Shown here: piece after piece, positions 1 through 64,000 of the stretch | Position numbering within the stretch: the first letter of the stretch is position 1 | How the letters are laid out: the number at the start of each line of letters is the position of its first letter | Origin: Streptomyces sp. NBC_01463 | Lineage (GTDB): Bacteria; Actinomycetota; Actinomycetes; Streptomycetales; Streptomycetaceae | DNA: 64,000 nt | Direction of reading: 5' to 3' | NCBI GenBank assembly: GCA_036227345.1 | Contig: CP109468.1 | Location: forward strand, 8,943,179-9,007,178 | Notes under the pieces: model-generated | The model's input: only the letters and a program-made list of their open reading frames with translations | What the model was told of the DNA's origin: nothing | Database searches by the model: none | Translations under genes and position numbers: made by a program

Positions 1-41
1 ACGCCCCACGTCGGTGAGTGAGACCCGTCGGGCGCTTTGCA

Positions 42-386
42 TCATCGACCGGCAGCAGGGTGGGGCCGAGGCGCTTGCGTCCGAGCGAATCCAACTGCTG
101 GCACGTCGTATATGCCACTGCCGGCGAGGGGGACTCTCTCAGCTCGGTGCCCCTGTGAGGCGCCTGCCGTGTCGTTCACCCGCAACAGACGTCTGCCGAC
201 CACGTCGACGAACAGGAACGATACGTACCGCGCGCCGAACCAGGCACGCAGATTGCGGGCCACGACATCAAGCGAGTCCACCAGTGCGGCATCCTCTGCC
301 GCAGCCAGTCCAAGCCGATCACACGCCACCACAGCCTCCAAAGGTCTGATGGGGACGTGGCGGCGGGCCGAGCGGTCCATCCGCAT
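42..386 (-). pseudogene. N-terminal remnant of a GAF/SpoIIE-type regulator
   Basis: The protein opens with a helical stretch, then a GAF-like core with the motif VSFLFVDVVGRRLLRV, as in the N-terminal sensor region of Streptomyces SpoIIE-type phosphatases. The match stops after PLAGSGIYDV; the remaining residues (TQAPRPHPAAGR) are Arg/Pro-rich and do not continue the family, so the gene is cut or frameshifted at about position 80. ATG at 386 is preceded by GGGAG at 4-5 bases. No phosphatase domain is present. Family assignment rests on recognition of the GAF core only. Confidence 0.5.
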
Positions 387-542
387 GGAGCTCCCGTACG
401 ACCGGCCCCGTGCCCCTTCCGCGTGGGCGGCCCCGCCCACACATCGCCCCGGCCACGGTGTGGCGGATGACCCGGCCGGGCCGCCCGCCTGTCATCTGAG
501 GTCAGGCCGCAGAAGGCTCGCGAACGCCAAGCAGCCCCAGTC

Positions 543-932
543 CTACCCGGTCTGGGCGGCGTTCATCTGAACCGGCATCCACGTCTCCATGACCGTCACG
601 ATCTCCGCCAGCCGGGACTCGAAGGCCACCACACCGACCTCGCCGGCTCCGTATTCCTGCCACAGCCCGACGAGCTGATCCTCCCGCTCGCCGAGGTCGA
701 TCAGCTTGTCGGCGAGTGCGAAGCCGTCCAGGGAAGACTTCCCGACCTCAAGCAGCCAACGACTTGCGGCCGCATCCGCGGTGATGCCGCGGCCCGCCAG
801 CTCGACGACCCTGAACGGCACCCCAGGATCAGCGGCCACAGCCAGAAACACGGCCAGCGACACCGAGTTGCGCACGACCCCCTCCGCCACCCGACAGTCC
901 CTCCCCGCAGCAGCAAGTCGCACGGTGATCAC
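543..932 (-). CDS. Hypothetical protein, 129 aa
   Basis: A GTG start gives a compact soluble protein with no signal peptide or membrane segment. It has normal Streptomyces codon usage and a regular alternation of hydrophobic positions (SVSLAVFLAVAAD, EVGVVAFESRLAEIVTVMETW), suggesting an alpha/beta fold. I do not recognise the family. It stands alone between the GAF remnant and the SMI1 gene. Confidence 0.45.
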   Translation of the reverse strand: MITVRLAAAGRDCRVAEGVVRNSVSLAVFLAVAADPGVPFRVVELAGRGITADAAASRWLLEVGKSSLDGFALADKLIDLGEREDQLVGLWQEYGAGEVGVVAFESRLAEIVTVMETWMPVQMNAAQTG

Positions 933-1009
933 GGCAAGTCGGCAGCCTACTGGGATCCCCGGCCAGGTGTCCTGAACGGGCCACTAGGCCGTCTCATTCG
1001 GGATCTTGC

Positions 1010-1600
1010 ATGATGACCGGCATGAACACGGAAACCGGTGACCCAGCCGAGTTGGCTGCCCTCCGCGAGATCTTCGCATCCCGTCCGGAGGCGCTGCCTC
1101 CCATCGGCTCGGATGCGGTGCGGTCCTTCGAAGCGGAGCACGGCATTCTACTGCCGGAGCCTTACCGCACATTCGTGGCCGAGGTCTGCGACGGTCTGCG
1201 CGCGGGGCCGCCCTACTACGGTCTGCTGCCCCTCGCGCAAACGCCCAACGACTGGGGCTCAGGCCGCCCCGAGCGCCTGCTCGCCGAACCTTTTCCTCTC
1301 ACGGAGGCATGGTTGTGGGAGGCGGAGGGCGACGAGGCGGCTCTGTCTGAGCAGGAGCTCGAAGACCGGACAGACCCCGTGTACGACCACGGCTCACTGC
1401 TGTTGGGCACCGATGGCTGCGGCATGTACTGGCACCTGATCGTCACCGGTCCGCAGCGCGGTCACGTCTGGCTGATCGACGAGAACGGCGCCATACCCTT
1501 CGGAACCCGGCCGGGCACCTGCCTGATGCCGGGCACGCCCGGATTCGCGGGCTGGGTGACCCGCTGGGTCCAGGGCCGCTCCTGGTTCGCGGATGCCTGA
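1010..1600 (+). CDS. SMI1/KNR4 family protein
   Basis: A 196-residue protein with the SMI1/KNR4 signature near residues 35-75: AVRSFEAEHGILLPEPYRTF followed by PPYYGLLPL. C-terminal motifs (GCGMYWHLIVTG, GHVWLIDENGAIPFG) fit the same fold. In bacteria these proteins often act as immunity proteins to polymorphic toxins or as binding scaffolds. No toxin gene is visible beside it, so an orphan immunity role is inference only. ATGs at 1010, 1013 and 1022 are in frame; the first is used. Confidence 0.85.
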   Translation: MMTGMNTETGDPAELAALREIFASRPEALPPIGSDAVRSFEAEHGILLPEPYRTFVAEVCDGLRAGPPYYGLLPLAQTPNDWGSGRPERLLAEPFPLTEAWLWEAEGDEAALSEQELEDRTDPVYDHGSLLLGTDGCGMYWHLIVTGPQRGHVWLIDENGAIPFGTRPGTCLMPGTPGFAGWVTRWVQGRSWFADA

Positions 1601-1610
1601 TTGTGGCCTT

Positions 1611-1976
1611 TCACCCCCGCGGTGCGACACGGATACGGTTCCCGTCAGGATCGGCTGCGAGAAAGGTCAGCCCGAACCCCGCATCATGTGGCTCCTGCAG
1701 GATCGTGACGCCTTTGGACTGCCACTGCTTGAAGATCGCATTGATCTCGTCGGGCCCATCGTTGCTGGCCAGACAGACCTCACTGGTGCGCGGGACGTCC
1801 GCTGACAGATCGTCGAACCGGCCAGACCACAAAGCGAGGTCAGCGCCTGGCCCGAGGTCGAAGGTGATGTATCTCCGAGTCTCGAACGATGGGCTCATGC
1901 CGAGGAGGTCGCCGTAGAAGCGCGCCGCGGCGGGAGCGTCGTTCACATAGACGATGGACACGACGGACGTGGTCAT
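1611..1976 (-). CDS. VOC (glyoxalase/bleomycin-resistance fold) protein
   Basis: A 121-residue single-module VOC protein. The N-terminus VSIVYVNDAPAAARFYGDLL is the classical beta-alpha opening, and the C-terminus TFLAADPDGNRIRVAPRG is the closing strand with the conserved DPDGN. Such proteins bind a metal or small ligand, or sequester antibiotics; the substrate is unknown. It is divergently transcribed from the WYL regulator at 2069, and the 92-base gap holds a small palindrome, so it is the probable target of that regulator. Confidence 0.85.
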   Translation of the reverse strand: MTTSVVSIVYVNDAPAAARFYGDLLGMSPSFETRRYITFDLGPGADLALWSGRFDDLSADVPRTSEVCLASNDGPDEINAIFKQWQSKGVTILQEPHDAGFGLTFLAADPDGNRIRVAPRG

Positions 1977-2046
1977 GGCTGTTCCTTCTCAGAGGTCGTA
2001 GGTACGCACCCACCAGCCTCACCGGGATATGCGCCGTCCTCTGTCG

Positions 2047-2064
2047 CAATTCCTGAGAAAATTG
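2047..2064. promoter_or_regulatory. Candidate operator between VOC gene and WYL regulator
   Basis: CAATT and AATTG form an inverted repeat with an 8-base spacer, 5 bases before the GTG start of the WYL regulator, in an AT-richer patch of an otherwise GC-rich gap. YafY-type regulators commonly act on the adjacent divergent gene. The site is short and only inferred. Confidence 0.3.
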
Positions 2065-2068
2065 GTGC

Positions 2069-3034
2069 GTGACCCCAGACCGCTTCTTCTCCCTGGTGCT
2101 GCTCCTGGCATCGAGGGATGCCGTGACCACACAGGAACTTGCCTCGGCTCTCGGAGTGTCCCTTCGAACCATCACCCGGGATCTGAACTGGCTCCGCGAC
2201 GCCGGTCTGCCGGTGACCGCGCAACGGGGCCGCCTCGGAGGTGTGACCATGCTGCCCGGGTCCGGGCTCGACGTCACGCGACTCACGCCGGGGGAGCGTG
2301 ATCATCTCTCGCTCGCCGGGCTGGACGAGAAGCAACGTGCGGAGCTCGACGCATCGGTCGAAAGCCGGCGCGCTCTCTCCAAGATCGCCGCCGCACAGCC
2401 ACGTCGAGTGGATGAGCGCCTGCCGCTCACCGACGTAGTGCACGTGGACAGCCGCCCCTGGCTCCAGGCACGAACCTCCGGCACGACTCCGGCTTCGCTG
2501 ATCGGAGCGGTGCGGCGAGGCCGTCGGCTACGGATCGAGTACGACAGCACACGCGAGTCGAGCCCACGCGACCTGGTCGTGGATCCCTACGGGCTGTTCG
2601 CCAAGGCCGGCATCTGGTACCTCGTCGCCGACTGTGCCCGAGTGCCACGGATGTACCGACTTGAACGGATCACCACGTGGAAGGAAGTCGACCAGCCGCG
2701 ACGGATCCGCGAGAACCAGACCCTGGCCACCGTCGCTGCAGCGCTCGTTGACCAGTGGGAACACAACCATGCGATAGAGGTCAGCGCCACCATCGACCAG
2801 ACCCAGATCGAGCGAGCGCGACGGATCCTCGGCCAACGACTCGTCCAAGACGACCATGAGGAACCCACCACCGGCCACAGGGTGAGGATCCGGTTCCAGC
2901 ACCTGGAGGACGTGCGAGCACTATTGCCGTTCGGGAGCACCATCACTGTGCACGGCCCCGCCGAAGCCAGAGCTCGCCTCGGCGACCTCGCCACCGACCT
3001 CGCCCACCACTATGCGCCGTCACCAACGTCCTGA
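2069..3034 (+). CDS. YafY-type HTH/WYL-domain transcriptional regulator
   Basis: A 321-residue protein. Residues 1-60 form a DeoR/HTH_11-type winged helix (TTQELASALGVSLRTITRDL, then GLPVTAQRGRLGG). A WYL domain spans about 150-225 and contains GLFAKAGIWYLVADC and YRLERITTW, followed by a WCX-like C-terminal extension. These proteins bind DNA through the N-terminus and sense a ligand or nucleic acid through WYL. Divergence from the VOC gene suggests local control. GTG start at 2069; no strong ribosome-binding site is visible. Confidence 0.9.
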   Translation: MTPDRFFSLVLLLASRDAVTTQELASALGVSLRTITRDLNWLRDAGLPVTAQRGRLGGVTMLPGSGLDVTRLTPGERDHLSLAGLDEKQRAELDASVESRRALSKIAAAQPRRVDERLPLTDVVHVDSRPWLQARTSGTTPASLIGAVRRGRRLRIEYDSTRESSPRDLVVDPYGLFAKAGIWYLVADCARVPRMYRLERITTWKEVDQPRRIRENQTLATVAAALVDQWEHNHAIEVSATIDQTQIERARRILGQRLVQDDHEEPTTGHRVRIRFQHLEDVRALLPFGSTITVHGPAEARARLGDLATDLAHHYAPSPTS

Positions 3035-3400
3035 CCCGCAACAACTAGTGGCGGTTCTGGAGCTACAGGCTGATGGCGCCGGCGAGAGCCGTTCCCGAGG
3101 CGCGGCACAGGCCGCGGAAGAGCTGGCGGCCACTGCTTTGCCCCGGAATCCATCACTCAAGATCTGCGACAGCTGCGGTGGCTGGGCTGAGACCCTACGG
3201 TGACACGAAGCGGTACGTCAGCCGGGACGCGGGCGTAGTGCGTGACCCACGCTGCAGGCGAGGCGTTCCGGCCTCCGCAGTGGGCCCGGCGCAACTGACG
3301 CGGGCTGTTGGGGCGTCCGTGGAGGTGGCGGGTCCAACACGGCTGAGACCGTGTGATGGGCGCCGGCCGGACGGTGTCGAGCGAAGGAGGCGTGCCTGAC
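3035..3400. other. Intergenic stretch, no gene recognised
   Basis: Short Arg/Pro-rich open frames only, none with a convincing start or family. A good ribosome-binding site (AAGGAGG, 3384-3390) belongs to the TPR gene that follows. Confidence 0.5.
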
Positions 3401-3874
3401 GTGTCGTGGAGATGGATGATCACGGGTGCAGTCGTGGCGGTGGGGGCCGCGCTAGGTGCCGTGCGGGCGAAGAGAGTGCTGGGCAACCCCTTCGGGGCGG
3501 TGGAGAAGGAACTGGACAAGCGGGATCGGACGCTGCGCGAGGAACACCCCGATACCGTGGCGCTCCGGCACCAGGCCCACTACCTGAGCGAGACCGGAGA
3601 CCTGGCCGGCGCCGTGGAAGTCTCCGAACGGATGCTCGCCGAGCGGGTGCGGGCGCTGGGCGAGGACGACCCTCATGTCCTCGTCACTCGGTACAACCTG
3701 GCCACCCTGCGCGGTAGAGCGGGGGACGGCGCCGGTGCCGCCGAGGCGTTCGAACGGCTGGCGCTCGACATGGAGCGGGTGCACGGATCCGACTACATCT
3801 ACACCGGCCAGGCCAGGCGCGCCGCCGTCCACTGGCGAAAGGAAGCGGAAGGCGGCAGCCAGGGCACCGAGTGA
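3401..3874 (+). CDS. TPR-repeat protein with N-terminal membrane segment
   Basis: GTG at 3401 is chosen because AAGGAGG lies 10 bases upstream; an ATG at 3353 lacks such a site. Residues 4-22 (WRWMITGAVVAVGAALGAV) are one hydrophobic segment. Two TPR-like units follow (HPDTVALRHQAHYLSETGDL and DPHVLVTRYNLATLRGRAGD), the type found in tetratricopeptide/NB-ARC-associated proteins. Probably a membrane-tethered scaffold; partner unknown. Confidence 0.75.
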   Translation: MSWRWMITGAVVAVGAALGAVRAKRVLGNPFGAVEKELDKRDRTLREEHPDTVALRHQAHYLSETGDLAGAVEVSERMLAERVRALGEDDPHVLVTRYNLATLRGRAGDGAGAAEAFERLALDMERVHGSDYIYTGQARRAAVHWRKEAEGGSQGTE

Positions 3875-3929
3875 CGACAGGGGCGCAGGACGTCCTGACC
3901 CGGCTGCGCGTCGACCGCATCCCGACCGC

Positions 3930-4440
3930 ATGAGCGACGACCCGGCCCTGACGCCGGCCCAGGCCGCCGCCGCGCTCGGCTACCCGGCCGGACAGGTCCG
4001 TCGCGCCAACGCACGGGCGGACGCCGTCCTGCCCGCCTGCCACGTCGGCCCATACCTGGCCGACGTCACCACCGCTCTGCACCGCGCCGGCTGGACCACC
4101 ACCCCGGCCATGCCTGACATCCAGTTCCCTGGCGATGACGGGGTAGTTGCCGCGCTCGTGCTAGTAGGCGACCAGGCCCCGGCCCCCGCCCTGGTCTGGG
4201 ACGAGCAGTACGGATGGCGTACCGCGACATCCCGCCGCCACCCGATCGCCCGGGGCGCAGCCCTTCCCTCTGAGGGCGAGGGCGTGCGCAGTCTCGCCGG
4301 GGCATCACCCGCCGCCCGGCGACGCCGTCGCCGCCCTCACGAGCCCCGACGCATAGCCCAGGAAGCACCCGCGCACCTTTCACCCCACCCGATCACGACC
4401 CAGGAACAGGCGGCGCGCGAGCGGGACACTCTGCTCGGTC
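3930..4440 (+). CDS. DUF6292-like protein, 3' end merged with another remnant
   Basis: From ATG 3930 the protein contains VGPYLADVTTALHRAGW and, about 45 residues later, PALVWDEQYGWR, the two blocks I associate with DUF6292 in Streptomyces. An N-terminal stretch LTPAQAAAALGYPAGQVRRA looks like a small helix-turn-helix. The frame runs on to 4565, but after about 4440 the homologous sequence moves to another frame (next entry), so the 3' end is not original. Function unknown. Confidence 0.5.
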
Positions 4441-4650
4441 TCATCGCACGCGGCCTGTGCGGCCTTCGCTGGGGCCACTCTTCTTGTCGGCCTGGTTTAC
4501 ACCGCACGCTCCTATGCCCTGGCCCGTCGGGGGCAGGGCACGGAGCGTTTCCGCGTCGCAGGTGACCAACTGCCCAAGGGCAGCGGACCCAAGACGCTCG
4601 CTGTCACGAAGACGCTGCATCGCACCAACCCTGGGTGGCGGACTGCTTAC
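4441..4650 (+). pseudogene. Remnant with one membrane segment
   Basis: In the third forward frame the segment GATLLVGLVYTARSYALARR, followed by GQGTERFRVAGDQL, matches the membrane-plus-linker region that precedes pentapeptide repeats in many Streptomyces proteins. No start codon or repeat domain remains, so it is a fragment joined out of frame to the preceding gene. Confidence 0.35.
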
Positions 4651-5345
4651 CCGGCGGTGACCTTGTACCGGGCCCGCAGGTGGGCCAGGAAGGTGTCAGC
4701 GTCGCCGTAGTCCTGGTCCTGCGCTCCATTGCGGTGGAGTTCTAGCCGGCTGTCGGGGTGCAGGCGGACGGTGGTGGTCGCCTGCCGCGCCGTCGCCGCC
4801 ACCGCTGCGGTGTCGGTGGAGGCCGGTATCTGCAGAACGGGGATGGTGGCGGGGAACATGGCCAGTGCTTCCTCGACGGTGGCGGCGGGTGGGTGCCCGG
4901 TGCGGTTGGCGCTGGAGACGTACAGCACCGGGTGTTCGTCCAGCAGGGACCGCAGGGGCTTCCAGCGGGCGCCGAACAGCAGCACCCAGCCGTCCTTCTC
5001 CCCCGGAGTGAGCCAGGCCGGGCGCTTCTCGCCGGGCCGCAGCGGCAGGAGGACCGTGAGGTGGGCTTCGCCCAGCAGTCGCCGTGCCAGTGTCCTGTCC
5101 TGCGGTGTGAGGTCCCACAGCCGGTCGAGCGTGTCCAGGGTGTCGGGGTGGTGGGCCCACAGGGCGACCGGCTGGTTGGCGTCCCGGCCCTTGGCCTCAT
5201 TGACGGCCCGGGGACGGGTGGCGGTGACGACATAGGTCAGCGGCGCCGGGTTGGGCAGGACGACCGCCTCGCCCGCGGCGAGAGTTTCGCGCACGGGGGC
5301 GGGGCCGGCCGGGGTCCGGGACGTGGTGTGCGCGTGGGAGGTCAC
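4647..5345 (-). CDS. Sua5/YciO/YrdC-like protein
   Basis: A 232-residue protein with a YrdC-like core: VRETLAAGEAVVLPNPAPLT at the N-terminus (where family members have a Lys-rich nucleotide site), KGRDANQPVALWAHHP (the KxR/NKP-like loop), and VLYVSSANRTGHPPAATVEE (the S-x-N/SANxSG loop). The housekeeping family makes threonylcarbamoyl-AMP; secondary copies also serve carbamoylation in natural-product pathways. GTG start overlaps the stop of the lyase/synthase gene by GTGA, so the two are translated as a unit. A specialised rather than tRNA role is inference. Confidence 0.8.
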   Translation of the reverse strand: MTSHAHTTSRTPAGPAPVRETLAAGEAVVLPNPAPLTYVVTATRPRAVNEAKGRDANQPVALWAHHPDTLDTLDRLWDLTPQDRTLARRLLGEAHLTVLLPLRPGEKRPAWLTPGEKDGWVLLFGARWKPLRSLLDEHPVLYVSSANRTGHPPAATVEEALAMFPATIPVLQIPASTDTAAVAATARQATTTVRLHPDSRLELHRNGAQDQDYGDADTFLAHLRARYKVTAG

Positions 5346-6574
5346 GGCATGCTCCCGGAGGTGGTGGTGTAGGAGAGGCCCTCAAGGTAGTCGGCGAACG
5401 CGGCGTCTTCGGTGACGGACCGTCCGGTCGCGAAGGCCCGTCTCTTGACCCAGGCCATCGCCGCGCGCGCCTGGTCCTTGTCGAGCGTGTGGCCGAGGCG
5501 GGCGGCGACCGCGATGACGACCCGCACGCTCGCCAGCTGGGTCAGCACCGCGCGCGGCTCGATGCCCAGCAGCTGCTGCGGGTCGTAGGGCTGGAACAGT
5601 TCCGGATGGACGAAAGGCGTACCGGTGGAGATGGTGCCCACGCCGGTGCCGACGATCGGGGTGGTCACCGACAGCGGCACCCCGGTCTCGTCCGCCACCA
5701 TCCGTGCGATGGCCGGCAGACGGGTCAGGTCCGGATCGGTCCACCACGGTGCACCGTCGAGAAGTTCGGGTGCGTGCCGGGCGAGGAGGAACAGCAACTG
5801 CTCGGTGGCGACCAGTCCGGCGCGCTCCGCGATGCCCAGCCAGGAGGAGGAGAGCACCCGAACCCCGGCGGCCAGGGCTTGCGGACTGTTGGCAAGACCC
5901 AGACCGAGATCGTTGTGCAGGTGCGAGGCGAGCACAGTCTCCCCGCCCGCCGCGGCCCCGACCGCGGTGAACATCTGCCGGCAGGCGTCGGGAAGCTGGG
6001 CGCCGACAGTGTCCGCCAGGACCACCAGCCCGGCGCCGACGGCGGTCAGCTCCCCGGCAAAGGTGCCCATCAGCGCGTGGTCGGCGCGGGAGGCATCGGC
6101 CAGGCACACATCCACCGCCACCTCCTCATCCAGGTCGCGGGCCCGCTTGACCAGATCAACCCCGGCCTGGAGGGCTTCGGCAGCCGGGCGGTGGACCATC
6201 ACCCGTGCCATCGCCTCCGAGGCCGGCACCACCACCATCACTCGTGCGTGACGGCTGCCCCGCACCGACGCCATCGCCTGCTCCACATCACGAACCGCCC
6301 CCCGGCACACCGCCGCCACACTCACCGCGCCCTCCGCCTCAGCCGCGACCCGGCGCACGGCCTCGTACTCCTCCGCGCACACCGCGGGGAACCCGGCGGC
6401 GAATACCACATGCCGCACCCCCTCCCCGCCGAAGACCCGGCCGGTCTCGACCGCCAGCCGCACCCGAGCCCCGGCCGACATCAGGGTCTTGGCCTGGGCG
6501 CCGTCCCGGGCGGATTCCTCCCAAAGCACCACCCGCCCCGCCACCGCGGACTCGCGCACCACATCCACCGCCAC
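5342..6574 (-). CDS. DRE-TIM metallolyase-type enzyme (HMGL/isopropylmalate synthase-like)
   Basis: A 410-residue TIM-barrel protein with WEESARDGAQ at residues 18-27 (the R-D-x-x-Q signature) and ASHLHNDLGLGLAN at about 216 (the HxH metal ligands). VDVCLADASRAD and VGTGVGTISTGTPF are further family-like loops. Start GTG at 6574 has GGGAGG 6 bases upstream, better than GTG 6604. Members condense or cleave acyl-CoA and 2-oxo acids with a divalent metal. Tight overlap with a YrdC-like partner is unusual and suggests a small dedicated pathway. Confidence 0.75.
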   Translation of the reverse strand: MAVDVVRESAVAGRVVLWEESARDGAQAKTLMSAGARVRLAVETGRVFGGEGVRHVVFAAGFPAVCAEEYEAVRRVAAEAEGAVSVAAVCRGAVRDVEQAMASVRGSRHARVMVVVPASEAMARVMVHRPAAEALQAGVDLVKRARDLDEEVAVDVCLADASRADHALMGTFAGELTAVGAGLVVLADTVGAQLPDACRQMFTAVGAAAGGETVLASHLHNDLGLGLANSPQALAAGVRVLSSSWLGIAERAGLVATEQLLFLLARHAPELLDGAPWWTDPDLTRLPAIARMVADETGVPLSVTTPIVGTGVGTISTGTPFVHPELFQPYDPQQLLGIEPRAVLTQLASVRVVIAVAARLGHTLDKDQARAAMAWVKRRAFATGRSVTEDAAFADYLEGLSYTTTSGSMP

Positions 6575-6604
6575 TGAGTCCCTCCCACCGTTCTTGACGA
6601 TCAC

Positions 6605-7488
6605 CGCCCCATGACGGTGAAGGAAGCCAGGCGGCTGCCTTCACCCACGATCACCGCGCACGGGCCCCGGTCATGGGCAGTCCCGGGCAGGACCACCCCA
6701 ACGAAGGAACGTCTCGCCACCGAAACCGCCCCGCAGTGCTATAGAGGCGGAACCACGCCCTGACACCGCCCCTTCCGGACAAGAAGAAGCCGCGCTGGAG
6801 GCGGCGCGCCCGCACTGAGTGGTGGGGTCGGCCATGCGCAGCAGGTCGATAGCGACCGCGCAAACCCGTGCGGGACACTGCTCTCGGATATCCAGGTGTG
6901 GGCCCCTGCCATCGCCCCGGCCTCCAGCTTCCACACCCGCCGGACCCCGACCCCAAGCCCCTGGCCTTCAGCCGCCCGCCTCCGGACGGTCTTCTCCCGC
7001 GCTGATCGCACGCGCCGACCGCGGCGGCGCCCGCTTCCTCGCTCCCAACACCCGGCCGCCCCCTAGGACGGCAACCAGGGCGAAGACAAGAAGGCGGAAG
7101 GAGGAGGCTGCCAAGCTTCTTCAGGGGTGCGCCTTGGCCGGAACGGTCGGCCTGGTCCTGGCCACGGCGCAGAAGCTGTGGGGAGCAAACGACTGTGGAT
7201 GCCGCAAGAGCTGAGGTTCTAGGGCGCCGCGAGGCGGACAAGCCCGTGCCCAAGGCCAGCCTCCTGACAGGACTTGGGACGTCACCGAAACTGGCCCCTC
7301 TCACCCTGCGAAGACCCGCTCTCGACCTTCCTTTCATAGCCGGTAGCTTCCCAGTGCGTCACCGACGAGGACTGGCGTCGTGGACCGCTACTGCCTGACC
7401 CTGATGATCGGACCACATCGGATCATGGCTGGCTGGTGGCCCGACCCGGTCCCGGGCGGACCGTGGACCGCAGTCCCCGCACATCCGC
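6605..7488. other. About 0.9 kb without a recognisable gene
   Basis: Only low-complexity Arg/Pro/Gly-rich open frames. The one suggestive piece is a forward frame ending near 7214 with KEEAAKLLQGCALAGTVGLV, a possible decayed membrane tail. No repeats or RNA gene seen. Confidence 0.4.
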
Positions 7489-7848
7489 TCACCAGGCTCC
7501 GTGGTGGGCGACCCCCAGGACGAGGGAGGCGACGGCCAGTGCCAGGAAGAAGCCGGCCAGGCCGTAGCCGTGGTCACGGGCGCGCAGATGGACACCTATG
7601 GCACCGAGGAAGAACAGCGTCAGCCCTACGGCAGCGGCTGTGCCGATCAACGGGACGGCGAAGCCGGCGAGGAGCCCGGCGGCCCCCGCCGCCTTGAGCA
7701 CGCCGAGCCGGAACAGCGAGGAGGCGGGCACACCGGCCTTCTCCATGTTGACGAGGATCGGTTCGTAGCGGCGGAAGTCGAGCACCGCGGACACGGTGTT
7801 GAGAGCGGCGGCCAGGGCGGTGACCACGACGTAGGAGATGAACAGCAT
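7489..7848 (-). CDS. DoxX-like membrane protein
   Basis: A 119-residue protein with four hydrophobic segments, including FISYVVVTALAAALNTVSAV and GLLAGFAVPLIGTAAAVGLT, and the DoxX-like motif FRLGVLKAAGAAGLL between them. ATG at 7848 follows GGGAACTC. It lies 132 bases downstream of the ECF41 sigma factor on the same strand. DoxX-like and oxidoreductase genes are standard ECF41 neighbours and probable targets. Confidence 0.85.
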   Translation of the reverse strand: MLFISYVVVTALAAALNTVSAVLDFRRYEPILVNMEKAGVPASSLFRLGVLKAAGAAGLLAGFAVPLIGTAAAVGLTLFFLGAIGVHLRARDHGYGLAGFFLALAVASLVLGVAHHGAW

Positions 7849-7980
7849 GATGAGTTCCCGTTCTCGTTCTCGGGTTGCCGGTGCGGTGTCGGGTGGTGCG
7901 GCGGCACGACGGGGCGATGGGACGACGGGGCGGTCGTGCGACGAGGCGACGGTGGGTGGTGTGGAGGGGCCTCAGGGCGC

Positions 7981-8931
7981 TCAGCCGAGGCCGGCGGGCG
8001 GCAGCTTGTCGGGGTTGGCGATGTTGTAGATGTCGCTGACCTGTTCGCCGTCCGGGGTCAGGTCGAGGACCATCACGGCGAAGGGGGCGTCGCCGCTGAA
8101 CAAGACCGCGGCGGGGTCCCCGTTGACCTGTCGGTAGGCGATCTCCAGGCCGTCGCGGTGGGACGCGCGGGAGATCAGCAGCCGGGCGACGTTGTCGCGG
8201 CCGTGCACCGGGCGCGGGCCCGCGATCGCGGACTTGCCGCCGCCGTCGGCCCAGAGGGTGACATCGGGGGCGAGCAGCTGCATGAGGGCGGCCATGTCCC
8301 CGCCGAACACGGCGTCCAGGAAGTGTTCGGTGGCCTGCCGGTGCAGCAGCGGATCGGGGCGGTAGCGGGGCCGGCGGGCCTGCACGTGGTCGCGGGCGCG
8401 GTGGGCCAGCTGGCGCACCGCGGCGGGGCTGCGGCCCAGGATCTCCGCCGTCTCCGTGTGGGCGTAGCCGAAGACCTCGTGCAGGACGAAGACGGCACGC
8501 TCCAGCGGGGTCAGCGTCTCCAGGACGACGAGCATCGCCATCGACACGGACTCGGAGCGCTCCGCCCGGTCGGCGGTCTCGTCCTCGGTGGGCGGCGGGC
8601 TGTCGGTGGTCGAGACGAGCGGCTCGGGCAGCCACGTACCGACGTACGTCTCACGGCGGCGGTTGATGGCCGCCTGCCGGGAGAGGGCCTTGTTCACGGC
8701 GATCCGTACGAGGTAGGCGCGCGGGCTCTCGATCGGCTCCGCGCCGGGCGCCTCGTTCCGGGCCGTCCAGGAGAGCCAGGTCTCCTGGAGGATGTCCTCG
8801 GTGTCGGCGACGCTGCCGAGCATGTTGTAGACGAGCGAGAACAGCAGCTCGCGGTGGTCGACGAACACCTCGGTGGCGGTGCCGGAGCCCGTTCCGGGGC
8901 TGGGGCCAGGTTCGGTGCCGGGGTCGGACAT
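7981..8931 (-). CDS. ECF41-type RNA polymerase sigma factor
   Basis: A 316-residue extracytoplasmic-function sigma factor. Sigma2 starts at about residue 25 (LLFSLVYNMLGSVADTEDIL) and sigma4 at about 130 (LTPLERAVFVLHEVFGYAH). A SnoaL/NTF2-like C-terminal domain follows. All three ECF41 hallmarks are present: the WLPEP linker, DGGGK and NPDKL. In this group the C-terminal domain regulates the sigma factor in place of a separate anti-sigma protein. ATG 8931 is preceded by AGGAGG. The downstream DoxX gene is the likely regulon member. Confidence 0.93.
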   Translation of the reverse strand: MSDPGTEPGPSPGTGSGTATEVFVDHRELLFSLVYNMLGSVADTEDILQETWLSWTARNEAPGAEPIESPRAYLVRIAVNKALSRQAAINRRRETYVGTWLPEPLVSTTDSPPPTEDETADRAERSESVSMAMLVVLETLTPLERAVFVLHEVFGYAHTETAEILGRSPAAVRQLAHRARDHVQARRPRYRPDPLLHRQATEHFLDAVFGGDMAALMQLLAPDVTLWADGGGKSAIAGPRPVHGRDNVARLLISRASHRDGLEIAYRQVNGDPAAVLFSGDAPFAVMVLDLTPDGEQVSDIYNIANPDKLPPAGLG

Positions 8932-9054
8932 CAGGTGCCTCCTGTCGCGGATGCACCCTGAGACTGCTGCCGGGGCGCGAGTGTGACATCCGGACCTGGG
9001 CCTGCACGGTGGGCGGGCCTTGGGCACCGGCACCAGGGCACGCAAACGAAGACC

Positions 9055-9336
9055 CTATCCACCCAGACGGTCCGCACGCCTCTGGAGGCAGCGGGCCTCG
9101 GGGGTGCTCAGGGTGCCGGCGGCTGCCGCGTGGTATGCGGCAGCCGCCGGCCCGTTCCAGCCGGTGGTGTCCCGGCAGCCGGTCCGCGAGCGCGTCGACC
9201 TCGGATAGCCCGGCCCGCGGCCCGTGCACCATCGCGACGGCGACGGCCCGGCCCAGTTCGGCCATCGGCTCGGGGGCGAGACGCACCAGGACGTCGTACA
9301 GCGCGAGGACTTGCGGCCAGTCGGTGGCGCGGCGGC
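9055..9336 (-). pseudogene. C-terminal fragment of a second ECF sigma factor (SigJ/DUF6596 type)
   Basis: VLALYDVLVRLAPEPMAELG, then RAVAVAMVHGPRAGL and ALADRLPGHHRL, match the TPR-like tail of DUF6596 sigma factors. A frame change at about 9150 joins this to AAAAYHAAAAGTLSTPEARC in another frame, which is the genuine end of the same family with about 15 residues missing between. There is no sigma2/sigma4 region. Upstream of 9336 the sequence switches abruptly to an unrelated forward frame ending at 9417. Confidence 0.7.
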
Positions 9337-9438
9337 ATCGCCGCGACCCGGATCACCCTGATCGACGAAGCGGAGGACGGGCAGGTAATCCAGTCCTGGC
9401 CAAACGAGAACCAATGACGCCACCGCCGCAACGGCTGG

Positions 9439-9771
9439 TCACGGAAGGCCGAGCTCGGTGTCTGGTCGGCACAGCTTGCACGCCGGCCCGGAATCCGCAT
9501 CAAGGAGCGGCCGCACCTCACCTGCCCCCACCGGTTTCACCCGGGGACCAGCGGGTCGGCGGTACCCCTGATGAATGGCGACGACGCGGCGCCCCTGACC
9601 GATTCCCTGCTCCACCACCCAGTCCGGCGGCGGAGGTGGAGGGAGCCGTGCGGCCCCATCGGCCAGACGCCGCTCCTCGGCCTCCCGCCAACCACGAGCA
9701 CGGTCCAGATCCTGCTTGCGCACCCGCTCCAGAAACCGGAGCTGCTCCAGCCTCGACGTCGATGATGCTTC
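9439..9771 (-). CDS. DUF6233 protein, 5' end unclear or truncated
   Basis: The frame contains RLEQLRFLERVRKQDLDRA, a Pro run then DWVVEQGIGQGRRVVAIHQG, and the C-terminal CKLCRPDTELG, the hallmark end of DUF6233 proteins with a Cys pair. GTG at 9723 is the first usual start, yet homologous residues continue upstream to about 9771, so the natural start appears lost at the junction with the phosphotransferase locus. Function unknown; small charged coiled-coil proteins of this family are common in Streptomyces arms. Confidence 0.65.
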   Translation of the reverse strand, partial: EASSTSRLEQLRFLERVRKQDLDRARGWREAEERRLADGAARLPPPPPPDWVVEQGIGQGRRVVAIHQGYRRPAGPRVKPVGAGEVRPLLDADSGPACKLCRPDTELGLP

Positions 9772-9862
9772 GGACGCCTGTTCGGGTCTACGCGGTGTGC
9801 GTCCCGTCTTGAGCGATCTGGTCCGAAGTTGCGGCTGTGGCCTGCGGCGGCCCGAACGTTTC

Positions 9863-10554
9863 GTGACCGCCGAAATCGTTGCGACCTTGATCCGAGAACA
9901 GTTCCCTCAGGGGAGCGGCAAGGCGATCCGACCCGTGTCGTCGACCGGGACGGTCCACGCCATCTTCCGCATCGGGAACGATCTCTCTGCACGTTTCCCG
10001 CTGCGTCTGGCCGATGCTGCCGAGGCGCTGGCGGTTCTGGAAGGGGAGGCCCAGGCCAGCGCGGAATTGGCACAGGTGTCTCGGTTTTCCGCCCCGGAAC
10101 CCGTCGCCTTGGGAAAGCTTGGAGCGGGTTACCCCATGCCGTGGTCGGTCCAGACATGGCTGTCCGGAACCGTTGCCTTCGACGCCGACCCGAGCGGGTC
10201 GGACGCTTTCACCGAGGACCTTGCGACCTTCATCGCAGCCCTGCGGGACGCCGAGACACGGGGGCGGCTTTTCAACGGCGAGGGTCGTGGCGGCGTTCTC
10301 GCGCAGCACGACGATTGGATGGCCAAGTGCTTCGAGGAGAGCAAGGGGCTGCTTGACGGGCCCCGGCTGCGCCAGTTGTGGCGCCATTTTCGGGAGTTAC
10401 CGCGCACGGCTGCCGACGTGATGAGCCATGGTGACTTGATTCCCGGCAATGTTCTGGTCGCGGGAGACCGACTCAGCGGCGTGCTCGACACCGGCGGCTT
10501 CGGTCCGGCCGACCCGCCCTGGATCTGGTCAGTGCCTGGCACCTGTTGCAGCCA
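9863..10554 (+). pseudogene. Aminoglycoside phosphotransferase-family gene, frameshifted and truncated
   Basis: From GTG 9863 the protein has the APH fold: IREQFPQGSGKAIRPVSSTG (nucleotide-binding loop), then the catalytic MSHGDLIPGNVLVAGDRLSG with HGD....N and VLDTGGFG (metal-binding D). At about 10517 one base is missing: the expected ALDLVSAWHLLQPG continues in the next frame, and at 10555 it runs directly into an IS5 transposase. The last third of the kinase is absent, so it should be inactive. Confidence 0.8.
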
Positions 10555-10682
10555 GGGATCGTGGACGACGACTTGCGGGCACTGATCGAGCCGCTGCTGC
10601 CTCCGTGGCCGGAGTGGTCACAGGGGCCGCGGCCGGTGTCGGACCGGCTCTGTCTGCAGTGCATCCTGTTCCTCTACAACGG
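10555..10682 (+). mobile_element. IS5-type transposase N-terminal fragment
   Basis: DDDLRALIEPLLPPWPEWSQ followed by PRPVSDRLCLQCILFLYN is the start of an IS5-family transposase. Only about 42 codons remain, fused to the phosphotransferase end on the left and to the methyltransferase 5' region on the right. Confidence 0.75.
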
Positions 10683-10810
10683 CGTTGAGGCAGCGCAGCA
10701 GTTGGCCGCAGCCAGGAACCGAACTGCTGCAGGCGCACGTCTCCCGGACCATGATCTCAAGCGAGCGCCAAGAGCACGCGATTTCCACCAGGCTTGTCTC
10801 GCCGTCGGCA

Positions 10811-11527
10811 GTGAGTGTGGATCCGTCGAAGACCAACGACTACAACAGCTTCGCCGAGGCGTACACGGCCGCAAACGAAACCAACCTGGTCAATGCCTAC
10901 TACGAGCGGCCCGCGATGCTGACCCTCGCTGGAGACGTGGCCGGCCGGCGGATTCTCGACGCCGGCTGCGGCTCGGGGGCCTTGTTTGCCGCGCTGCGCG
11001 ACCGTGGCGCCATCGTCAGTGGCTTCGACACGAGTGCCGGGATGCTGGAGCTTGCTCGGCAGCGGCTCGGCGACGGTGCGGACCTGCAGGTGGCGGACCT
11101 GGGCAGCCCGCTTCCTTACGCTGATGACACGTTCGACGATGTAGCGGCGTCCCTGGTGCTGCACTACCTGGAGGACTGGGGGCCGGCGCTGGCCGAGATG
11201 CGACGCATACTCAGGCCCGGCGGTCGGTTGATCGCGTCTGTCGACCATCCCTTTGCCATCAACCTCGTACACCGCGAGGCCGGCCGCGAGGCCGAGTGCA
11301 ACTACTTCGACACCACCAAATGGACCGTGGGCGGCCAGACCGCCCTGGTGAGCAGATGGAACAGGCCGCTGCACGCGATGATCGAGGCTTTCATCGGGGC
11401 CGGTTTCCGGATAACGGTCATCAGCGAGCCGGATCCTGATCCCGCCGCCCGCGAGATGTTCCCCGAGGCCATCGCGGCCGAGCCGCGCTTCCTTTGCTTC
11501 CTGTTCTTCGTCCTGCAGGCCGAGTAG
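10811..11527 (+). CDS. Class I SAM-dependent methyltransferase
   Basis: GTG at 10811 gives 238 residues. Motif I is RILDAGCGSGALFAALRDRG, motif II VSGFDTSAGMLELAR, and motif IV FDDVAASLVLHYLEDW, followed by MRRILRPGGRLIASVDHPF. This is a Methyltransf_11/25 small-molecule methyltransferase. An upstream extension to 10685 is open but crosses the IS5 remnant. The substrate cannot be told from sequence. Intact despite the broken left flank. Confidence 0.88.
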   Translation: MSVDPSKTNDYNSFAEAYTAANETNLVNAYYERPAMLTLAGDVAGRRILDAGCGSGALFAALRDRGAIVSGFDTSAGMLELARQRLGDGADLQVADLGSPLPYADDTFDDVAASLVLHYLEDWGPALAEMRRILRPGGRLIASVDHPFAINLVHREAGREAECNYFDTTKWTVGGQTALVSRWNRPLHAMIEAFIGAGFRITVISEPDPDPAAREMFPEAIAAEPRFLCFLFFVLQAE

Positions 11528-11530
11528 CCA

Positions 11531-11957
11531 CCAGAACGACCTGACCGCTGGGAAGCGGTCAGCTGTTCCTGCCGTCGGCCGCTTTCTCGTCGGTGCTCGG
11601 GTCACTCAGCGGGCGCAGCCCGGCCGCCGGCGTGCGGGTGAAGGCGTGACCAAGATGGTCAACGGCAGCAAGCCGACACGTCGGTGCTCGCGCTACACCT
11701 GCTCCAGTCCAGCTCCGTGCCGGGAGTAGCCGACCGCTCGACCCGGTCCTGGCCGGCGAAGGCGAATCCGACGACGCTCGCGCCATGGGTGGGCCGCCCG
11801 GTCACCCACGACGCCGAACTGTCATCAGTACGCCACTGCCGTGCGCCTGGGGACGGCGGAGGCTGAGCAGGTCCGCCTGTACCGCCAGGAGGACACCCCG
11901 AACGCGGGCAACCCCGCCGGGCCGATCAACGAGATTCGGCCGGGCAGCACGGAGGGG
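11531..11957. other. Intergenic, no gene supported
   Basis: A reverse frame ending at 11559 (LAAVDHLGHAFTRTPAAGLR) may be a decayed C-terminus. Nothing else stands out. Confidence 0.35.
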
Positions 11958-12563
11958 TCAGGCCGCGTTGACCAGCTTCATGTACTTCGTCCAGTCCCAG
12001 TTCGGACCCGGATCCGTGTGGTCCGTGCCCGGAACCTCGACGTGGCCGATGATGTGCGTACGGGTCTTCGGGATGCTGTAGCGGTCGCAGACGGCCGCGG
12101 TCAGCTTCGCCGACTGCCGGTACATCACGTCGGTGAACCACTGCGGCTGGTCGACCCAGCCTTCGTGCTCGATGCCGATGGAGCGCGTGTTGTAGTCCCA
12201 GTTGCCGGCGTGCCAGGCGATGTCCTTCTCCCGTACGAACTGCCCGATGTAGCCGTCCCCGGAGGCGACCATGTAGTGCGCGGACACCTGGCGGGTCGGA
12301 TCCTCGAAGATCCGCATCGCGTCCTGGAAGGTCTCCTGGGTGACATGGATGACCACGTAGTTCAGGGGGTAGCTGCTCGGGCGGCTGGAGACCGTGTAGT
12401 TGGAGGTGCTCGCCGGTATCCAGTGCGTCACGGGATACGGAGCTGCGGCGGCGGCACGTCCGACGGCCAGGGGCCCCAGCGCGGCAGCAGCGGCGGTGAC
12501 GGCGGCGCCCTGCAGCAGGCGTCGGCGCGAGGGTCTGGGGGCGTGGGGGCTGGGCTGATCCAT
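11958..12563 (-). CDS. Secreted N-acetylmuramoyl-L-alanine amidase (Amidase_2)
   Basis: A 201-residue protein. Residues 12-42 form a Tat-type signal (RPSRRRLLQGAAVTAAAAAL, then AXA-like AAAAAP). The amidase_2/PGRP fold follows, with zinc ligands in YVVIHVTQE (His), SIGIEHEGW, and HIIGHVEVPGTDHTDPGPNW (HxxxxxDHxDPG). It cleaves the MurNAc-L-Ala bond of peptidoglycan outside the cell. ATG at 12563 has AAGGGAG about 8 bases upstream. Confidence 0.93.
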   Translation of the reverse strand: MDQPSPHAPRPSRRRLLQGAAVTAAAAALGPLAVGRAAAAAPYPVTHWIPASTSNYTVSSRPSSYPLNYVVIHVTQETFQDAMRIFEDPTRQVSAHYMVASGDGYIGQFVREKDIAWHAGNWDYNTRSIGIEHEGWVDQPQWFTDVMYRQSAKLTAAVCDRYSIPKTRTHIIGHVEVPGTDHTDPGPNWDWTKYMKLVNAA

Positions 12564-12595
12564 GAGAGGCTCCCTTGGGGAGAGAAGTGGGGCGC

Positions 12596-13153
12596 TCAAG
12601 CGCAAGCCGTGTCCATGACAATTGCGCGCTTCATGATGAGCCCCCCTCCACACCCCTGCCAAGACCTTCTGGGACATGCCAAAGGGCCGACCAAAGGCGG
12701 TACGCACCAGGGGACGCCGGTGGAGGTGAGGAACCAGGTCAGCGTCGTCTCGCAGAGCCCGCACCAGGACGATTCGGCGTGGGTGCTGTTGACGACCGCG
12801 GTGACCAGGCGGGTCACCGCGCGTTCCAGATGCCAGCTTCGGTCCTCGGCGTCCGCGTCGGGATGCGGTGCAAGCTGCTCGAACCGCTCGGCCATGTCCT
12901 CCAGCCAGTCACGCCACTCCAGGAGGCAGGCCACGACGCGTTCGGCGGTCTCATGTGCGTCTGTGACCGAGTGTGACTCTCGCAGCACCAGGCTTCGACG
13001 GGTCCACCGTTGTGGACCGAGCGGTCCCAACCGCAGGCCCACCGGCCGTAACGGGACACCAGGAGCACGGTGCGTTGTCCATGAACCGATAGCCCGCCAC
13101 TCGGTCGGGATCAGCCGCCCGGTCGGCTTCGGAGGGAACCATCGGGACGACAA
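12596..13153 (-). CDS. Hypothetical protein with conserved helical core
   Basis: The central part (VVACLLEWRDWLEDMAERFE, then SWHLERAVTRLVTAVVNSTH and WCGLCETTLTWFLTSTGV) has the look of a conserved Streptomyces helical protein. The first 60 residues are Arg/Pro-rich, and an alternative frame over the same bases (YRFMDNAPCSWCPVTAGGP) reads better, so the 5' part may be frameshifted. Function unknown. Confidence 0.45.
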   Translation of the reverse strand: MSSRWFPPKPTGRLIPTEWRAIGSWTTHRAPGVPLRPVGLRLGPLGPQRWTRRSLVLRESHSVTDAHETAERVVACLLEWRDWLEDMAERFEQLAPHPDADAEDRSWHLERAVTRLVTAVVNSTHAESSWCGLCETTLTWFLTSTGVPWCVPPLVGPLACPRRSWQGCGGGLIMKRAIVMDTACA

Positions 13154-13265
13154 GCGCCGTCAGCCGTGCCGCCTCATCATCGTCCCAGTCGAAAATGTTC
13201 CGGCTGGGATCAGCGGCGGTCCAAGGCAGCGACCAGACTCGTTCGATGTGGATGGACGTGGCGTA

Positions 13266-13621
13266 CCCCCGAAGTCAGACATGACGGAACAACTAACCAG
13301 CTCAAGGCCGTATTGGCCGAGTGCCCCGAGCTCAATGCACTCGTCGGTCACGTGCGGTTTTTCGCCCGGATGCTCACCGAGCGCCAAGGCGAACGGCTCC
13401 CGCAGTGGCTCGACGCCGTCCGCCAGGACGACCTGCCCAGTCTCCATAGCCTCGCCGCCGGCATCGACCGAGACCGCGCCGCTGTCATCGCCGGCCTCAC
13501 CCTGCCCTGGAGTTCCGGTGTTGTTGAAGGACACGTCAACCGAATCAAGATGCTCAAGCGCCAGATGTTCGGCCGGGCCGGCTTCGATCTCCTCCGCAAG
13601 CGTGTCCTGCTCTACACATAG
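13266..13621 (+). mobile_element. ISL3-family transposase C-terminal remnant
   Basis: LKAVLAECPELNALVGHVRF, LTLPWSSGVVEGHVNRIKML and KRQMFGRAGFDLLRKRVLL are the conserved ISL3/DDE C-terminal blocks; the E of WSSGVVEG is the last catalytic residue. The N-terminal zinc and DD part is absent. Confidence 0.88.
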
Positions 13622-13661
13622 GGCCACGTCCCGAGTCGCCAGAGGTGATGGCAGACGAGGC

Positions 13662-14075
13662 TCAGGGCGCCATGTGTCGGACAAGCTCCCGCGACTTCTG
13701 CTGCAGTTCGGCTGTCCACTGCTTTGCATGGGGGTCCGAAGCCGTCTTGAGATAGTGGCTCTCGGCGCGCTTGGCCCCCTGCCAGCTCACCTCGATGCTC
13801 GCTATCTCAGCCAAGGCCAGCACCGTGGCAACGAACCCTTCGGACATGGTGGCCATGACGGCGTGCCTGGTTTTGCTATGCCAGGCGAGCAGGGCATCGA
13901 CGAACGCTGCGAATGCGACGGGGTCAATCTGACACTCGTCAGCTTCCATGGGGCCGATGCCGGATGACAGCCCCACTTCGGCTTGATAGACGGTGACCTG
14001 GCTCATGAACAGCCGCGACGTCCCGTTGGATGGGGTCCACAGGGTTCGGTCGCCCAAGTCGTAGTACTGGCTCAC
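13662..14075 (-). CDS. DUF6086 family protein
   Basis: A 137-residue protein beginning MSQYYDLGDRTLWTPSNGTS with VGLSSGIGPMEADECQIDP, the diagnostic blocks of DUF6086. GTG at 14075 is preceded by GAGAGG at 5 bases. Soluble, no signal peptide. It is probably in one transcript with the small gene 20 bases upstream. Members are often found beside contact-dependent toxin/immunity-type genes; the role is not established. Confidence 0.8.
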   Translation of the reverse strand: MSQYYDLGDRTLWTPSNGTSRLFMSQVTVYQAEVGLSSGIGPMEADECQIDPVAFAAFVDALLAWHSKTRHAVMATMSEGFVATVLALAEIASIEVSWQGAKRAESHYLKTASDPHAKQWTAELQQKSRELVRHMAP

Positions 14076-14094
14076 GTCAGCCTCTCACCGCTGG

Positions 14095-14355
14095 TCATAC
14101 GAGGTCGACATTACGTTCAGTCAGCCCTCCACGGAAAGTGAGCCAGAACCCCTGGAAATCAACGAAGCCAAGGCGCGCGCTGTCCCGCAGGTCGAGGGCG
14201 TACTCCGTGACGTCCGGGGTGTTGCCGGGTCTGGTCGCGAAGGTGGCTGCCCTCGTGTGTCCCGCGGCTGCCGCTTGGCGGACTGTTCTGGAATCCGCTG
14301 CGGAGAGCTGGTGGGTGCAGGGCCGGATTATCGACCCCGCCACCGGGTTCGACAC
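14095..14355 (-). CDS. Hypothetical protein, possibly 5'-truncated
   Basis: The last 40 residues (YALDLRDSARLGFVDFQGFW, then LTFRGGLTERNVDLV) read as a beta-rich conserved end. The first 45 are less convincing. It sits just upstream of the DUF6086 gene on the same strand, suggesting a pair. Family not recognised. Confidence 0.35.
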   Translation of the reverse strand: MSNPVAGSIIRPCTHQLSAADSRTVRQAAAAGHTRAATFATRPGNTPDVTEYALDLRDSARLGFVDFQGFWLTFRGGLTERNVDLV

Positions 14356-14551
14356 TCGGATGAGCCCCGAGGCCGAGCGGACCGGCCGAGTCGGCTGACG
14401 CCTGCGCGGGAAGGCCGCTTCCTCGCGGGGCCGGGGCCATCAGCCCTCCGCAGTCGCGATGGCCGGCGCAGCGTTGTGGGTCAGTTGCTGCGGGTTCTGA
14501 TCCTTCCCCGGCCGCGGGAAGGATCAGGACGGTTCACCCCATGGCTTTCTC

Positions 14552-15412
14552 TCAGTAGGCGAAGAGGCTCTTGCGCGCCCGCTGCTCGGTCTCCATCGCC
14601 GCGATCGCGTCACGGCAGGCATTGGTGAACTTCCAGAAGTCCGCGTTGGTGGTGGCCGCACGATTGGTCGCACCGGAGAAGTTCCCGAACAGGCTTTGAC
14701 GGAGTTCGGTGGTGATCTCCAGCTGGCCGCCGCCTTCGCCCGTCAGAGTGCGGTTGCAGATGTTCTCCGGCAGGTCGCCGTTGATGTCGTCCGGGTCGCC
14801 CTTGAGTACCTGGAAGCCCGCACCGCTCAGTTTCGCGGACAGCAACTGGCGGAAACGGGTGTTGACACCGCCGACCACGACCGCTTCGGGCCGGCCCGTG
14901 GGCGCGCCGGCCTGAGTCGCCGTGCAGCCGTGCAGGCTGAGGACGTTGGCGCTGCCCGCGGCCATGGACCGGGCGACCGGGTCGTCACAGTGCGACGCGG
15001 TGACGTGCAGCTCGCCGTTGTTGGAAGTGCGCATGCCCTCGAGCATCCAGTAGTCGTGCACCGGGGCGCCCGCCGTGACGGGGGCGAGGGTGTCGGGCCG
15101 GTAACCCGCTATGCCCAGGCAGAGTTCGGACGTGCCCATTTCGATTCCGCCGCCGTGGATGGCCAGCACACTGGTCAGACGGGGAAGCGGGGTGGTGGCC
15201 TTGTCGTTGTCGAAGGCCTCGTGCCGCTTGAACCGGCGGGCGAAGTCCTGGCCCTCGACCGCCTTCGTGTACAGGTCCGAGTTCGAGGTGTACGTGTCAC
15301 CGCCGGCAGCGGCGGCCGAAGTCGCGGCAAGGCCGGTCAGGAGCGGGCCGCCCGCAGCTGCGGCCACGAGGGTGGCGAGGATGGTCCTGCGACTGGCGTG
15401 GGACTGGGACAT
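14552..15412 (-). CDS. Secreted poly-gamma-glutamate hydrolase-family protein
   Basis: A 286-residue protein. A Tat-like leader (SHASRRTILATLVAAAAGGP) ends near residue 35. The mature domain has SVLAIHGGGIEMGTSELCLG (zinc-binding HGGGIE), HVTASHCDDPVARSM and NVLSLHGCTA, the pattern of phage-type PghP gamma-PGA hydrolases. C-terminal RTLTGEGGGQLEITTELR fits the family. ATG 15412 follows AAGGAACAACG. Likely degrades gamma-glutamyl polymers outside the cell. Confidence 0.88.
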   Translation of the reverse strand: MSQSHASRRTILATLVAAAAGGPLLTGLAATSAAAAGGDTYTSNSDLYTKAVEGQDFARRFKRHEAFDNDKATTPLPRLTSVLAIHGGGIEMGTSELCLGIAGYRPDTLAPVTAGAPVHDYWMLEGMRTSNNGELHVTASHCDDPVARSMAAGSANVLSLHGCTATQAGAPTGRPEAVVVGGVNTRFRQLLSAKLSGAGFQVLKGDPDDINGDLPENICNRTLTGEGGGQLEITTELRQSLFGNFSGATNRAATTNADFWKFTNACRDAIAAMETEQRARKSLFAY

Positions 15413-15656
15413 CGTTGTTCCTTAAGTGCTGTGCGGGCCGGCCCGCGGATGCGTACGACGCCGGATTCCCGGCACGGTAGCGGGAAGGCCGACGCATGCC
15501 ACACGATGGCGCGAACAGGAGCTGGACCCCCCGCCCGATGGGCGGAACTTTAGCGACTGATGTGCGGAGGCGGGAGGCGAGCGTAGGGCTCGCGGCTCAC
15601 CTGAGAGCTACGGGCAGGAGGGACCCCGGTCGCTGACCGGGCCGTAGGCTCGGCGG

Positions 15657-15941
15657 GTGAGGATCGCTGTGCGGACGGCGGCAGAGAGCGACCTGCCTGC
15701 GTTGCTGGCCCTGTACAGGGAACTGAAACCGGACGATGCCCCGTTGGCCCAGGAGATTCCACAGGCCGTGTGGGAGGAGATCTCGCGGCAACGTCGACGC
15801 ACGGTTCTGGCTGCCGACGCCGGCGACGCACCTGTCGGCACGGCGGACTGCTTGGTCATGCCGAACTTCACCAGGGCGGAAGACCAGCTCGAAGAGGCCC
15901 AGCGCATCAACGCCGAACACCACCGCATCACTAATCACTGA
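15657..15941 (+). pseudogene. GNAT acetyltransferase, truncated
   Basis: RIAVRTAAESDLPALLALYR and VLAADAGDAPVGTADCLVMP are the first half of a GNAT fold. At about 15878 the sequence leaves the family before the acetyl-CoA loop (R/Q-x-x-G-x-G/A) and ends 20 residues later with NAEHHRITNH. The catalytic half is missing. Confidence 0.7.
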
Positions 15942-16165
15942 ACCCGCTGGCCTCCAACACCACCGCTGACAGCCCGCCCGCCGATATCAGCGAGCCGGGG
16001 CGCTTCCTTCATGACGGCAGGTCAGGCTACCCGCCGCACCGAACTGAGCACCGGGTACTCACCACGCGCTGGCTGCTCCGTCAACCACCGCCAGTGCCCA
16101 GCGTGGCAGCTGTGCGCCGGCACGGTCGATCACCGCTGCGCAGTCCTCGCGGGCGGGCGGTCTTG

Positions 16166-16639
16166 CTACCAGGCGGATGGAACGAGCGAGTCATCGTGCA
16201 GGGGGATCTGGACACGGATGCGTTTGCCGACTGGTTCGCGGTGGATGGCGAAGCTCGTGCAGAGCATGAGGACCAGTTCGAGCCCGTGCTGGCCGACCCG
16301 GGTGGGGTCGGCGGGAGAGGCGGCGGGCAGGACGGGGCCGGAGTCCCATATGACGATGTCCAGCAGCGCACCGTCGGATTCGAGGTCGAGCAGGCAAGGG
16401 CCGGGGGCGTACCTGCAGACGTTCGTGGCCAGCTCACTCACGACCAGCTGCGCGATCTCCACCGCGCGAGCAGAGACGGTCATTCCGTGCTGTGACTGGG
16501 CGACGTCCAGAAACCTTCTGACGAAGGCACGGGCGTGGGCGATCTCGCCGGATGTCATCTCGTAGCCGGTACTGTCCCGCACGGTGCCTGGTGCAGCCGC
16601 CTCTCGTTGTGGCAGCCCGGTCATCGTCAATTGCTCCAT
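16166..16639 (-). CDS. RsbW-like ATP-binding (HATPase_c_2) regulator
   Basis: A 157-residue protein with the serine-kinase anti-sigma fold: VEIAQLVVSELATNVCRYAP is the N-box, LLDIVIWDSGPVLP the G1 box, and VGQHGLELVLMLCTSFAIHR the G2 region. Such single-domain proteins are abundant in Streptomyces and partner with SpoIIE phosphatases or anti-sigma antagonists. No cognate partner is adjacent. Confidence 0.88.
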   Translation of the reverse strand: MEQLTMTGLPQREAAAPGTVRDSTGYEMTSGEIAHARAFVRRFLDVAQSQHGMTVSARAVEIAQLVVSELATNVCRYAPGPCLLDLESDGALLDIVIWDSGPVLPAASPADPTRVGQHGLELVLMLCTSFAIHREPVGKRIRVQIPLHDDSLVPSAW

Positions 16640-17012
16640 GGACCAAATCCCCCGTCAGCACTCATCGCGGCCCGCTCGCCGCACTGGAACCTCTTCCGCC
16701 TACCCAGCCCCACGACTTTCAGACGGGGCTGAAATCCTGGGTTCGGGTCAGGCGGCGAGGCGGCGGCGACAGTGACGCAACTGCGCAGGAGGGCGCCGGC
16801 TCCCACACCCTGGCAGAGGCATGTGACGGTGTGGAGGCGCCGGCGATACGCAGCTCGGTGCGCTGGCAAGTGGCGGGGACGAGCCGTAACCACCTGCCTC
16901 GCTGACCTTCTGCCACCTGCTCGCCGCCATCGTCGAGCTGTGCGGGTAGCTGGAGCTCCCAGCTACCCCGTGCGGGCGCTTCAGGGGTGCGGTCATCCCA
17001 GAAGGCTGCGGG

Positions 17013-17402
17013 TCAGCGCCGGCCGCCGCCGATGCGGCGGTCGTCGGCCAATCCGGTGAGCGGGCCGAACTCGCGGGCAAGCTGGTTCCACGTGAGAACC
17101 TCGCCACAGCGGGCCGGGAACTCCTTCGGGTTGAACTCGGGCATGGTCCAGGTGCCAGTGCCCCGGTCCCGCAGCCACAGGTCCCCGTCACCGTCGACCA
17201 CCGTCGGCGGGACCGGTACGGGCTCGGCCTGATCGGTGGGCTCCCAGGTGACCCGGCCCGGGTGGGAGACGCGGCGCAGCTCGGTGGTGGCCAGCCGCGC
17301 GGCCAAGTCACGGGTGGACTCTTCGGCGTCCCTGACCGACGCGAGTCGAAACGCGTCGTCAAGTACGGGCAGGGCTGGATTCTTGCTGCGCTTTGAACTC
17401 AT
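17013..17402 (-). CDS. Hypothetical protein
   Basis: ATG at 17402 has GGAGG 10 bases upstream and is preferred to 17432. The 129-residue product has a helical N-terminus and a C-terminal part with VDGDGDLWLRDRGTGTWTMP and FGPLTGLADDR, resembling small Streptomyces proteins that describe reported data fields rather than enzymes. No membrane segment. Family not recognised. Confidence 0.5.
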   Translation of the reverse strand: MSSKRSKNPALPVLDDAFRLASVRDAEESTRDLAARLATTELRRVSHPGRVTWEPTDQAEPVPVPPTVVDGDGDLWLRDRGTGTWTMPEFNPKEFPARCGEVLTWNQLAREFGPLTGLADDRRIGGGRR

Positions 17403-17573
17403 ACGCTGACTACCTCCGGTGGGGGATGACACTTCCGTTTGGCACCCCGTAGTGGAACACGGTATCCGAGGCGGGAGCCGGGCCGACTACGACCACTGCC
17501 CAGGTGGAGGCGCCGGCACACCGGGCGGTGGGGCTAGGCCGTTCCTTCGGATCATCTGATCGTTGGCTGAGCT

Positions 17574-17845
17574 GTGTCGTTGACTGACGCCCAGTGGGCA
17601 TGCATTGAGCCGTTGCTGCCGGACAGGACGCCGAAGCGGGGTGGACGGTGGCGGGATCACCGGCAGGTGATCGACGCGATCGCGTTCGAGTACCGCACCG
17701 GGACGCCGTGGATGGGCCTGTCCGAGCGCTTCGGCTCGTGGAAGGGCGCCCATAACCGGCTACGAGAGTGGGCCCCTGATGGGACCTGGGAGAAGGTCTT
17801 CACCGCTCTGCTCGCTCGGGCCGACGCCGAAGGTGATCTTGACAC
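17574..17845 (+). mobile_element. IS5-family transposase N-terminal remnant
   Basis: LTDAQWACIEPLLPDRTPKR, GGRWRDHRQVIDAIAFEYRT and LLARADAEGDLD are the IS5/IS427-type N-terminus. The DDE core is missing: at about 17845 the sequence changes to an unrelated secreted protein tail. Confidence 0.85.
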
Positions 17846-17879
17846 CACAAAGGCATCTGACGCACCGGAGAAGGTTGCG

Positions 17880-18258
17880 GCGGACGTGGACTTCCCCGAG
17901 CCGTGTGACCTGCCCGAGCAAAGCCAGCGTGAGGGACTTCAACCTCCAGCTGCCAGGAACCGACAGGAACTACAACACCTCTCGCCACCAGGAATGCATC
18001 TGGAACGGCGCAGGAGTCGACCTCTTCGGCATTGGCCATACGACCAACTCCTACAAGAAGGGCCAGATCGCGACCGTAGTCCCCGGCACCTCCACGAGCA
18101 GCGCGACGATCAACGACGCCGGGATCTGTGTGGTCAGCTGGCCGGCCTACTACGGGTCCGCCTTTGCCTACGCCGATGTCGACCCCTCCGAGGAGGAGGA
18201 CCCGTGTGACGCCGGCCAGGCGTGGGCGTCCTCGATGTACTTCAGCATGCCCAGTTGA
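17880..18258 (+). pseudogene. C-terminal fragment of a Cys-containing, Ser/Thr/Gly-rich protein
   Basis: The frame ending at 18258 reads SVRDFNLQLPGTDRNYNTSR, then HQECIWNGAGVDLFGIGHTT and INDAGICVVSWPAYYGSAFA. Its Ser/Thr/Asn/Gly-rich composition with paired Cys is typical of exported Streptomyces proteins. The 5' part has been replaced by the IS5 remnant. Function unknown. Confidence 0.45.
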
Positions 18259-18921
18259 CGCGTCGCCCAGAGGTACCGGCCCCGGGGCAGCAAGGCATTC
18301 TCGGGAACGGAGAGACGGCCACGTACGAGCAGACGTGGGACAGGCTGACGACTCTGAGATACCCCGGAGCACGGTCCACCGCATGCCGAACTTCCCGGGC
18401 AGGCCGTACCGCGATCAGACGCAGCGGGCCGACGATGAGGCACGGGAGGCGATGGAGGTCGGCCTGTGCCGGACCGGGGACGCACCGACCGGGGTGACGG
18501 TGGAGAACCAGCAGTCCATCTGCATCATGGACGCGGCGGCCCGGCTAGGCGTGCGCGATGCGACCGGTCCAGTACGTCCGGTTCCGCGAGGCGCATTCGT
18601 GCACGCAGGATTCGTTCGTGTTCGGCGTCCACCATCCTCAAGTCCTGCGGCCGCGATCAGCCTTTTCCAGCAGCGAAGTTGTCCGTCAGGCCGACGCGGA
18701 CCGGACCCGCGTCGGCCTGGCCGGCGGCCGTCCCGCGACTGAGTTGCCGGGTGCACGGAACGGCGCGATGCTGGTGGCACAGGCCATTTCGAGAATCTCG
18801 CAATGCGCGATCGAAGGCCCGGTCCGTCGCAGGGACTGCGCACCGCGCCGGCGACCCGACCGCACCCGTTGCGGATCTCTTCCGGTGGGTCATCACCGAC
18901 ACCCAAAAAGGGGTGTGCGCC
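18259..18921. other. Mosaic stretch without a clear gene
   Basis: An open frame from ATG 18383 begins MPNFPGRPYRDQTQRADDEA and has coding-like composition for about 60 residues before becoming Arg/Pro-rich. A second frame from 18558 looks coding for about 90 residues. Neither matches a family I know; both are probably remnants. Confidence 0.3.
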
Positions 18922-20739
18922 ATGATCGACGCCCGAACCCATGTCGTCGCCCTGTCGCAGCAGCTCGACGCCCTCGCGACCGCCCCCGTCGACCCCGCAC
19001 TCGACGCGGCCCGCAACCAGCTCGTGGACGACTGCGCCGACCACCCCGCACACGCGAGACTCGGTGCCCTGCTCGACCACGTCCTCGCTCACGCCGCATC
19101 CGACGGCACGGAGGCCGGCCTGCTTGAGGAAGCGGCGAAGATGTGGACGGACGGCCTCGCCCTCTACGCCGAGATCGGCAGAATCCGCGGCGAGATCGAG
19201 ACGGCCCTGTCCGACCCGTCGAGCCCAGGGGCCGCGTCGAGGTTCTGCGAGGCCACCCTGAGCCTCCGCCGCGCCACGAGCGACGCGAAGGACACGTTCC
19301 TCCGGATGGACGGTCTCGGCAAACGCCTGCGGACCATGGCCCACATCCCGCGCCACCCGCGCCAGCAGGACGAACCCGTGTCCCAGTGGGGATGGGGAGA
19401 CGTCTTCCTCGCACGCAGGACCGACGCGCTCGTACGTACCGCGTTCGGTGAAGCCGGTACGGCGGAGACACGCGCCCTGGCCTTCGGCATCCTGTCCGGC
19501 TACTCGGCGAACGCCGCCGGCTCGGTCTACCTCACCCAGGTCGTCGGCGGACCGCGACGCTCCCACCGGCTCCGGGACCGCATAGCCCGTAACGCCGTCG
19601 GATCGTGGTGCGGCGAACGGTATCCGGACGTACGGAGCTGCCGCGGGATCGCGGACTCCCTGCGCTTCGACAACGCACCGGAGGCGACCCTGCCGGGCGA
19701 GACGGCCGACTTCCTCACGAGGATGCTGGAGGAGACGTACGACTTGTCGAAGCTGAGCCCGGTGCCGGATCCGGCCCTGGGCTACGGGCGCCTGATCAGG
19801 CAGCTGGAACTCCTCGACACCTTCGTCCAGCCGCCCGCACCGGCCCTGCCACCCGCCTCGTTCGTCACGAAGTTCTTCGCTGATCCCGCGCACCCGCCGC
19901 AGGCGGCCGTCACCCCGGAAACGGCCACACCTCCGTACGCCCACGGGCCCGGAGTGAAACCGACCAGCTACCACGGGTACGGCGGCGGGCAGGTGGGGCC
20001 GCCGACGGCGACGGACAGCACCGCCGACAGCGAGAGCGCCTGCGGCAGCTTCTGCCTGGCCGTGCTGGCGTTCCTCTGCTTCGCCGTGCTGCTCGGAGGC
20101 CCGTGCTGGGAGGAGTGGGGCGAGGAGAAGAGCTGCACGTTCTGGGACAAGCACGTGGCGGAGAACTGGCGGAACGCGTTCACCGTCGACCTCAGCCAGG
20201 CCGAGAAGGACGCGCTGGCCTCGCAGAGCCAGCCCCTCACCGGCAGCGGCTTCGCCGCGGCCGCCCGAGTCCCCCAACTCGACCAGCTGGTCTCCCAGTT
20301 GTTCGACCTGCACGTACGCCTGTGGGAGGCCATGGGCAAGGCGGGCGCCTTCCTGTCCGGCTGCGGCCTCATCTACCCGGACGGGCGGCTGGGCTTCCCG
20401 CTCCACCGCCAGTTCCTCGCCGTACCGAACGACACCATGCAGCCGCACCGACCCGAGACGGACGACGTCCGCACGTTCTACCGGTATCCGCGGACCGAGA
20501 TGGAGAACCCGGTCGACTACACGAAGACCGTTCCCGTGGGAGCCGACCCGGGCATCGTCCTCACGGCCACCGGCCCCGACTGCGTACGCAGGTGGGAGGA
20601 CGTCGCCCTGGGCACACCCGGCGACAGGAACCTCGACCTTGACGCGGACCGGGGCACGGCCCACCCGTGCTGGTCCACCCGCGGCTCGATCGACGACGAC
20701 CCGGTGGGCGTCGACATCCTCGCCTACCAGGACCTGTGA
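18922..20739 (+). CDS. Unrecognised 605-aa membrane-anchored protein
   Basis: ATG 18922 lies shortly after AAAGGGG. Residues 1-330 are soluble and mostly helical (IDARTHVVALSQQLDALATA), followed by a Pro-rich linker. One hydrophobic segment lies at about 373-393 (FCLAVLAFLCFAVLLGG). A 210-residue C-terminal domain follows, with GCGLIYPDGRLGFPLHRQFL and many Cys and Trp. No signal peptide precedes it. It ends 10 bases before the next gene. The layout suggests a cytoplasmic domain tethered to an extracytoplasmic one. I do not recognise the family. Confidence 0.7.
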   Translation: MIDARTHVVALSQQLDALATAPVDPALDAARNQLVDDCADHPAHARLGALLDHVLAHAASDGTEAGLLEEAAKMWTDGLALYAEIGRIRGEIETALSDPSSPGAASRFCEATLSLRRATSDAKDTFLRMDGLGKRLRTMAHIPRHPRQQDEPVSQWGWGDVFLARRTDALVRTAFGEAGTAETRALAFGILSGYSANAAGSVYLTQVVGGPRRSHRLRDRIARNAVGSWCGERYPDVRSCRGIADSLRFDNAPEATLPGETADFLTRMLEETYDLSKLSPVPDPALGYGRLIRQLELLDTFVQPPAPALPPASFVTKFFADPAHPPQAAVTPETATPPYAHGPGVKPTSYHGYGGGQVGPPTATDSTADSESACGSFCLAVLAFLCFAVLLGGPCWEEWGEEKSCTFWDKHVAENWRNAFTVDLSQAEKDALASQSQPLTGSGFAAAARVPQLDQLVSQLFDLHVRLWEAMGKAGAFLSGCGLIYPDGRLGFPLHRQFLAVPNDTMQPHRPETDDVRTFYRYPRTEMENPVDYTKTVPVGADPGIVLTATGPDCVRRWEDVALGTPGDRNLDLDADRGTAHPCWSTRGSIDDDPVGVDILAYQDL

Positions 20740-20749
20740 GGACCCAGCC

Positions 20750-21643
20750 ATGGACACCGATCGAGGCCGGAAGCAACAGCCGCACGAGGGGGGCAACGAC
20801 CGGCCCTACCTCTACATCCACAGCTACCCGCCGCCCGACCTGCCCGACGTGGGGGAGGACCACGGCGACCGACCCGTACCCAACGGCGTCTGCTGGTACC
20901 TCTGCTCGGGAATCCAGCCGCTGACGGCGTTCCAGCCCGGACAGGACCTGACCGCGCAGGTGGCCATCGGCAACTGGCAGGGCGGGAACAGTCCCTCGTT
21001 GGCATACGTCGGCCTGTGGTGGTCCAAGCCGGTGAGCGGACCCGTCATCCCCGACCCGTCGAAGTTCATGGGATTCTCGCCGGTCGCGGTGCCCCCGCAC
21101 GGCGGCCGGGCCGAGACCACACCACTCACCGCGCGGATCCCGGCGAGCTCGGGCAACCACATCTGCCTCCTGGCCAAGGTCTGGCACCCACTGGACAACG
21201 TGGCCGCCGGAGGCCTCGCGGACCCCGTCAACGACAGGCACTGGGCCCAGCACAACCTGGCCGTCCTGCCGGCCGCCCCCGCCGCGCCGGAGCCCTTCGC
21301 GTTCCTCGCGACGAACCCGACGGACGACGAAGTCACGTACCAGATCGGCGTCCGCCCGATGCCCCGGGAACTGTGGGGCAACATCCCCAACGACGAGCGC
21401 CTGCGCCCGGTCGAGGCCTCGGCCTGGCTGTCCCTGAAGGACACCACCACCGGGGGAGAGGCTCAGGGGCAGAACGAACTGACCCACACACTCACGCTGA
21501 GCCCGATGGAGCAGCGCGACATGGAACTGCTGCTCGTCGTCACCGACGAGGTGGGAAGCGAGGCCTTCGCACCCTTCCAGATCGCCCAGTACCGCAATGA
21601 GCGGCCGGTTGGCGGCATAGCCGTGATCGTACGAGGCAGCTGA
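20750..21643 (+). CDS. Unrecognised 297-aa partner protein, beta-rich
   Basis: ATG 20750 is 10 bases after the stop of the 605-aa gene, so the pair is an operon. There is no signal peptide. Motifs such as FQPGQDLTAQVAIGNWQGG, IPASSGNHICLLAKVWHP and HTLTLSPMEQRDMELLLVV suggest two immunoglobulin/CARDB-like beta-sandwich modules. The co-encoded membrane protein and the lack of export signals suggest a peripheral or delivered partner. Function not assignable. Confidence 0.7.
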   Translation: MDTDRGRKQQPHEGGNDRPYLYIHSYPPPDLPDVGEDHGDRPVPNGVCWYLCSGIQPLTAFQPGQDLTAQVAIGNWQGGNSPSLAYVGLWWSKPVSGPVIPDPSKFMGFSPVAVPPHGGRAETTPLTARIPASSGNHICLLAKVWHPLDNVAAGGLADPVNDRHWAQHNLAVLPAAPAAPEPFAFLATNPTDDEVTYQIGVRPMPRELWGNIPNDERLRPVEASAWLSLKDTTTGGEAQGQNELTHTLTLSPMEQRDMELLLVVTDEVGSEAFAPFQIAQYRNERPVGGIAVIVRGS

Positions 21644-21837
21644 GCGCCCGGAGCAGCGGGACGGACCAACGACCGGCCCCCCACACAGCGCGTCACACCG
21701 GCTCCGCCGGCCTCCTCGACCGGGCAACGGCCAGGACACCGACCTGCTGTCCTTGGGCGCGGCGGTGGAGCACCGGCTGGACGGCCGGCGTCCGCCGCGG
21801 TACCTGCCCACGGTGCGGTGCCCCCCAAGGGGGGCCA

Positions 21838-22345
21838 GCCGACGTAGCGGCGGACTTCGTACTGGTCCAGGTCGCATTTGTTCTTCGCGCTCTGGAAGCA
21901 CTCCTCGATCTTCCAGCGGCACCCGGCGACCTGAACGAGATCGGCGACGGTGGCGTCCAAGGGGGCTGATGCGAGGAAGTGGGCGAGCTCGTCGGGCTTG
22001 GTGATGCTGCGGCGGGCGAGCATCCAGCGTTGCCGGGTGGGCTCGTCGCCGTCGAACTCCCAGACCGCCGGCAGACGGGCGGCAGCCCAGTCGTAGAATC
22101 GCGGTCCTTTGGCGCCGTCGCTGCAGGAGAGCCGCTGCCACGCCTCGGCGGGAGCTTGGCCAATGAGGTATTCGATGCGGGGGCCGTGCACCTGCTGGGA
22201 CTTGGGCACGGCCACGACGCAGGAGAGGCCGGCGTCTTCCAGGAAGCGTCGGAAGCGGGAGTCCTGTCGTAGGCGGCATCGGCCGCTACCCAGGCGACGG
22301 GCAGCGGGCCGGCCTGCGCGCGCAGGACCACGGTGACACAGATAG
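21838..22345 (-). mobile_element. IS701-type transposase C-terminal remnant
   Basis: GPLPVAWVAADAAY, then (after a frame shift near 22275) VAVPKSQQVHGPRIEYLIGQ, CSDGAKGPRFYDWAAARLP and VAGCRWKIEECFQSAKNKCD are IS701/IS4-superfamily blocks; the E of WKIEECFQ is catalytic. The match ends at VRRYVGW, where sequence becomes unrelated. Confidence 0.85.
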
Positions 22346-22830
22346 CGGCCATGACACGCTCGAACTGCGGTGCGTCACCTGCTTGTCCAGCGGCGACTAC
22401 AAAGGTGATTGGGCGGCATCGGGCGTCGGTGACCAGGTGGAGATTCGTGCTCAGTCCGCCGCGAGATCGGCCGGGAGCGTGGTCGTCCGGCTCCCCGGCC
22501 CGAGCCCCCTTCTTCGCGGCATCGGCGGCGTGCTGGTGGACGCGGACCTGGTGGGCGCGGACGACCGTGGAATCGACGCCCGAAAGCCAGTCCAGATCGC
22601 CATCCGCGTCCGCGCGGGCCTGCAAAGCGACGAGGACGCGGTATCAGGTGCCATCGCGGGCCCAATGGGTGAACCGGTCAAACAGCGTCTGCCAGGGAGG
22701 GCATTCGTCAGGCACGTCACGCCAGGCGAGGTTGTTGCGGTATTTGAACGCCACCGCGTCGACCACCCGCCGATGATCCGTCTACCGACGGCCCCGACGA
22801 GGTGTCCGGTCCGGTGGTAGTGGCTCGATC
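22346..22830 (-). mobile_element. IS5-type transposase remnant joined to the IS701 remnant
   Basis: LVALQARADADGDLDWLSGV, DSTVVRAHQVRVHQHAADAA and GRSRGGLSTNLHLVTDARCR are the IS5/IS427 catalytic region. Upstream, the N-terminal part is recognisable but carries in-frame stops (for example after the DGT of HWARDGT). At about 22345 (RVMAAI) it switches to the IS701 sequence without any end structure. Confidence 0.85.
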
Positions 22831-23022
22831 AGTCTCCAATGGCCATCACTCAGGCCCCCACGAACTCCCACGCCATGCAAGAACGACCATCTGATCCATC
22901 ACACACGGCCACGGCCTGGTTGCTCAGCCTCGCGGGCGTTCAGGCTGACCTTGTTGTCAGCTGCTCCTGTGCTCGGACACCCCGGCCCCGTGAAGGAGAG
23001 GCATGGAGCCGGGGCGTTCCAG

Positions 23023-24321
23023 TCACCGCTGTCGCAACTCGCCGAACCAACGCACGATCGACGATGTGGCTGCCACGTTGGACCCCAGGTGACGGGATCC
23101 TTGGTGATCGACGGCTCCCAAATCGATGACCGGTGCGTCTACGCCTCTCTTGAGCAGCGCCGCCTTGCAGGTCTCGGTGTTCCCGGTCGCGGCCTGCTCG
23201 TCCCCGGTCGCCATGTAGAGACGCACCGGGGCGTGAGGTGTCCAGTCGGTGCATACGGCGTCCGTTGTGCGTAGTGCCTCTGCCAGCGGCCCTGTCCGCT
23301 GTGCGAGCAAGTGGCGGCCTTTCTCGGTCAGCAGTTCATCCACGGCGCCGGGGGTGCCGCGCATCAGTTGCTCTCCCGTGTGGGCGCCGTCGAAGAGGGC
23401 CTCGACAGTGCTGTCATAAGGGGCTCGAAAGACCTCGCCAGGGCTGTCGTAGAGGTGGTGGAGTCGGTTGAACGCGACCAGTGTGTAGGCCGCGTACAGC
23501 ACGCTGGACTTGGGTTCCAGCTTCCCCTCGAGCATCGCGGGCAATTCCGTGCCACCGAAGTCGTAGGCGCCGCTGACCGGTGCCAGCGCGCCCAGCCTGA
23601 ACCAGCGGTCCGCGCCGCCCTCCAGAGCCCGGCCGAGTCCCAGCGCTGCCGAGGCGCCCTGCGAGAAGCCGGTGACCATGACGTCGCGCTCCAGCGTGTG
23701 CCCGGTCCGGGGCGCGAAGGCGCGGGCCGCCCTCAGCATGTCCAGGGAGGCCGTGGTCTCGGAGCCGACATCCATCCAGGGGTGCAAGCCGGGCCCCTTG
23801 CCCATCCCCAGGTAGTCGGGTGCGACTCCTGCGGCGCCGGCAGCCGCATGAGCGATCACTGGAGCGGACACGAACTTCGCACGCTGCATGGACGGCGAAT
23901 CGTCCTTGTGGCTTCCGGTGCCGTGTGCGAAGGAGACCGCCTGCAGCCGTCTCTCGCTGTTGAGCGGTATCGCGAACAGCCCGCTGGCTGTGGTCGGCCG
24001 TCCGTACACATCAATGGTCCGGTAGACCAGCCGGTACGCGACCACGCCATGCCGGACAGTGTCGTTCTCAAATCCGGCCGCGCCCAGTTCACCCGCCACG
24101 GCCTGCGGGCTCGCGAGCGTGTACAGCCTTTCGAAGGACACCAGCGTGCCTCGGCCATGCTCCTTGTGCTGCTCCTGGGCATGGGCGACGGGGGGAGTGG
24201 CGGCAGTGGCGACGGCCGGTGCGCTCAGCAACAGGCAGCAGCAGACGGCTGCCATCTGCGCCCGGCGGCGGCCGCCGTACGGGGACCTTTTGCGCGAGGA
24301 TGTCGAGGTGAGGATGACCAT
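23023..24321 (-). CDS. Secreted lipase/esterase (alpha/beta hydrolase)
   Basis: A 432-residue protein from ATG 24321 (GGGAGA 6 bases upstream). A Sec signal spans about 18-44 (AAVCCCLLLSAPAVATAATP). The secretory-lipase-like domain has an oxyanion-type AVSFAHGTGSHKDDSPSMQR, nucleophile elbow VMVTGFSQGASAALGLGRAL (GxSxG), and late acid/His region PVRLYMATGDEQ and DLGAVDHQGSRHLG. Fits the LIP/tannase-like secreted esterases of actinobacteria acting on extracellular esters. Confidence 0.87.
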   Translation of the reverse strand: MVILTSTSSRKRSPYGGRRRAQMAAVCCCLLLSAPAVATAATPPVAHAQEQHKEHGRGTLVSFERLYTLASPQAVAGELGAAGFENDTVRHGVVAYRLVYRTIDVYGRPTTASGLFAIPLNSERRLQAVSFAHGTGSHKDDSPSMQRAKFVSAPVIAHAAAGAAGVAPDYLGMGKGPGLHPWMDVGSETTASLDMLRAARAFAPRTGHTLERDVMVTGFSQGASAALGLGRALEGGADRWFRLGALAPVSGAYDFGGTELPAMLEGKLEPKSSVLYAAYTLVAFNRLHHLYDSPGEVFRAPYDSTVEALFDGAHTGEQLMRGTPGAVDELLTEKGRHLLAQRTGPLAEALRTTDAVCTDWTPHAPVRLYMATGDEQAATGNTETCKAALLKRGVDAPVIDLGAVDHQGSRHLGSNVAATSSIVRWFGELRQR

Positions 24322-24915
24322 CAGTTCTCCCAAGTGCGGCTCGATGAGTACGCCTTAAGCCTCACGCGTCACGAACTCCGACGCACGGGTGGACGCCCCC
24401 GGATCGTGCTGGTGCCTGCCCCCGCTCGCAACGAGCCTGCTTGTGTTGCTGCCCTTTGGTCGGCACCTTCGACCCCGGCTCGCCCCGGCAAGTGTGCGCA
24501 GTTGGCGGCTCACGTACCGCGCTGAGAGACACCGCGGGGGCCACACCAGGAGATGTCGAGCCGGGCACTGACGCAGACACGCTGAAGGGCCCTTCGCCTG
24601 ACGTCTGGGCGAGCGGGACACCAGGCAGGCAGAGCACCACAGGGCAGCGCATCCGCGAGTCCTACCGCAAGTACCGCCACCAGTACGGGCAGCAGGGCCT
24701 GGAGGAGAAGCTCCGGGAGCGCTTGTTCAGCCGGATGTTCACGCCGGACGACCTTGTCCACTGTTTCGTCGGGAACCTGGCCAAGCGCCCTGGGTGCATC
24801 GAATGTGCCATGCGTCAGTGAGTCACTGGTGTCCGGAACGGATCAGGGGGCAGTCAGGGATCACTCGGGGACGGCCCCGATGCTCGGTCCTGGACGCGCT
24901 GGCAGCGTGAGGAGC
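24322..24915. other. Intergenic with a possible short coding remnant
   Basis: A forward frame ending at 24821 has [20 protein letters not shown], then [20 protein letters not shown], which reads as genuine protein for about 60 residues and then stops after CIECAMRQ. It has no start of its own and is probably a fragment. The remainder shows nothing recognisable. Confidence 0.35.
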
Positions 24916-26094
24916 ATGAGACCAACGCGTATGTCACGAAGGGCCTTTGCGGGCGCCGCCCTGTCAGGAGCGGCGGCGCTGGCCGCCACTACTGTTCTAC
25001 CCACGCGCCGGGCCATCGCATCTCCAGTGCCTTCCGCTCCTCTCCCACCACTGAATGCCGCCGTGCTGCGGGCGGCGATCGACGACCTGGAGCGTCCGCC
25101 CTCGACCGCAGCCCAATTGCGAGTCGGCGGTACGGCCGGCTACTGGCGTGGTGCCGAGGGTGTGGCTGACGTCGAGACGCGACGGCCGGTCACGGTGTAC
25201 GACAAGGTCCGCATCGGCAGCATCACCAAGGCCTTCGTCGCCACGGTGGTGTTGCAACTCGTAGGTGAAGGACGGGTCGGCCTGGACGCACCGGTACAGC
25301 GCGTCCTGCCGGGGCTGCTGCCGGCCCGGTTCTCGCCCGTCACCGTGGCACATCTGCTGAACCACACCAGCGGATTGCCGGATCACGTCGGCATCCCCGA
25401 ACCGGTATCCGCAGAGGACGTCTTCCGCCACCGTTTCGACCACTGGTCGCCGCAGGAGTGGGTGGCGACGGTGACAAACGGGCCGCTGAAGTTCGCCCCG
25501 GGTACCGGACAGGAGTACCGCGGCATTAACTATGCTCTGGCCGCACTGATCATCGACAAGGTGACCGGCCGTCCGTACGGAGAGGCGGTCAAGGCCCGCA
25601 TCCTGCGCCCGCTGGACCTGGCCCACACTGTCGTACCCGGCAACGATCTGCGTATTCGGGGTCGCCACGTGCGTGGATACCTGGCGATGGCCGACGGTGG
25701 CCTGCGGGACATCACCGCGTACGACCAATCGTCCGCTCGGGGCGAGGGCGACATGATCTCCACCACGGGTGACCTCGACCGGATGCTCGTTGCCCTGTTC
25801 TCCGGCGAACTGCTCCCGCCGGAGCTACTTCAGCTGATGTTCACCCTGCCACCGGACGACGTGCGCATGCTGGACGGCTCTCCGGCTCGCTACAGCGCCG
25901 GGCTTCAGCAGGTCACCGTCAATGGTGTAACTCTCTGGGGCAAAACCGGCGAGACGTATGGCTATAAGAACGCCGCGTTCTCCACTCGTGACCAACAACG
26001 GCGCTTCGTGCTTTCCTGCAACCCGACGACCGCCCGAAACGGTGAGGAGAACCAAATGATCGCTCGGGTTGCAGACCTACTCACCCGCACCTGA
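24916..26094 (+). CDS. Secreted serine hydrolase (class C beta-lactamase/DD-peptidase fold)
   Basis: A 392-residue protein. A Tat-type leader ([20 protein letters not shown]) covers residues 5-40. The catalytic S-x-x-K is in [16 protein letters not shown] (SITK), and KTG is in [13 protein letters not shown]. The usual Y-S-N triad of these enzymes is [12 protein letters not shown], so the Asn position is Gly. Probably a D,D-carboxypeptidase or esterase-like enzyme outside the cell. ATG 24916 follows GAGGAG closely; GTG 24907 is an alternative. Confidence 0.88.
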
Positions 26095-26389
26095 GTACAG
26101 AAAGTGTGGCGACCGGGACCGCTGCGGACAAGTTCGTCGTCGCACGAGCTCGCCCCAGGCACTACAGCCGCCTTCGACCGCATCGCGCACGAGAAGCCAA
26201 CCGCCTTAACTGAAGGCGTGATCCATGTCGTTGTCCGCAGGATCGCGACCCGGTCAAGCCCAAACACGCAGGCTAGCGATGACGGCACCTGCCATCAGGG
26301 AAAAGAGCAGTGCTCCGAGAACGTCGGGGCGGACCGTCTACCTGCGGTTCGCCCCGGTGGAGCGCGGCCCGGGCCCGGGCCCGCCTCCA

Positions 26390-26987
26390 CCGCGTGATTC
26401 CCAGGGCGAGGCGGGCTGGACCGGTCGTGGTCCGGTGGACCTTGCTGGTCAGACCACCGCGTGAGAAACCCAGCGCCGCTGCCTTGCGCCGGACCCGGCG
26501 GCGCCGACGCAGCCGTCGGCGCTCGGCCCGCTCCTACTCACAGATCGGCGAGTCGACGGTCTCCGGGATGATTAGCCCGGTTTTCGTGGCCCCTTCTTCT
26601 GCTTCTTCTGCGCCGCGGCCTCTTCCTGCACCGCCAGGACCTCCGGTTCCACCACCATCCCAGCCGCTTCGCGATGTGCGCGGGCCACCGCGGAGCCCAG
26701 GCTGATCAGGGACATGCCTGCCTGGCCGCGCCGCGCGGTCTCGACGACCACCCCCTCCATCGGCCCGGCGAGCATGCCGACGTCGCGCCGCTGGGCGAAG
26801 TGGCTGTAGATCGTCTGCCGGGCCCTGAACTCCTCAGGCTTTTCGCGCCATTGGCTACCAGCGCGGATCCGAGAGATGGCGCCCTGGAACTCTTCGTGCA
26901 AGCGCTGCGGAAAGGGCCGTACCGTCCGATCGGCAGGAATGGCTCTATCAGTTCCCACTCGGCATCGCTCGGTTCACGTCGCGTCAC
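26390..26987 (-). mobile_element. IS5-family transposase, multiply frameshifted
   Basis: Starts TRREPSDAEWELIEPFLPIG, then in a second frame PQRLHEEFQGAISRIRAGSQ and RQTIYSHFAQRRDVGMLAGP, with VARAHREAAGM near the catalytic aspartate. A further frame toward 26400 reads KAAALGFSRGGLTSKVH. At least two frameshifts and a stop are needed to read through, so it is dead. Confidence 0.82.
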
Positions 26988-27067
26988 CGGAGGGTTGTAC
27001 CAACTCGGCGTGGCGCTCGGGTGCGAAACAGACCGCATTGATCACGATTCCAGACAGGACCTAGGAG

Positions 27068-28536
27068 CAATACCGGTGATTTAGGTGGTCTTCTGGGGTC
27101 TGCGGGTTGCTTTGGTGGGTGGGACAAGTGTGATTGCCCTGGTGGGTGGTTGGGGTGGGTTGCGGTGGTGGGTGTGTTTGAGGTGCCAGTTACTCATCTT
27201 GCGTTTGATGACGCGGGGGTTGGAGCGTTGCCTGCGGGGCGGGAGGAGTCGTTCCAGCAGTTCACGGGTGGTGTGGGTCAGGGCTTGACTGAGTCGTGAG
27301 GGGGGAAAGCGCCGCTTGGTCGGTGACGTGGCGGCGGGCGATGCGAAGGGTGCGGGTGAAGGACAGCCGGTCGGGGTCGAGGCCGGCTTGGTGAGCTGTG
27401 TGGTGCATGACGTCGCGTAATGCGTGGTGCACGAGGAAGAAACCATAGATTTCCTGCTCGACTCCATCGGGGTATTGCGATCGAAGGACCAGCTGGCGGC
27501 CACCTTGGTGGGTTCTGATCTCATCCAGGGTGTTCTCGATCTCCCACCGCTGGTGGTAGAGGTTGGCAAGGTCGGTGGCGGGCGCCTGGGCCGGGTCGCA
27601 GATGGTCGTGATCAGCCGGTAGACCGTCTCGTCACCATCTCGGCCGAGGGTGTATTCGATGACGCGGATCCGGGCCGGATCACGGCGGTGACGGTCGCTG
27701 GTGGCCACGATCTCGGACAGGTAGGAGCCGTCCTCCAAGGCTTCGAGGAACGGGAGCACGACGTTCTTGCGGACGCGCCACAACAGGTCCGCGCCTGTGC
27801 CTGAAGCGGCCTTCCACAGCTCGAAGCCGGTGATACCGCGGTCGGCCATGAGAAGCGTTCCTGGCTCGAGCCGGCCCAGCAATGCGGGAATGAGCTGTTG
27901 TTCGTGGAGCGACAGCGGACCGGTCGCCGCGGCGAACACCGCATGCGTCCCGCACTCCACCAGAGCGGCAACCCTCACCTGCGGATATGCACTGCGCTGC
28001 TGTCCCCGGCCGGAGCCGGGACGGCCGAAGAACGTGCTGTTCGCCTCGGTGTCCGGGACGTCGAAGACGGTGCCGTCCACGGCCACCAACCGCCACCCGC
28101 AATACCAGGCGCCAGCCGTGTCCGGGGCGGCCACCGGTCGGCACACCCTCGCGAACAGAGCCTTCAACGGCTCCGGCCCCAACCGTCTGCGGGCTCTGCC
28201 GATCGCCCCCGTCGTCGGCACCTGCCACGGCTTCTCCCACTGCCGCACACGCTCCAGGCCCTGCGTCAGCAGCCGGGCCACCTCCTCATAGCCCTGGCCG
28301 GAAAACAGGCATATCGCGAGCACGAAATACACCACAACCCGGGCCGGCAGCAGCCGGGAACGCTGTTCCCGGCGCCCGCACTCCGCGATCACCTCATCCA
28401 CCACCCCGGGTGGATACACCCGCGTCAACACACCCAAGGCGATCCGGTCCGACAACCGCTCACCCGACGACTTCACCTGCCCAGGCCTTGGCACAACACA
28501 TCCAACGACCAACACAACTCAAAGTCACCGGTATTG
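27068..28536. mobile_element. Complete IS4-family insertion sequence with target duplication
   Basis: Terminal inverted repeats are CAATACCGGTGA (27068-27079) and TCACCGGTATTG (28525-28536), a perfect 12 bp. The element is 1469 bp and flanked by a perfect 10-bp direct repeat GACCTAGGAG at 27058-27067 and 28537-28546, the expected target duplication. It inserted between the IS5 remnant and the small gene broken by the IS3 element. Intact ends and duplication indicate recent insertion. Confidence 0.95.
27262..28476 (-). CDS. IS4-family transposase
   Basis: GTG 28476 is the likely start (ORF open to 28515). DDE blocks: VAVDGTVFDVPDTE, LLMADRGITGFELW, and the Y-R-E signature YHQRWEIENTLDEIRTH. 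The current stop at 27262 comes after QAALSPLTTQSSPDPHHP. The family C-terminus (FPPSRLSQALTHTTRELLER, then RSNPRVIKRKMSNWHLKH) is present in the next frame down to 27081, so one extra base lies near 27308-27315 beside a run of six C. The catalytic core is complete; loss of the tail may or may not inactivate it. Confidence 0.9.
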   Translation of the reverse strand: MKSSGERLSDRIALGVLTRVYPPGVVDEVIAECGRREQRSRLLPARVVVYFVLAICLFSGQGYEEVARLLTQGLERVRQWEKPWQVPTTGAIGRARRRLGPEPLKALFARVCRPVAAPDTAGAWYCGWRLVAVDGTVFDVPDTEANSTFFGRPGSGRGQQRSAYPQVRVAALVECGTHAVFAAATGPLSLHEQQLIPALLGRLEPGTLLMADRGITGFELWKAASGTGADLLWRVRKNVVLPFLEALEDGSYLSEIVATSDRHRRDPARIRVIEYTLGRDGDETVYRLITTICDPAQAPATDLANLYHQRWEIENTLDEIRTHQGGRQLVLRSQYPDGVEQEIYGFFLVHHALRDVMHHTAHQAGLDPDRLSFTRTLRIARRHVTDQAALSPLTTQSSPDPHHP

Positions 28537-28642
28537 GACCTAGGAGGTATTTGCGCTGTACTCGTAGAGGCTGATTGGGAACCGGCTCGGCTGCACCCGT
28601 CCCACGCGGGCGTTCATCGAGTGTGCCGGTTACGGTTCCTCC

Positions 28643-28704
28643 GTGGCAGAGGAACCGATAACCATCAAGTTCACGCGCGATCAGGCGGGTCTGCCGCACG
28701 AACG
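28643..28704 (+). pseudogene. 5' part of a small gene split by the IS3 element
   Basis: GTG 28643 opens MAEEPITIKFTRDQAGLPHER, cut at 28704 by the IS3 left end. The continuation is at 29933-30194 in a compatible frame. Together they would encode a soluble protein of about 107 residues, family unknown. Confidence 0.6.
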
Positions 28705-28755
28705 GGTGACATCTGAACTGGCTTGCCCTGTATGGCAGGTGGGAAGGATGTCGCT

Positions 28756-29064
28756 GTGCCCAAGCCTTATCCCCAGGAGTTCCGCGAGGACGTTGTGCGG
28801 GTCGCGAGGAACCGCGGCCCGGGCGTCACGGTCGAGCAGGTGGCCGCCGACTTTGGCGTCCACGCAATGACGTTGTGGAAGTGGATGCGCCGCGCGGACA
28901 TCGACGACGGCGTGAAGCCCGGGACGACCGGCCAGGAGAGCGTGGAACTGCGGGAAGCACGTCGGCGGATCAAGTTGCTGGAGCAGGAGAACGAGGTTCT
29001 GCGGCGGGCGGCGGCCTATCTGTCGCAGGCGAACCTGCCGGGAAAAGGATCTACCCGCTCGTGA
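28756..29064 (+). CDS. IS3 transposase OrfA
   Basis: GTG 28756 has GGAAGGA 7 bases upstream and gives the usual opening MPKPYPQEFREDVVRVAR. A helix-turn-helix (VTVEQVAADFGVHAMTLWKW) binds the element ends, and a leucine zipper (LREARRRIKLLEQENEVLRR) mediates multimerisation. A slippery A-AAA-G at 29043-29047, just before the stop, allows the classical -1 shift into orfB. Confidence 0.92.
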   Translation: MPKPYPQEFREDVVRVARNRGPGVTVEQVAADFGVHAMTLWKWMRRADIDDGVKPGTTGQESVELREARRRIKLLEQENEVLRRAAAYLSQANLPGKGSTRS

Positions 29065-29918
29065 AAGAGCTGGCCGCAGGCGGGGTGCCCGTCACGGTGA
29101 CGTGCCGGGTACTCAAGCTCGCCAGACAGCCCTACTACCGCTGGCTCGACGCCCCGGTGACCCCAGCCGAGCACGCCGAGGCGCATCGCGCGAACGCGCT
29201 GTTCTCCGCCCACCGTGACGACCCTGAGTTCGGCTACCGCTTCCTGGCCGACGAGGCCCGCAGCACCGGAGCGGTGATGGCGGACCGGACCGCGTGGCGG
29301 ATCTGCCGGGACAACCAGTGGTGGAGCGTGTTCGGCAAGAAACGCGGCCGAACAAAGAAGGCGGGCCCGCCGGTCCACGACCACCTCGTGAACCGCACCT
29401 TCACCGCGACCGGCCCGAACCGCCTGTGGCTCACCGACATCACCGAACATCCCACCGGCGAGGGCAAGCTGTATATCTGCGCGGTCAAGGACGTCTTCAG
29501 TAACCGGATCGTGGGCTACTCCATCGACGCACGGATGAAGTCCCGGCTGGCCGTGACCGCCCTGGACAACGCCGTCGCCCGGCGCCAGGACGTCACCGGA
29601 TGCATCCTGCACAGCGACAGAGGATCGCAATTTCGATCAAGGAAATTCGTCCAGGCCCTCGGCCGCCACCGGATGGCCGGCTCGATAGGAAGAGTCGGAG
29701 CAGCCGGTGACAACGCGGCCATGGAGTCCTTCTTCAGCCTGCTGCAGAAGAACGTCCTCGACCGACGCACCTGGGCCACCCGCGAAGAACTCCGAATCGC
29801 GATCGTGACCTGGATCGAACGGACCTACCACCGACGCCGCAGACAAACAGGACTCGGCCGACTCACACCCGTCGAATACGAGACCGTCATGACCACACCG
29901 GCCCTTCAGGCCGCGTGA
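29061..29918 (+). CDS. IS3 transposase OrfB (DDE integrase)
   Basis: In the -1 frame relative to OrfA; its GTG 29061 also overlaps the OrfA stop by GTGA. Catalytic residues: D in NRLWLTDITEHPTGEG, D in ILHSDRGSQF, and E in GDNAAMESFFSLLQKNVLD. The C-terminus TGLGRLTPVEYETVM is the standard IS3 ending. Full length and apparently functional. Confidence 0.93.
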   Translation: MKELAAGGVPVTVTCRVLKLARQPYYRWLDAPVTPAEHAEAHRANALFSAHRDDPEFGYRFLADEARSTGAVMADRTAWRICRDNQWWSVFGKKRGRTKKAGPPVHDHLVNRTFTATGPNRLWLTDITEHPTGEGKLYICAVKDVFSNRIVGYSIDARMKSRLAVTALDNAVARRQDVTGCILHSDRGSQFRSRKFVQALGRHRMAGSIGRVGAAGDNAAMESFFSLLQKNVLDRRTWATREELRIAIVTWIERTYHRRRRQTGLGRLTPVEYETVMTTPALQAA

Positions 29919-29932
29919 CTGAACCTGTCACC

Positions 29933-30194
29933 TGAAGGTGCAGCAGACCCGGCTCTTGTGCTGTCGGACTGGCTCTACCGTGCGATGCACCAGTCCGACA
30001 TGCTGGATGACCTGCTGAAGACGGACCGTGCAGTCTGGTCTCCGATCTACACAATGTCCGGGGCGCTGGAGACGACGCTCGCTGAGGTCTTCATGCCGGA
30101 CTATGACGAGCGTTTGAAGGCGGCGCGTGAGCGCCTGCTGGTCGAGATGTACGGCTCGGATGAGGAAGCAGGGACGGGGGAGGCGGCGTCCTGA
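29933..30194 (+). pseudogene. 3' part of the small gene split by IS3
   Basis: Reads EGAADPALVLSDWLYRAMHQ, TDRAVWSPIYTMSGALETTL and an acidic end. It has no ribosome-binding site of its own at GTG 29958, consistent with being the distal half of the 28643 gene. Family unknown. Confidence 0.55.
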
Positions 30195-30237
30195 CGCGGG
30201 ATCGAGGCGTCGGTCGAGCCGATGAAATGATCTTGGT

Positions 30238-30990
30238 GTGGCGCGTGGTGATCTGACGGACGAGCAGTGGGAGCGGGTGGAGTTGCTGTTGCCGCTGTTG
30301 CCGAAGATGGGTCGGCCGCCGAGGGACCGAGGGCAGGTCTTCGGCGGGATTTGGTGGTGGGCCAGAACCGGTTCGCCGTGGCGGGATGTCCCCGGCCCGG
30401 TACGAGCCGTGGGAGGCCGCGTACTCGGTCTTCCGGCGCTGTCAGATCAACGGGACCTGGGCCTGCGTCCTGGGCGAACTCCGGGTCGAGGCTGACGCAG
30501 ACGGCGTGATCGTGGGAGGTTCTGCTCGACCCGACGGTTTGCCGGGCGCATCAGCATGCCGCCGGTGCCCGCAGAAAGGGGATCACGATCCGGGCTGGAC
30601 GTGTGCGAACTAACTGGCGGCGGAGCCGTACGATCGTGCGCTGGGCCGCTCGCGCGGAGGCCTGAGTACCAAGCTCCACTTGGCGGTGGCCGGCTCCGGG
30701 CACGTCCTGGCCGTCACGGTCACCGGCGGACAGCGCGGAGGCGCCCCGCAGTTCACCCGGCTTGTGGATCGAATCCGCGTCGCCCGGACCAGCGGCGGAC
30801 GCACGCACACCCGGGCCTCGCGCGTGATCGCCGACCCTGCGTGCTCCTCCCGGGTGATCCGGGCCTGCCTGCGCCGCCTCCAGATCCCGCACACGATCCC
30901 GGGAAACCGCAACTGGGCCGGCCACCGGCTCCGCCAGGCACGGCAGGTGGTCGCCCGCCCGGCTTTGACCGCGAGCTCTGCAAGCGCAGG
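30238..30990 (+). mobile_element. IS5-family transposase, frameshifted
   Basis: Opens LTDEQWERVELLLPLLPKMG. After frame changes it continues as ARYEPWEAAYSVFRRCQING, then GLSTKLHLAVAGSGHVLAVT and FTRLVDRIRV, ending near CLRRLQIPHTIPGNRNW. At least three frames are required, so it is a dead copy. Confidence 0.83.
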
Positions 30991-31083
30991 TAAAAAGTCG
31001 GGTGCCGGATCGGGCTGCTCAAGCAGGCGGGCGGCAGTCTCGTCCGCGGTCCCTTGCCGCTATCACGTGGCTTTCGGCGGCTC

Positions 31084-31950
31084 CTACAGCTCGCCCAGTC
31101 GCTTGTTCATCGTGTCGAGCGTCGGCCAAGGAGGACCGTCGTGCAATGCGTGCAGGAACTCTTCTCCGAAGCGCCTCCCGTTCGGAAACTGGTCGCCAAG
31201 CTCCCAACGCCACGCGGCGACCATTGCGAGGACGAGCTGTCGGCACTCGTCCAGCAGCTCTTGGTCGATGCTCGGGTAGTGCGCGCAGACTGCCTCGGGA
31301 ACATGGGCGAGGTCGAATTCGACGGGGCCGCGGCAGCACGTCTCAAGGTCGATGAACAACGGGCCGTTCTTCGTGCTGAGCACATTGCCTGGATGTGGCT
31401 CGCCGTGGATGAGTTGCTCCACGGCACCGCGCTCGTCGATCGCCCGTCGCAGGCTTGCCAGCTTGCCTCCGAGGAAAGCGCGGTCCGGGCCGGCGAGCTC
31501 CGGCGAGCGATCCGGGTCGGCGACAACTTCTTCCGCCTCCGTGATCCGGTCCGTGAACCTCAGGCTTGGCACATCGACCTCGCGCATGCCGACATGCAGC
31601 TGCTCCAGAGCCATGGCGTAGTCGACTGGTGAGAGGTGAGGCGTCACAGGCTCGTAGTAGGTCCACAAGGTAACTACGAAGCCATCGCGCGTGTACACAC
31701 GTGGGTCCACCCGAGGTTCCAAGGGACACACAGGGCATCCGACATCGGCGAGCCGCTGAGCGAGCTCGACTTCGAACTGTGCAACCTCTTGTCCCACAGG
31801 GGCGACTCGGGCAAAGACGCCGCATGGCGTCAGCCGCAGTGCCAGCTTGTTCGAGTTGTGGAGAACGATCGCGTCGTCGGCCGGCAGGCCGAGTGATGAA
31901 GCGACCGAAGTCGCAGCCGCGATCGCACGCGCGATGTCGGTCATCTCCAT
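31084..31950 (-). CDS. Aminoglycoside/choline phosphotransferase-family protein
   Basis: A 288-residue APH-fold kinase. Nucleotide loop region HNSNKLALRLTPCGVFARVA; catalytic VEQLIHGEPHPGNVLSTKNG (HGExHPGN, with E replacing the usual D) and LFIDLETCCRGPVEFDLAH (metal-binding IDLE). ATG 31950 or 31944 may be the start; neither has a clear ribosome-binding site. It may phosphorylate an antibiotic or a metabolite. Intact, unlike the kinase at 9863. Confidence 0.85.
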   Translation of the reverse strand: MEMTDIARAIAAATSVASSLGLPADDAIVLHNSNKLALRLTPCGVFARVAPVGQEVAQFEVELAQRLADVGCPVCPLEPRVDPRVYTRDGFVVTLWTYYEPVTPHLSPVDYAMALEQLHVGMREVDVPSLRFTDRITEAEEVVADPDRSPELAGPDRAFLGGKLASLRRAIDERGAVEQLIHGEPHPGNVLSTKNGPLFIDLETCCRGPVEFDLAHVPEAVCAHYPSIDQELLDECRQLVLAMVAAWRWELGDQFPNGRRFGEEFLHALHDGPPWPTLDTMNKRLGEL

Positions 31951-32099
31951 CCGCGAATCTTGGCATGGATGAGCGGAGGCGGTGCCAACCAGCGGGGAAC
32001 AGGTGCCAACTGATCGCGGCTCGGTACAGGCGCCCGCCAAGTAATAGAGCGCTGGCCCGCAGGTTCGCCACCCTCACTGAGATGGTCAACAAGGCTGTA

Positions 32100-32538
32100 T
32101 GTGTGTGCCGCGGGGCCGGTGCCAAGCCGGTATGGCCGTGGTGGTCGGGCATCAGCGCCCACCGAAGGGGACGGGCGACCGCTGCTGGCAGTCCCTCTCG
32201 CGGCGCTGCGACTTCGAGCACACGCCTCGCCTGTTCAAGCGGACACTGGGCTGGACCAAGCCCCGGACTACAATTCGGAGACGGCCGATCGGTGGACCTG
32301 GCTGGTGATCGCCGCCCATGCCCAGCCTCGCCTGACGCGACCACTGGCCATGGACCGCCGGCGGCCCTGGGAGCGGTCTGGGCCACACAAACGGACACCT
32401 GCCCACGTCCGCAGAGGGCCCAGGATGCTGCACGCGAAGACCGGGTTTCCAGCCGGTGAACCGGAACCGATCCGGTTCCGGCCGGGCGGGCCGCCGGGCG
32501 CGAAGAACTGCTGCCCGGCCACCGGGAGGTGCTACTGA
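32100..32538 (+). mobile_element. Transposase C-terminal remnant
   Basis: TADRWTWLVIAAHAQPRLTR, then LAMDRRRPWERSGPHKRTPA and RFRPGGPPGAKNCCPATG match the end of the roughly 470-residue Streptomyces transposases whose tails finish RPGPGRPPGSKNRRPATRYD. Preceding bases (CDFEHTPRLFKRTLGWTKP) are in another frame. Its 3' end overlaps the methyltransferase stop. Confidence 0.75.
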
Positions 32539-33389
32539 CGGACCGCGGAGATCAGGCCGCCGGGCTGTTCGTCGCGCTGCGGTGGGGTGGTGATCGGACG
32601 GTTGTAGGCGGCAGCGCGCTCGCGCAGGGTGTGGCTGTCGGCCTCCCAGCCGTGCCCGGCCAGCCAGGCCACCGGGTCGTCGGGCATCTCCGAGACCCAC
32701 ATGGATGCTGCCGATCCCGGCGCGGCGTCCGTGCCGAATCGCTCGAGCACGCCGCGCGAGCCCAAGGTCAGTCCCATCCGACTGCCTGAGGCCGACTGTG
32801 TGCTGATCCGGGCCAGCAGCAGTTCCACCGCGTCCTCGGGCAGATAGATCAGTAGTCCTTCGGCGATCCAAGCTGTGGGCTCGGCCGGGTCGTGCCCTGC
32901 AGCGGCCAGTGCGGCCGGCCAGTCCTCACGCAGATCCACCGCGACGGTGATCCGCTCGCAGCGTGCGACGGCCCGCTCCTGGCGCAGCACCGAAGCCTTG
33001 AAGTCCAGTGGTGCAGCGGTGTCGACCTCGAACAGCCGGGTGCCCTCGGGCCAGTCCATCCGGAAGGCCCGGCTGTCCATGCCGGCGCCGAGCAGCACGA
33101 CCTGCCGGACCCCGGAAGCGGAGGCCTGCTGCAACAGGTCGTCGAGGAACTTCGTCCTGATGACGATGGAGAGCGACACGGCCAGCCGACGGCGTCGCGC
33201 GGCCTCGTCATCGGGCAGCGGCGGCGAGGAGGGCCACAGGCCGCCGGCGGCGGCGAAGGCCTGTGCCAGGGGGTCGCGGAACAGTGCGTTCTCCCGCCCG
33301 GTCTCCAGCGCCCGCACCCTGGCCACCCCCACCGCCGTGGCCCACACTCCCGACGGCTGCACCTGCTCCTGCTCCTGCTCGTTAGCCAC
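32532..33389 (-). CDS. TIGR00027-type SAM-dependent methyltransferase
   Basis: A 285-residue leucine-carboxyl-methyltransferase-fold protein: VWATAVGVARVRALETGREN at the start, RQVVLLGAGMDSRAFRMDWP (SAM motif), RLFEVDTAAPLDFKASVLRQ, and PTAWIAEGLLIYLPEDAVEL. These blocks are diagnostic of the actinobacterial TIGR00027 family. The methyl acceptor is unknown. Confidence 0.92.
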   Translation of the reverse strand: MANEQEQEQVQPSGVWATAVGVARVRALETGRENALFRDPLAQAFAAAGGLWPSSPPLPDDEAARRRRLAVSLSIVIRTKFLDDLLQQASASGVRQVVLLGAGMDSRAFRMDWPEGTRLFEVDTAAPLDFKASVLRQERAVARCERITVAVDLREDWPAALAAAGHDPAEPTAWIAEGLLIYLPEDAVELLLARISTQSASGSRMGLTLGSRGVLERFGTDAAPGSAASMWVSEMPDDPVAWLAGHGWEADSHTLRERAAAYNRPITTPPQRDEQPGGLISAVRQ

Positions 33390-33567
33390 TGCGCCAGCCT
33401 AGATGATCGATTCGGAGGGGCCCGATGAGGGAGGCCGGGCTCATTCGCGGCCAGTCAGCCATGTCAGCCATGGGCACTGACCGCCTACGACCAGTAGAAC
33501 CACTGTTGGACGAAGATCAACAGCCATTCTGTGTACGCGATCACACGAAGTGGACCAGAGCCAACTC

Positions 33568-33580
33568 GGGTTCTGGCACA
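33568..33580 (+). repeat. Solo IS-end-like motif
   Basis: GGGTTCTGGCACA is identical to the first 13 bases of the left arm of the small inverted-repeat element at 58891. No partner arm is found here. Probably a leftover transposon end. Confidence 0.35.
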
Positions 33581-33616
33581 GGTTCGGTGGTCCTTGACTG
33601 TGGGGCACCGGTCAGA

Positions 33617-33790
33617 TCGCGAAGAGGGTTTCGTCTTGTGGCGGGATCGGAGGGGCAAGGACGTCCCGAAGGCGGGCGATGTGCTGGCGCCACTTCGAGC
33701 CGTCTGGAGCTTGTGCCCACAGCTCGGCAAGTTCCGACAGATCGGAGACCGCTTGGTCCAGAGCATCGACGGCGAGCGGTCTAAGAAGCT
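33617..33790 (-). pseudogene. C-terminal remnant, paralogue of the one at 36.1-36.4 kb
   Basis: Reads AVDALDQAVSDLSELAELWA, then APDGSKWRQHIARLRDVLAP and ends with DETLFAI at a TGA. It has no 5' half. The same family appears at 36130-36393. Family function unknown. Confidence 0.5.
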
Positions 33791-33896
33791 GTTGTCTTTC
33801 CGTGCATGACGGCTGCGTTTCCGCTGGTCAGGGATAGGAGTGGTGTTCGTGTGGGAGCGATGGGGGGTCGTTTCGTCGCTCCCGTGGAGGTCGTGA

Positions 33897-34445
33897 ATGC
33901 CGTCGGTTGTCGGACTGCTGGAACAGCACGAGCTTGCCGCCCGCCGTCGTGTGGACGGGCTGCGCGAGGAAGCCGACCGCATTCAGGCCGAGCTCGCGGC
34001 GGCCGAGCAGGAGTGGCTGGAGTGGACAATCGCCCGCGAGCGGGTGGTTGTGGTGTTGTCCGCGCCAGGCGGTGACTCAGCCGACGCGGTGGTCACTGAT
34101 GGGCCAGACGGCGCCGTGACAGAAACCGAGGTGCGGGCGTCACCGCCCGTGGTGGCGAAGGCGAAGTCGCAGGTTCCGGTCTGGCGCGAGGGGTTGGCTC
34201 GGACGGCACTGTCGGCGGACTATCAGCGCATCCTGGCCGTGCTCGCGGATCGAGCCCGCCTCGGTCAAGGGCCGCTGACCTGTCAGGAGATGACCGTCGC
34301 GTTCGGCATGGACGTGGTGCCGGCCAAGGTGGAGGGGCTGCGGTCGAAGGCGAAACGCCTGGTCGCGCGGGGCTGGCTGGCCGAGCCAGCGGCGGGTCGG
34401 TTCACGCTCGCGCGGGGCGTGAGCGGGCCAGACGCCGGGTCATGA
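33897..34445 (+). CDS. Coiled-coil/winged-helix-like protein, 182 aa
   Basis: ATG 33897 has GGAGG 6 bases upstream. Residues 5-50 form a long charged helix (LLEQHELAARRRVDGLREEA), then a variable linker. The C-terminal domain contains LADRARLGQGPLTCQEMTVA and VEGLRSKAKRLVARGWLAEP, which looks like a winged helix. The 3' end overlaps the IS5 transposase stop by 44 bases. Proteins of this type are repeated in Streptomyces genomes near IS5 elements. Function unknown. Confidence 0.65.
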   Translation: MPSVVGLLEQHELAARRRVDGLREEADRIQAELAAAEQEWLEWTIARERVVVVLSAPGGDSADAVVTDGPDGAVTETEVRASPPVVAKAKSQVPVWREGLARTALSADYQRILAVLADRARLGQGPLTCQEMTVAFGMDVVPAKVEGLRSKAKRLVARGWLAEPAAGRFTLARGVSGPDAGS

Positions 34446-35319
34446 TCATGGTCATCGACCAGTAGATCATCGCCTCGGAGCTGGTGGTGGATCGTTCGAA
34501 GTCGCGTGCCAGGCGGCGGCTTCGCATCAGGTGCGCGAAGAGACGCTCGACGATCCACCGCTTCGGCAGCACCACGAATCCGCGCATGTCGTCGCTCCGC
34601 TTGACGATCGCCAGCACCAGCGCGAGGGCGGCCAGGCAGTGCTCGACGAGGCTGCCGGTGTAGCCGCCGTCGGCCCAGACGAGTTCCAGCCGGTGGTGGG
34701 CGCCGGCCACCTGGGCGAGTAGTTCCTTCGCGGCGGCGCGGTCACCGATGGCCGCGCTCGTGACCATGACGCCCAGCAGCAGGCCGAGGGTGTCGACCAC
34801 GACGTGCCGCTTGCGGCCGTTGATCAGCTTGCCGCCGTCGAAGCCGCGGCTGTCGGCGCCGACGACGGCGTCCGCCTTGACGGACTGCGAGTCGATCACA
34901 CCGGCCGTCGGCTCCACGTCCCGGCCCGCCTTCTGGCGGACCCGGCCGCGCAGCCGGTCATGGAATTCCCTGACCAGCGCGTGGTCGCGCCAGCGGCGGA
35001 AGAACGCATAGACCCGGTCCCACGGCGGGAAGTCGGCCGGCATCGCCCGCCACTTGATCCCGTTGTCCACGAGATAGCGGATCGCGTCCAGTATCGCCCG
35101 GTGGCAGTACGCCCCCGGCTGCCCGCCCCGGCCCCGCAACCAGCCCGGCACCGGCAGGAGCGGCCGGACCACGGCCCACTCCGCTTCCGTCATGTCCGAG
35201 GGATATCTCCGAACACGTTCCGGATGGTCGGCGGCATTCCCGAACCGGTGAGCGACACAATCACACGACAGAGCAGCCGAGTTGAACTCCACCGGTGCTA
35301 GCACGTACAACTGCGGCAA
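34402..35319 (-). CDS. IS5-family transposase, apparently intact
   Basis: Core begins RRYPSDMTEAEWAVVRPLLP. Catalytic D in AGVIDSQSVKADAVVGADSR, D in LELVWADGGYTGSLV, and E in KRWIVERLFAHLMRSRRLAR. About 250 residues from the core motif to the end, the usual length, with one uninterrupted frame. The N-terminal 40 residues may be overcalled. No inverted ends were found with confidence. Confidence 0.88.
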   Translation of the reverse strand: MPQLYVLAPVEFNSAALSCDCVAHRFGNAADHPERVRRYPSDMTEAEWAVVRPLLPVPGWLRGRGGQPGAYCHRAILDAIRYLVDNGIKWRAMPADFPPWDRVYAFFRRWRDHALVREFHDRLRGRVRQKAGRDVEPTAGVIDSQSVKADAVVGADSRGFDGGKLINGRKRHVVVDTLGLLLGVMVTSAAIGDRAAAKELLAQVAGAHHRLELVWADGGYTGSLVEHCLAALALVLAIVKRSDDMRGFVVLPKRWIVERLFAHLMRSRRLARDFERSTTSSEAMIYWSMTMIMTRRLARSRPARA

Positions 35320-35358
35320 CGGGGTCTCCTGGATCTCGGTTGGCTTCGCAACCCCGAG

Positions 35359-35727
35359 CTACCAAGAGGCCCTGCCTTCATGCCCGCAGCCAGCCACGGT
35401 CACCCGAACGAGACTCCCGTTCGACACCCACCCCTCAAGGCCGGAACAGCAACACCTTCTAAGGTCTGCGGGCAGCTCCGGTAGCGGCTTTGATGGGCCA
35501 TAGTCCGAGCAAGTCGGCTCGCCGTCAGGCTGCTGGGCGACGACCAGGGCAGCCGCGGCCACTGCTTGCTCGCCGTCGGAGGCATCCAGGTGGTCCGCAG
35601 AGTCGACGGCGCGTTTGATTGCGCTGCGGATCATGGATTCACGTGCTTCCGATGCTGCGTCGTCCAGGGCACTGCTGAAGTCGGCGGCGGTGTCGTTGTC
35701 GAAGGGGCCGATGTCCCAGGTGCCCAT
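35359..35727 (-). pseudogene. DUF4259 protein with altered C-terminus
   Basis: ATG 35727 with GGAG upstream. MGTWDIGPFDNDTAADFSSA and EQAVAAAALVVAQQPDGEP are the DUF4259 signature. After PLPELPADLR the sequence turns into a Cys/Gly-rich tail unlike the family, indicating a frame change near 35450. The N-terminal two-thirds is intact. Confidence 0.75.
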
Positions 35728-35781
35728 GTCTCTCCTCGTGTGGCTGTCCGGGGATCGTCGCATTGACCACCGACAGTGCGG

Positions 35782-35930
35782 TCAGGCGGCAAGCAGAACC
35801 CTGTGCAGGAGCTTGAAGCGCGCGCGTCCGTACATCTGGCGCTTGATCATTTTGATGCGGTTGACGTTCCCTTCGGTGACGCCTGAGGTCCGGGGCCACT
35901 GGGCGATGAGTTCGGCCACTCGCGGCCGCT
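35782..35930 (-). mobile_element. ISL3-family transposase C-terminal remnant
   Basis: RVAELIAQWPRTSGVTEGNV, then NRIKMIKRQMYGRARFKLLH is the last 50 residues of an ISL3 transposase, including the catalytic E. It differs in sequence from the copy at 13.3 kb, so it derives from another element. Confidence 0.82.
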
Positions 35931-36129
35931 CTGGCCAGGAGTGCAGGCCGCGACAGCAACCTGGGGCAGATCCGGGGTACTCCCGGAAACCGTGTGGACG
36001 CCGCCGGTCCAGCAGCCGACGTTGGAACGACGTTCATCGAGTGCCATCTTCTTAAAGGATTCCGAAGTCAGCGGCCGGCGGTGCCGGAGGGGTTGCACGT
36101 AGAAGGGTGGGCCTTCGGAATATCGGCTT

Positions 36130-36393
36130 CGCGGCGAGGGACGGGTTCTGATTCGGTAATGCGCTGTGGTCGAGGACTTCGCGGAGGCGGTGACGCCCCG
36201 GCGAGCCATTTGGGCCGTCTGCGGGCTCGGCCCGACATCTCGGCGAGTTCAGACAGCCCGGCGACCACCTGGTCCAGGGCATCGACTGGGAGCTGGTGGA
36301 GGTCTGCAGGGAGATCCGGTACGAGCTCACCCCGAACCATTTTCAGCGTGCGGTCGACAGCCAGATTCCCGAACGCGTCGGCATACCGCGACG
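36130..36393 (-). pseudogene. Remnant paralogous to 33617-33790
   Basis: YADAFGNLAVDRTLKMVRGE, then LPVDALDQVVAGLSELAEMS matches the fragment at 33.6 kb and extends further toward the N-terminus. After WLAG the frame changes; HRLREVLDHSALPNQN continues the alignment. At least one frameshift. The same gene family decays twice on one strand within 3 kb. Confidence 0.5.
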
Positions 36394-36458
36394 ACGGCAT
36401 CGATGGCGCATACCGAGACTGGCTCACCCCGGCCTGGCCGCTCCGGGGGCGGATTCCC

Positions 36459-36704
36459 TCATAAGGTGGCGGCTTGAAGAGCCCTGGCCAGGAAGGCCCA
36501 ATCCCCTTGTTCTGGAAGCTCTTTCCCGGAGTTCCGGTACCAGCCCGGCGAGGCATCCATCCACGCCGCCAGGGCTCCAAGGAAGTGATGGAGGCTCTGG
36601 TTCTCCCATTCGTTTCCCCGGCGGAGGTAGCCCTGATGCAGTTCTCCGACGAAGGCGAGCAGCTCCTCGCGGCTTCTGGCATCACTGTCGGGAGTGAGCG
36701 ACAT
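36459..36704 (-). CDS. DUF7660 family protein
   Basis: ATG 36704 gives 81 residues: MSLTPDSDARSREELLAFVG, then ENQSLHHFLGALAAWMDASP and GKELPEQGDWAFLARALQAA. These are the characteristic DUF7660 blocks. Small soluble protein, often found beside toxin-immunity-type genes; function unknown. Confidence 0.82.
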   Translation of the reverse strand: MSLTPDSDARSREELLAFVGELHQGYLRRGNEWENQSLHHFLGALAAWMDASPGWYRNSGKELPEQGDWAFLARALQAATL

Positions 36705-36959
36705 GAAGGGAAGGTACCGCCCACGAGGATCCCGGGTGGCAGGGGCCAAGTTCGTGAGGCCGGCGCCTCAGAAGTCGCGAACTCAGGTGCTTTCGTCGGG
36801 GGACTGCTTCGGGGGCTGCGCCTGGGCCGCGATCGCCTATGGCCGGGAACTGGGCAGACCAGTCGGTTCACGCACCCCGCAGCAGACCCGGTGGGGGAGC
36901 GGCGGGGTGCGTGACTTCAACGGTTCTGATCTCCGAGGTGCCTGCCCGCAAGTGGTCTG

Positions 36960-37238
36960 CTACACCTCGTTGAAGCCACGCGACGCGTCGTAGATGTCCG
37001 CGTCGATGATGACCAGGAAGAAGCTCGTCACCACGTAGTTGATCATTATGTGGTTGTCCCAGACTTCGCGTGTCACAGTGTCAGTCGTGAAGGCAAGATA
37101 GCTGCCGCCCCCCTCAGGGTCGGCGGCAATCCTGTCAACGGGACGCAAGAACGTCTCCCGATCTGTGGCCGGCATGTAATGGTCCCGGAACCGGGCAACC
37201 TGCTCTGTGAACCGCACCTGTCTCTTCACCGGCGGGAT
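36960..37238 (-). pseudogene. C-terminal fragment of an unrecognised protein
   Basis: Ends with TDTVTREVWDNHIMINYVVT and SFFLVIIDADIYDASRGFNE, good coding sequence for about 85 residues. The open frame upstream of about 37240 is Arg/Pro-rich and overlaps the forward micro-operon, so the 5' half is missing. Confidence 0.45.
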
Positions 37239-37241
37239 TGT

Positions 37242-37409
37242 ATGGAAGCGACGAAAGCATCTGCCCAGCGGGATGCCACCACCGTCCCCCGCATGCGACG
37301 CGTACCCGTCGACTACAGCCGACCCGCCACCCGCGGACCGACCCGCTTCGACATCCCCAGGAAGCGCCGCCGCCGCGTTCGAACCGTGCCCACCGGGCGG
37401 TACCTGTGA
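37242..37409 (+). CDS. Small basic protein, first of a coupled trio
   Basis: ATG 37242 gives 55 residues ending FDIPRKRRRRVRTVPTGRYL, very basic at the C-terminus. Its TGA overlaps the GTG of the next gene (GTGA at 37406). Possibly nucleic-acid binding by charge; no family recognised. Confidence 0.5.
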   Translation: MEATKASAQRDATTVPRMRRVPVDYSRPATRGPTRFDIPRKRRRRVRTVPTGRYL

Positions 37410-37570
37410 CCGGGCCCGGCAGAAGCCCGGGCGGCGAACAGGCGGGCCACCAAGGGACTCCGTGGGAGAGCGAACTCCGCCCCGCCGGCGAGCACATCGT
37501 TCCCGACTACGCACCCTCACCGCGGGCCAACCGGGCCTTGCGGCGATCAGCAGCATGGAGGAAGAAGTGA
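37406..37570 (+). CDS. Small protein, second of the trio
   Basis: GTG 37406 overlaps the previous stop. 54 residues: MTGPGRSPGGEQAGHQGTPW, then HIVPDYAPSPRANRALRRSA and a Lys-Lys end. Its TGA overlaps the third gene's GTG at 37567. Proline/arginine-rich, probably disordered. Conserved-looking but unassigned. Confidence 0.55.
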   Translation: MTGPGRSPGGEQAGHQGTPWESELRPAGEHIVPDYAPSPRANRALRRSAAWRKK

Positions 37571-37809
37571 CCAACCCGCCCGGCTCAACCAGCGAGCAAC
37601 TCCCCGACGGCATCCTCGCCCTCCTGGGCCCCCGCACCTACCTGTCGACCGCCTGCGAAACCGCGCTGCTCCTGACGAAGGCCATCGCCCGCAACCCCGA
37701 CCGCGACGACCTCCCAGGGGTGCGGGACCGCATGCACGCCAGGTGCAGGCTCAACCACAAATTCACTGGGGCGCTGTGCAGCTGCCCGTGTCACCCACAG
37801 GCCGACTGA
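37567..37809 (+). CDS. Small Cys-containing protein, third of the trio
   Basis: GTG 37567 with GGAGGA upstream at 37557 gives 80 residues: ILALLGPRTYLSTACETALL, then GVRDRMHARCRLNHKFTGAL and the Cys-rich end CSCPCHP. Cys/His near the C-terminus (C, H, C-x-C, C-H) could bind zinc. It completes a translationally coupled three-gene unit; function unknown. Confidence 0.6.
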   Translation: MTNPPGSTSEQLPDGILALLGPRTYLSTACETALLLTKAIARNPDRDDLPGVRDRMHARCRLNHKFTGALCSCPCHPQAD

Positions 37810-38020
37810 GCCAAGCGGTGAAGCTGGTGTCGTACCTCATCCGTGCCGCGAAACCGGCGCCCACCCCTGTCCCTGCCCCCTGCCCCCTGCCCCCTGACCG
37901 CGAAAGCGCAGTTATCAGAGTCGGAGGGGCAGCAGCCTCTCGGGCGGCGTAGCTCCCGTAGATGAAACCAGATGTGACGGGATGTGACGGGGTGTTGTGG
38001 TTACGTGTTGCAGTGGCCGT

Positions 38021-38359
38021 TCAGAGGTGGTTGTCGAGGAGTTTCCGTAGCTCGGAGGTGGTCATGGGCCCGGTGGCGTGCGCGACTGTCTTTCCCTCCT
38101 TCAACAGGATGTAGGACGGGGCTTCGGTGATTTCGTATTGCTTGGTTGCGGCCGGACAACGTGTGATGTCGGCGCGGACGGCCGTCAGGCGGTCTGTGTA
38201 GTGGTCGGCGATGCCACCCACGATGAGGTCCATCTCTCGGCAGGGTTCGATCGCCTTGGGCCACGTCCCGGTGAAGTATGCGAGGACCGGAAGTGCGCTC
38301 ATCTTGAGGATGAAATTGAACTCGGCATCCTCACGGGGGCGGTGTACCCGCTTCGCCAT
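38021..38359 (-). CDS. Thioredoxin-fold protein with a single active-site cysteine
   Basis: A 112-residue thioredoxin-like domain: LPVLAYFTGTWPKAIEPCRE at the active-site helix, LTAVRADITRCPAATKQYEI, and the cis-Pro loop ITEAPSYILLKEGK. The CxxC is replaced by W-PKAIEPC, so only one Cys remains at that site. No signal peptide. Likely binding, monothiol or structural function rather than a classical reductase. Confidence 0.85.
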   Translation of the reverse strand: MAKRVHRPREDAEFNFILKMSALPVLAYFTGTWPKAIEPCREMDLIVGGIADHYTDRLTAVRADITRCPAATKQYEITEAPSYILLKEGKTVAHATGPMTTSELRKLLDNHL

Positions 38360-38398
38360 GGAATTCTCCTGACCTCGCGTTTTGTCGTTCCATCCCCA

Positions 38399-38824
38399 TC
38401 ATCCCTTGCGCGGTGTGCCGGGTCGGCCCCCTCTGTCGGGATGGGGCCGGCCCGGCAGTCGAACGGGGAACTGCGCGTCGACGCGGACTGTCTGGCGGGC
38501 TTCGACCGGGACATGATGCTCCCGCTTCTGCTTCCGTATCGGATGTTCGCAGTTCTGGTCGGTGGATCGGTGGATCGGTGGATCGGTGGACCGGTGGGCG
38601 GGTTGCTGCTCGGGGTCACGGGCGGGTGGGCGGGGGATGTCGAGGACGGCGGCGCCCTGGCGGCCGAGTTCGTGCGGTGGCCCGGCGGCTGCGGCCTGTG
38701 CGGTCTGTGCCCTGTTGGAACTCGCACAAGCGAACTGGGCCGCAGCTGCTGCTTCCACTGCTCCGGCGATACGCCCCCTGAGAGCCCCCTCCTTGAACCT
38801 CGTTGTCGATGGCGGGTCCAGCAC
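38399..38824 (-). CDS. Possible hypothetical protein with repeat-encoded segment
   Basis: The N-terminal half (GRIAGAVEAAAAAQFACASS, then PPHELGRQGAAVLDIPRPPA) reads as a helical protein. The middle includes HRSTDPPIHRSTD, encoded by an 8-bp tandem repeat. The C-terminal part is less convincing. Could equally be non-coding. Confidence 0.3.
   Translation of the reverse strand: MLDPPSTTRFKEGALRGRIAGAVEAAAAAQFACASSNRAQTAQAAAAGPPHELGRQGAAVLDIPRPPARDPEQQPAHRSTDPPIHRSTDQNCEHPIRKQKREHHVPVEARQTVRVDAQFPVRLPGRPHPDRGGRPGTPRKG
38561..38592 (+). repeat. 8-bp tandem repeat GGTGGATC, four copies
   Basis: GGTGGATC at 38561, 38569 and 38577, then GGTGGACC at 38585. Since 8 is not a multiple of 3, copy-number change would shift any overlapping frame. 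Confidence 0.85.
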
Positions 38825-38911
38825 ATGGGGTGCGGGGGAGTGGCAGGCTCTGGTGAGAGATCCGGGCTGTACGCAGCCCCCGCGGCCAGGAGTTTCATAC
38901 CAGGCTCTGGT

Positions 38912-39205
38912 TCAGCCGGTGATTTTGTGGGTGGTGATGTGGATGTACTGGACGTCGAGTTCGTCGGCGATGGTGGTGAGGGTGTCGGCGAGGGCCCGGA
39001 CGGTGACGGGCTCCAGACTGACGGCGGCGCCTTCTTCTGCGACACGTACGGGGATGCCGTCGCGTGTGCCGGCTGCCCAGCTATGGGCGATGGAGCGCAG
39101 GAGCGCGGTGACGTGGTCGGCGGGTACGGTCAGTCGCCCGTCGGTCTCAATACTGACCTCAGGAGCCGCGAGCTGCGCCTCGTGTTCTTCCTCTCCGGGA
39201 TTCAT
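38912..39205 (-). CDS. Small hypothetical protein, 97 aa
   Basis: ATG 39205, preceded by AGGCGG. Contains APEVSIETDGRLTVPADHVT, then ALLRSIAHSWAAGTRDGIPV and YIHITTHKITG. Soluble alpha/beta appearance. It lies 9 bases downstream of the deaminase-like pseudogene on the same strand and is probably co-transcribed. Family not recognised. Confidence 0.6.
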   Translation of the reverse strand: MNPGEEEHEAQLAAPEVSIETDGRLTVPADHVTALLRSIAHSWAAGTRDGIPVRVAEEGAAVSLEPVTVRALADTLTTIADELDVQYIHITTHKITG

Positions 39206-39213
39206 GCCGCCTA

Positions 39214-39839
39214 TTACATGCTCAGCTTCCGCAGCGGGTCCAGCTGGGCCCGGGTGAGGTTGTCGCGTCTGGATTTGGTGTTCGATGCCCACGCGTCGGG
39301 CACATCGGGTTCGCCGGTGGCTCCGGCTGCGGGTGGCTGCAGCAGATGCTGGTTCGGTGCCTTGGCTGCGGCGGTGTATTCGGGCAGTTCGGTGACGGTG
39401 ACGCCGGCGTTGTGGAGGAGTTGGGTGCCCTGTGCTCCGGGGACAAAGGTGTTGGGTTCGCGCCATGCGGTGACGGCCCGCCGGATCCCGGCTTCCTGGA
39501 TGAGCTGGGCGGACGGGCGGGTTGTGAGGCGCGTTTCGCGCAGGGTTCCGGCGAGTTGTGGGGTGTCGCCCCGTTCTGGCGCCGCTCATCGTGGCCGAGT
39601 CTGGTGAGGGCGTCTTCTTCGGTGTGGTCGTGGGGGTCGTTCTTACGGGAGTAGCCGCGGGCCGGCTCGGTTCCGTTTTCGGTGACGATGGTCGCGCAGA
39701 TGCTGAACGCGGTGTCGGAGGGTGGGCATTGGGTGGCGAGTTCACAGGCGACGGCGAGCCGGGCCGGGTCGGTGGTGGCCTCGGGGCCTGAGCCGGGGCC
39801 GAGCCTGTCACAGCCGGTGGGGCAGGGGTGATCGGTCAT
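39214..39839 (-). pseudogene. Cytidine/riboflavin-type deaminase, frameshifted
   Basis: From ATG 39839: CELATQCPPSDTAFSICATI, then ARGYSRKNDPHDHTEEDALT (H-x-E zinc and proton-shuttle motif) and EPCAKRASQ (P-C). The frame then shifts by one at about 39500 and continues AQLIQEAGIRRAVTAWREPN, then VTVTELPEYTAAAKAPNQHL to a TAA at 39214. The second zinc cysteine (C in the usual CTQLI) is absent. The RibD-N/dCMP-deaminase fold is clear; activity is unlikely. Confidence 0.7.
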
Positions 39840-40317
39840 CGGGGCTCCGTGGTGATGTCTTTGGGTGCGTACCGCGGGAGTGCCGCGGGAGTGCCACGTT
39901 GCCGGCCTGCCGGGTTTCCAGGAGCGGGAGCCGGAGCCGGTGCAGGGCCTGCCCGTGTAGTGGGCCGGGCCGAGTATCCGTATGGCGTCGCTCTGTCCGG
40001 TCAGGAGTGGGGTGATGAGACGGTGGAGTCTGTCGGCGAGATCCTGTTCGAGGAGCTGGGTGTGGATGGTGTAGCCGTCTTCGGCCATCGGCCGCCGTAC
40101 CCCGTGCAGGTCGCCAGGACATCGAGTGCGACCGGCCATGTTGCATCGTGCGGAACACATCGTGCGGGACACCCTGAATGGTGGCGAGGGGCCCGAGTGT
40201 TTTGCCTGCCTTCGTGGCGGCTTTACTGCCGATGGCCAGGACAGGTTTCTCGCCCTCGTTGTGCCAGAACTTCCGGGCCGGGTCGTAGTCCTCGGTCCCC
40301 GTGATGGTGATCTTCAC
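39836..40317 (-). pseudogene. Hypothetical gene with apparent frameshifts
   Basis: GTG 40317 overlaps the upstream stop by GTGA. The start reads KITITGTEDYDPARKFWHNE, then LGPLATIQGVPHDVFRTMQH. The better-coding frame then changes (MAEDGYTIHTQLLEQDLADR, then LHRLITPLLTGQSDAIRI) and again near 39960, to end ALPRYAPKDITTEPR with a TGA overlapping the deaminase ATG (ATGA). The overlap at both ends argues for one original gene of about 160 residues. Function unknown. Confidence 0.45.
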
Positions 40318-40781
40318 GGGTACGCCGGAAGACCTGCCGCTGCCCGTTCGGCACGCCCTTGTTCCGATTTCTCGAGGAGACGGGGGTTGTTGGCGCGCAG
40401 GGTGCCGGCGTCGATGTGGATTGCGTCGGCCAAGGCACGTGCGGAGTCGACGTGGTCGAGGTCCTGCGGGTTGGGCAGCAGGTCCTGTCCGGGGTGGGTG
40501 TCGAGACAGCTGTCGGGGGAGGCGGCGGTGGAGAGCGGGACATGCGGGCGGGGCGTGGTGCGTCTGCAGGGCATGGGTGGGAAGGGCAGCGTTTCAGGCG
40601 GGGTGGGCAACGGTCCGGTCGGGAGCTTCCCGGAACGGTGCGGCGCCTTGTTCACGGGCGGCGGGGCAAGGGTGTGGTCGAGCCGGCCGATGATGTGGGT
40701 GGTGCCGGGGTTCGCCGGCAATCGGGCCGGTCTGCAGACCGGCCCGGGCCGCGAGTTGTAGGTACTCAGAATCGGCGTCAT
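40314..40781 (-). CDS. Hypothetical protein at head of a minus-strand operon
   Basis: The C-terminal 70 residues (DLLPNPQDLDHVDSARALAD, then AIHIDAGTLRANNPRLLEKS) are convincing. The upstream Pro-rich half makes the start uncertain: ATG 40781 or ATG 40574. The stop overlaps the next gene by GTGA. Divergent from the Tn7-like operon. Family unknown. Confidence 0.5.
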   Translation of the reverse strand: MTPILSTYNSRPGPVCRPARLPANPGTTHIIGRLDHTLAPPPVNKAPHRSGKLPTGPLPTPPETLPFPPMPCRRTTPRPHVPLSTAASPDSCLDTHPGQDLLPNPQDLDHVDSARALADAIHIDAGTLRANNPRLLEKSEQGRAERAAAGLPAYP

Positions 40782-40845
40782 GTTCTTGCAAGCGATGACT
40801 TCTGAGTAGCACTTATGACGCGGCGTTGAGACTCCCAGCCCGGAA

Positions 40846-40882
40846 TGATCACCCTTTCGAGTGATCGAAAGCGCGTGTGATC
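40846..40882. promoter_or_regulatory. Phased TGATC motifs and palindrome upstream of tnsA
   Basis: TGATC occurs at 40846, 40862 and 40878, exactly 16 bp apart. The middle copy lies in a perfect inverted repeat TTTCGA-GTGA-TCGAAA (40855-40870). It lies about 70 bases upstream of the presumed tnsA start, where a Tn7-type left end or operator would be expected. No TGT terminal sequence or paired right end could be established. Confidence 0.35.
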
Positions 40883-40950
40883 GTTCGTACCTCAGTGCCC
40901 GTGCAACTGTCCTGCGATCAAGGTCAGTTACACGAGTGCTGGGGTGGACG

Positions 40951-41730
40951 GTGGATGTAGAGGTGTGTGTTCGGCTTGCCGAGGAGGAGGCGTCTGAGGG
41001 CCTTGCCTGGGAGTCAGTGCCGTTGGAGATGCTGTACGCGGCCGAGCCGTGGCGGACGTTTCGCTGGTACATGGGGCAGAAGCACTAATCGGGTTCGTAC
41101 TGGTCGAGCACGCAGTCGGATCACGTGATCTACGAGTCGCGGCTGGAGCTGGCACGGCTGCTTTACGCGGACTTCGACCGGGATGTGACGGCGATCGTGG
41201 CCCAGCCCTTCTTGCTGCGGGCCGAAGTGGACGGAGTGCTGCGCCGGCACATCCCGGACTACCTGATGGCCACCACGGCAGGCCCACTGATCGTCGACGT
41301 CAAGCCACGGCACCGGGCGGCCAAGCCGGAGCACGCGTTCACCTTCGCCTGGACCCGCGAGGCGGTCGAGTCCCGCGGATGGCACTACGAGGTGTGGAGC
41401 GAACCGCCGGAAGCCGAGCTGGCTAACGTCCGGTTCCTCGCGGGCTACCGCCGCGACTGGCTGTTCGAGCCGGACCTGACCGAGGAGATATACGACCAGG
41501 CGGTGGAGGAGGAGTCACCGCCTGAGCGGCTGTTCGACCCGGTCATCCTCGATGAAGTACGCGACCGGGTTGTGGACGGGGGCACGCTGGGAGAAACCTT
41601 CGCCTGCCTGCCCGGTCGTCCGGCTCCGCTGGTGCGGGCCGGGGTCCTGCACCTGCTCTGGAAGCAGCAGTGGTCGGTCGACCTGAGCGTTCCCCTGAGC
41701 GCCCGCAGCGTGCTGAGGACGGCGCCGTGA
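40951..41730 (+). pseudogene. tnsA: TnsA-like transposon endonuclease with in-frame TAA
   Basis: Read from GTG 40951, the frame is open except for TAA at 41086-41088 (codon 46), located inside a well-conserved block: WRTFRWYMGQKH then stop then SGSYWSST. The rest keeps the TnsA nuclease residues: E in YESRLELARLLYADF, D in LRRHIPDYLM, and VDVK in PLIVDVKPRH (x-x-K). A C-terminal TnsA_C-like region follows. In Tn7, TnsA cuts the 5' ends and partners TnsB. A shorter product from GTG 41125 would lack the first 58 residues. Its TGA overlaps tnsB by GTGA. Confidence 0.85.
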
Positions 41731-43856
41731 GCCGGGCTGCGGTGCGGGTGGGAGTGGGGAGCCGCTTCTCCTACGACGGCGAGGTCGTCGAGGTGGTGGA
41801 ATTCGCCGGCACGCAGGCGGGCGGCGAGGTGGTCCTCAAGGACGGCCGGGGCCGGCTGCTGCGGCTGGCCGTCAAAGAACTGCTGCTGTCCGACCGCGCT
41901 CGCATCATCCCGGACGGGCCGGGGCCGGCCTCCGACGATCCGCATGAGACAGCGGCGGTGTTGCTGGGCCAGCTCGACGCCGGCGAGCGGGAGCGGGTGC
42001 TGGAGCGGGCCGCGCATGTCCGGGAGGTGCTGACCGGTTTCCGCAGTGGCAGCGAGGAACTGCCGGCCGCGGGGGAGCCTCGTGCTGCCTACGCGGCGGG
42101 TGAGCCGATGGAGAGTCGGTACGCGGCGAAGGCGGCCGAGCTCGAGGTAGCGACTCGCACGGTCAAGCGGTGGGTCGCGGCCTTCCGTCAGGATGGTGAA
42201 GCGGGACTGGTGCCGGCCCGCAGCGGGCCGCGTTCGGGGCACCGGAACGCGGAGGTGTGGTCGGAGGCGGCGCTGGAGGTGATGGTCGAGCACACGGGCC
42301 AGTCCAAGCCGTCGCGCAAGATGGTCATCGAGCGGACCCGGGCCCGGCTGCTGGCCAGGGGCTTTGCGGAGGAGGACCTGCCCAGCCGGGCGACCACCTA
42401 CCGCCTCCTGGAGGACCTGGAGCGGCGTCATCCGACGTTCCGGCTGAGCACGAAGCGGAACCGGGACATCGCCGGCCGGCCCGGCGGCGTCTACGGGAAG
42501 CTGCGGCCGACCCGGCCGGGCGAGTACCTGCTGATGGACACCAACCGGCTGGACGTCTTCGCCCTGGACCCGGTGACTCTGCAGTGGCTGCAGGCGGAGC
42601 TGACCGTTGCGATGGATTGGTACACCCGCTGCGTCTTGGGGATCAGGGTCACGCCGGTGTCGACGAAGGCCGTCGACGCCAGCGTCGCCCTCTACCAGGC
42701 GTTCCGCCCCCGGCCCGCGGGGGCCGACTGGCCGGCGCACGCGGTCTGGCCCGAACACGGCATCCCTCGGTCGGTGCTGATCGACGTCACCGCGCTTGAG
42801 GGGCCGATGCGTGGGGCGGCGTCGCCCGCGCTGGTGCCGGAGACGGTTCTGGTCGATCACGGCAAGGTGTTCGTTTCGGAGCATCTGACCAGCGTCTGCC
42901 GCCGGTTGGGGATCTCGGTGCAGCCTGCCCGGTTGCGGACTGGCCGGGACAAGGGCCCGCTGGAGAGATTTTTTCTGACCCTGCGCGAGGACCTGCTGCA
43001 GGCCCTGCCCGGCTACAAGGGGCCCGATCTGCACTCCCGGGGCGAGCGGCCGGAAGGGGAGGCGTTCTTCTTCCTCCACGAGCTTGAGGCGATCATCCGT
43101 GAGTGGGTGGCCTGCGTCTATCACCACCGGCCGCACACCAGTCTGGTCGATCCCGGGGTGCCGGGGCTGCGGATGTCGCCGGCTGCGATGTTCGAGCACG
43201 GGCTGAACCGGGCCGGCTACATCAAGGTCCCGCGCGATCCGGATCTGGCGTTTGAGTTCCTGCGGGTGGAACGGCGCAGGATCCAGCACTATGGCGTCGA
43301 CCTGGACGCACGCCGCTACAACGGCGCCGCCCTGGACTCCTACCGCGGTCTGCTCAGCGGCGAGCGGGATGGCAAGTGGCCCGTCGCGGTGAACCCGGAC
43401 GACATCAACGCGGTCTACTTCCGCGATCCCTCGAACCGCAGGTGGCATGCGCTGGCCTGGGAGCACGCACCGGGCCGGGACATGCCGGTGAGCGAGGAGG
43501 CATTGCAGTTCGCCCGCCGCCTGGCCGCGTCCCGCGACCGGTTCCCGGACGACAAGGCTGCGGTCCGTGACCTGTTCGAACGCTGGAACCTCGGTCTGGG
43601 CGTCACGCTGGTCGAGCGCCGGATGGCGCTGCGGCTCGCCCGGGAACAGAAGGCCCTGGATCTGCCCGAGCCCGAGGAGAGCGTCGCGACGCTGCCGAGC
43701 GTGAGACGCCTCATGGACTTGCCGGACGAGGCAGAACCGCAACTCGCCTCCGGGGCCGCACCGGAGACAGGCGACGACGACGCGGCTGACGAGGCCGAAT
43801 TCGTGGAGCTCGAAGACGACAGCGACTTCTACTCGGGCGCTCTGGAGGACGCGTGA
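41727..43856 (+). CDS. tnsB: TnsB-like DDE transposase of a Tn7-like element
   Basis: A 709-residue protein from GTG 41727. N-terminal SH3-like and helix-turn-helix segments (AAKAAELEVATRTVKRWVAA) bind the element ends. The retroviral-integrase-type core carries D271 (YLLMDTNRLDVF), D377 (VLVDHGKVFVS) and E413 (DKGPLERFFLT), with 35 residues between the last two. A Mu-type C-terminal beta-barrel and an acidic tail follow. It joins 3' ends to target DNA. Length and motif spacing are normal. Overlaps tnsC by GTGA. Confidence 0.93.
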   Translation: MSRAAVRVGVGSRFSYDGEVVEVVEFAGTQAGGEVVLKDGRGRLLRLAVKELLLSDRARIIPDGPGPASDDPHETAAVLLGQLDAGERERVLERAAHVREVLTGFRSGSEELPAAGEPRAAYAAGEPMESRYAAKAAELEVATRTVKRWVAAFRQDGEAGLVPARSGPRSGHRNAEVWSEAALEVMVEHTGQSKPSRKMVIERTRARLLARGFAEEDLPSRATTYRLLEDLERRHPTFRLSTKRNRDIAGRPGGVYGKLRPTRPGEYLLMDTNRLDVFALDPVTLQWLQAELTVAMDWYTRCVLGIRVTPVSTKAVDASVALYQAFRPRPAGADWPAHAVWPEHGIPRSVLIDVTALEGPMRGAASPALVPETVLVDHGKVFVSEHLTSVCRRLGISVQPARLRTGRDKGPLERFFLTLREDLLQALPGYKGPDLHSRGERPEGEAFFFLHELEAIIREWVACVYHHRPHTSLVDPGVPGLRMSPAAMFEHGLNRAGYIKVPRDPDLAFEFLRVERRRIQHYGVDLDARRYNGAALDSYRGLLSGERDGKWPVAVNPDDINAVYFRDPSNRRWHALAWEHAPGRDMPVSEEALQFARRLAASRDRFPDDKAAVRDLFERWNLGLGVTLVERRMALRLAREQKALDLPEPEESVATLPSVRRLMDLPDEAEPQLASGAAPETGDDDAADEAEFVELEDDSDFYSGALEDA

Positions 43857-44983
43857 ACAGCGAGGGCACCTGGACGCCGGGGGACTCCCACCGCCTGGAC
43901 GCGCTGACGCTCTCGCGCAAGGAGGGCTGGGCGGCGTTCGCGGGAGCCGCACCGCGGACACAGCCGGAACTACTGCCCTGCGGCGAGTACATGGCGCTGG
44001 GCGAGCGCGCGAAGGCGCAGTATGACCAGGCCCGGCGGGTCTGGCACGCGAACCTCGGGCCGCTGCGGACCCCGCAGCTGGCCGAGCTGCACGAGGACTT
44101 GTGGGACATCCTCGACAGCAACCAGCAGGACGGCGCCCAGGCCAAGGGCGCCGTGGCGGTGGACGCCGTCCCCGGACTGGGCAAGACGACCGCGGTGCTG
44201 GCCTTCGCCCGGGACTTCCACCGCCGGGAGATCGCCGAGGGCGGCGCGTTCACCGCCGGCGGGCACGAACGGCTCCCCGTCTGCCGGGTGGGCCTGACCG
44301 GGAACACCGGGATGAAGGACTTCAACCGGGCGATGCTGGAGTTCTTCGGTCACCCCGGCCGCACTACCGGCACCACCGCGCAGTTCGCCCAGCGAGCCCT
44401 GGACTGCGTGCTCTCCTGCGATGTGAAGCTGCTGATCGTCGATGATCTGCACTTCCTGCGCTGGAGGGCGGCCGGCGGCGTCGAAGTGAGCAACCACTTC
44501 AAGTACGTCGCGAACGAGTTCCCGGTCACGTTGCTGTTCGTGGGGGTCGGCCTGGCCAAGCGCGGCCTGTTCTCCGAGGGCGAGTCCTACGACAACGCGG
44601 TCCTGGCCCAGACGGGCCGGCGCACGACCCGTCTGGACATGGGGTCCTTCGAACTGACCACCGACCAGGGCCGCGACCAGTGGCGCCGGCTGCTGCTGGC
44701 GCTGGAGAAGCGCCTGGTCCTGCGCGACACCTACCGGGGCATGCTCGCCAACTACCTGTTCGACTACCTGTTCATCCGCTCCAGCGGCCACATCGGCTCG
44801 CTGATGACCCTCATCAACCGCGGCTGTCAGCGAGCCATCCGCACCGGCGCCGAGCGTCTGGACGAGGAACTTCTCAGCCGCGTCAAGATCGACCAGGCGG
44901 CGCACCTGGCCCAGGACGACGTACGCAATCTCCTGAAGGGACAGCGCTCCCGACGGACCCGCCAGAAGGCGGCCCGCCGGTGA
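43853..44983 (+). CDS. tnsC: TnsC/TniB-like AAA+ ATPase
   Basis: A 376-residue protein. Walker A at about 102-112 (DAVPGLGKTTAVLAFAR), Walker B at about 192-200 (VKLLIVDDLHFLRW), and a sensor-like YVANEFPVTLLFVGVGLAKR. It should form ATP-dependent filaments that link the target selector TniQ to the TnsB transposase. GTG overlaps the tnsB stop; its own stop overlaps tniQ (GTGA). A basic C-terminal tail (QRSRRTRQKAARR) may bind DNA or TniQ. Confidence 0.93.
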   Translation: MNSEGTWTPGDSHRLDALTLSRKEGWAAFAGAAPRTQPELLPCGEYMALGERAKAQYDQARRVWHANLGPLRTPQLAELHEDLWDILDSNQQDGAQAKGAVAVDAVPGLGKTTAVLAFARDFHRREIAEGGAFTAGGHERLPVCRVGLTGNTGMKDFNRAMLEFFGHPGRTTGTTAQFAQRALDCVLSCDVKLLIVDDLHFLRWRAAGGVEVSNHFKYVANEFPVTLLFVGVGLAKRGLFSEGESYDNAVLAQTGRRTTRLDMGSFELTTDQGRDQWRRLLLALEKRLVLRDTYRGMLANYLFDYLFIRSSGHIGSLMTLINRGCQRAIRTGAERLDEELLSRVKIDQAAHLAQDDVRNLLKGQRSRRTRQKAARR

Positions 44984-47326
44984 CGCACGCGCGGACCCTG
45001 CCGATCCGCCTCGCCCCGCAGCCAGGCGAGGCACTCGACTCCTGGTGGGAGGCGATCGCCCACAGACTGGGCACCACCACCGGCGACGTCCTGACCTCGA
45101 TGGGACTGCTGCCCTGCGGATCCTCCCGGCCGGTGGACTCGGGCATCCTGAGACGCCTGGTCACCCTCCTCGACGCGGACCAGGCAGCAGCCATCTCATG
45201 GTCGGCCGGCCCCACCCCGGCACAGGCACACGCCATGACCCTGGCCCGCTACGACCAACGAGCCCTCGTCGTCGACGCACAGCGGCGACGCGTCGAGGCG
45301 AGGCATGTCTGGGGGAGGGCCCGCGGGTCTCGCTACTGCCCGGCCTGCCTGGCCGCGACCGGCGGCAGATGGCGGCTGAACTGGAGACTCGGCTGGTCCT
45401 TCGCCTGCCTCGATCACCGCCTGCCCCTGCTGCAGCCGCATGCCCCGGCACTTCCCGACGACCACCCGGCACCCGCTCCCTCCGGGCCGCTGCCACAGCC
45501 CCTCGGAGAACGATGCGCCGCCGGCGCGCTGCGGCCAGCCGTTCGACGAGGTTCCCGCACTCACGCTCGCCGCGACCGGACCTGTGATCGCCGCCCAGAA
45601 GCTCATCGAGGAGGCCATCGCCTGCAATCGGGCCGGCTTCGGCGTCTACCAGGATCGTCCCCAGCCCAGCCTTGCGCTGTTCGGAGACCTCCGGGCACTG
45701 ACCTGCATCCTCCTTCGCCGCGTCCCCGATCCTGACCGGCTGGCGGGCTTCGCCCCGCCCGAGATCCTGGCGCTGCACCGGCAGCCCCTGCCCAAGAAGC
45801 GGCGGTCCTTCGACCCCGTCGAGGAAACCCGTCCGGGACGACTTGCCCCGCAACGGGCCGCAACTGCCGCCCTCGCAGTCAGCACGGCCCTGCACATCCT
45901 CGAGCACGGTGACATCCACGCGGCCGGAGCCGCTCTTCGACACCTGATCAGCGACGTCGACGGCACCATCCCGCTCAAGGTCGCACACCGATGGGCCCAC
46001 ACCAGCCCGGTTTTCGACGCGATCCATCTCGCGGCCCTCGCACCCCGCCTCAAGGGCACTGACCAGTTGCGTTACCGCACCGCGGACCGACGGCCGAGCA
46101 GGCCCGGACGCTCGGCGGCAACGCGGGCCACCGAGCGGGCCCGCAAGATTCCGACGCAGCTCTGGCCGGCCTGGTCCGCCCGGCTGAGTCCCCAGAACGG
46201 GGCCCTCTCGCGCACCATCCGCCCTGCCCTATCGTGCTACCTCCTGCTGATCGGGGGCACTGGGGACTTCCCCGCAGCGGCTCGTCTCCTTCATGCACCG
46301 GTGGAAGACAGGCTGGGATCTCACATGACGTTCCGGCTCACGAAGCGCGGCCACTTCAGGGACATCAGCCTCGGCCTGTCCGTGCTGGCGGACTACCTCG
46401 ACCAGGAAGGATCGCCGATCGACTACAACCGTCGCCGCACGGTCGACTACCGAAACCTGCTGCCGCTGGACACCTGGACGCAGCTCTGCCGGGACATCGG
46501 ATTCGAGGCTGGCGGAGTACGGCGCCACCAGTTCGCCCGAGCGCTGCTGTTCGAACGGCTCAGCGGGCTCCCCTGCACCCTCGCCCCGGCCGCCTACGCG
46601 CCCAGCACCACGGAACTGCGGACCATGCTGCGGACCTTCGAAACAGATCTCACCCCGACGCTGATAAGCCAACTCGAAGGACACGCAGCCGACTTCCTCA
46701 TCCAGCAGGGAATCCGCGACGAACCTCTCTCCTGGCAACCTCCGACTGACATCATCCGCGATCTTGAGCTGCCCGGGTGCGATCTGCGGGGCATCGACCC
46801 CGGCATGCTCCACCGCCTCATCAGGGACGAATGCCTGACAACAGCACAGGCCGCCCGTCGCCTGGGCGTCAGCCATGATGCTGTCCGATTCGTCCTGCAG
46901 GAGCAGCCGGCACCACCCGCAGAGGCGAAGAGCGCGAAGTGGGAGAGAGGAGCGACTGTTCGACGGGCTCGTGAAGCTCTCCCCAGAGACAAATTCGCAC
47001 GCTTCTACCTCGACGAATACCGCTCGCTCAAGTGGATCGCGGAGCACGTCGGCGTGAACGCCGAGGCGATCAAGGTCCTGGTCCGCGAATACGGCATGAA
47101 GCGCGACGGTGAAGCGACCCGCTGGCGCCAGATCGATCTCGACTGGCTCCGAGACCAACGCGCCGCTGGCCGCACCTGCCGCGCGCTCGCAGAGGAGACC
47201 GGCTTCTCGCTCGGAATGATCAGCTACCTGGGCCGCCGGCATGATCTGCCTGGTCGCCACCCCGGGGAAATCCGATCTCCCCCGAGAAGCACACCGGCAA
47301 TACGCCGTTATAGCAGGGCTGCATGA
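44980..47326 (+). pseudogene. tniQ: TniQ/TnsD-like target selector with a frame break
   Basis: GTG 44980 opens LPIRLAPQPGEALDSWWEAI, the TniQ N-terminal domain, with zinc motif YCPACLAATGGRW at about 118 and FACLDHRLPLL. Near 45430-45470 the correct frame changes; the continuation runs GRCHSPSENDAPPARCGQPF, then a 600-residue TnsD-like C-terminus with three helix-turn-helices (LTTAQAARRLGVSHDAVRFV; LKWIAEHVGVNAEAIKVL; CRALAEETGFSLGMISYLGR). The second Cys pair expected at the break is missing, so it is an indel, not merely a shift. TniQ chooses the insertion site. Confidence 0.88.
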
Positions 47327-47411
47327 CCTATCCCGGGCCAGTTCGGCGCCTACTACCGCTGTTACTCACCCGAATCGATGCCGCTGACCGACTTGGTGGA
47401 GGTTGCTGGAT

Positions 47412-47660
47412 CGAGATGGCAGGTGGGGGAGACTGCAGAGTGGGAAAAGACTGGCCGACCTCGATGAGCACCAGGTCCGCCGCTACCCCTCCTGGATCCG
47501 CTGGGGCACTCTCGCGAGGCTCGCCCACGCTTTTCTAGCTGTGGTTCGCGCCGGCGAACACGCTCACTTCCCCCGTCCGCACCGGTCGGGCTCATCCCGC
47601 GTCTTGCGACGAGATCCAGCGCCTGTTCATCACCCTCATCGATCCAGCCCAGATTTGCGT
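47412..47660 (+). mobile_element. IS701-type transposase C-terminal remnant
   Basis: LQSGKRLADLDEHQVRRYPS, then RWGTLARLAHAFLAVVRAGE is the IS701 C-terminal helix region. A frame change follows, after which DEIQRLFITLI is recognisable. It separates tniQ from the cargo-like genes. Confidence 0.75.
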
Positions 47661-47668
47661 GCGGAAGG

Positions 47669-48421
47669 CTACCAGGGCTTCGGGGTGGCATCCCTGATGC
47701 CGTGGTCCCGCAGCCAGTCGGTGAGGGAGGAGCCGAAGGAAGCGTGGGCCCCCTCGAGCGGGTGCTGCATATCCCCGGTCGGGAATCGGCCGATGATGTC
47801 CGTATAGAACGATGTGCGCGAGTTCGTCACCGAACCGCCGTAGACGGTTGCCGGGTCCAGGCCGCTGAGAAGCCTTCGAGTCTGCTCGTCCTGCCGGAAT
47901 CGCAGAACGTCCCATGCGAAGACGTACTTGCCCTGAACGCCTCTGGAGCGCAGGTATCCGTCGAGCATGAGCCAGTCCAGCGCGAAGTTGGTCATGGCCC
48001 CTTGAGCGCTCCACAGGTGCCGGTAGTAGGCCTCGGAAAGTTGGTCCTCGATCTGGATCCGCCATCTGCTCAAACGGTGCCAGCGCAACTCGTCGGGGAG
48101 GTTCGGTCGGTAGCCGTGCCCTTTGTCCCGCCGCCGCGTGAAGCACTCGTGACGGGAGAGGCCGGTCCACATGCAGATCACCAAAACTTCCTCGACGGAC
48201 ACCCGGTGTTCTGCGGCCAGGCGGTCTAGTTGGCCAACGGTCGTGCGGACGACCCGCCGGTTCGAGCCTCCGTCGCAGCCCAGGTTGACCCACGGCACAT
48301 CCAGTGCATTGGCTACGAGGGTCGGCCACGCATCCTGTGCCCGCCCCAGTTCCGCTCCACGGGTGTAGCTGCACCCGTTGGCGACGAGAAGGCGGACGGG
48401 CTGAGACGTCAGGGGAGTCAA
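47669..48421 (-). CDS. SGNH-hydrolase-like protein
   Basis: TTG 48421 overlaps the carbamoyltransferase stop (TTGA), giving 250 residues. It opens VRLLVANGCSYTRGAELGRA, the block I GxS-like motif of SGNH/GDSL-type proteins (here C-S-Y), followed by WVNLGCDGGSNRRVVRTTVG (block with G and N). No signal peptide, so cytoplasmic. A bacteriocin/phage-associated clade shares this form. Coupling to a carbamoyltransferase suggests a joint small-molecule or glycan modification pathway. Confidence 0.65.
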   Translation of the reverse strand: MTPLTSQPVRLLVANGCSYTRGAELGRAQDAWPTLVANALDVPWVNLGCDGGSNRRVVRTTVGQLDRLAAEHRVSVEEVLVICMWTGLSRHECFTRRRDKGHGYRPNLPDELRWHRLSRWRIQIEDQLSEAYYRHLWSAQGAMTNFALDWLMLDGYLRSRGVQGKYVFAWDVLRFRQDEQTRRLLSGLDPATVYGGSVTNSRTSFYTDIIGRFPTGDMQHPLEGAHASFGSSLTDWLRDHGIRDATPKPW

Positions 48422-49884
48422 TGGACGCTCACTCCTTCCCTGTCGCCGAAGGCTTTGGCTTCCTGCCAGGTATTCACCAGTGGCTCCCCACGGGAGTTCA
48501 GACTCGTGTTGAGGAGGACGGGGCAGCCTGACGCGTCCTCCCATTGCCGGAGCAGTTCGTACAGGACCGGATGCTCGCTCTGGGAGACGCTTTGGACCCG
48601 GCTGCTGCCGTCTACATGCACAACGGCGGGAAATTCCGCTGGTTCGCGGCACCGTGCGGTGAACTGCATGTACGGGGTGCTCGGCACAGGGACGTCGAAG
48701 TAGTCGTGGAGCAGCTCCTCGCGGATCATGGGCGCGAACGGCCGGAACTTCTCACGCCCCTTCACCCCGTTGACGCGGTCCTTCATGTCCGCCGACCGGG
48801 GGTCGGCGAGGAGAGACCGGTTGCCCAGCGCTCGCGGCCCGAATTCCGCGGCGCCGTTGGCGACGGCGGCCATGCCATCCGTCCTCAGACTTCTCACCAC
48901 CGCCGGGATGTCAAGGTCACGCTGGATAGGTGTTCCCAGGTATGGCCCGCTCCATCGCAACGGCTTCCGCAGATGGGCGGCGGCGGCTCCGAGGCTCGAA
49001 CCGGCATCCCCTGGGTTGGGGAAGATCCACAGGCGGGAGAAGCCGGCTTCGCGGGCGATGGCGGAGTTGGCGACGCAGTTCAGCGCCACACCGCCCATGA
49101 GGATCAGGTTGGGCGCACCGATTTCCTTGCGCGCCCAGGACGCGGCCTCGACGAGCACCCTCTCGGTTACTACTTGCATGCTGGCAGCGAGGTCCTCGGG
49201 GCGCGCGTCGGGTAGCCACCCTCCGATGCCCCGGTGGACGTTATACGTCAGCGAGTAACCCGGCGTGTCCAGGGATATCCACGTGTCGAGGATGTCATCG
49301 ACGTAGCGAGGCCGCCCATAAGCGGCCATGCCCATGAGGATGTACTCGTCCTCGTTGGGCTTGAAACCACATCGTCGAGTGAATGCGCTGTAGAGCAGCC
49401 CGAGACTATGCGGATAGCGGCGCCGATAGCGAAGTTGAAGGCCTGATTCCGGGGAGTAGGAGAAGACGGTGAAGCAATCGAACTCCCCTATGGCGTCGGC
49501 GACGATGACGGCCGCCGAGTCGAACCCGCTTGTGGCAATTCCGGCCCAGGCGTGCGCTTCGTGATGCCTCACGTAGGAGACGGGCGTCCTGTGTGGCAGG
49601 CCGATCGACCGCAGATACCGACTGGGTAGGTCGGAAGTCGACATCGCGTGATGCCATTGACCCGCCCGCATGTGTCGCAGCTTCTTAACCAACGGTCGTT
49701 CGTACCAGATGACCTCGTCCGGCGCGCCGAAACTTCTGGCTTCTCGGATCAGCTCGGGATGGAGTAAAGCATCGTTCTTTATCCGGGAATAGCGTTCTGA
49801 ATGCGCTGCGAAAACAAATTTCTCGTCCTGCACAACGGCCAGGGACGCGTCGTGGGAAAGCGCAGATACTCCCCAAGTGATCAC
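48418..49884 (-). CDS. NodU/TobZ-type carbamoyltransferase
   Basis: A 488-residue protein. The Kae1-like N-terminal domain has LSHDASLAVVQDEKFVFAAH and the metal-binding VSYVRHHEAHAWAGIATSGF. NLILMGGVALNCVANSAIAR is the nucleotide loop. The C-terminal domain carries EFGPRALGNRSLLADPRSAD and VLLNTSLNSRGEPLVNTWQE. The family transfers carbamoyl from carbamoyl phosphate via carbamoyl-AMP to sugar hydroxyls in Nod factors and antibiotics. Slightly shorter than typical (550-570). Forms a tight pair with the SGNH-like gene; divergent from the GH13 gene. Confidence 0.93.
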   Translation of the reverse strand: MITWGVSALSHDASLAVVQDEKFVFAAHSERYSRIKNDALLHPELIREARSFGAPDEVIWYERPLVKKLRHMRAGQWHHAMSTSDLPSRYLRSIGLPHRTPVSYVRHHEAHAWAGIATSGFDSAAVIVADAIGEFDCFTVFSYSPESGLQLRYRRRYPHSLGLLYSAFTRRCGFKPNEDEYILMGMAAYGRPRYVDDILDTWISLDTPGYSLTYNVHRGIGGWLPDARPEDLAASMQVVTERVLVEAASWARKEIGAPNLILMGGVALNCVANSAIAREAGFSRLWIFPNPGDAGSSLGAAAAHLRKPLRWSGPYLGTPIQRDLDIPAVVRSLRTDGMAAVANGAAEFGPRALGNRSLLADPRSADMKDRVNGVKGREKFRPFAPMIREELLHDYFDVPVPSTPYMQFTARCREPAEFPAVVHVDGSSRVQSVSQSEHPVLYELLRQWEDASGCPVLLNTSLNSRGEPLVNTWQEAKAFGDREGVSVH

Positions 49885-49979
49885 AGCATCGGCCGATTCA
49901 CTTGTACATGAACGGATCGGTGCGCCGCAGGCGCCATCGTTTGACCGTCCACGCCACTCGATGAAATAAGGAGCGCACA

Positions 49980-51800
49980 GTGCTGATCATGATCCCCCAG
50001 TCCCGGCCGGCCGAGTTCGCGTTCGAGTACAGCACGGATCCAGCAGCGGAACAAGACCGGCTGAAGTGCACGGTCTGGACCGGTCGGCCGGAAATGTCTA
50101 TGGTCCCGACCATGATTCCTGCCGCACACCAGTCGCCGTGTCCGCGATCGGAAGGCCCCGTTCCGGAAGTCGGGGCGCCGGAGAGTATCGCCGAGATCTC
50201 ACTCGCGAAGTCTGATGCGCGCCAGTATCACGCCTCACCGGATGACTGGCGCAAAGAGATCCTCTATTCCATTGTCGTGGACCGCTTCCAGACCGATACG
50301 CCAGCGACTGTTGAGGGAGATCCGGGCGATGGTCGTTCACGGCACGGGGGAAATCTCCGAGGGCTCTCAAAACGACTCGACTACATCCGCGATCTTGGTG
50401 GCACGGCGATTCATCTCACTCCAGTCGTACTCAACGGCCCCGGCTCATATCATGGATATGCGCCCCGATATTTCATGGCAGTGGATCCTCGGCTCGGCAC
50501 CATGGAGGATTTCCGGCAGCTTGTTTCCGGAGCCCACGACCGCGGCATCCGTGTCGTGCTCGACCTCGTACTGAACCACGCCGGTCCTGTGTTCGAGTAT
50601 GCCGACGGGAGTAACATCTGGAGGGGCAGGGGGGAGGCTGCAAGCATTCGTGACAACGAGATCTGGATCCGTCCGCTTGAACTTGCCTCGCCGCAACACT
50701 TCTCGCGGCACGGCGTCATTGACGATTGGAACGACACCGAGCAGGAGACTCTGGGGGATTTCCCACCGGACTATCGCAGACTCGCGACGGAGAACCCGGA
50801 TACGCAGCGAATCCTTCAGTCCATCGCGTGCTGGTGGATCCGGGAGTCCGATATCGACGGAATCCGTCTTGATGCGGTCCGACACATGGACCGCTCCTTC
50901 GTGGCGAGACTGTGTGACACCGTCAGGAATTATGCCGATCACCTGGGGAAGGACAACTTTCTGATCATCGGGGAGCACGCAAGCGACGACGACACGTTGA
51001 TTGCTTCATGCTTCGACTCCGGAATGGGCGCCGTCTATAACTACGGTGAATACCGACGCCAGAGTTGGGCCCTCCACGGCCAGGCACCCGCGAGAGAACT
51101 GGAGGAGAGCTTCGATATCGCGTCGAAGGCATTCAGCTGCGATCACGGATTCACGATCAGATTCATCGACAACCATGACGTCTACCGATTCCTCCGGGAC
51201 GCCGAGCCTGTGGGGCGCCTCCGGGTAGCCCTCGCCCATCTGATCCTCTCGATCGGCATTCCCATGCTCTATTACGGAACCGAGCAGGGATTCCGCCAAT
51301 CTACACAGCGGCTGGAACCTGAGCATCTTCAGGATCCTGCTGATCCGGGAAACAGAGAGGATATGTTTCCCGAGGGAAGGTTCACGTCGCCCAGCTCCTA
51401 TGGCGACAGGTTCGACAGATCCTCGCCGTTCTTTCGGTGGACCAGGCGGCTCATCGAGCTTCGCCGACGGCATACGGCGCTGCACCTCGGGGAAGAGAAG
51501 ATCCTGTTCTCGGAACTCGACCGACCAGGCATTTACGCCTTCGTGCGCCACCGCGATGGCGAACGTGTTCTGGTCGTGCTGAATACCAGCTCTCGCCCAC
51601 TCACCCGCGAGCTGCCCGTCCACGCGCTTTTCGAACCAGAGGCCCCCATCAGCCACAACCACCTTCCCTGGAACCCCTCCCTGCAGGACCTTCTCTACTT
51701 TCGCGCAGCGATCTCGGTACGCCGGGCGCCTGGTGGACAGCTTGTCGCGGATGTCACGCTCCCGGCGCTCGGAGTTGGCGTTTTTGGCCCCTCAGCGTGA
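49980..51800 (+). CDS. GH13 alpha-amylase-family glycosidase
   Basis: GTG 49980 has AAGGAG 7 bases upstream. 606 residues. Family regions: DLVLNHAGPVFEYADGSN (region I), DGIRLDAVRHM with the nucleophile near D298, FLIIGEHAS with the acid near E332, and RFIDNHDVYRF with the stabilising Asp near 400. An N-terminal extension of about 85 residues has no signal peptide, so it acts inside the cell, probably on an oligosaccharide or trehalose-type substrate. Base composition is visibly less GC-rich than tnsB/tnsC upstream. Confidence 0.92.
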   Translation: MLIMIPQSRPAEFAFEYSTDPAAEQDRLKCTVWTGRPEMSMVPTMIPAAHQSPCPRSEGPVPEVGAPESIAEISLAKSDARQYHASPDDWRKEILYSIVVDRFQTDTPATVEGDPGDGRSRHGGNLRGLSKRLDYIRDLGGTAIHLTPVVLNGPGSYHGYAPRYFMAVDPRLGTMEDFRQLVSGAHDRGIRVVLDLVLNHAGPVFEYADGSNIWRGRGEAASIRDNEIWIRPLELASPQHFSRHGVIDDWNDTEQETLGDFPPDYRRLATENPDTQRILQSIACWWIRESDIDGIRLDAVRHMDRSFVARLCDTVRNYADHLGKDNFLIIGEHASDDDTLIASCFDSGMGAVYNYGEYRRQSWALHGQAPARELEESFDIASKAFSCDHGFTIRFIDNHDVYRFLRDAEPVGRLRVALAHLILSIGIPMLYYGTEQGFRQSTQRLEPEHLQDPADPGNREDMFPEGRFTSPSSYGDRFDRSSPFFRWTRRLIELRRRHTALHLGEEKILFSELDRPGIYAFVRHRDGERVLVVLNTSSRPLTRELPVHALFEPEAPISHNHLPWNPSLQDLLYFRAAISVRRAPGGQLVADVTLPALGVGVFGPSA

Positions 51801-51939
51801 GGGCGAGGCACCCAAGGCGGAGGCTCGGACGACGCCTCCCTTGGGGGAGTGCAACTCGCGGCCGCAGATCCTCAGACAAACAGGCCGGCTGCCTCTCACG
51901 GCCGGCGCGGGGGCGGTACTGATTCGGCAGGCTGGTGAG

Positions 51940-52093
51940 CGCCGCTCACATTCGCAGCGGGCCGCGAGCTCGCCGAGTAGACCGGCTTCTCGCTAGGAAT
52001 GATCAGCTACCTGGGCCGACGGCACGACCTGCCCGGCCGCCGCCCGGGGAGAACCGATCGCACTTTGAGATTGAGACCAGCAATACCCCGTCA
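51940..52093 (+). pseudogene. Second, degenerate copy of the tniQ 3' end
   Basis: In frame it reads GRELAE, stop (TAG), then TGFSLGMISYLGRRHDLPGR, nearly the same as tniQ positions 47199-47266, and nucleotide similarity continues past the coding end (AATACCCCGTCATAACGGGG versus AATACGCCGTTATAGCAGGG). About 50 codons survive. Together with tniQ itself it brackets the SGNH/carbamoyltransferase/GH13 block. Confidence 0.85.
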
Positions 52094-52171
52094 TAACGGG
52101 GATGCATAGTCTATCCTGAACAGGTCACCTCGGTATCTCCCACCACCGAGGCGGCCTCGCAAGGAGGCGCG

Positions 52172-52708
52172 ATGATCCAGATCACCCTCGGCAAGAAGAA
52201 GAACGTCGACCCGAACAGCGACCCCCTCCAGCGCTCACAGATCGGCTGGAGCGATGGGCTGTCCGACCAGCAGCTCCACGACATCGCCCGCGGCGTCTGG
52301 GTCATGCCCGGATCACGCGTCGAACGAGAGCGGTTCGCGGTCGTCAACGGCGGCGGGATCATCCGCCAGGCCATGGAGATTGAGCGGATCGTCGACGTTC
52401 CTGGCGGGCGACGGGCCTTCGAAGGCCGCATCCTCGGCCCCGGGCACCCCGTCCACGACCACTACGTCGGCAAGCCCGCCCCGAATGGCACCCAGCAGAA
52501 CCCCATCACCTACTTCGACTCCCCCCTCGGCAACCGCGAATGCAACTGCGGATGCGGCAAACCCATCAGCCGCGGCGACTTCCTCCCCGGCCACGACCAG
52601 CGAGCCATCCACGAGAGAATCGCCCGCATCGGAACCGTGAAGGACTTCATCACCTGGTTCGACCAGACCTGGAAGCCCGACGAAGCCCAGCAAGGCGAAG
52701 CCGCGTGA
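52172..52708 (+). CDS. Hypothetical protein with CxCxC motif
   Basis: ATG 52172 with AAGGAGG 4 bases upstream. 178 residues: SDQQLHDIARGVWVMPGSRV, then RRAFEGRILGPGHPVHDHYV. The C-terminal module has RECNCGCGKPISRGDFLPGH, DQRAIHERI and a Trp-rich end. The Cys cluster plus GHDQ could be a metal site. The module recurs at the C-terminus of other actinobacterial proteins as I recall it. Its stop overlaps the next gene by GTGA. Unknown function. Confidence 0.75.
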   Translation: MIQITLGKKKNVDPNSDPLQRSQIGWSDGLSDQQLHDIARGVWVMPGSRVERERFAVVNGGGIIRQAMEIERIVDVPGGRRAFEGRILGPGHPVHDHYVGKPAPNGTQQNPITYFDSPLGNRECNCGCGKPISRGDFLPGHDQRAIHERIARIGTVKDFITWFDQTWKPDEAQQGEAA

Positions 52709-53487
52709 GGAAATGCCACCGAACTGAGACCGAAACCGCGGGACATCTGATGAGACAGCAGCACAAGCAGCAGGTCACCGCGGTCCGGAATGACACCGGC
52801 GGCGCGAACCTACACGAGTACCGGGTTGCCGGCCCCGGCCCGGCGGTACGCCGGGTCACGGTGCCCGTGGGCGCGGCCGTCGCCCGGCTGCGCTGCACGA
52901 TCGCCGACGCGTTCGCGCTGAAGGTGCGCTGTGCCAGCCGGCGCAGCACCACTGACCAGGCTCTGGCCGCAGCGCGGCAAGGGCCGCATGTGCTGGTGTG
53001 CGACGATGCCGAGCGCCTGTTCCTGCCTGTCCTGGACTACCTGTGCCGTCTGGCCGCCGATTGTGGCGTGCCCGCTGCTCGTGTCCCTCGTGTCCCTCGC
53101 GTTCTGGCCGGTACTGGAACTGGTACTGGAACTGGAGCTGGTACGGGAGCCGGTACTGGTACTGGTACGGGAGCCGTGCCGGATGCGGCCCTGGCCGTGC
53201 GGCGGGTGCCGGGACTGGTCTTCCGTATCCGGGCTCGCCGGTGCATCCGGCTGTCGGCCTCTGTTCAGGCGCTGTGTGCACGGTCTGCCTTTCACGCGTT
53301 GTGGGCGAGGGTGGCATCACTGCAGAGCGTCCGGGCCGGCGGGTGCTGTGCCCGGGGGAACTTGGCGCTCCTTCGCCGAGAGCACCGTGTACATCATTGG
53401 TTCCGTCCTGACGGATCCCTTCGCGTACACCGGCAGTGCCGGTGCTTCCTGTTGGAGGTGGCATCCCGTTGCCTCGGGCGCGCTTGA
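52706..53487 (+). CDS. Degenerate AAA/TniB-like ATPase with repeat expansion
   Basis: GTG 52706 overlaps the preceding stop; ATG 52751 is an alternative. TTDQALAAARQGPHVLVCDD (Walker B-like CDDA), then RLFLPVLDYLCRLAADCG, and later AVRRVPGLVFRIRARRCIRL and GGCCARGNLALL match the order of blocks in TniB/AAA_22 proteins. No Walker A is seen. At the loop where relatives have LLAGTGT, a microsatellite encodes repeated Gly-Thr/Gly-Ala. Probably inactive or rapidly evolving; assignment is tentative. Confidence 0.45.
53109..53175 (+). repeat. 6-bp microsatellite encoding Gly-Thr/Gly-Ala repeats
   Basis: About eleven consecutive hexamers of the form GGTACT, GGAACT, GGAGCT, GGTACG or GGAGCC. In frame this is GTGTGTGTGAGTGAGTGTG. 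The period keeps the frame, so copy number can vary without breaking the protein. Confidence 0.92.
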
Positions 53488-53705
53488 GCGATTACTCTCC
53501 CGCGGCCCGGAACCGGGGGGTGTGGAGCCACCGGGGGTCCGGAGGCGATGGCGACGCCGGCGGAGGACTTGGCCGGGTCGTGGATGCCGATGCCCTCCCG
53601 GGCTCCGGGGGACGCTGCCACCAGTGGTGGCCGGTACGCGCCACCCCCAGGCCGACTCGCGGTACGGGCGGGGATGCCGGGCCACAACCGTCATTTACGT
53701 CATCC

Positions 53706-53723
53706 GTACGCGTTCAGTACGCG
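53706..53723 (+). promoter_or_regulatory. Direct repeat GTACGCG upstream of tap
   Basis: GTACGCG at 53706-53712 and 53717-53723, spaced one helical turn (11 bp), 43 bases before the tap start. A candidate operator for the Tap helix-turn-helix or another regulator. The 53488-53766 gap holds nothing else recognisable. Confidence 0.35.
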
Positions 53724-53766
53724 AAAGGTGCGCTTCAGGCTAGGGTTGGGGGACTGGAGGTGCTGC

Positions 53767-55989
53767 ATGTCAGAGTTGTTCGATGCGGTTGATGCGCTGG
53801 TTTCGTCCCGTTCAACGCTGCCGCCTCCGGCGGAACGCAAGAGGCTGCGCCAGGCGCACGGCCTGACGCTGGACGAGGTGGCCGCCGCTCTGCAGGTGCG
53901 CCGGGCCACGGTGTCCGGCTGGGAGGCCGGCAGGACCGAACCGCGGCCGCCGGAGCGTGATGCCTACGCCCGCCTGCTGAAGCAGCTTGCCCAGCTCTAC
54001 CCCGCAGGCGCCCCGGTGCCCTGTGAGGACACGGCGGTCCCCGGGACGCCTGTCCTCGCAGCCGCTCCTGCGCCAACGGGAGCTGAACCGGCCAAAGCCC
54101 GCCCCGAACCCGCAGACCAGGCGCCGGGGCCTGTTTCCGAGGACACCGCGCTGGTCTCTGCCGTCGTGCCGGATCCGGTGGCCACGACCAGGCCGGCACC
54201 GCGTCGGCCGCCCGCGCGTAAGGCTGCCCCCGCCGCCAGCGACGGCGGTGGTGGTGATGCACGGTTCGAGAACGGGCCGCTCGCGGTCGTCGACGTCGAC
54301 GCAGATGGTCAGGTGCTGGCGTACTGCGTCGGGGGCCTGGTCCTGGACGTACCGGCGAAGTCGATCGCCGCTCTGGTGGAGTGGACGCTGAGCCAGGGGC
54401 GGCTCGGTCAGCCGAAGTTGTCCGGGCCGGGCAAGGACGGCGATCCGCTGCTCGTGCTCACCAGGGCTGCGCTGGAGTATTACGGCCTGCCGGTCACGCT
54501 CGCACCACAGGAGCGCCTGGCCGGGCGGATCCCGGAGGGCCACAAGGTCATCAAGCAGCTGACGCGCGCCAGCTGGCAGCTGACCAAGCGCGGCTTCGGG
54601 CCGTGGGCGCGGATCTACCGCCCCGCGCAGGGCTCGGAGCGGGCGTGCGTGCAGTTGTGCATCCCGTCGTGGGACGCGCTCGACACCCGGCACTGGGCGG
54701 ACACGGGGCAGCTGCCACCGGCGGATCTGGCCCGGCTGCTGGGCACGTATGCGGCCCGGGTGATGACGCCGCGCGGATCGACCGCCGTGACCGGTCTGGA
54801 ACTGATGACCGCCCTGCATCCGCCGACCCGTGCCTCCGAACCCGATGAGAGGGGCAAGCGGCACTCCGAGCACAACCCCGGCTCGCTGGGCAGGGACCCG
54901 GTTCAGTGTGCACCGTGCGAGGCTCCCGACGGCCACCCGCTGCTCGCGGACCTGCCGCGTTTCCACCACCGCACCCCGGCGGAGGTTCTGGTGGAGGAGG
55001 CGTACGACTGGGCGCGCCCGCTCACTGACGCCGAATGCCTGCACCGCAACCTGGTGGGCATCGATGTGAACATGGCCTTCGCCGCCGGCGCGAACGGCCT
55101 CACGGTCGGCCTGGGCGCACCGGTGCACGTCAAGAACCCCGTCTTCGACGCGAAACTGCCCGGCTCCTGGCTGGTCGACCTGTCCCATGCCGACCTGTCG
55201 AGGGTGAAGGTGGCCAAGGACACGTGGGCGGACCTGGACGGCTCGCTGCTGCCCAGCCCGTTCACACCGAAGGGTGAACGGCCCGAGGGCCCGGCGTGGT
55301 ACGCCACGCCCACCGTCGCCTACGCGGTGGAGCTCGGCTACGACGTGACACCGATCGAGGCATGGGTCCGGTACGACAACGGCCGTTACCTGGACGGCTG
55401 GTACCAGCGGCTGCGTGACGCCTACCTGGCTACGATGGCCGACCTCGGGGTGGGCGCCGATCTGTCGCCGGAGGAGTTCTTGAAGGCGATGGACGGCTAC
55501 CGGCAGCGTGACCCTGAGCTGGCGATCGTGGTGTCCGCGGTCAAGGCGTCCGTGAAGGGCGGCATCGGCAAGCTGCGCGAGCGCCCGCGCGGCGAGGGCT
55601 GGAAACCTGGGCAGCCCTGGCGGGCCCTCGCCCGGCCCACCTGGCGGCCGGACATTCGCGCCGCCGTTATCTCCCGGACCCGGATCAACATGCACCGCAA
55701 GATCGTCAGGCATGCCGCTTTCACCGGGCAGTACCCGGTCGCGGTCCTCTCGGACTGCGCCGTCTACGCCTCCCAGGGGCCCTCCCCGCTGGACTTCCTG
55801 CCCTACCGGGACGGCAAGCCGCTGCCCGGCGGCTTCAAGCTCGGGGTGAACCCAGGCCTGGTGAAGTGGGAGGGCACCCAGAGCGTGCTGTGGGGCGAGG
55901 GCGTCCGCGAGCAGTTCCACGCCCCCGAGCTCAACCTCGCCCGGTACATCAAGGACGGCACCGTCACCGACGTCGACAGGGGAGAGTAG
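53767..55989 (+). CDS. tap: Telomere-associated protein Tap
   Basis: A 740-residue protein, the size of Streptomyces Tap. ATG 53767 with GGAGG 6 bases upstream. Residues 18-60 form a helix-turn-helix (LRQAHGLTLDEVAAALQVRR, ATVSGWEAGR). A variable Ala/Pro linker (about 80-160) precedes the large conserved domain with VVDVDADGQVLAYCVGGLVL, LTKRGFGPWARIYRPAQ and LGTYAARVMTPRGSTAVTGL. Tap binds the single-stranded telomere 3' overhang and recruits Tpg for end patching. Followed by tpg after 12 bases. Confidence 0.95.
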   Translation: MSELFDAVDALVSSRSTLPPPAERKRLRQAHGLTLDEVAAALQVRRATVSGWEAGRTEPRPPERDAYARLLKQLAQLYPAGAPVPCEDTAVPGTPVLAAAPAPTGAEPAKARPEPADQAPGPVSEDTALVSAVVPDPVATTRPAPRRPPARKAAPAASDGGGGDARFENGPLAVVDVDADGQVLAYCVGGLVLDVPAKSIAALVEWTLSQGRLGQPKLSGPGKDGDPLLVLTRAALEYYGLPVTLAPQERLAGRIPEGHKVIKQLTRASWQLTKRGFGPWARIYRPAQGSERACVQLCIPSWDALDTRHWADTGQLPPADLARLLGTYAARVMTPRGSTAVTGLELMTALHPPTRASEPDERGKRHSEHNPGSLGRDPVQCAPCEAPDGHPLLADLPRFHHRTPAEVLVEEAYDWARPLTDAECLHRNLVGIDVNMAFAAGANGLTVGLGAPVHVKNPVFDAKLPGSWLVDLSHADLSRVKVAKDTWADLDGSLLPSPFTPKGERPEGPAWYATPTVAYAVELGYDVTPIEAWVRYDNGRYLDGWYQRLRDAYLATMADLGVGADLSPEEFLKAMDGYRQRDPELAIVVSAVKASVKGGIGKLRERPRGEGWKPGQPWRALARPTWRPDIRAAVISRTRINMHRKIVRHAAFTGQYPVAVLSDCAVYASQGPSPLDFLPYRDGKPLPGGFKLGVNPGLVKWEGTQSVLWGEGVREQFHAPELNLARYIKDGTVTDVDRGE

Positions 55990-56001
55990 GAGAACGCGAC
56001 G

Positions 56002-56559
56002 ATGAGCCTGTTCGGGGACGGCCTGGAAGCCGCGGTGCAGAAGGCGTTCACCCGCCCGGCGCCGAAGAGCGCGGGCCCGCAGATGCGCTACCTGGTCAAG
56101 CAGCTGGGGGGCACCAAGGCGGTCGCCCAGATGCTGCGCATCTCCCAGCGCACCGTCGAGCGGTACGTGAAGGACCAGATCAGGAAGCCCCGCCCGGACC
56201 TCGCCGCCCGCCTGGAGCGCGAGGTGAAGGCCCGCTGGCAGCCGCAGATCCGTGCCAAGGCCAAGGCGAAGGCCGCGTCCACGGGCGGCATCGTCGTCGA
56301 CACCCGCGCCCGCATCGGCTACACCGCACCGATCGGGTCGACGGACCAGGACCGCATCCGCCACCTGACCATCGCCCTGCCGCCCCGCTACGCCGCCCGC
56401 CTCTTCGACGCCCAGGAGCAAGGCGCCACCGACCAGCGGCTCCAGGAGATCGCGGCCGAAGCGCTCAAGGAGGTGTACTTCCAGGACGGCGGCCGCCGCG
56501 CCGGCAGCCTGGAAGAGGTCCGGTTCACGGACATCGAACACCTCGAGTTCGACCTGTAG
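56002..56559 (+). CDS. tpg: Telomere terminal protein Tpg
   Basis: A 185-residue protein, the usual Tpg length, with AGGAG upstream of ATG 56002. It contains QMRYLVKQLGGTKAVAQMLR, then ISQRTVERYVKDQIRKPRPD (helix-turn-helix, reverse-transcriptase-like thumb similarity reported for the family) and DTRARIGYTAPIGSTDQDRI. Tpg is covalently attached to the 5' telomere ends and primes end synthesis. Operon with tap, closed by a strong hairpin. Confidence 0.95.
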   Translation: MSLFGDGLEAAVQKAFTRPAPKSAGPQMRYLVKQLGGTKAVAQMLRISQRTVERYVKDQIRKPRPDLAARLEREVKARWQPQIRAKAKAKAASTGGIVVDTRARIGYTAPIGSTDQDRIRHLTIALPPRYAARLFDAQEQGATDQRLQEIAAEALKEVYFQDGGRRAGSLEEVRFTDIEHLEFDL

Positions 56560-56563
56560 ATCC

Positions 56564-56610
56564 CAGCGGAAGGGCCCGAACCGCCCTCTGGGCGCGGGCC
56601 CTTACCGCTG
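56564..56610. terminator. Terminator hairpin after tap-tpg
   Basis: CAGCGG-A-AGGGCCCG pairs with CGGGCCCT-T-ACCGCTG around a 16-base loop, starting 5 bases after the tpg stop. Confidence 0.85.
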
Positions 56611-56664
56611 CTCCTGGCTTTGCCGAGCCGGTGAGACCGGGAATTGCCGGACTCCGCGCCTGGA

Positions 56665-57020
56665 ATGCGGCCCGTGAATCAGGACTGGATGAGACAGCGG
56701 CTTGAGGCGTTCGACAACCTGACCCTGCGCTGCGAACGCAGGACAGGGCCAGGCCCTTACGCGGGTGATCCGGCACTGTATGAGCAACCGCACCGCGCAG
56801 AGCCCACGGTCAAGCAGATCCGGCGGCTCCCAGACCCGCAGCTCGCCGAAAAGCCCGGCCTCGGTCAGACGGCAGGCGAAGACCTGGCCCGCAACGAGGT
56901 TCACAGAGGCACTGGGCATCCTTGCCGACCTGGACGACCGGGCTGCCCGGCTCCCACCGGATGCGCCCACCCTGCCCGCCGGCCGGCTCCCACCCCTGGG
57001 CGTGGGAGCCGGCCGCCGAC
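56665..57020 (+). pseudogene. Hypothetical small protein, frameshifted
   Basis: From ATG 56665: RPVNQDWMRQRLEAFDNLTL, then KQIRRLPDPQLAEKPGLGQT and ARNEVHR. At about 56905 the good frame shifts by one, to read ALGILADLDDRAARLPPDAP. The combined product is a helical protein of about 120 residues. No family recognised. Confidence 0.45.
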
Positions 57021-57037
57021 CTCGCCGAGGACTCCAC

Positions 57038-57110
57038 GAGGGTCCGGGTGACAACGACTGTGATGCCGGCGAACCCAGAGGGTCCGGGTGACAACAGCTG
57101 TGATGCGGCG
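57038..57110 (+). repeat. Two copies of a 40-bp-period direct repeat
   Basis: GAGGGTCCGGGTGACAAC followed by CTGTGATGC with GGCG begins at 57038 and again at 57078; copies differ at about four positions including one missing base. It lies in the gap between the frameshifted gene and the GAF-SpoIIE gene. Could be a protein-binding array or recombination scar. Confidence 0.75.
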
Positions 57111-57265
57111 AGCCCACCGCGATCTTGAGCATGTGCCGTCCGATCACTGAGGGGACGTGACTGATCGTGGTCAGCGAGGGCGGGCGACAGGAAGGCTGTC
57201 GTGGGGGATGGGGGCGTGATTTGCTATGTGCCCGAACAGGGCCCGAGGGAGTTGCTGGACCGGTG

Positions 57266-58597
57266 GTGAGCGGGGTGCATTTCGCGGGGGGCGTGCGGCC
57301 GGACGGCCTGCCGGCGGCGCTGTCGGATTCGGTGCGGCTCGCAGCGGTGGCGGCCACGCGGTTGCTGGACACCGGGCCGGAGGAGGCCTTCGAGGACCTG
57401 GCGACGCTGGCGGCGCGGGTGACCGGCTCCGGGCGGGCGTTCGTGACCCTGGTCGATGCCGACCGCTCATTCTGGAAGACCTGCATCGGCGTGGACGCCG
57501 AAGAGCTGTCCGACCGGCAGAACGCGGTGCGCGAGAGCTTCTGCTACTTCCTTGTCGGCCTGGACGGGGAATCCTTCATCGTGGACGACGCGGCCGCTGA
57601 CCCGCGTACCCGCGACCACCCCTCGCTCACGCCCATGCGCATCGGCGCATGGGCCGGCTACCCCCTTCTGTCCCCGCAGGGGCAGGTACTGGGAAGTCTC
57701 TGCGTCATCGACGACAAACCCCGCACCTGGACACCGGGAGATCTGACGACCCTGGCAACACTGGCTCGCTCGGTCTCGGCGGAAATTCACCTGCGGCAGA
57801 GCCTGGAATCCTCCCGCCAGGCGCACCGGGTCTCCGCCGATCTCGCCCACAGCCTCCAGCAGGGACTGCTGCCGCCGACACTGCGCCCCGTACCGGGCCT
57901 GGAGACCGCTGCGTCCTACCTCCCGGCATCGACCAGCGGACGGGCCGGGGTCGAGGTCGGCGGGGACTTCTACGACCTCTTCCACACCCACGGGCACTAC
58001 TACGGAGCGGTGCTCGGAGACGTGTGCGGCAAGGGCGTGGCCGCAGCGCAGGTGACCTCGATGGCTCGCTACACGGTTCGGGCCGACGCCGGACAGACAC
58101 CGTCACCGGCCGCGCTTCTGGACCGGCTGAACACCGCGATGCTGGAACAGCGGGCCCCCCGCTTCCTGACCGCCGTATACACCGCCTTCCGCATCACCCG
58201 GGCCGGGCTGTCCGGGCGCATCGCACTGGGAGGCCACCTGCCGGCGCTGGTGCGCCGCGTCGACGGCCGTATCCAGCAGCTCGGAACGCCGGGCACGCTG
58301 CTGGGTGTGCTGCCCACCACGCAGCTGACCGATGTGCGCTACCGCCTGGCGCCCGGCGACCTGCTGCTGCTCTACACCGACGGGGCCTGTGAGGGCCGGC
58401 CGCGCCCCGGTACCCCGGCCGCCGCCCCGCCGACCTTCGGTGAGGCCGAGCTCGCCGCGGCGCTGGCCGCCACGACCGGCCTGGACGCTGCCGCGACGGT
58501 CAAAGAGCTGGCCGCCGTGCTGTCCGATCACCACGGCGGGTGGGCCAGCGATGACACTGCCCTGCTGGCCCTGCGCGTCCCCCCCCCCAGCGCCTGA
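57266..58597 (+). CDS. GAF-SpoIIE (PP2C-type) serine phosphatase
   Basis: A 443-residue protein from GTG 57266 (GTG 57263 adjacent). GAF domain about 30-175: SFWKTCIGVDAEELSDRQNA, FCYFLVGLDGESFIVDD and GAWAGYPLLSPQGQVLGSLC. SpoIIE domain about 200-440: VGGDFYDLFHTHGHYYGAVL, GDVCGKGVAAAQVTSM, LLLLYTDGACEG and HGGWASDDTALLAL, with the Mn-binding Asp residues intact. Such enzymes dephosphorylate anti-anti-sigma proteins in partner-switching stress pathways. The nearest RsbW-like gene is far away at 16.2 kb. Confidence 0.93.
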   Translation: MSGVHFAGGVRPDGLPAALSDSVRLAAVAATRLLDTGPEEAFEDLATLAARVTGSGRAFVTLVDADRSFWKTCIGVDAEELSDRQNAVRESFCYFLVGLDGESFIVDDAAADPRTRDHPSLTPMRIGAWAGYPLLSPQGQVLGSLCVIDDKPRTWTPGDLTTLATLARSVSAEIHLRQSLESSRQAHRVSADLAHSLQQGLLPPTLRPVPGLETAASYLPASTSGRAGVEVGGDFYDLFHTHGHYYGAVLGDVCGKGVAAAQVTSMARYTVRADAGQTPSPAALLDRLNTAMLEQRAPRFLTAVYTAFRITRAGLSGRIALGGHLPALVRRVDGRIQQLGTPGTLLGVLPTTQLTDVRYRLAPGDLLLLYTDGACEGRPRPGTPAAAPPTFGEAELAAALAATTGLDAAATVKELAAVLSDHHGGWASDDTALLALRVPPPSA

Positions 58598-58791
58598 CGG
58601 TCTCCACCAGCCCCCAGGAGTGACATGCCGGTCAGATGGACCACGCGGGCGGACCCGACCACGACCTGACCGCCCCCAACGCCCGGTTCCATAGCCCTGA
58701 CACCTACGTGCTGCCCCCTGAGGCATCGCGGGCCCGGACAGCCATGCGGAATTCGGAACAGCCTTTGCCCGCGCCGCCGCGTCCGGCTACC

Positions 58792-58836
58792 CCCTGCCCG
58801 GCCCTGCCCGGCCCTGCCCGGCCCTGCCCGGCCCTG
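58792..58836 (+). repeat. 10-bp tandem repeat CCCTGCCCGG
   Basis: Four full copies plus a partial one. A small open frame (58636-58839) ends in this repeat, with a Pro/Ala/Cys-rich C-terminus; its N-terminus (DHAGGPDHDLTAPNARFHSP) could be genuine but I do not recognise it. Confidence 0.85.
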
Positions 58837-58890
58837 TGAACGAGACCTTCCTTGGACGGCTGTCCGTCACCTGGCCTTCTCCACGAGACT

Positions 58891-59030
58891 GGGTTCTGGC
58901 ACAACTTCCGTGAAACCGTACCGATCTCGGCGTCCGAGGCCGGCGACCCTGGCGAACCAGCAGGCCAGCAGCGCGTCCAGAGGCCAGCGCGAGCCCCGGC
59001 CGACGGGGCACGGAAGTTGCGCCAGAGCCC
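58891..59030. mobile_element. MITE-like element with 22-bp inverted repeats
   Basis: Left arm GGGTTCTGGCACAACTTCCG-TG (58891-58912) and the reverse complement of 59009-59030, GGGCTCTGGCGCAACTTCCG-TG, differ at two positions. Total 140 bp, no transposase inside. The same motif start occurs alone at 33568. A clear target duplication is not seen. Confidence 0.7.
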
Positions 59031-59131
59031 GGGATCCTGCAGCACCAAGGAGCCGTTGGTCCGGGTTCCGGGCCCTGACGTACGTTCGGGCCTATGACGC
59101 AGCAGGCCCTGAAAACCCGACCGGTGGCCCA

Positions 59132-59622
59132 GTGAGCGGCTGGTGGGCCCACCTGGAGGAACGGACCTGCCGGGAGGTGGACGCCGCCGTGCTGCGGGAT
59201 CGTCGGCTGTCGGCGGTCAGGTCCGTCTGGGAGGCATCGCGTCCGCCGGGGATAGGCCTGCACGAGGCCGAGCGGGTGGCCCACACACGATACGAGGCCC
59301 TCGGCGACCGAGTGCAGCACACCCCGCCGGATCCGCTCGACCTTCCGTCACTCGCAGCGCGCGCCGCAGCCCTCCCGGGCCGGGTGGCCGCGGTGGAGGC
59401 GTCCGGGAAGGCGACACCGTGCACGACTACTGGTTCGTGCTCCTGGTCGCGGTCCTGGATTCCCCAGACGGGGCGAGCCGCCTGGCGACCGACTACCGCC
59501 GCCCTGACGGCTCTCCGCCCGGCATTGCCGCCGCCAAGGCGGGCCGGGCGCCGGCCCGCCATCTTGGCGTGCCATTTCACTTCGCTTCGCCGGATGCCCC
59601 GGACGATGATGAGGATCTCTGA
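59132..59622 (+). pseudogene. Hypothetical protein, frameshifted
   Basis: GTG 59132 overlaps the TGA of a 13-codon frame starting at ATG 59094. First frame: GWWAHLEERTCREVDAAVLR, then DRRLSAVRSVWEASRPPGIG and TRYEALGDRVQHTPP. At about 59400 the coding shifts, giving GDTVHDYWFVLLVAVLDSPD and an acidic end at 59622. The combined protein is about 160 residues. Family unknown. Confidence 0.45.
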
Positions 59623-59884
59623 AAACGGCCGGCACCCCATTCCGCCGAAGCGGGTGGCAAGGGGGCCGGCCCAACCGAACTTGTATGCCCTGCCGTCGAA
59701 ATCGGGCGGACGGCCACCGAGCGGGCCTCGCTCCAGGCCACGGCCAACCTGGTCGGACGGCTATGGAACGACAACGCGGACCCCTCGCCGCCGCAGGTGG
59801 GTCCGGACAGCACGTGAGGAATACACACGGCCGGGCAGGACGGCCCCGACCGGGGCTGAAGTTACCGAGATTAGGATCCCGTGC

Positions 59885-60460
59885 ATGACTCAGAGGCCCG
59901 GAACGGAGCAACAGGCCGTAAGGCAGCAGAGGTTCACAGGCATGCGCCCGACGGAACCGCCTCCGACCGGAGCCGACGCCCTTGAGGTGACCACCCACTA
60001 CCTGGAACATTTCCGCAGGGAGTACACGCGCACCCGCGAGTTGATGAAGATGAAGGCGCGACGGACCACGGTGGGCATCGCCGCTCTGAACGGAATGATC
60101 GCGGTGCTGGGCGTAGCAGTCGCGGCCTGGCGGGCCTACGCTCCCTGGCTCGGGTTGGCCAGCACCGCGGTAGCAGGCGTGATCGGCGTGATCACGGCGT
60201 GGAGCGGCCTCATGCGTCACCACGATCTGTGGCAGCAGCGGAGCCTGATCCTTGCGGAACTCCAACGCATCATCAGAAATGTCGAGCGTCGCGAAGCGGC
60301 GGGCGAGGACCGGCAGACCATCGCGCAAGAGGCGATGGAACTGCTTGACGCGACACTCAGCCAGGATGCCAGCAACTGGGGCAGCCTCACCCGCACCCCA
60401 CTGGCCGGAGCCCAGCCACCGACGCTCCCGGCGGCGCCCGGCGACCGCACCCAGGAGTAA
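59885..60460 (+). CDS. Two-helix membrane protein, SLATT/DUF4231-like
   Basis: A 191-residue protein. Residues 35-60 are a charged helix (VTTHYLEHFRREYTRTRELM), then membrane helices at about 62-82 (TVGIAALNGMIAVLGVAVAA) and 88-108 (LGLASTAVAGVIGVITAWSG), then LMRHHDLWQQRSLILAELQR and a helical C-terminus. This order is that of SLATT/DUF4231 effectors, which elsewhere are predicted pore-formers linked to nucleotide-signalling or reverse-transcriptase defence. No nucleotidyltransferase neighbour is present here, so a defence role is only possible. Confidence 0.75.
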   Translation: MTQRPGTEQQAVRQQRFTGMRPTEPPPTGADALEVTTHYLEHFRREYTRTRELMKMKARRTTVGIAALNGMIAVLGVAVAAWRAYAPWLGLASTAVAGVIGVITAWSGLMRHHDLWQQRSLILAELQRIIRNVERREAAGEDRQTIAQEAMELLDATLSQDASNWGSLTRTPLAGAQPPTLPAAPGDRTQE

Positions 60461-60515
60461 CGAGGACGCGCCGCGGGCAGACGTGGTCAGCGGTCACACA
60501 AGCGCCCAGACGGCC

Positions 60516-60549
60516 AAGAGGCCCCGCCCCGTGCGCGGCGGGGCCTCTT
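60516..60549. terminator. Strong bidirectional terminator
   Basis: A perfect 13-bp stem AAGAGGCCCCGCC / GGCGGGGCCTCTT with an 8-base loop, flanked by A and T at the ends. It separates the + strand SLATT-like gene from the convergent ttrA. Confidence 0.93.
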
Positions 60550-60679
60550 CGTACAGAGCTCGGAGAGCGCCGGCGCCAACTGGCACACGGGAAAGCTCAT
60601 CCTCTGCAGGGGCGAACTCTCCCTGGGCGTTAACGAGAAACAGTTGCATGGGCTGCGCTTCGACCCGCCCCGCGCGCTG

Positions 60680-63166
60680 CTACACCCACCGCATTCCGAC
60701 CTCGGACAACTGCTCCATCCGCTCCGGGGTCAGAGCGGCGGCCCGGCTGCGCTGATTGTTGACCCACGCCCCCAGGCGGAACTGGTCCTCGTGGCCGTCT
60801 TCGGAGAGCACGATCTCCACGTGCTTACGTGGCACCTTGAGGTGTCCCTCGCGCTCGAAGAACTGCCGGGCGGCCGCGAGGTTGGCGACCCATTTATCGG
60901 CCTGCGTACGACGCGGCTTCGGCTTCTCTTCCTCGGGCACAGGCGTGACCCCGAGGACCTGCTCGCACATCCACTGCTGCACGCCACTCAGCTGGTCCCA
61001 CCCGTAGCGAACCGACGTCACCCACCGCCCGAGGTCTTCACCCTGGCGCAGGACCTCGCCCGCCTCGGCGGGCACCGCCTCGCCCGCGTCCAGGTGCATC
61101 CGCACGAGGTGGAAGCACCGCTGCCACGTCACGGGCCACGACGGGCACCAGGACGCGTCGATCTCCTCCAGCTGCTCGCGTCGGTCCTCCGACAGCGCCC
61201 CGGCCACCGATCCCACCAGCAGGCCCTCGGCACGCCGCTGCTCGTTCTCGGCAGCCTTGCGGGCGGCGGCCCGCGCGTTCTTCAGCCAGATGCCCACCGC
61301 CGCGCCCTGGAAGGTGGCGTCCAGCGGGGCCAGGAGGTGGCCGTGTTCGGCGGCCCACCCGCGCGCGGCGGTCAGGCCCGCCTCCCATGCGACGTCGAAG
61401 TGGGACCAGATCATGCCGAGCTTCTCCAGCTGGGCGACACGGGCCTCGTCCATATCCCCGCGGGCGTAGAAGCGGCGGGCGTCGGCGGTCCACTGCCCCA
61501 GCGGGAACCCGGCGAGCGAGGCCGGCCACCCCTGGCCTTCAGACTCCTGGTCGTTGACGGCCGGGACACGAAACGTGAACGGCACCCGCAGGTCACCGCG
61601 CTCGCGGGCGTAGATCACAGCGGCCTCCACACCCCGGCGCCAGTGCTCATGCTCCGGATTGATGACCCGCAGGTTGATGAACGCTGCCAAAGCAGCCGGG
61701 TCGCGTGGCGTGGAGAACTTCAGCAGGGCCCTGGCGGGGGAGCTCACGCTCCCGGAGCCCTCGCCGCTCCCCTTGCTGACGGGCTTGCAGGCGCTCGGGG
61801 CCTGCTGCTCCGCGAGGGCCTCCACGATCCGCGCGTCGTGCGCCCGCAGCGCCTCCAAGAGCTTGGCCAGCCCGCCGAACGCCCGGGAGGTCAGCATGTT
61901 GTCCGCCGTCTCGCCCGGTCCGAGCAGCACCGGCACCACGAGCGAGGCCACCTTGCCCTCGCCCGGCTGCATCCGCAGCGCCCGGCCCACGGCCTGGACC
62001 AGGTCGGGCATGGAACCGCGTACGTCGGCCCAGTAGACGGAGTCGCAGTGCTTGGTGTCGACGCCCTCGCCCAGGACCTTCACCGAGCACAGGAAACACT
62101 TCTCCACCACGGTGCCATCGGTGGCGATCCCGTCGGCGAACTCGCCCAGCAGACGCCGCCGGTGGAGCGGCTTATGGTCGCCGCACAGCCAGTTTGCCCA
62201 GATCGTGGCCGGATACAGCTCAGGGTCGGAGGCATGCAGCTGCGCGGCGACGTCGGGGAGGCCGGCCGCAAACGCCTCGGCCTCCTTCACCATGTGGTGG
62301 AAGACCAGCGTGCGGCGGAAGCCCTCCTCCGAGGATGCCTTCACCAGCGCGGTCTGGAGAGCGGCGAGCCGGGCCCCGCGGACCTCTGCCGAGCGGCCTT
62401 CGGCGCCCAGGAGCTGCGCGGCCTGGAGCGCGGTGTCGGTGACGTCCACGCATACAACCTGGTAGGGGGCACAGATTCCCCGGTCGATGGCCTCCGAGAG
62501 CGTCAGCGTGAAGCAGCGGCTACCGAAAGGCCCGTCCGGGTTGTCGTCCATGCTCGCGACCAGCTCGCCCGGTGCGCCGGTCTCGTCCTCGTCCCCGAGC
62601 TGCCACAGCCGGGGCGTGGCCGTCATGTAGAGGCGGCGCAGGGACGGAATCTTCTGGTTGTCGTGGACGACCGCCCACGGCTTCCCGATCCGGCCAGAAA
62701 CGCGGTGGGCCTCGTCCACGACGATCAGGTCCCAAGCCGAAAGGCCGGCGACGTGCGCCCGCTCCAGCGTGCCCAGACCGAGGCTGGCGTACGTGGCGTA
62801 CACGGTGACCTTGTCCAGGCCACGGGTCCACTCCACCAGCTCGTCCACGTCCGTGGTGTTGGGGAAGGACACCTCCTCGCCCCGCAACGAGGACACCCCG
62901 ATCACCGGCCCCCGGCGGCCCCCCTCGCGCCATGCTGACTCCGTCTGGGCGAGCAGGTCAAGAGAGGGCACGACCACCAGCACCCGGCCCGCACGGAGCT
63001 CCTCCGAGCTGCGGACCGCCACGAGTGTCTTCCCGGACCCGGTCGCCATGATCACCTGTGTACGCAGGCCCTGCCCGAGCACACGTGATCTTGCAGGGAT
63101 TTCGAGCGCACTGCACACCGCATCGACCGCTTCACGCTGATGAGGCCTCAGCTCTCTGGCCGGCAC
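60680..63166 (-). CDS. ttrA: TtrA-type terminal helicase
   Basis: An 828-residue superfamily 2 helicase. GTG 63166 is chosen for the GGAGGG 7 bases upstream; the frame is open to 63196. Walker A ATGSGKT (41-47), DEAH (151-154), TATPR at about 183, and motif VI DLVQAVGRALR. The C-terminal half has four helicase-associated repeats, for example WEAGLTAARGWAAEHGHLLA and WVANLAAARQFFEREGHLKV. Such genes (ttrA) mark Streptomyces chromosome and linear-plasmid ends and affect conjugal transfer. It reads away from the right edge, as expected for a terminus on that side. Confidence 0.92.
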   Translation of the reverse strand: MPARELRPHQREAVDAVCSALEIPARSRVLGQGLRTQVIMATGSGKTLVAVRSSEELRAGRVLVVVPSLDLLAQTESAWREGGRRGPVIGVSSLRGEEVSFPNTTDVDELVEWTRGLDKVTVYATYASLGLGTLERAHVAGLSAWDLIVVDEAHRVSGRIGKPWAVVHDNQKIPSLRRLYMTATPRLWQLGDEDETGAPGELVASMDDNPDGPFGSRCFTLTLSEAIDRGICAPYQVVCVDVTDTALQAAQLLGAEGRSAEVRGARLAALQTALVKASSEEGFRRTLVFHHMVKEAEAFAAGLPDVAAQLHASDPELYPATIWANWLCGDHKPLHRRRLLGEFADGIATDGTVVEKCFLCSVKVLGEGVDTKHCDSVYWADVRGSMPDLVQAVGRALRMQPGEGKVASLVVPVLLGPGETADNMLTSRAFGGLAKLLEALRAHDARIVEALAEQQAPSACKPVSKGSGEGSGSVSSPARALLKFSTPRDPAALAAFINLRVINPEHEHWRRGVEAAVIYARERGDLRVPFTFRVPAVNDQESEGQGWPASLAGFPLGQWTADARRFYARGDMDEARVAQLEKLGMIWSHFDVAWEAGLTAARGWAAEHGHLLAPLDATFQGAAVGIWLKNARAAARKAAENEQRRAEGLLVGSVAGALSEDRREQLEEIDASWCPSWPVTWQRCFHLVRMHLDAGEAVPAEAGEVLRQGEDLGRWVTSVRYGWDQLSGVQQWMCEQVLGVTPVPEEEKPKPRRTQADKWVANLAAARQFFEREGHLKVPRKHVEIVLSEDGHEDQFRLGAWVNNQRSRAAALTPERMEQLSEVGMRWV

Positions 63167-63442
63167 GCCACTTCCCTCCGGTACCACGCTCACCAACTCA
63201 CCTCAAACACCCACAGAAACAAGATGAGTTGCCAATCCGAGCCGCACACGATCCAGCCCGGCCGCCTGCGCACCCCGTAAACCGCAAGTGAAACAGCAGA
63301 GCATGCAAGGTGTTTTGGTGCACCCTCATCAAGTGTCCTGCCTCATTCCAGAGTCTATCTCAACTAAATTTTGAAGCACTCACCTTTACAGTGGCTCGTA
63401 CGACACAGTTTCGAACCGCCTCCCGGGGGCAACCGGCCTGTC

Positions 63443-63703
63443 ATGGAAACCAACGAAGGCACCGAAGAAGCGGTCACCACACAGGGGGACGAACATCACG
63501 TCGTCCTCAGTGCTGACACCAACGGCGACGGAAAACCCGACGTCTGGATGACAGACACCACCGGCGACGGCACAGCCGACCTCTACCAGTTCGACACCAC
63601 CGGTGATGGGGAGATCGACGTGACGGTGGTCGAGGGAGCCGAGGAGCCCGGCACCGACCGGCTCGTGGTCGAGGGTGATGGCGGCCACCCCCAGCAGGAG
63701 TGA
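63443..63703 (+). CDS. Small acidic protein with three Ca-binding-like repeats
   Basis: ATG 63443, 86 residues. Three repeats DTNGDGKPDVW, DTTGDGTADLY and DTTGDGEIDVT fit the D-x-N/T-x-D-G-x-x-D loop of EF-hand/dockerin-like calcium sites. Strongly acidic, no signal peptide. No good ribosome-binding site is visible. Between ttrA (divergent) and the palindromic end. Function unknown. Confidence 0.7.
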   Translation: METNEGTEEAVTTQGDEHHVVLSADTNGDGKPDVWMTDTTGDGTADLYQFDTTGDGEIDVTVVEGAEEPGTDRLVVEGDGGHPQQE

Positions 63704-64000
63704 ATCCCCGCCCGATTCGTGGCCACCACCGCAAGGCTCCCCGGCTCGGACCGTTCCTGCCACCGCCCTGGAAAGAGGCGGAGGGACCGCATCTGCTCCC
63801 GGGGCGGATGCGGGCCCGGGGATGTGGAGCTGGCTGGGACGAGGTGGCCTGACGGGCGGCAGGGAAAGTGCTCGCGGCGATCCTTTGCGTGGCACACCGA
63901 TACCCCCTGCCCTGTAGCCAGCTGCCCGGCGGAGCCGGACTGGTCCGGGAGCGTAGCGGACGGACCCCCGGGCCGTGAAACGGCCTCACAAGCCTTGCGC
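63704..64000. other. Palindrome-rich stretch resembling a telomere
   Basis: Hairpins: CCGGC-GGA-GCCGG (63926-63938) inside CCAG/CTGG arms (63918, 63940); GTCCG (63943) with CGGAC (63961); GGCCGT-GAA-ACGGCC (63971-63985); CAAG-C-CTTG (63989-63997); and GCATC...GATGC at 63789-63811. Triloops GGA and GAA are of the GNA type known for Streptomyces telomere hairpins. No coding sequence. Not the archetypal telomere sequence, so it may be a different class or lie just inside the end. Confidence 0.5.

Follow-up and report, generated by a model that had tools for sequence, protein, structure and literature searches.

The window, the whole 64,000-nucleotide stretch analysed here, very probably (roughly 85%) contains a Tn7-like transposon with complete ends but decayed genes, belonging to a family whose home site is the 3' end of tap, the gene for the telomere-associated protein of linear replicons. 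The evidence for this homing comes from the close relatives of the element, all nine of which have a junction at tap/tpg, on chromosomes as well as on linear plasmids. The copy in the window lies elsewhere, and is a member of this family by descent (considering its TnsB, its ends and a conserved gene for a 178-aa protein) and not by site.

The element and its genes

The window comprises the last 64 kb of a contig of 9,007,178 bp. The ends of the element were located by comparison with two relatives, G019 (96%) and Streptomyces pacificus CWH03 contig 25 (G359; 93%). The features are as follows.

40752..40756, no strand: left target duplication CGAGT, 5 bp, perfect
40757..52814, plus strand: whole Tn7-like element, 12,058 bp, delimited by end homology to nine relatives and the matching duplication
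40951..41730, plus strand: tnsA, with an in-frame TAA; NF033179 match, motifs kept downstream
41727..43856, plus strand: tnsB, 709 aa, DD(35)E
43853..44983, plus strand: tnsC, 376 aa, AAA+/TniB
44980..47326, plus strand: tniQ (TnsD-like target selector), interrupted by a change of frame
47669..48652, minus strand: cargo, DUF6071 protein (family search)
48418..49884, minus strand: cargo, carbamoyltransferase (family search)
49980..51800, plus strand: cargo, alpha-amylase family protein (family search)
51961..52097, plus strand: fragment that repeats the 3' end of tniQ
52172..52708, plus strand: 178-aa gene, function unassigned, conserved just inside the right end
52815..52819, no strand: right target duplication CGAGT, 5 bp, perfect
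53055..63950, no strand: terminal inverted repeat of 10,896 bp, an exact match to positions 1-10896 at the other end of the contig
53548..55989, plus strand: tap, unoccupied (NF047542, 1103.8 bits)
56002..56559, plus strand: tpg (terminal protein gene), assigned from its location and its resemblance to the tpg-like genes of the right junctions

The element starts with TGTAGGTA at 40757 and finishes with ACCTACA at 52814; its terminal sequences are TGTAGGTACTCAG on the left (from 40757) and GAACCTACA on the right (up to 52814). Thus, the TGT/ACA ends and the 5-bp duplication that a preliminary description of this DNA had proposed to look for around the operon are indeed there, and they enclose an element that is longer than the operon itself (40951-47326). 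As candidates for arrays of TnsB binding sites, only repeats of 6-9 bp were seen in the terminal 160 bp of the ends.

The order tnsA-tnsB-tnsC-tniQ and the GTGA overlaps given in that description hold at all three joints. The same is true for the catalytic signatures it listed: TnsB has D271, D377 and E413, the DD(35)E arrangement, and TnsC has the Walker A sequence AVPGLGKT and the Walker B sequence LLIVDD, together with matches to TniB and AAA_22. Moreover, a phmmer comparison with PDB chains supported the proposed Tn7-like identity, as TnsB matched Tn7-like TnsB chains (the best being Scytonema TnsB, 7.5e-23) and TnsC matched the TnsC of Vibrio (2.1e-06) and also that of Scytonema. A target selector of the TniQ/TnsD type, a feature of membership in the Tn7-like group, is present as well, its first piece matching PF06527 with 76.7 bits.

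The idea of a complete module that forms one translational unit was not supported. Codon 46 of tnsA is an in-frame TAA (41086-41088), and tniQ is divided by a frameshift into a first frame that is open to 45735 and a second one at 45440-47326. Because of this stop and this change of frame the window copy has no intact translational unit. Downstream of the tnsA stop, the open reading frame 41125-41730 still contains the E, D and K motifs, and the TnsA piece matches NF033179 (TnsA_like_Actin) with 186.5 bits. Both lesions could in principle be sequencing errors in a copy that is in fact intact: the frame change in tniQ falls in a GC-rich stretch, a usual place of indel errors in sequencing. Nevertheless, we regard this as unlikely, considering that a single operon carries two separate lesions and that one of them is a stop codon without any change of frame.

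The duplicated 3' end of tniQ on the far side of the cargo genes is perhaps a scar left by recombination when the cargo was gained. No Cas family was found among the part of the element's open reading frames that was scanned with Pfam, and ARAGORN finds no tRNA gene in the window, so that a link of the element to a tRNA gene was dropped. To the left of the element lie a short tandem repeat, TCGGTGGA, of 4-5 units (38559-38598) and IS4/IS5-type transposase genes (34402-35319 and 27262-28515), which are usual for Streptomyces arms.

Close relatives are inserted at tap/tpg

We have searched for the TnsB in 392 Streptomyces genomes, GTDB contigs and plasmids, and found it at 91-96% identity at nine loci besides the window: in G019, S. 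pacificus, Streptomyces sp. CB01580, PR69, Kitasatospora sp. MAA19 and the linear plasmids of NBC_00257, NBC_00984, NBC_01520 and ITFR-21. Together with the window copy these form one clade of the TnsB tree (SH-aLRT 100). The left end lies inside the last codons of tap in seven of the nine. For PR69 and MAA19, whose contig stops before the left junction, the right end lies just before a tpg gene (52% and 38% identical to the tpg of the window, respectively). One of the seven, NBC_00984, shows the left junction only, beside a truncated tap fragment; a right end was detected neither in the 42 kb around the element nor in the initial 38 kb of the record. Where both ends share one record, the length of the element varies from 7,262 to 19,205 bp. 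The tniQ gene is uninterrupted (770-794 aa) in six relatives (G019, PR69, MAA19, NBC_00257, NBC_00984 and NBC_01520), whereas it has a shortened frame in CB01580, an insertion near its 5' end in ITFR-21 and is cut by contig ends in S. pacificus.

A common position could reflect shared descent, in which a single ancestral insertion beside tap-tpg would have been carried along by linear plasmids and chromosome ends, tap being no recognised target at all. All hosts are Streptomycetaceae with linear replicons, as such hitch-hiking would have it, and the insertions in G019 and NBC_00257, which have tap DNA that is 93% identical and the same duplication, may well be one event. For the family as a whole, however, we consider the explanation very improbable, as it is already contradicted by the junctions. 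Six relatives have an identical 5-bp duplication on both sides, and these duplications, each perfect, are distinct and lie at different codons: CGACG in G019, NBC_00257 and S. pacificus (on two contigs), TACAT in CB01580, CAAGA in NBC_01520 and CAGCC in ITFR-21. In addition, a comparison of six loci showed that the tap DNA before the junction is only 64-73% identical in 14 of 15 pairs (G019/NBC_00257 being the exception), whereas the tnsB DNA is 89-94% identical throughout. Since the tap DNA has diverged far more than that of the element in those 14 pairs, most insertions are separate events.

The gene for the 178-aa protein is found at nine of the ten loci of the clade, the window included, and reads toward tpg. 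The protein is 81-95% identical in eight of the nine relatives; in NBC_00984 the gene was not found. It matches no Pfam or NCBIfam family, and its predicted structural model (pLDDT 36.5) is too poor for use. Judging from its position, the gene may restore the expression of tpg, although this is a guess.

Spacing and the tap reading frame

An alignment of tap 3' ends revealed a conserved block, PGxxKx[EQ]Gx[QE]xxxW, upstream of the insertion, with indels between the two. The distance from the Trp codon of this block to the duplication is 53 nt in six of seven loci and 51 nt in CB01580, while IK codons near the junction shift from locus to locus. The fact that the spacing is held despite local indels means that the site is set by its distance from upstream sequence, as in Tn7.

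This constancy also bears on the proposal that the lineage aims only loosely at the terminal or replicating DNA of linear replicons, that tap is struck merely because it is terminal, and that the window copy displays the real preference. The window copy does fit that proposal, with a perfect duplication at a place that misses the terminal repeat by 235 bp and the start of tap by 0.7 kb. It is, however, one off-target copy and thus a single case, while a spacing that is constant within 2 nt across seven tap insertions requires that sequence is read; moreover, the elements of NBC_00257 and ITFR-21 are located well inside their plasmids. We therefore give a loose terminal aim very little credence.

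The distance has a further consequence for homing to tap, because it keeps the phase in which the TGTAG of the element's end closes the tap frame at once. Closure follows after one new residue in six of the seven loci; in CB01580, 16 residues are added and there is no immediate stop. Tap and Tpg act at Streptomyces telomeres, where they initiate end patching by protein priming (PMC4513846). With such a role, it would matter that Tap is trimmed instead of knocked out.

Taken together, a most likely course of the insertion can be formulated. The TniQ is TnsD-like and has helix-turn-helix units towards its C-terminus. It would bind tap around the codons of the conserved block, and TnsC would bridge it to TnsAB, which would then place the element, in a single orientation, about 53 bp further downstream. 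The TGTAG end would close the frame and trim Tap by a few residues, and the trimmed protein would presumably still work. The tpg gene would be left beyond the right end, behind the 178-aa gene, and may be expressed from the element. The TniQ model of a relative matches TnsD/TniQ structures, with a best Foldseek E-value of 2e-3 and none below 0.001.

The position of the window copy

The tap gene starts about 6.2 kb to the right of the operon end, and the window ends at the contig end, which agrees with the closeness of the operon to tap-tpg (some 6 kb) and to a replicon end reported in the preliminary description. Both tap and tpg are located inside the terminal repeat; the element is not, and ends 0.73 kb before the tap open reading frame. 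On the question raised there, whether the target is a telomere-linked gene, the answer is affirmative for the family and negative for the window copy, which lies outside tap. In fact, the insertion site that the spacing rule predicts in the window's tap (about 55947-55951) is empty, and no remnant of tap was seen at the flanks of the element, which are unlike tap. A search for the pre-insertion site, the comparison suggested at the same time, was carried out with the left and the right flank in 61 genomes each, and found only partial or short matches outside the genome itself, so that an empty site was not identified.

The matching duplication of the window copy argues for a direct jump to its present place. 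The plain reading is a chance off-target insertion, perhaps with a weakened TniQ; it is also possible that the site was reached by a route that favours terminal DNA.

The genome contains a third tap-tpg pair in the left arm, outside the terminal repeat (G000:C1:45515-48472; L035, L102). Its tap match is 76% identical and has in-frame stop codons; its tpg is 87% identical and open.

A sister set behind dnaB

In 38 of 84 sister loci the element is directly preceded by dnaB (L040, L041, L047, L051, L127, L153, L155 and 31 more, L145 standing for L051), and 34 of these 38 are inserted 7-11 nt after the dnaB stop. The hosts include Streptomyces, Mycobacterium, Tsukamurella, Nocardia and others. Another 37 of the 84 are found at neither dnaB nor tap. 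Empty 5-bp pairs occurred in only 16 of the about 80 sister rows scanned, some of them chance-like, and 12 were inspected. The dnaB-homers resemble the family of the window in gene order, TGT[AG]GG ends and 5-bp duplications, with TnsB sequences that are mostly 43-70% identical, but differ in their site past the dnaB stop and in TniQ, where the quarters of the protein are mostly 29-42% identical. The 178-aa gene was not found in the fetched sister loci of this set. As the TniQ sequences of the two sets can be aligned, a comparison of the two lends itself to finding out which residues of TniQ recognise which DNA, and tools for inserting DNA at chosen sites in Streptomyces could result from it. 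In three mycobacterial elements (L142, L161 and L163) the adjoining dnaB is split by about 1.25 kb between its matching parts, which we take to be what an intein would do.

Relation to known Tn7-like systems

The ends of Tn7 are TGT/ACA, and Tn7 solves the problem of staying at home or travelling with two selectors, TnsD and TnsE. The occurrence of tap-tpg on chromosomes and on linear plasmids implies that a single site can be both a low-harm home and a way onto transfer vehicles, which would be another answer to this problem. With Tn7 (TnsD, attTn7) the tap family shares TnsA, TnsB and TnsC, a large selector of the TniQ family, 5-bp duplications, the TGT/ACA ends and an insertion at a fixed distance from the coding sequence that the selector reads, this reading by TniQ being probable in the case of tap. 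According to PMC2918618, TnsD recognises the final 36 bp of glmS, and Tn7 inserts about 25 bp beyond them. The attachment site in glmS is not used here: the relatives use tap and the window copy another place. Furthermore, insertion is inside the last codons, with the element's own end closing the frame, whereas it is intergenic in Tn7.

A survey of Tn7-like elements (Benler 2021, PMC8649781) describes, in the part available, a clade dominated by Actinobacteria with no experimentally characterised member, and gives no tap or dnaB target for it there. By description, this clade is a likely home of the window family. Tn7706 of Rhodococcus erythropolis (PMC12915292) likewise has Tn7-like tnsA, tnsB, tniQ and tniB and comes from an actinobacterium with linear plasmids; compared by description and not by sequence, no tap or dnaB target is named in the accessible text. 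The main texts available of two surveys (PMC8649781 and PMC10293859; supplements outside scope) contain neither 'telomere' nor 'dnaB'. More generally, no report of tap or dnaB as a Tn7-like site was found in the literature covered, which left most subscription papers and the supplements outside its scope. Thus, tap appears to be a new and well-defined target site for Tn7-like elements, a replication gene that marks linear replicons, and tap-tpg, needed by linear chromosomes, is marked as a place of gene gain.

A second Tn7-like set at chromosome ends

Many distant TnsB matches from the search of 392 genomes lie near chromosome ends, where tnsA-tnsB-tnsC is combined with a TniQ that carries helicase-associated (HA) domains in fusion (L064:9580-16859, L059:7980-15031, L120:11666-15987 and other chromosome-end loci). 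There are six HA domains in L064 and five in L059; the TniQ part scores 26.5 bits, just under the 27.0 cut-off. Genes for a ttrA-like helicase, tap or tpg adjoin the set in many loci. The TniQ-HA of L064 has matches in 26 of 199 genomes, though none in the genome of the window at the search threshold. In the ten of these genomes for which the length of a chromosome-size contig was available (all eight single-contig ones plus G066 and G108, with 16 more fragmented ones left out), none of the 19 places is more than 53.1 kb away from a contig end, whereas the expected share in that zone is about 1.4%. In 5 of 18 loci we found a TGT/ACA pair that has a 5-bp duplication and whose end bases match at 7 or more of 8 positions. 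Three of these five (L063, L068 and L072) share TGTCCTGT ends, and none of the three has a full TniQ-HA gene behind tnsC.

We tentatively suggest, while holding it to be somewhat less than an even chance, that a specialisation of Tn7-like transposons on linear replicon ends has arisen two or more times, in one case by a move of the TniQ site from dnaB to tap and in another by fusion of TniQ to HA domains. On the same tentative footing, these domains would be like those of the telomere-linked helicase TtrA, and the selector would aim at, or live on, terminal DNA. The TniQ-HA set may even be of use to its host when chromosome ends are exchanged or rebuilt. No report that joins Tn7-like elements with telomeres, tap/tpg, linear plasmids or HA domains was found in the literature covered. 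On a linear plasmid (NZ_CP108735.1, 675-8996; L188), helicase genes and the genes for a DNA-binding protein, TnsA, a Mu-type transposase and TniB lie in a row at the very left end, an instance of this second Tn7-like set at the end of a plasmid.
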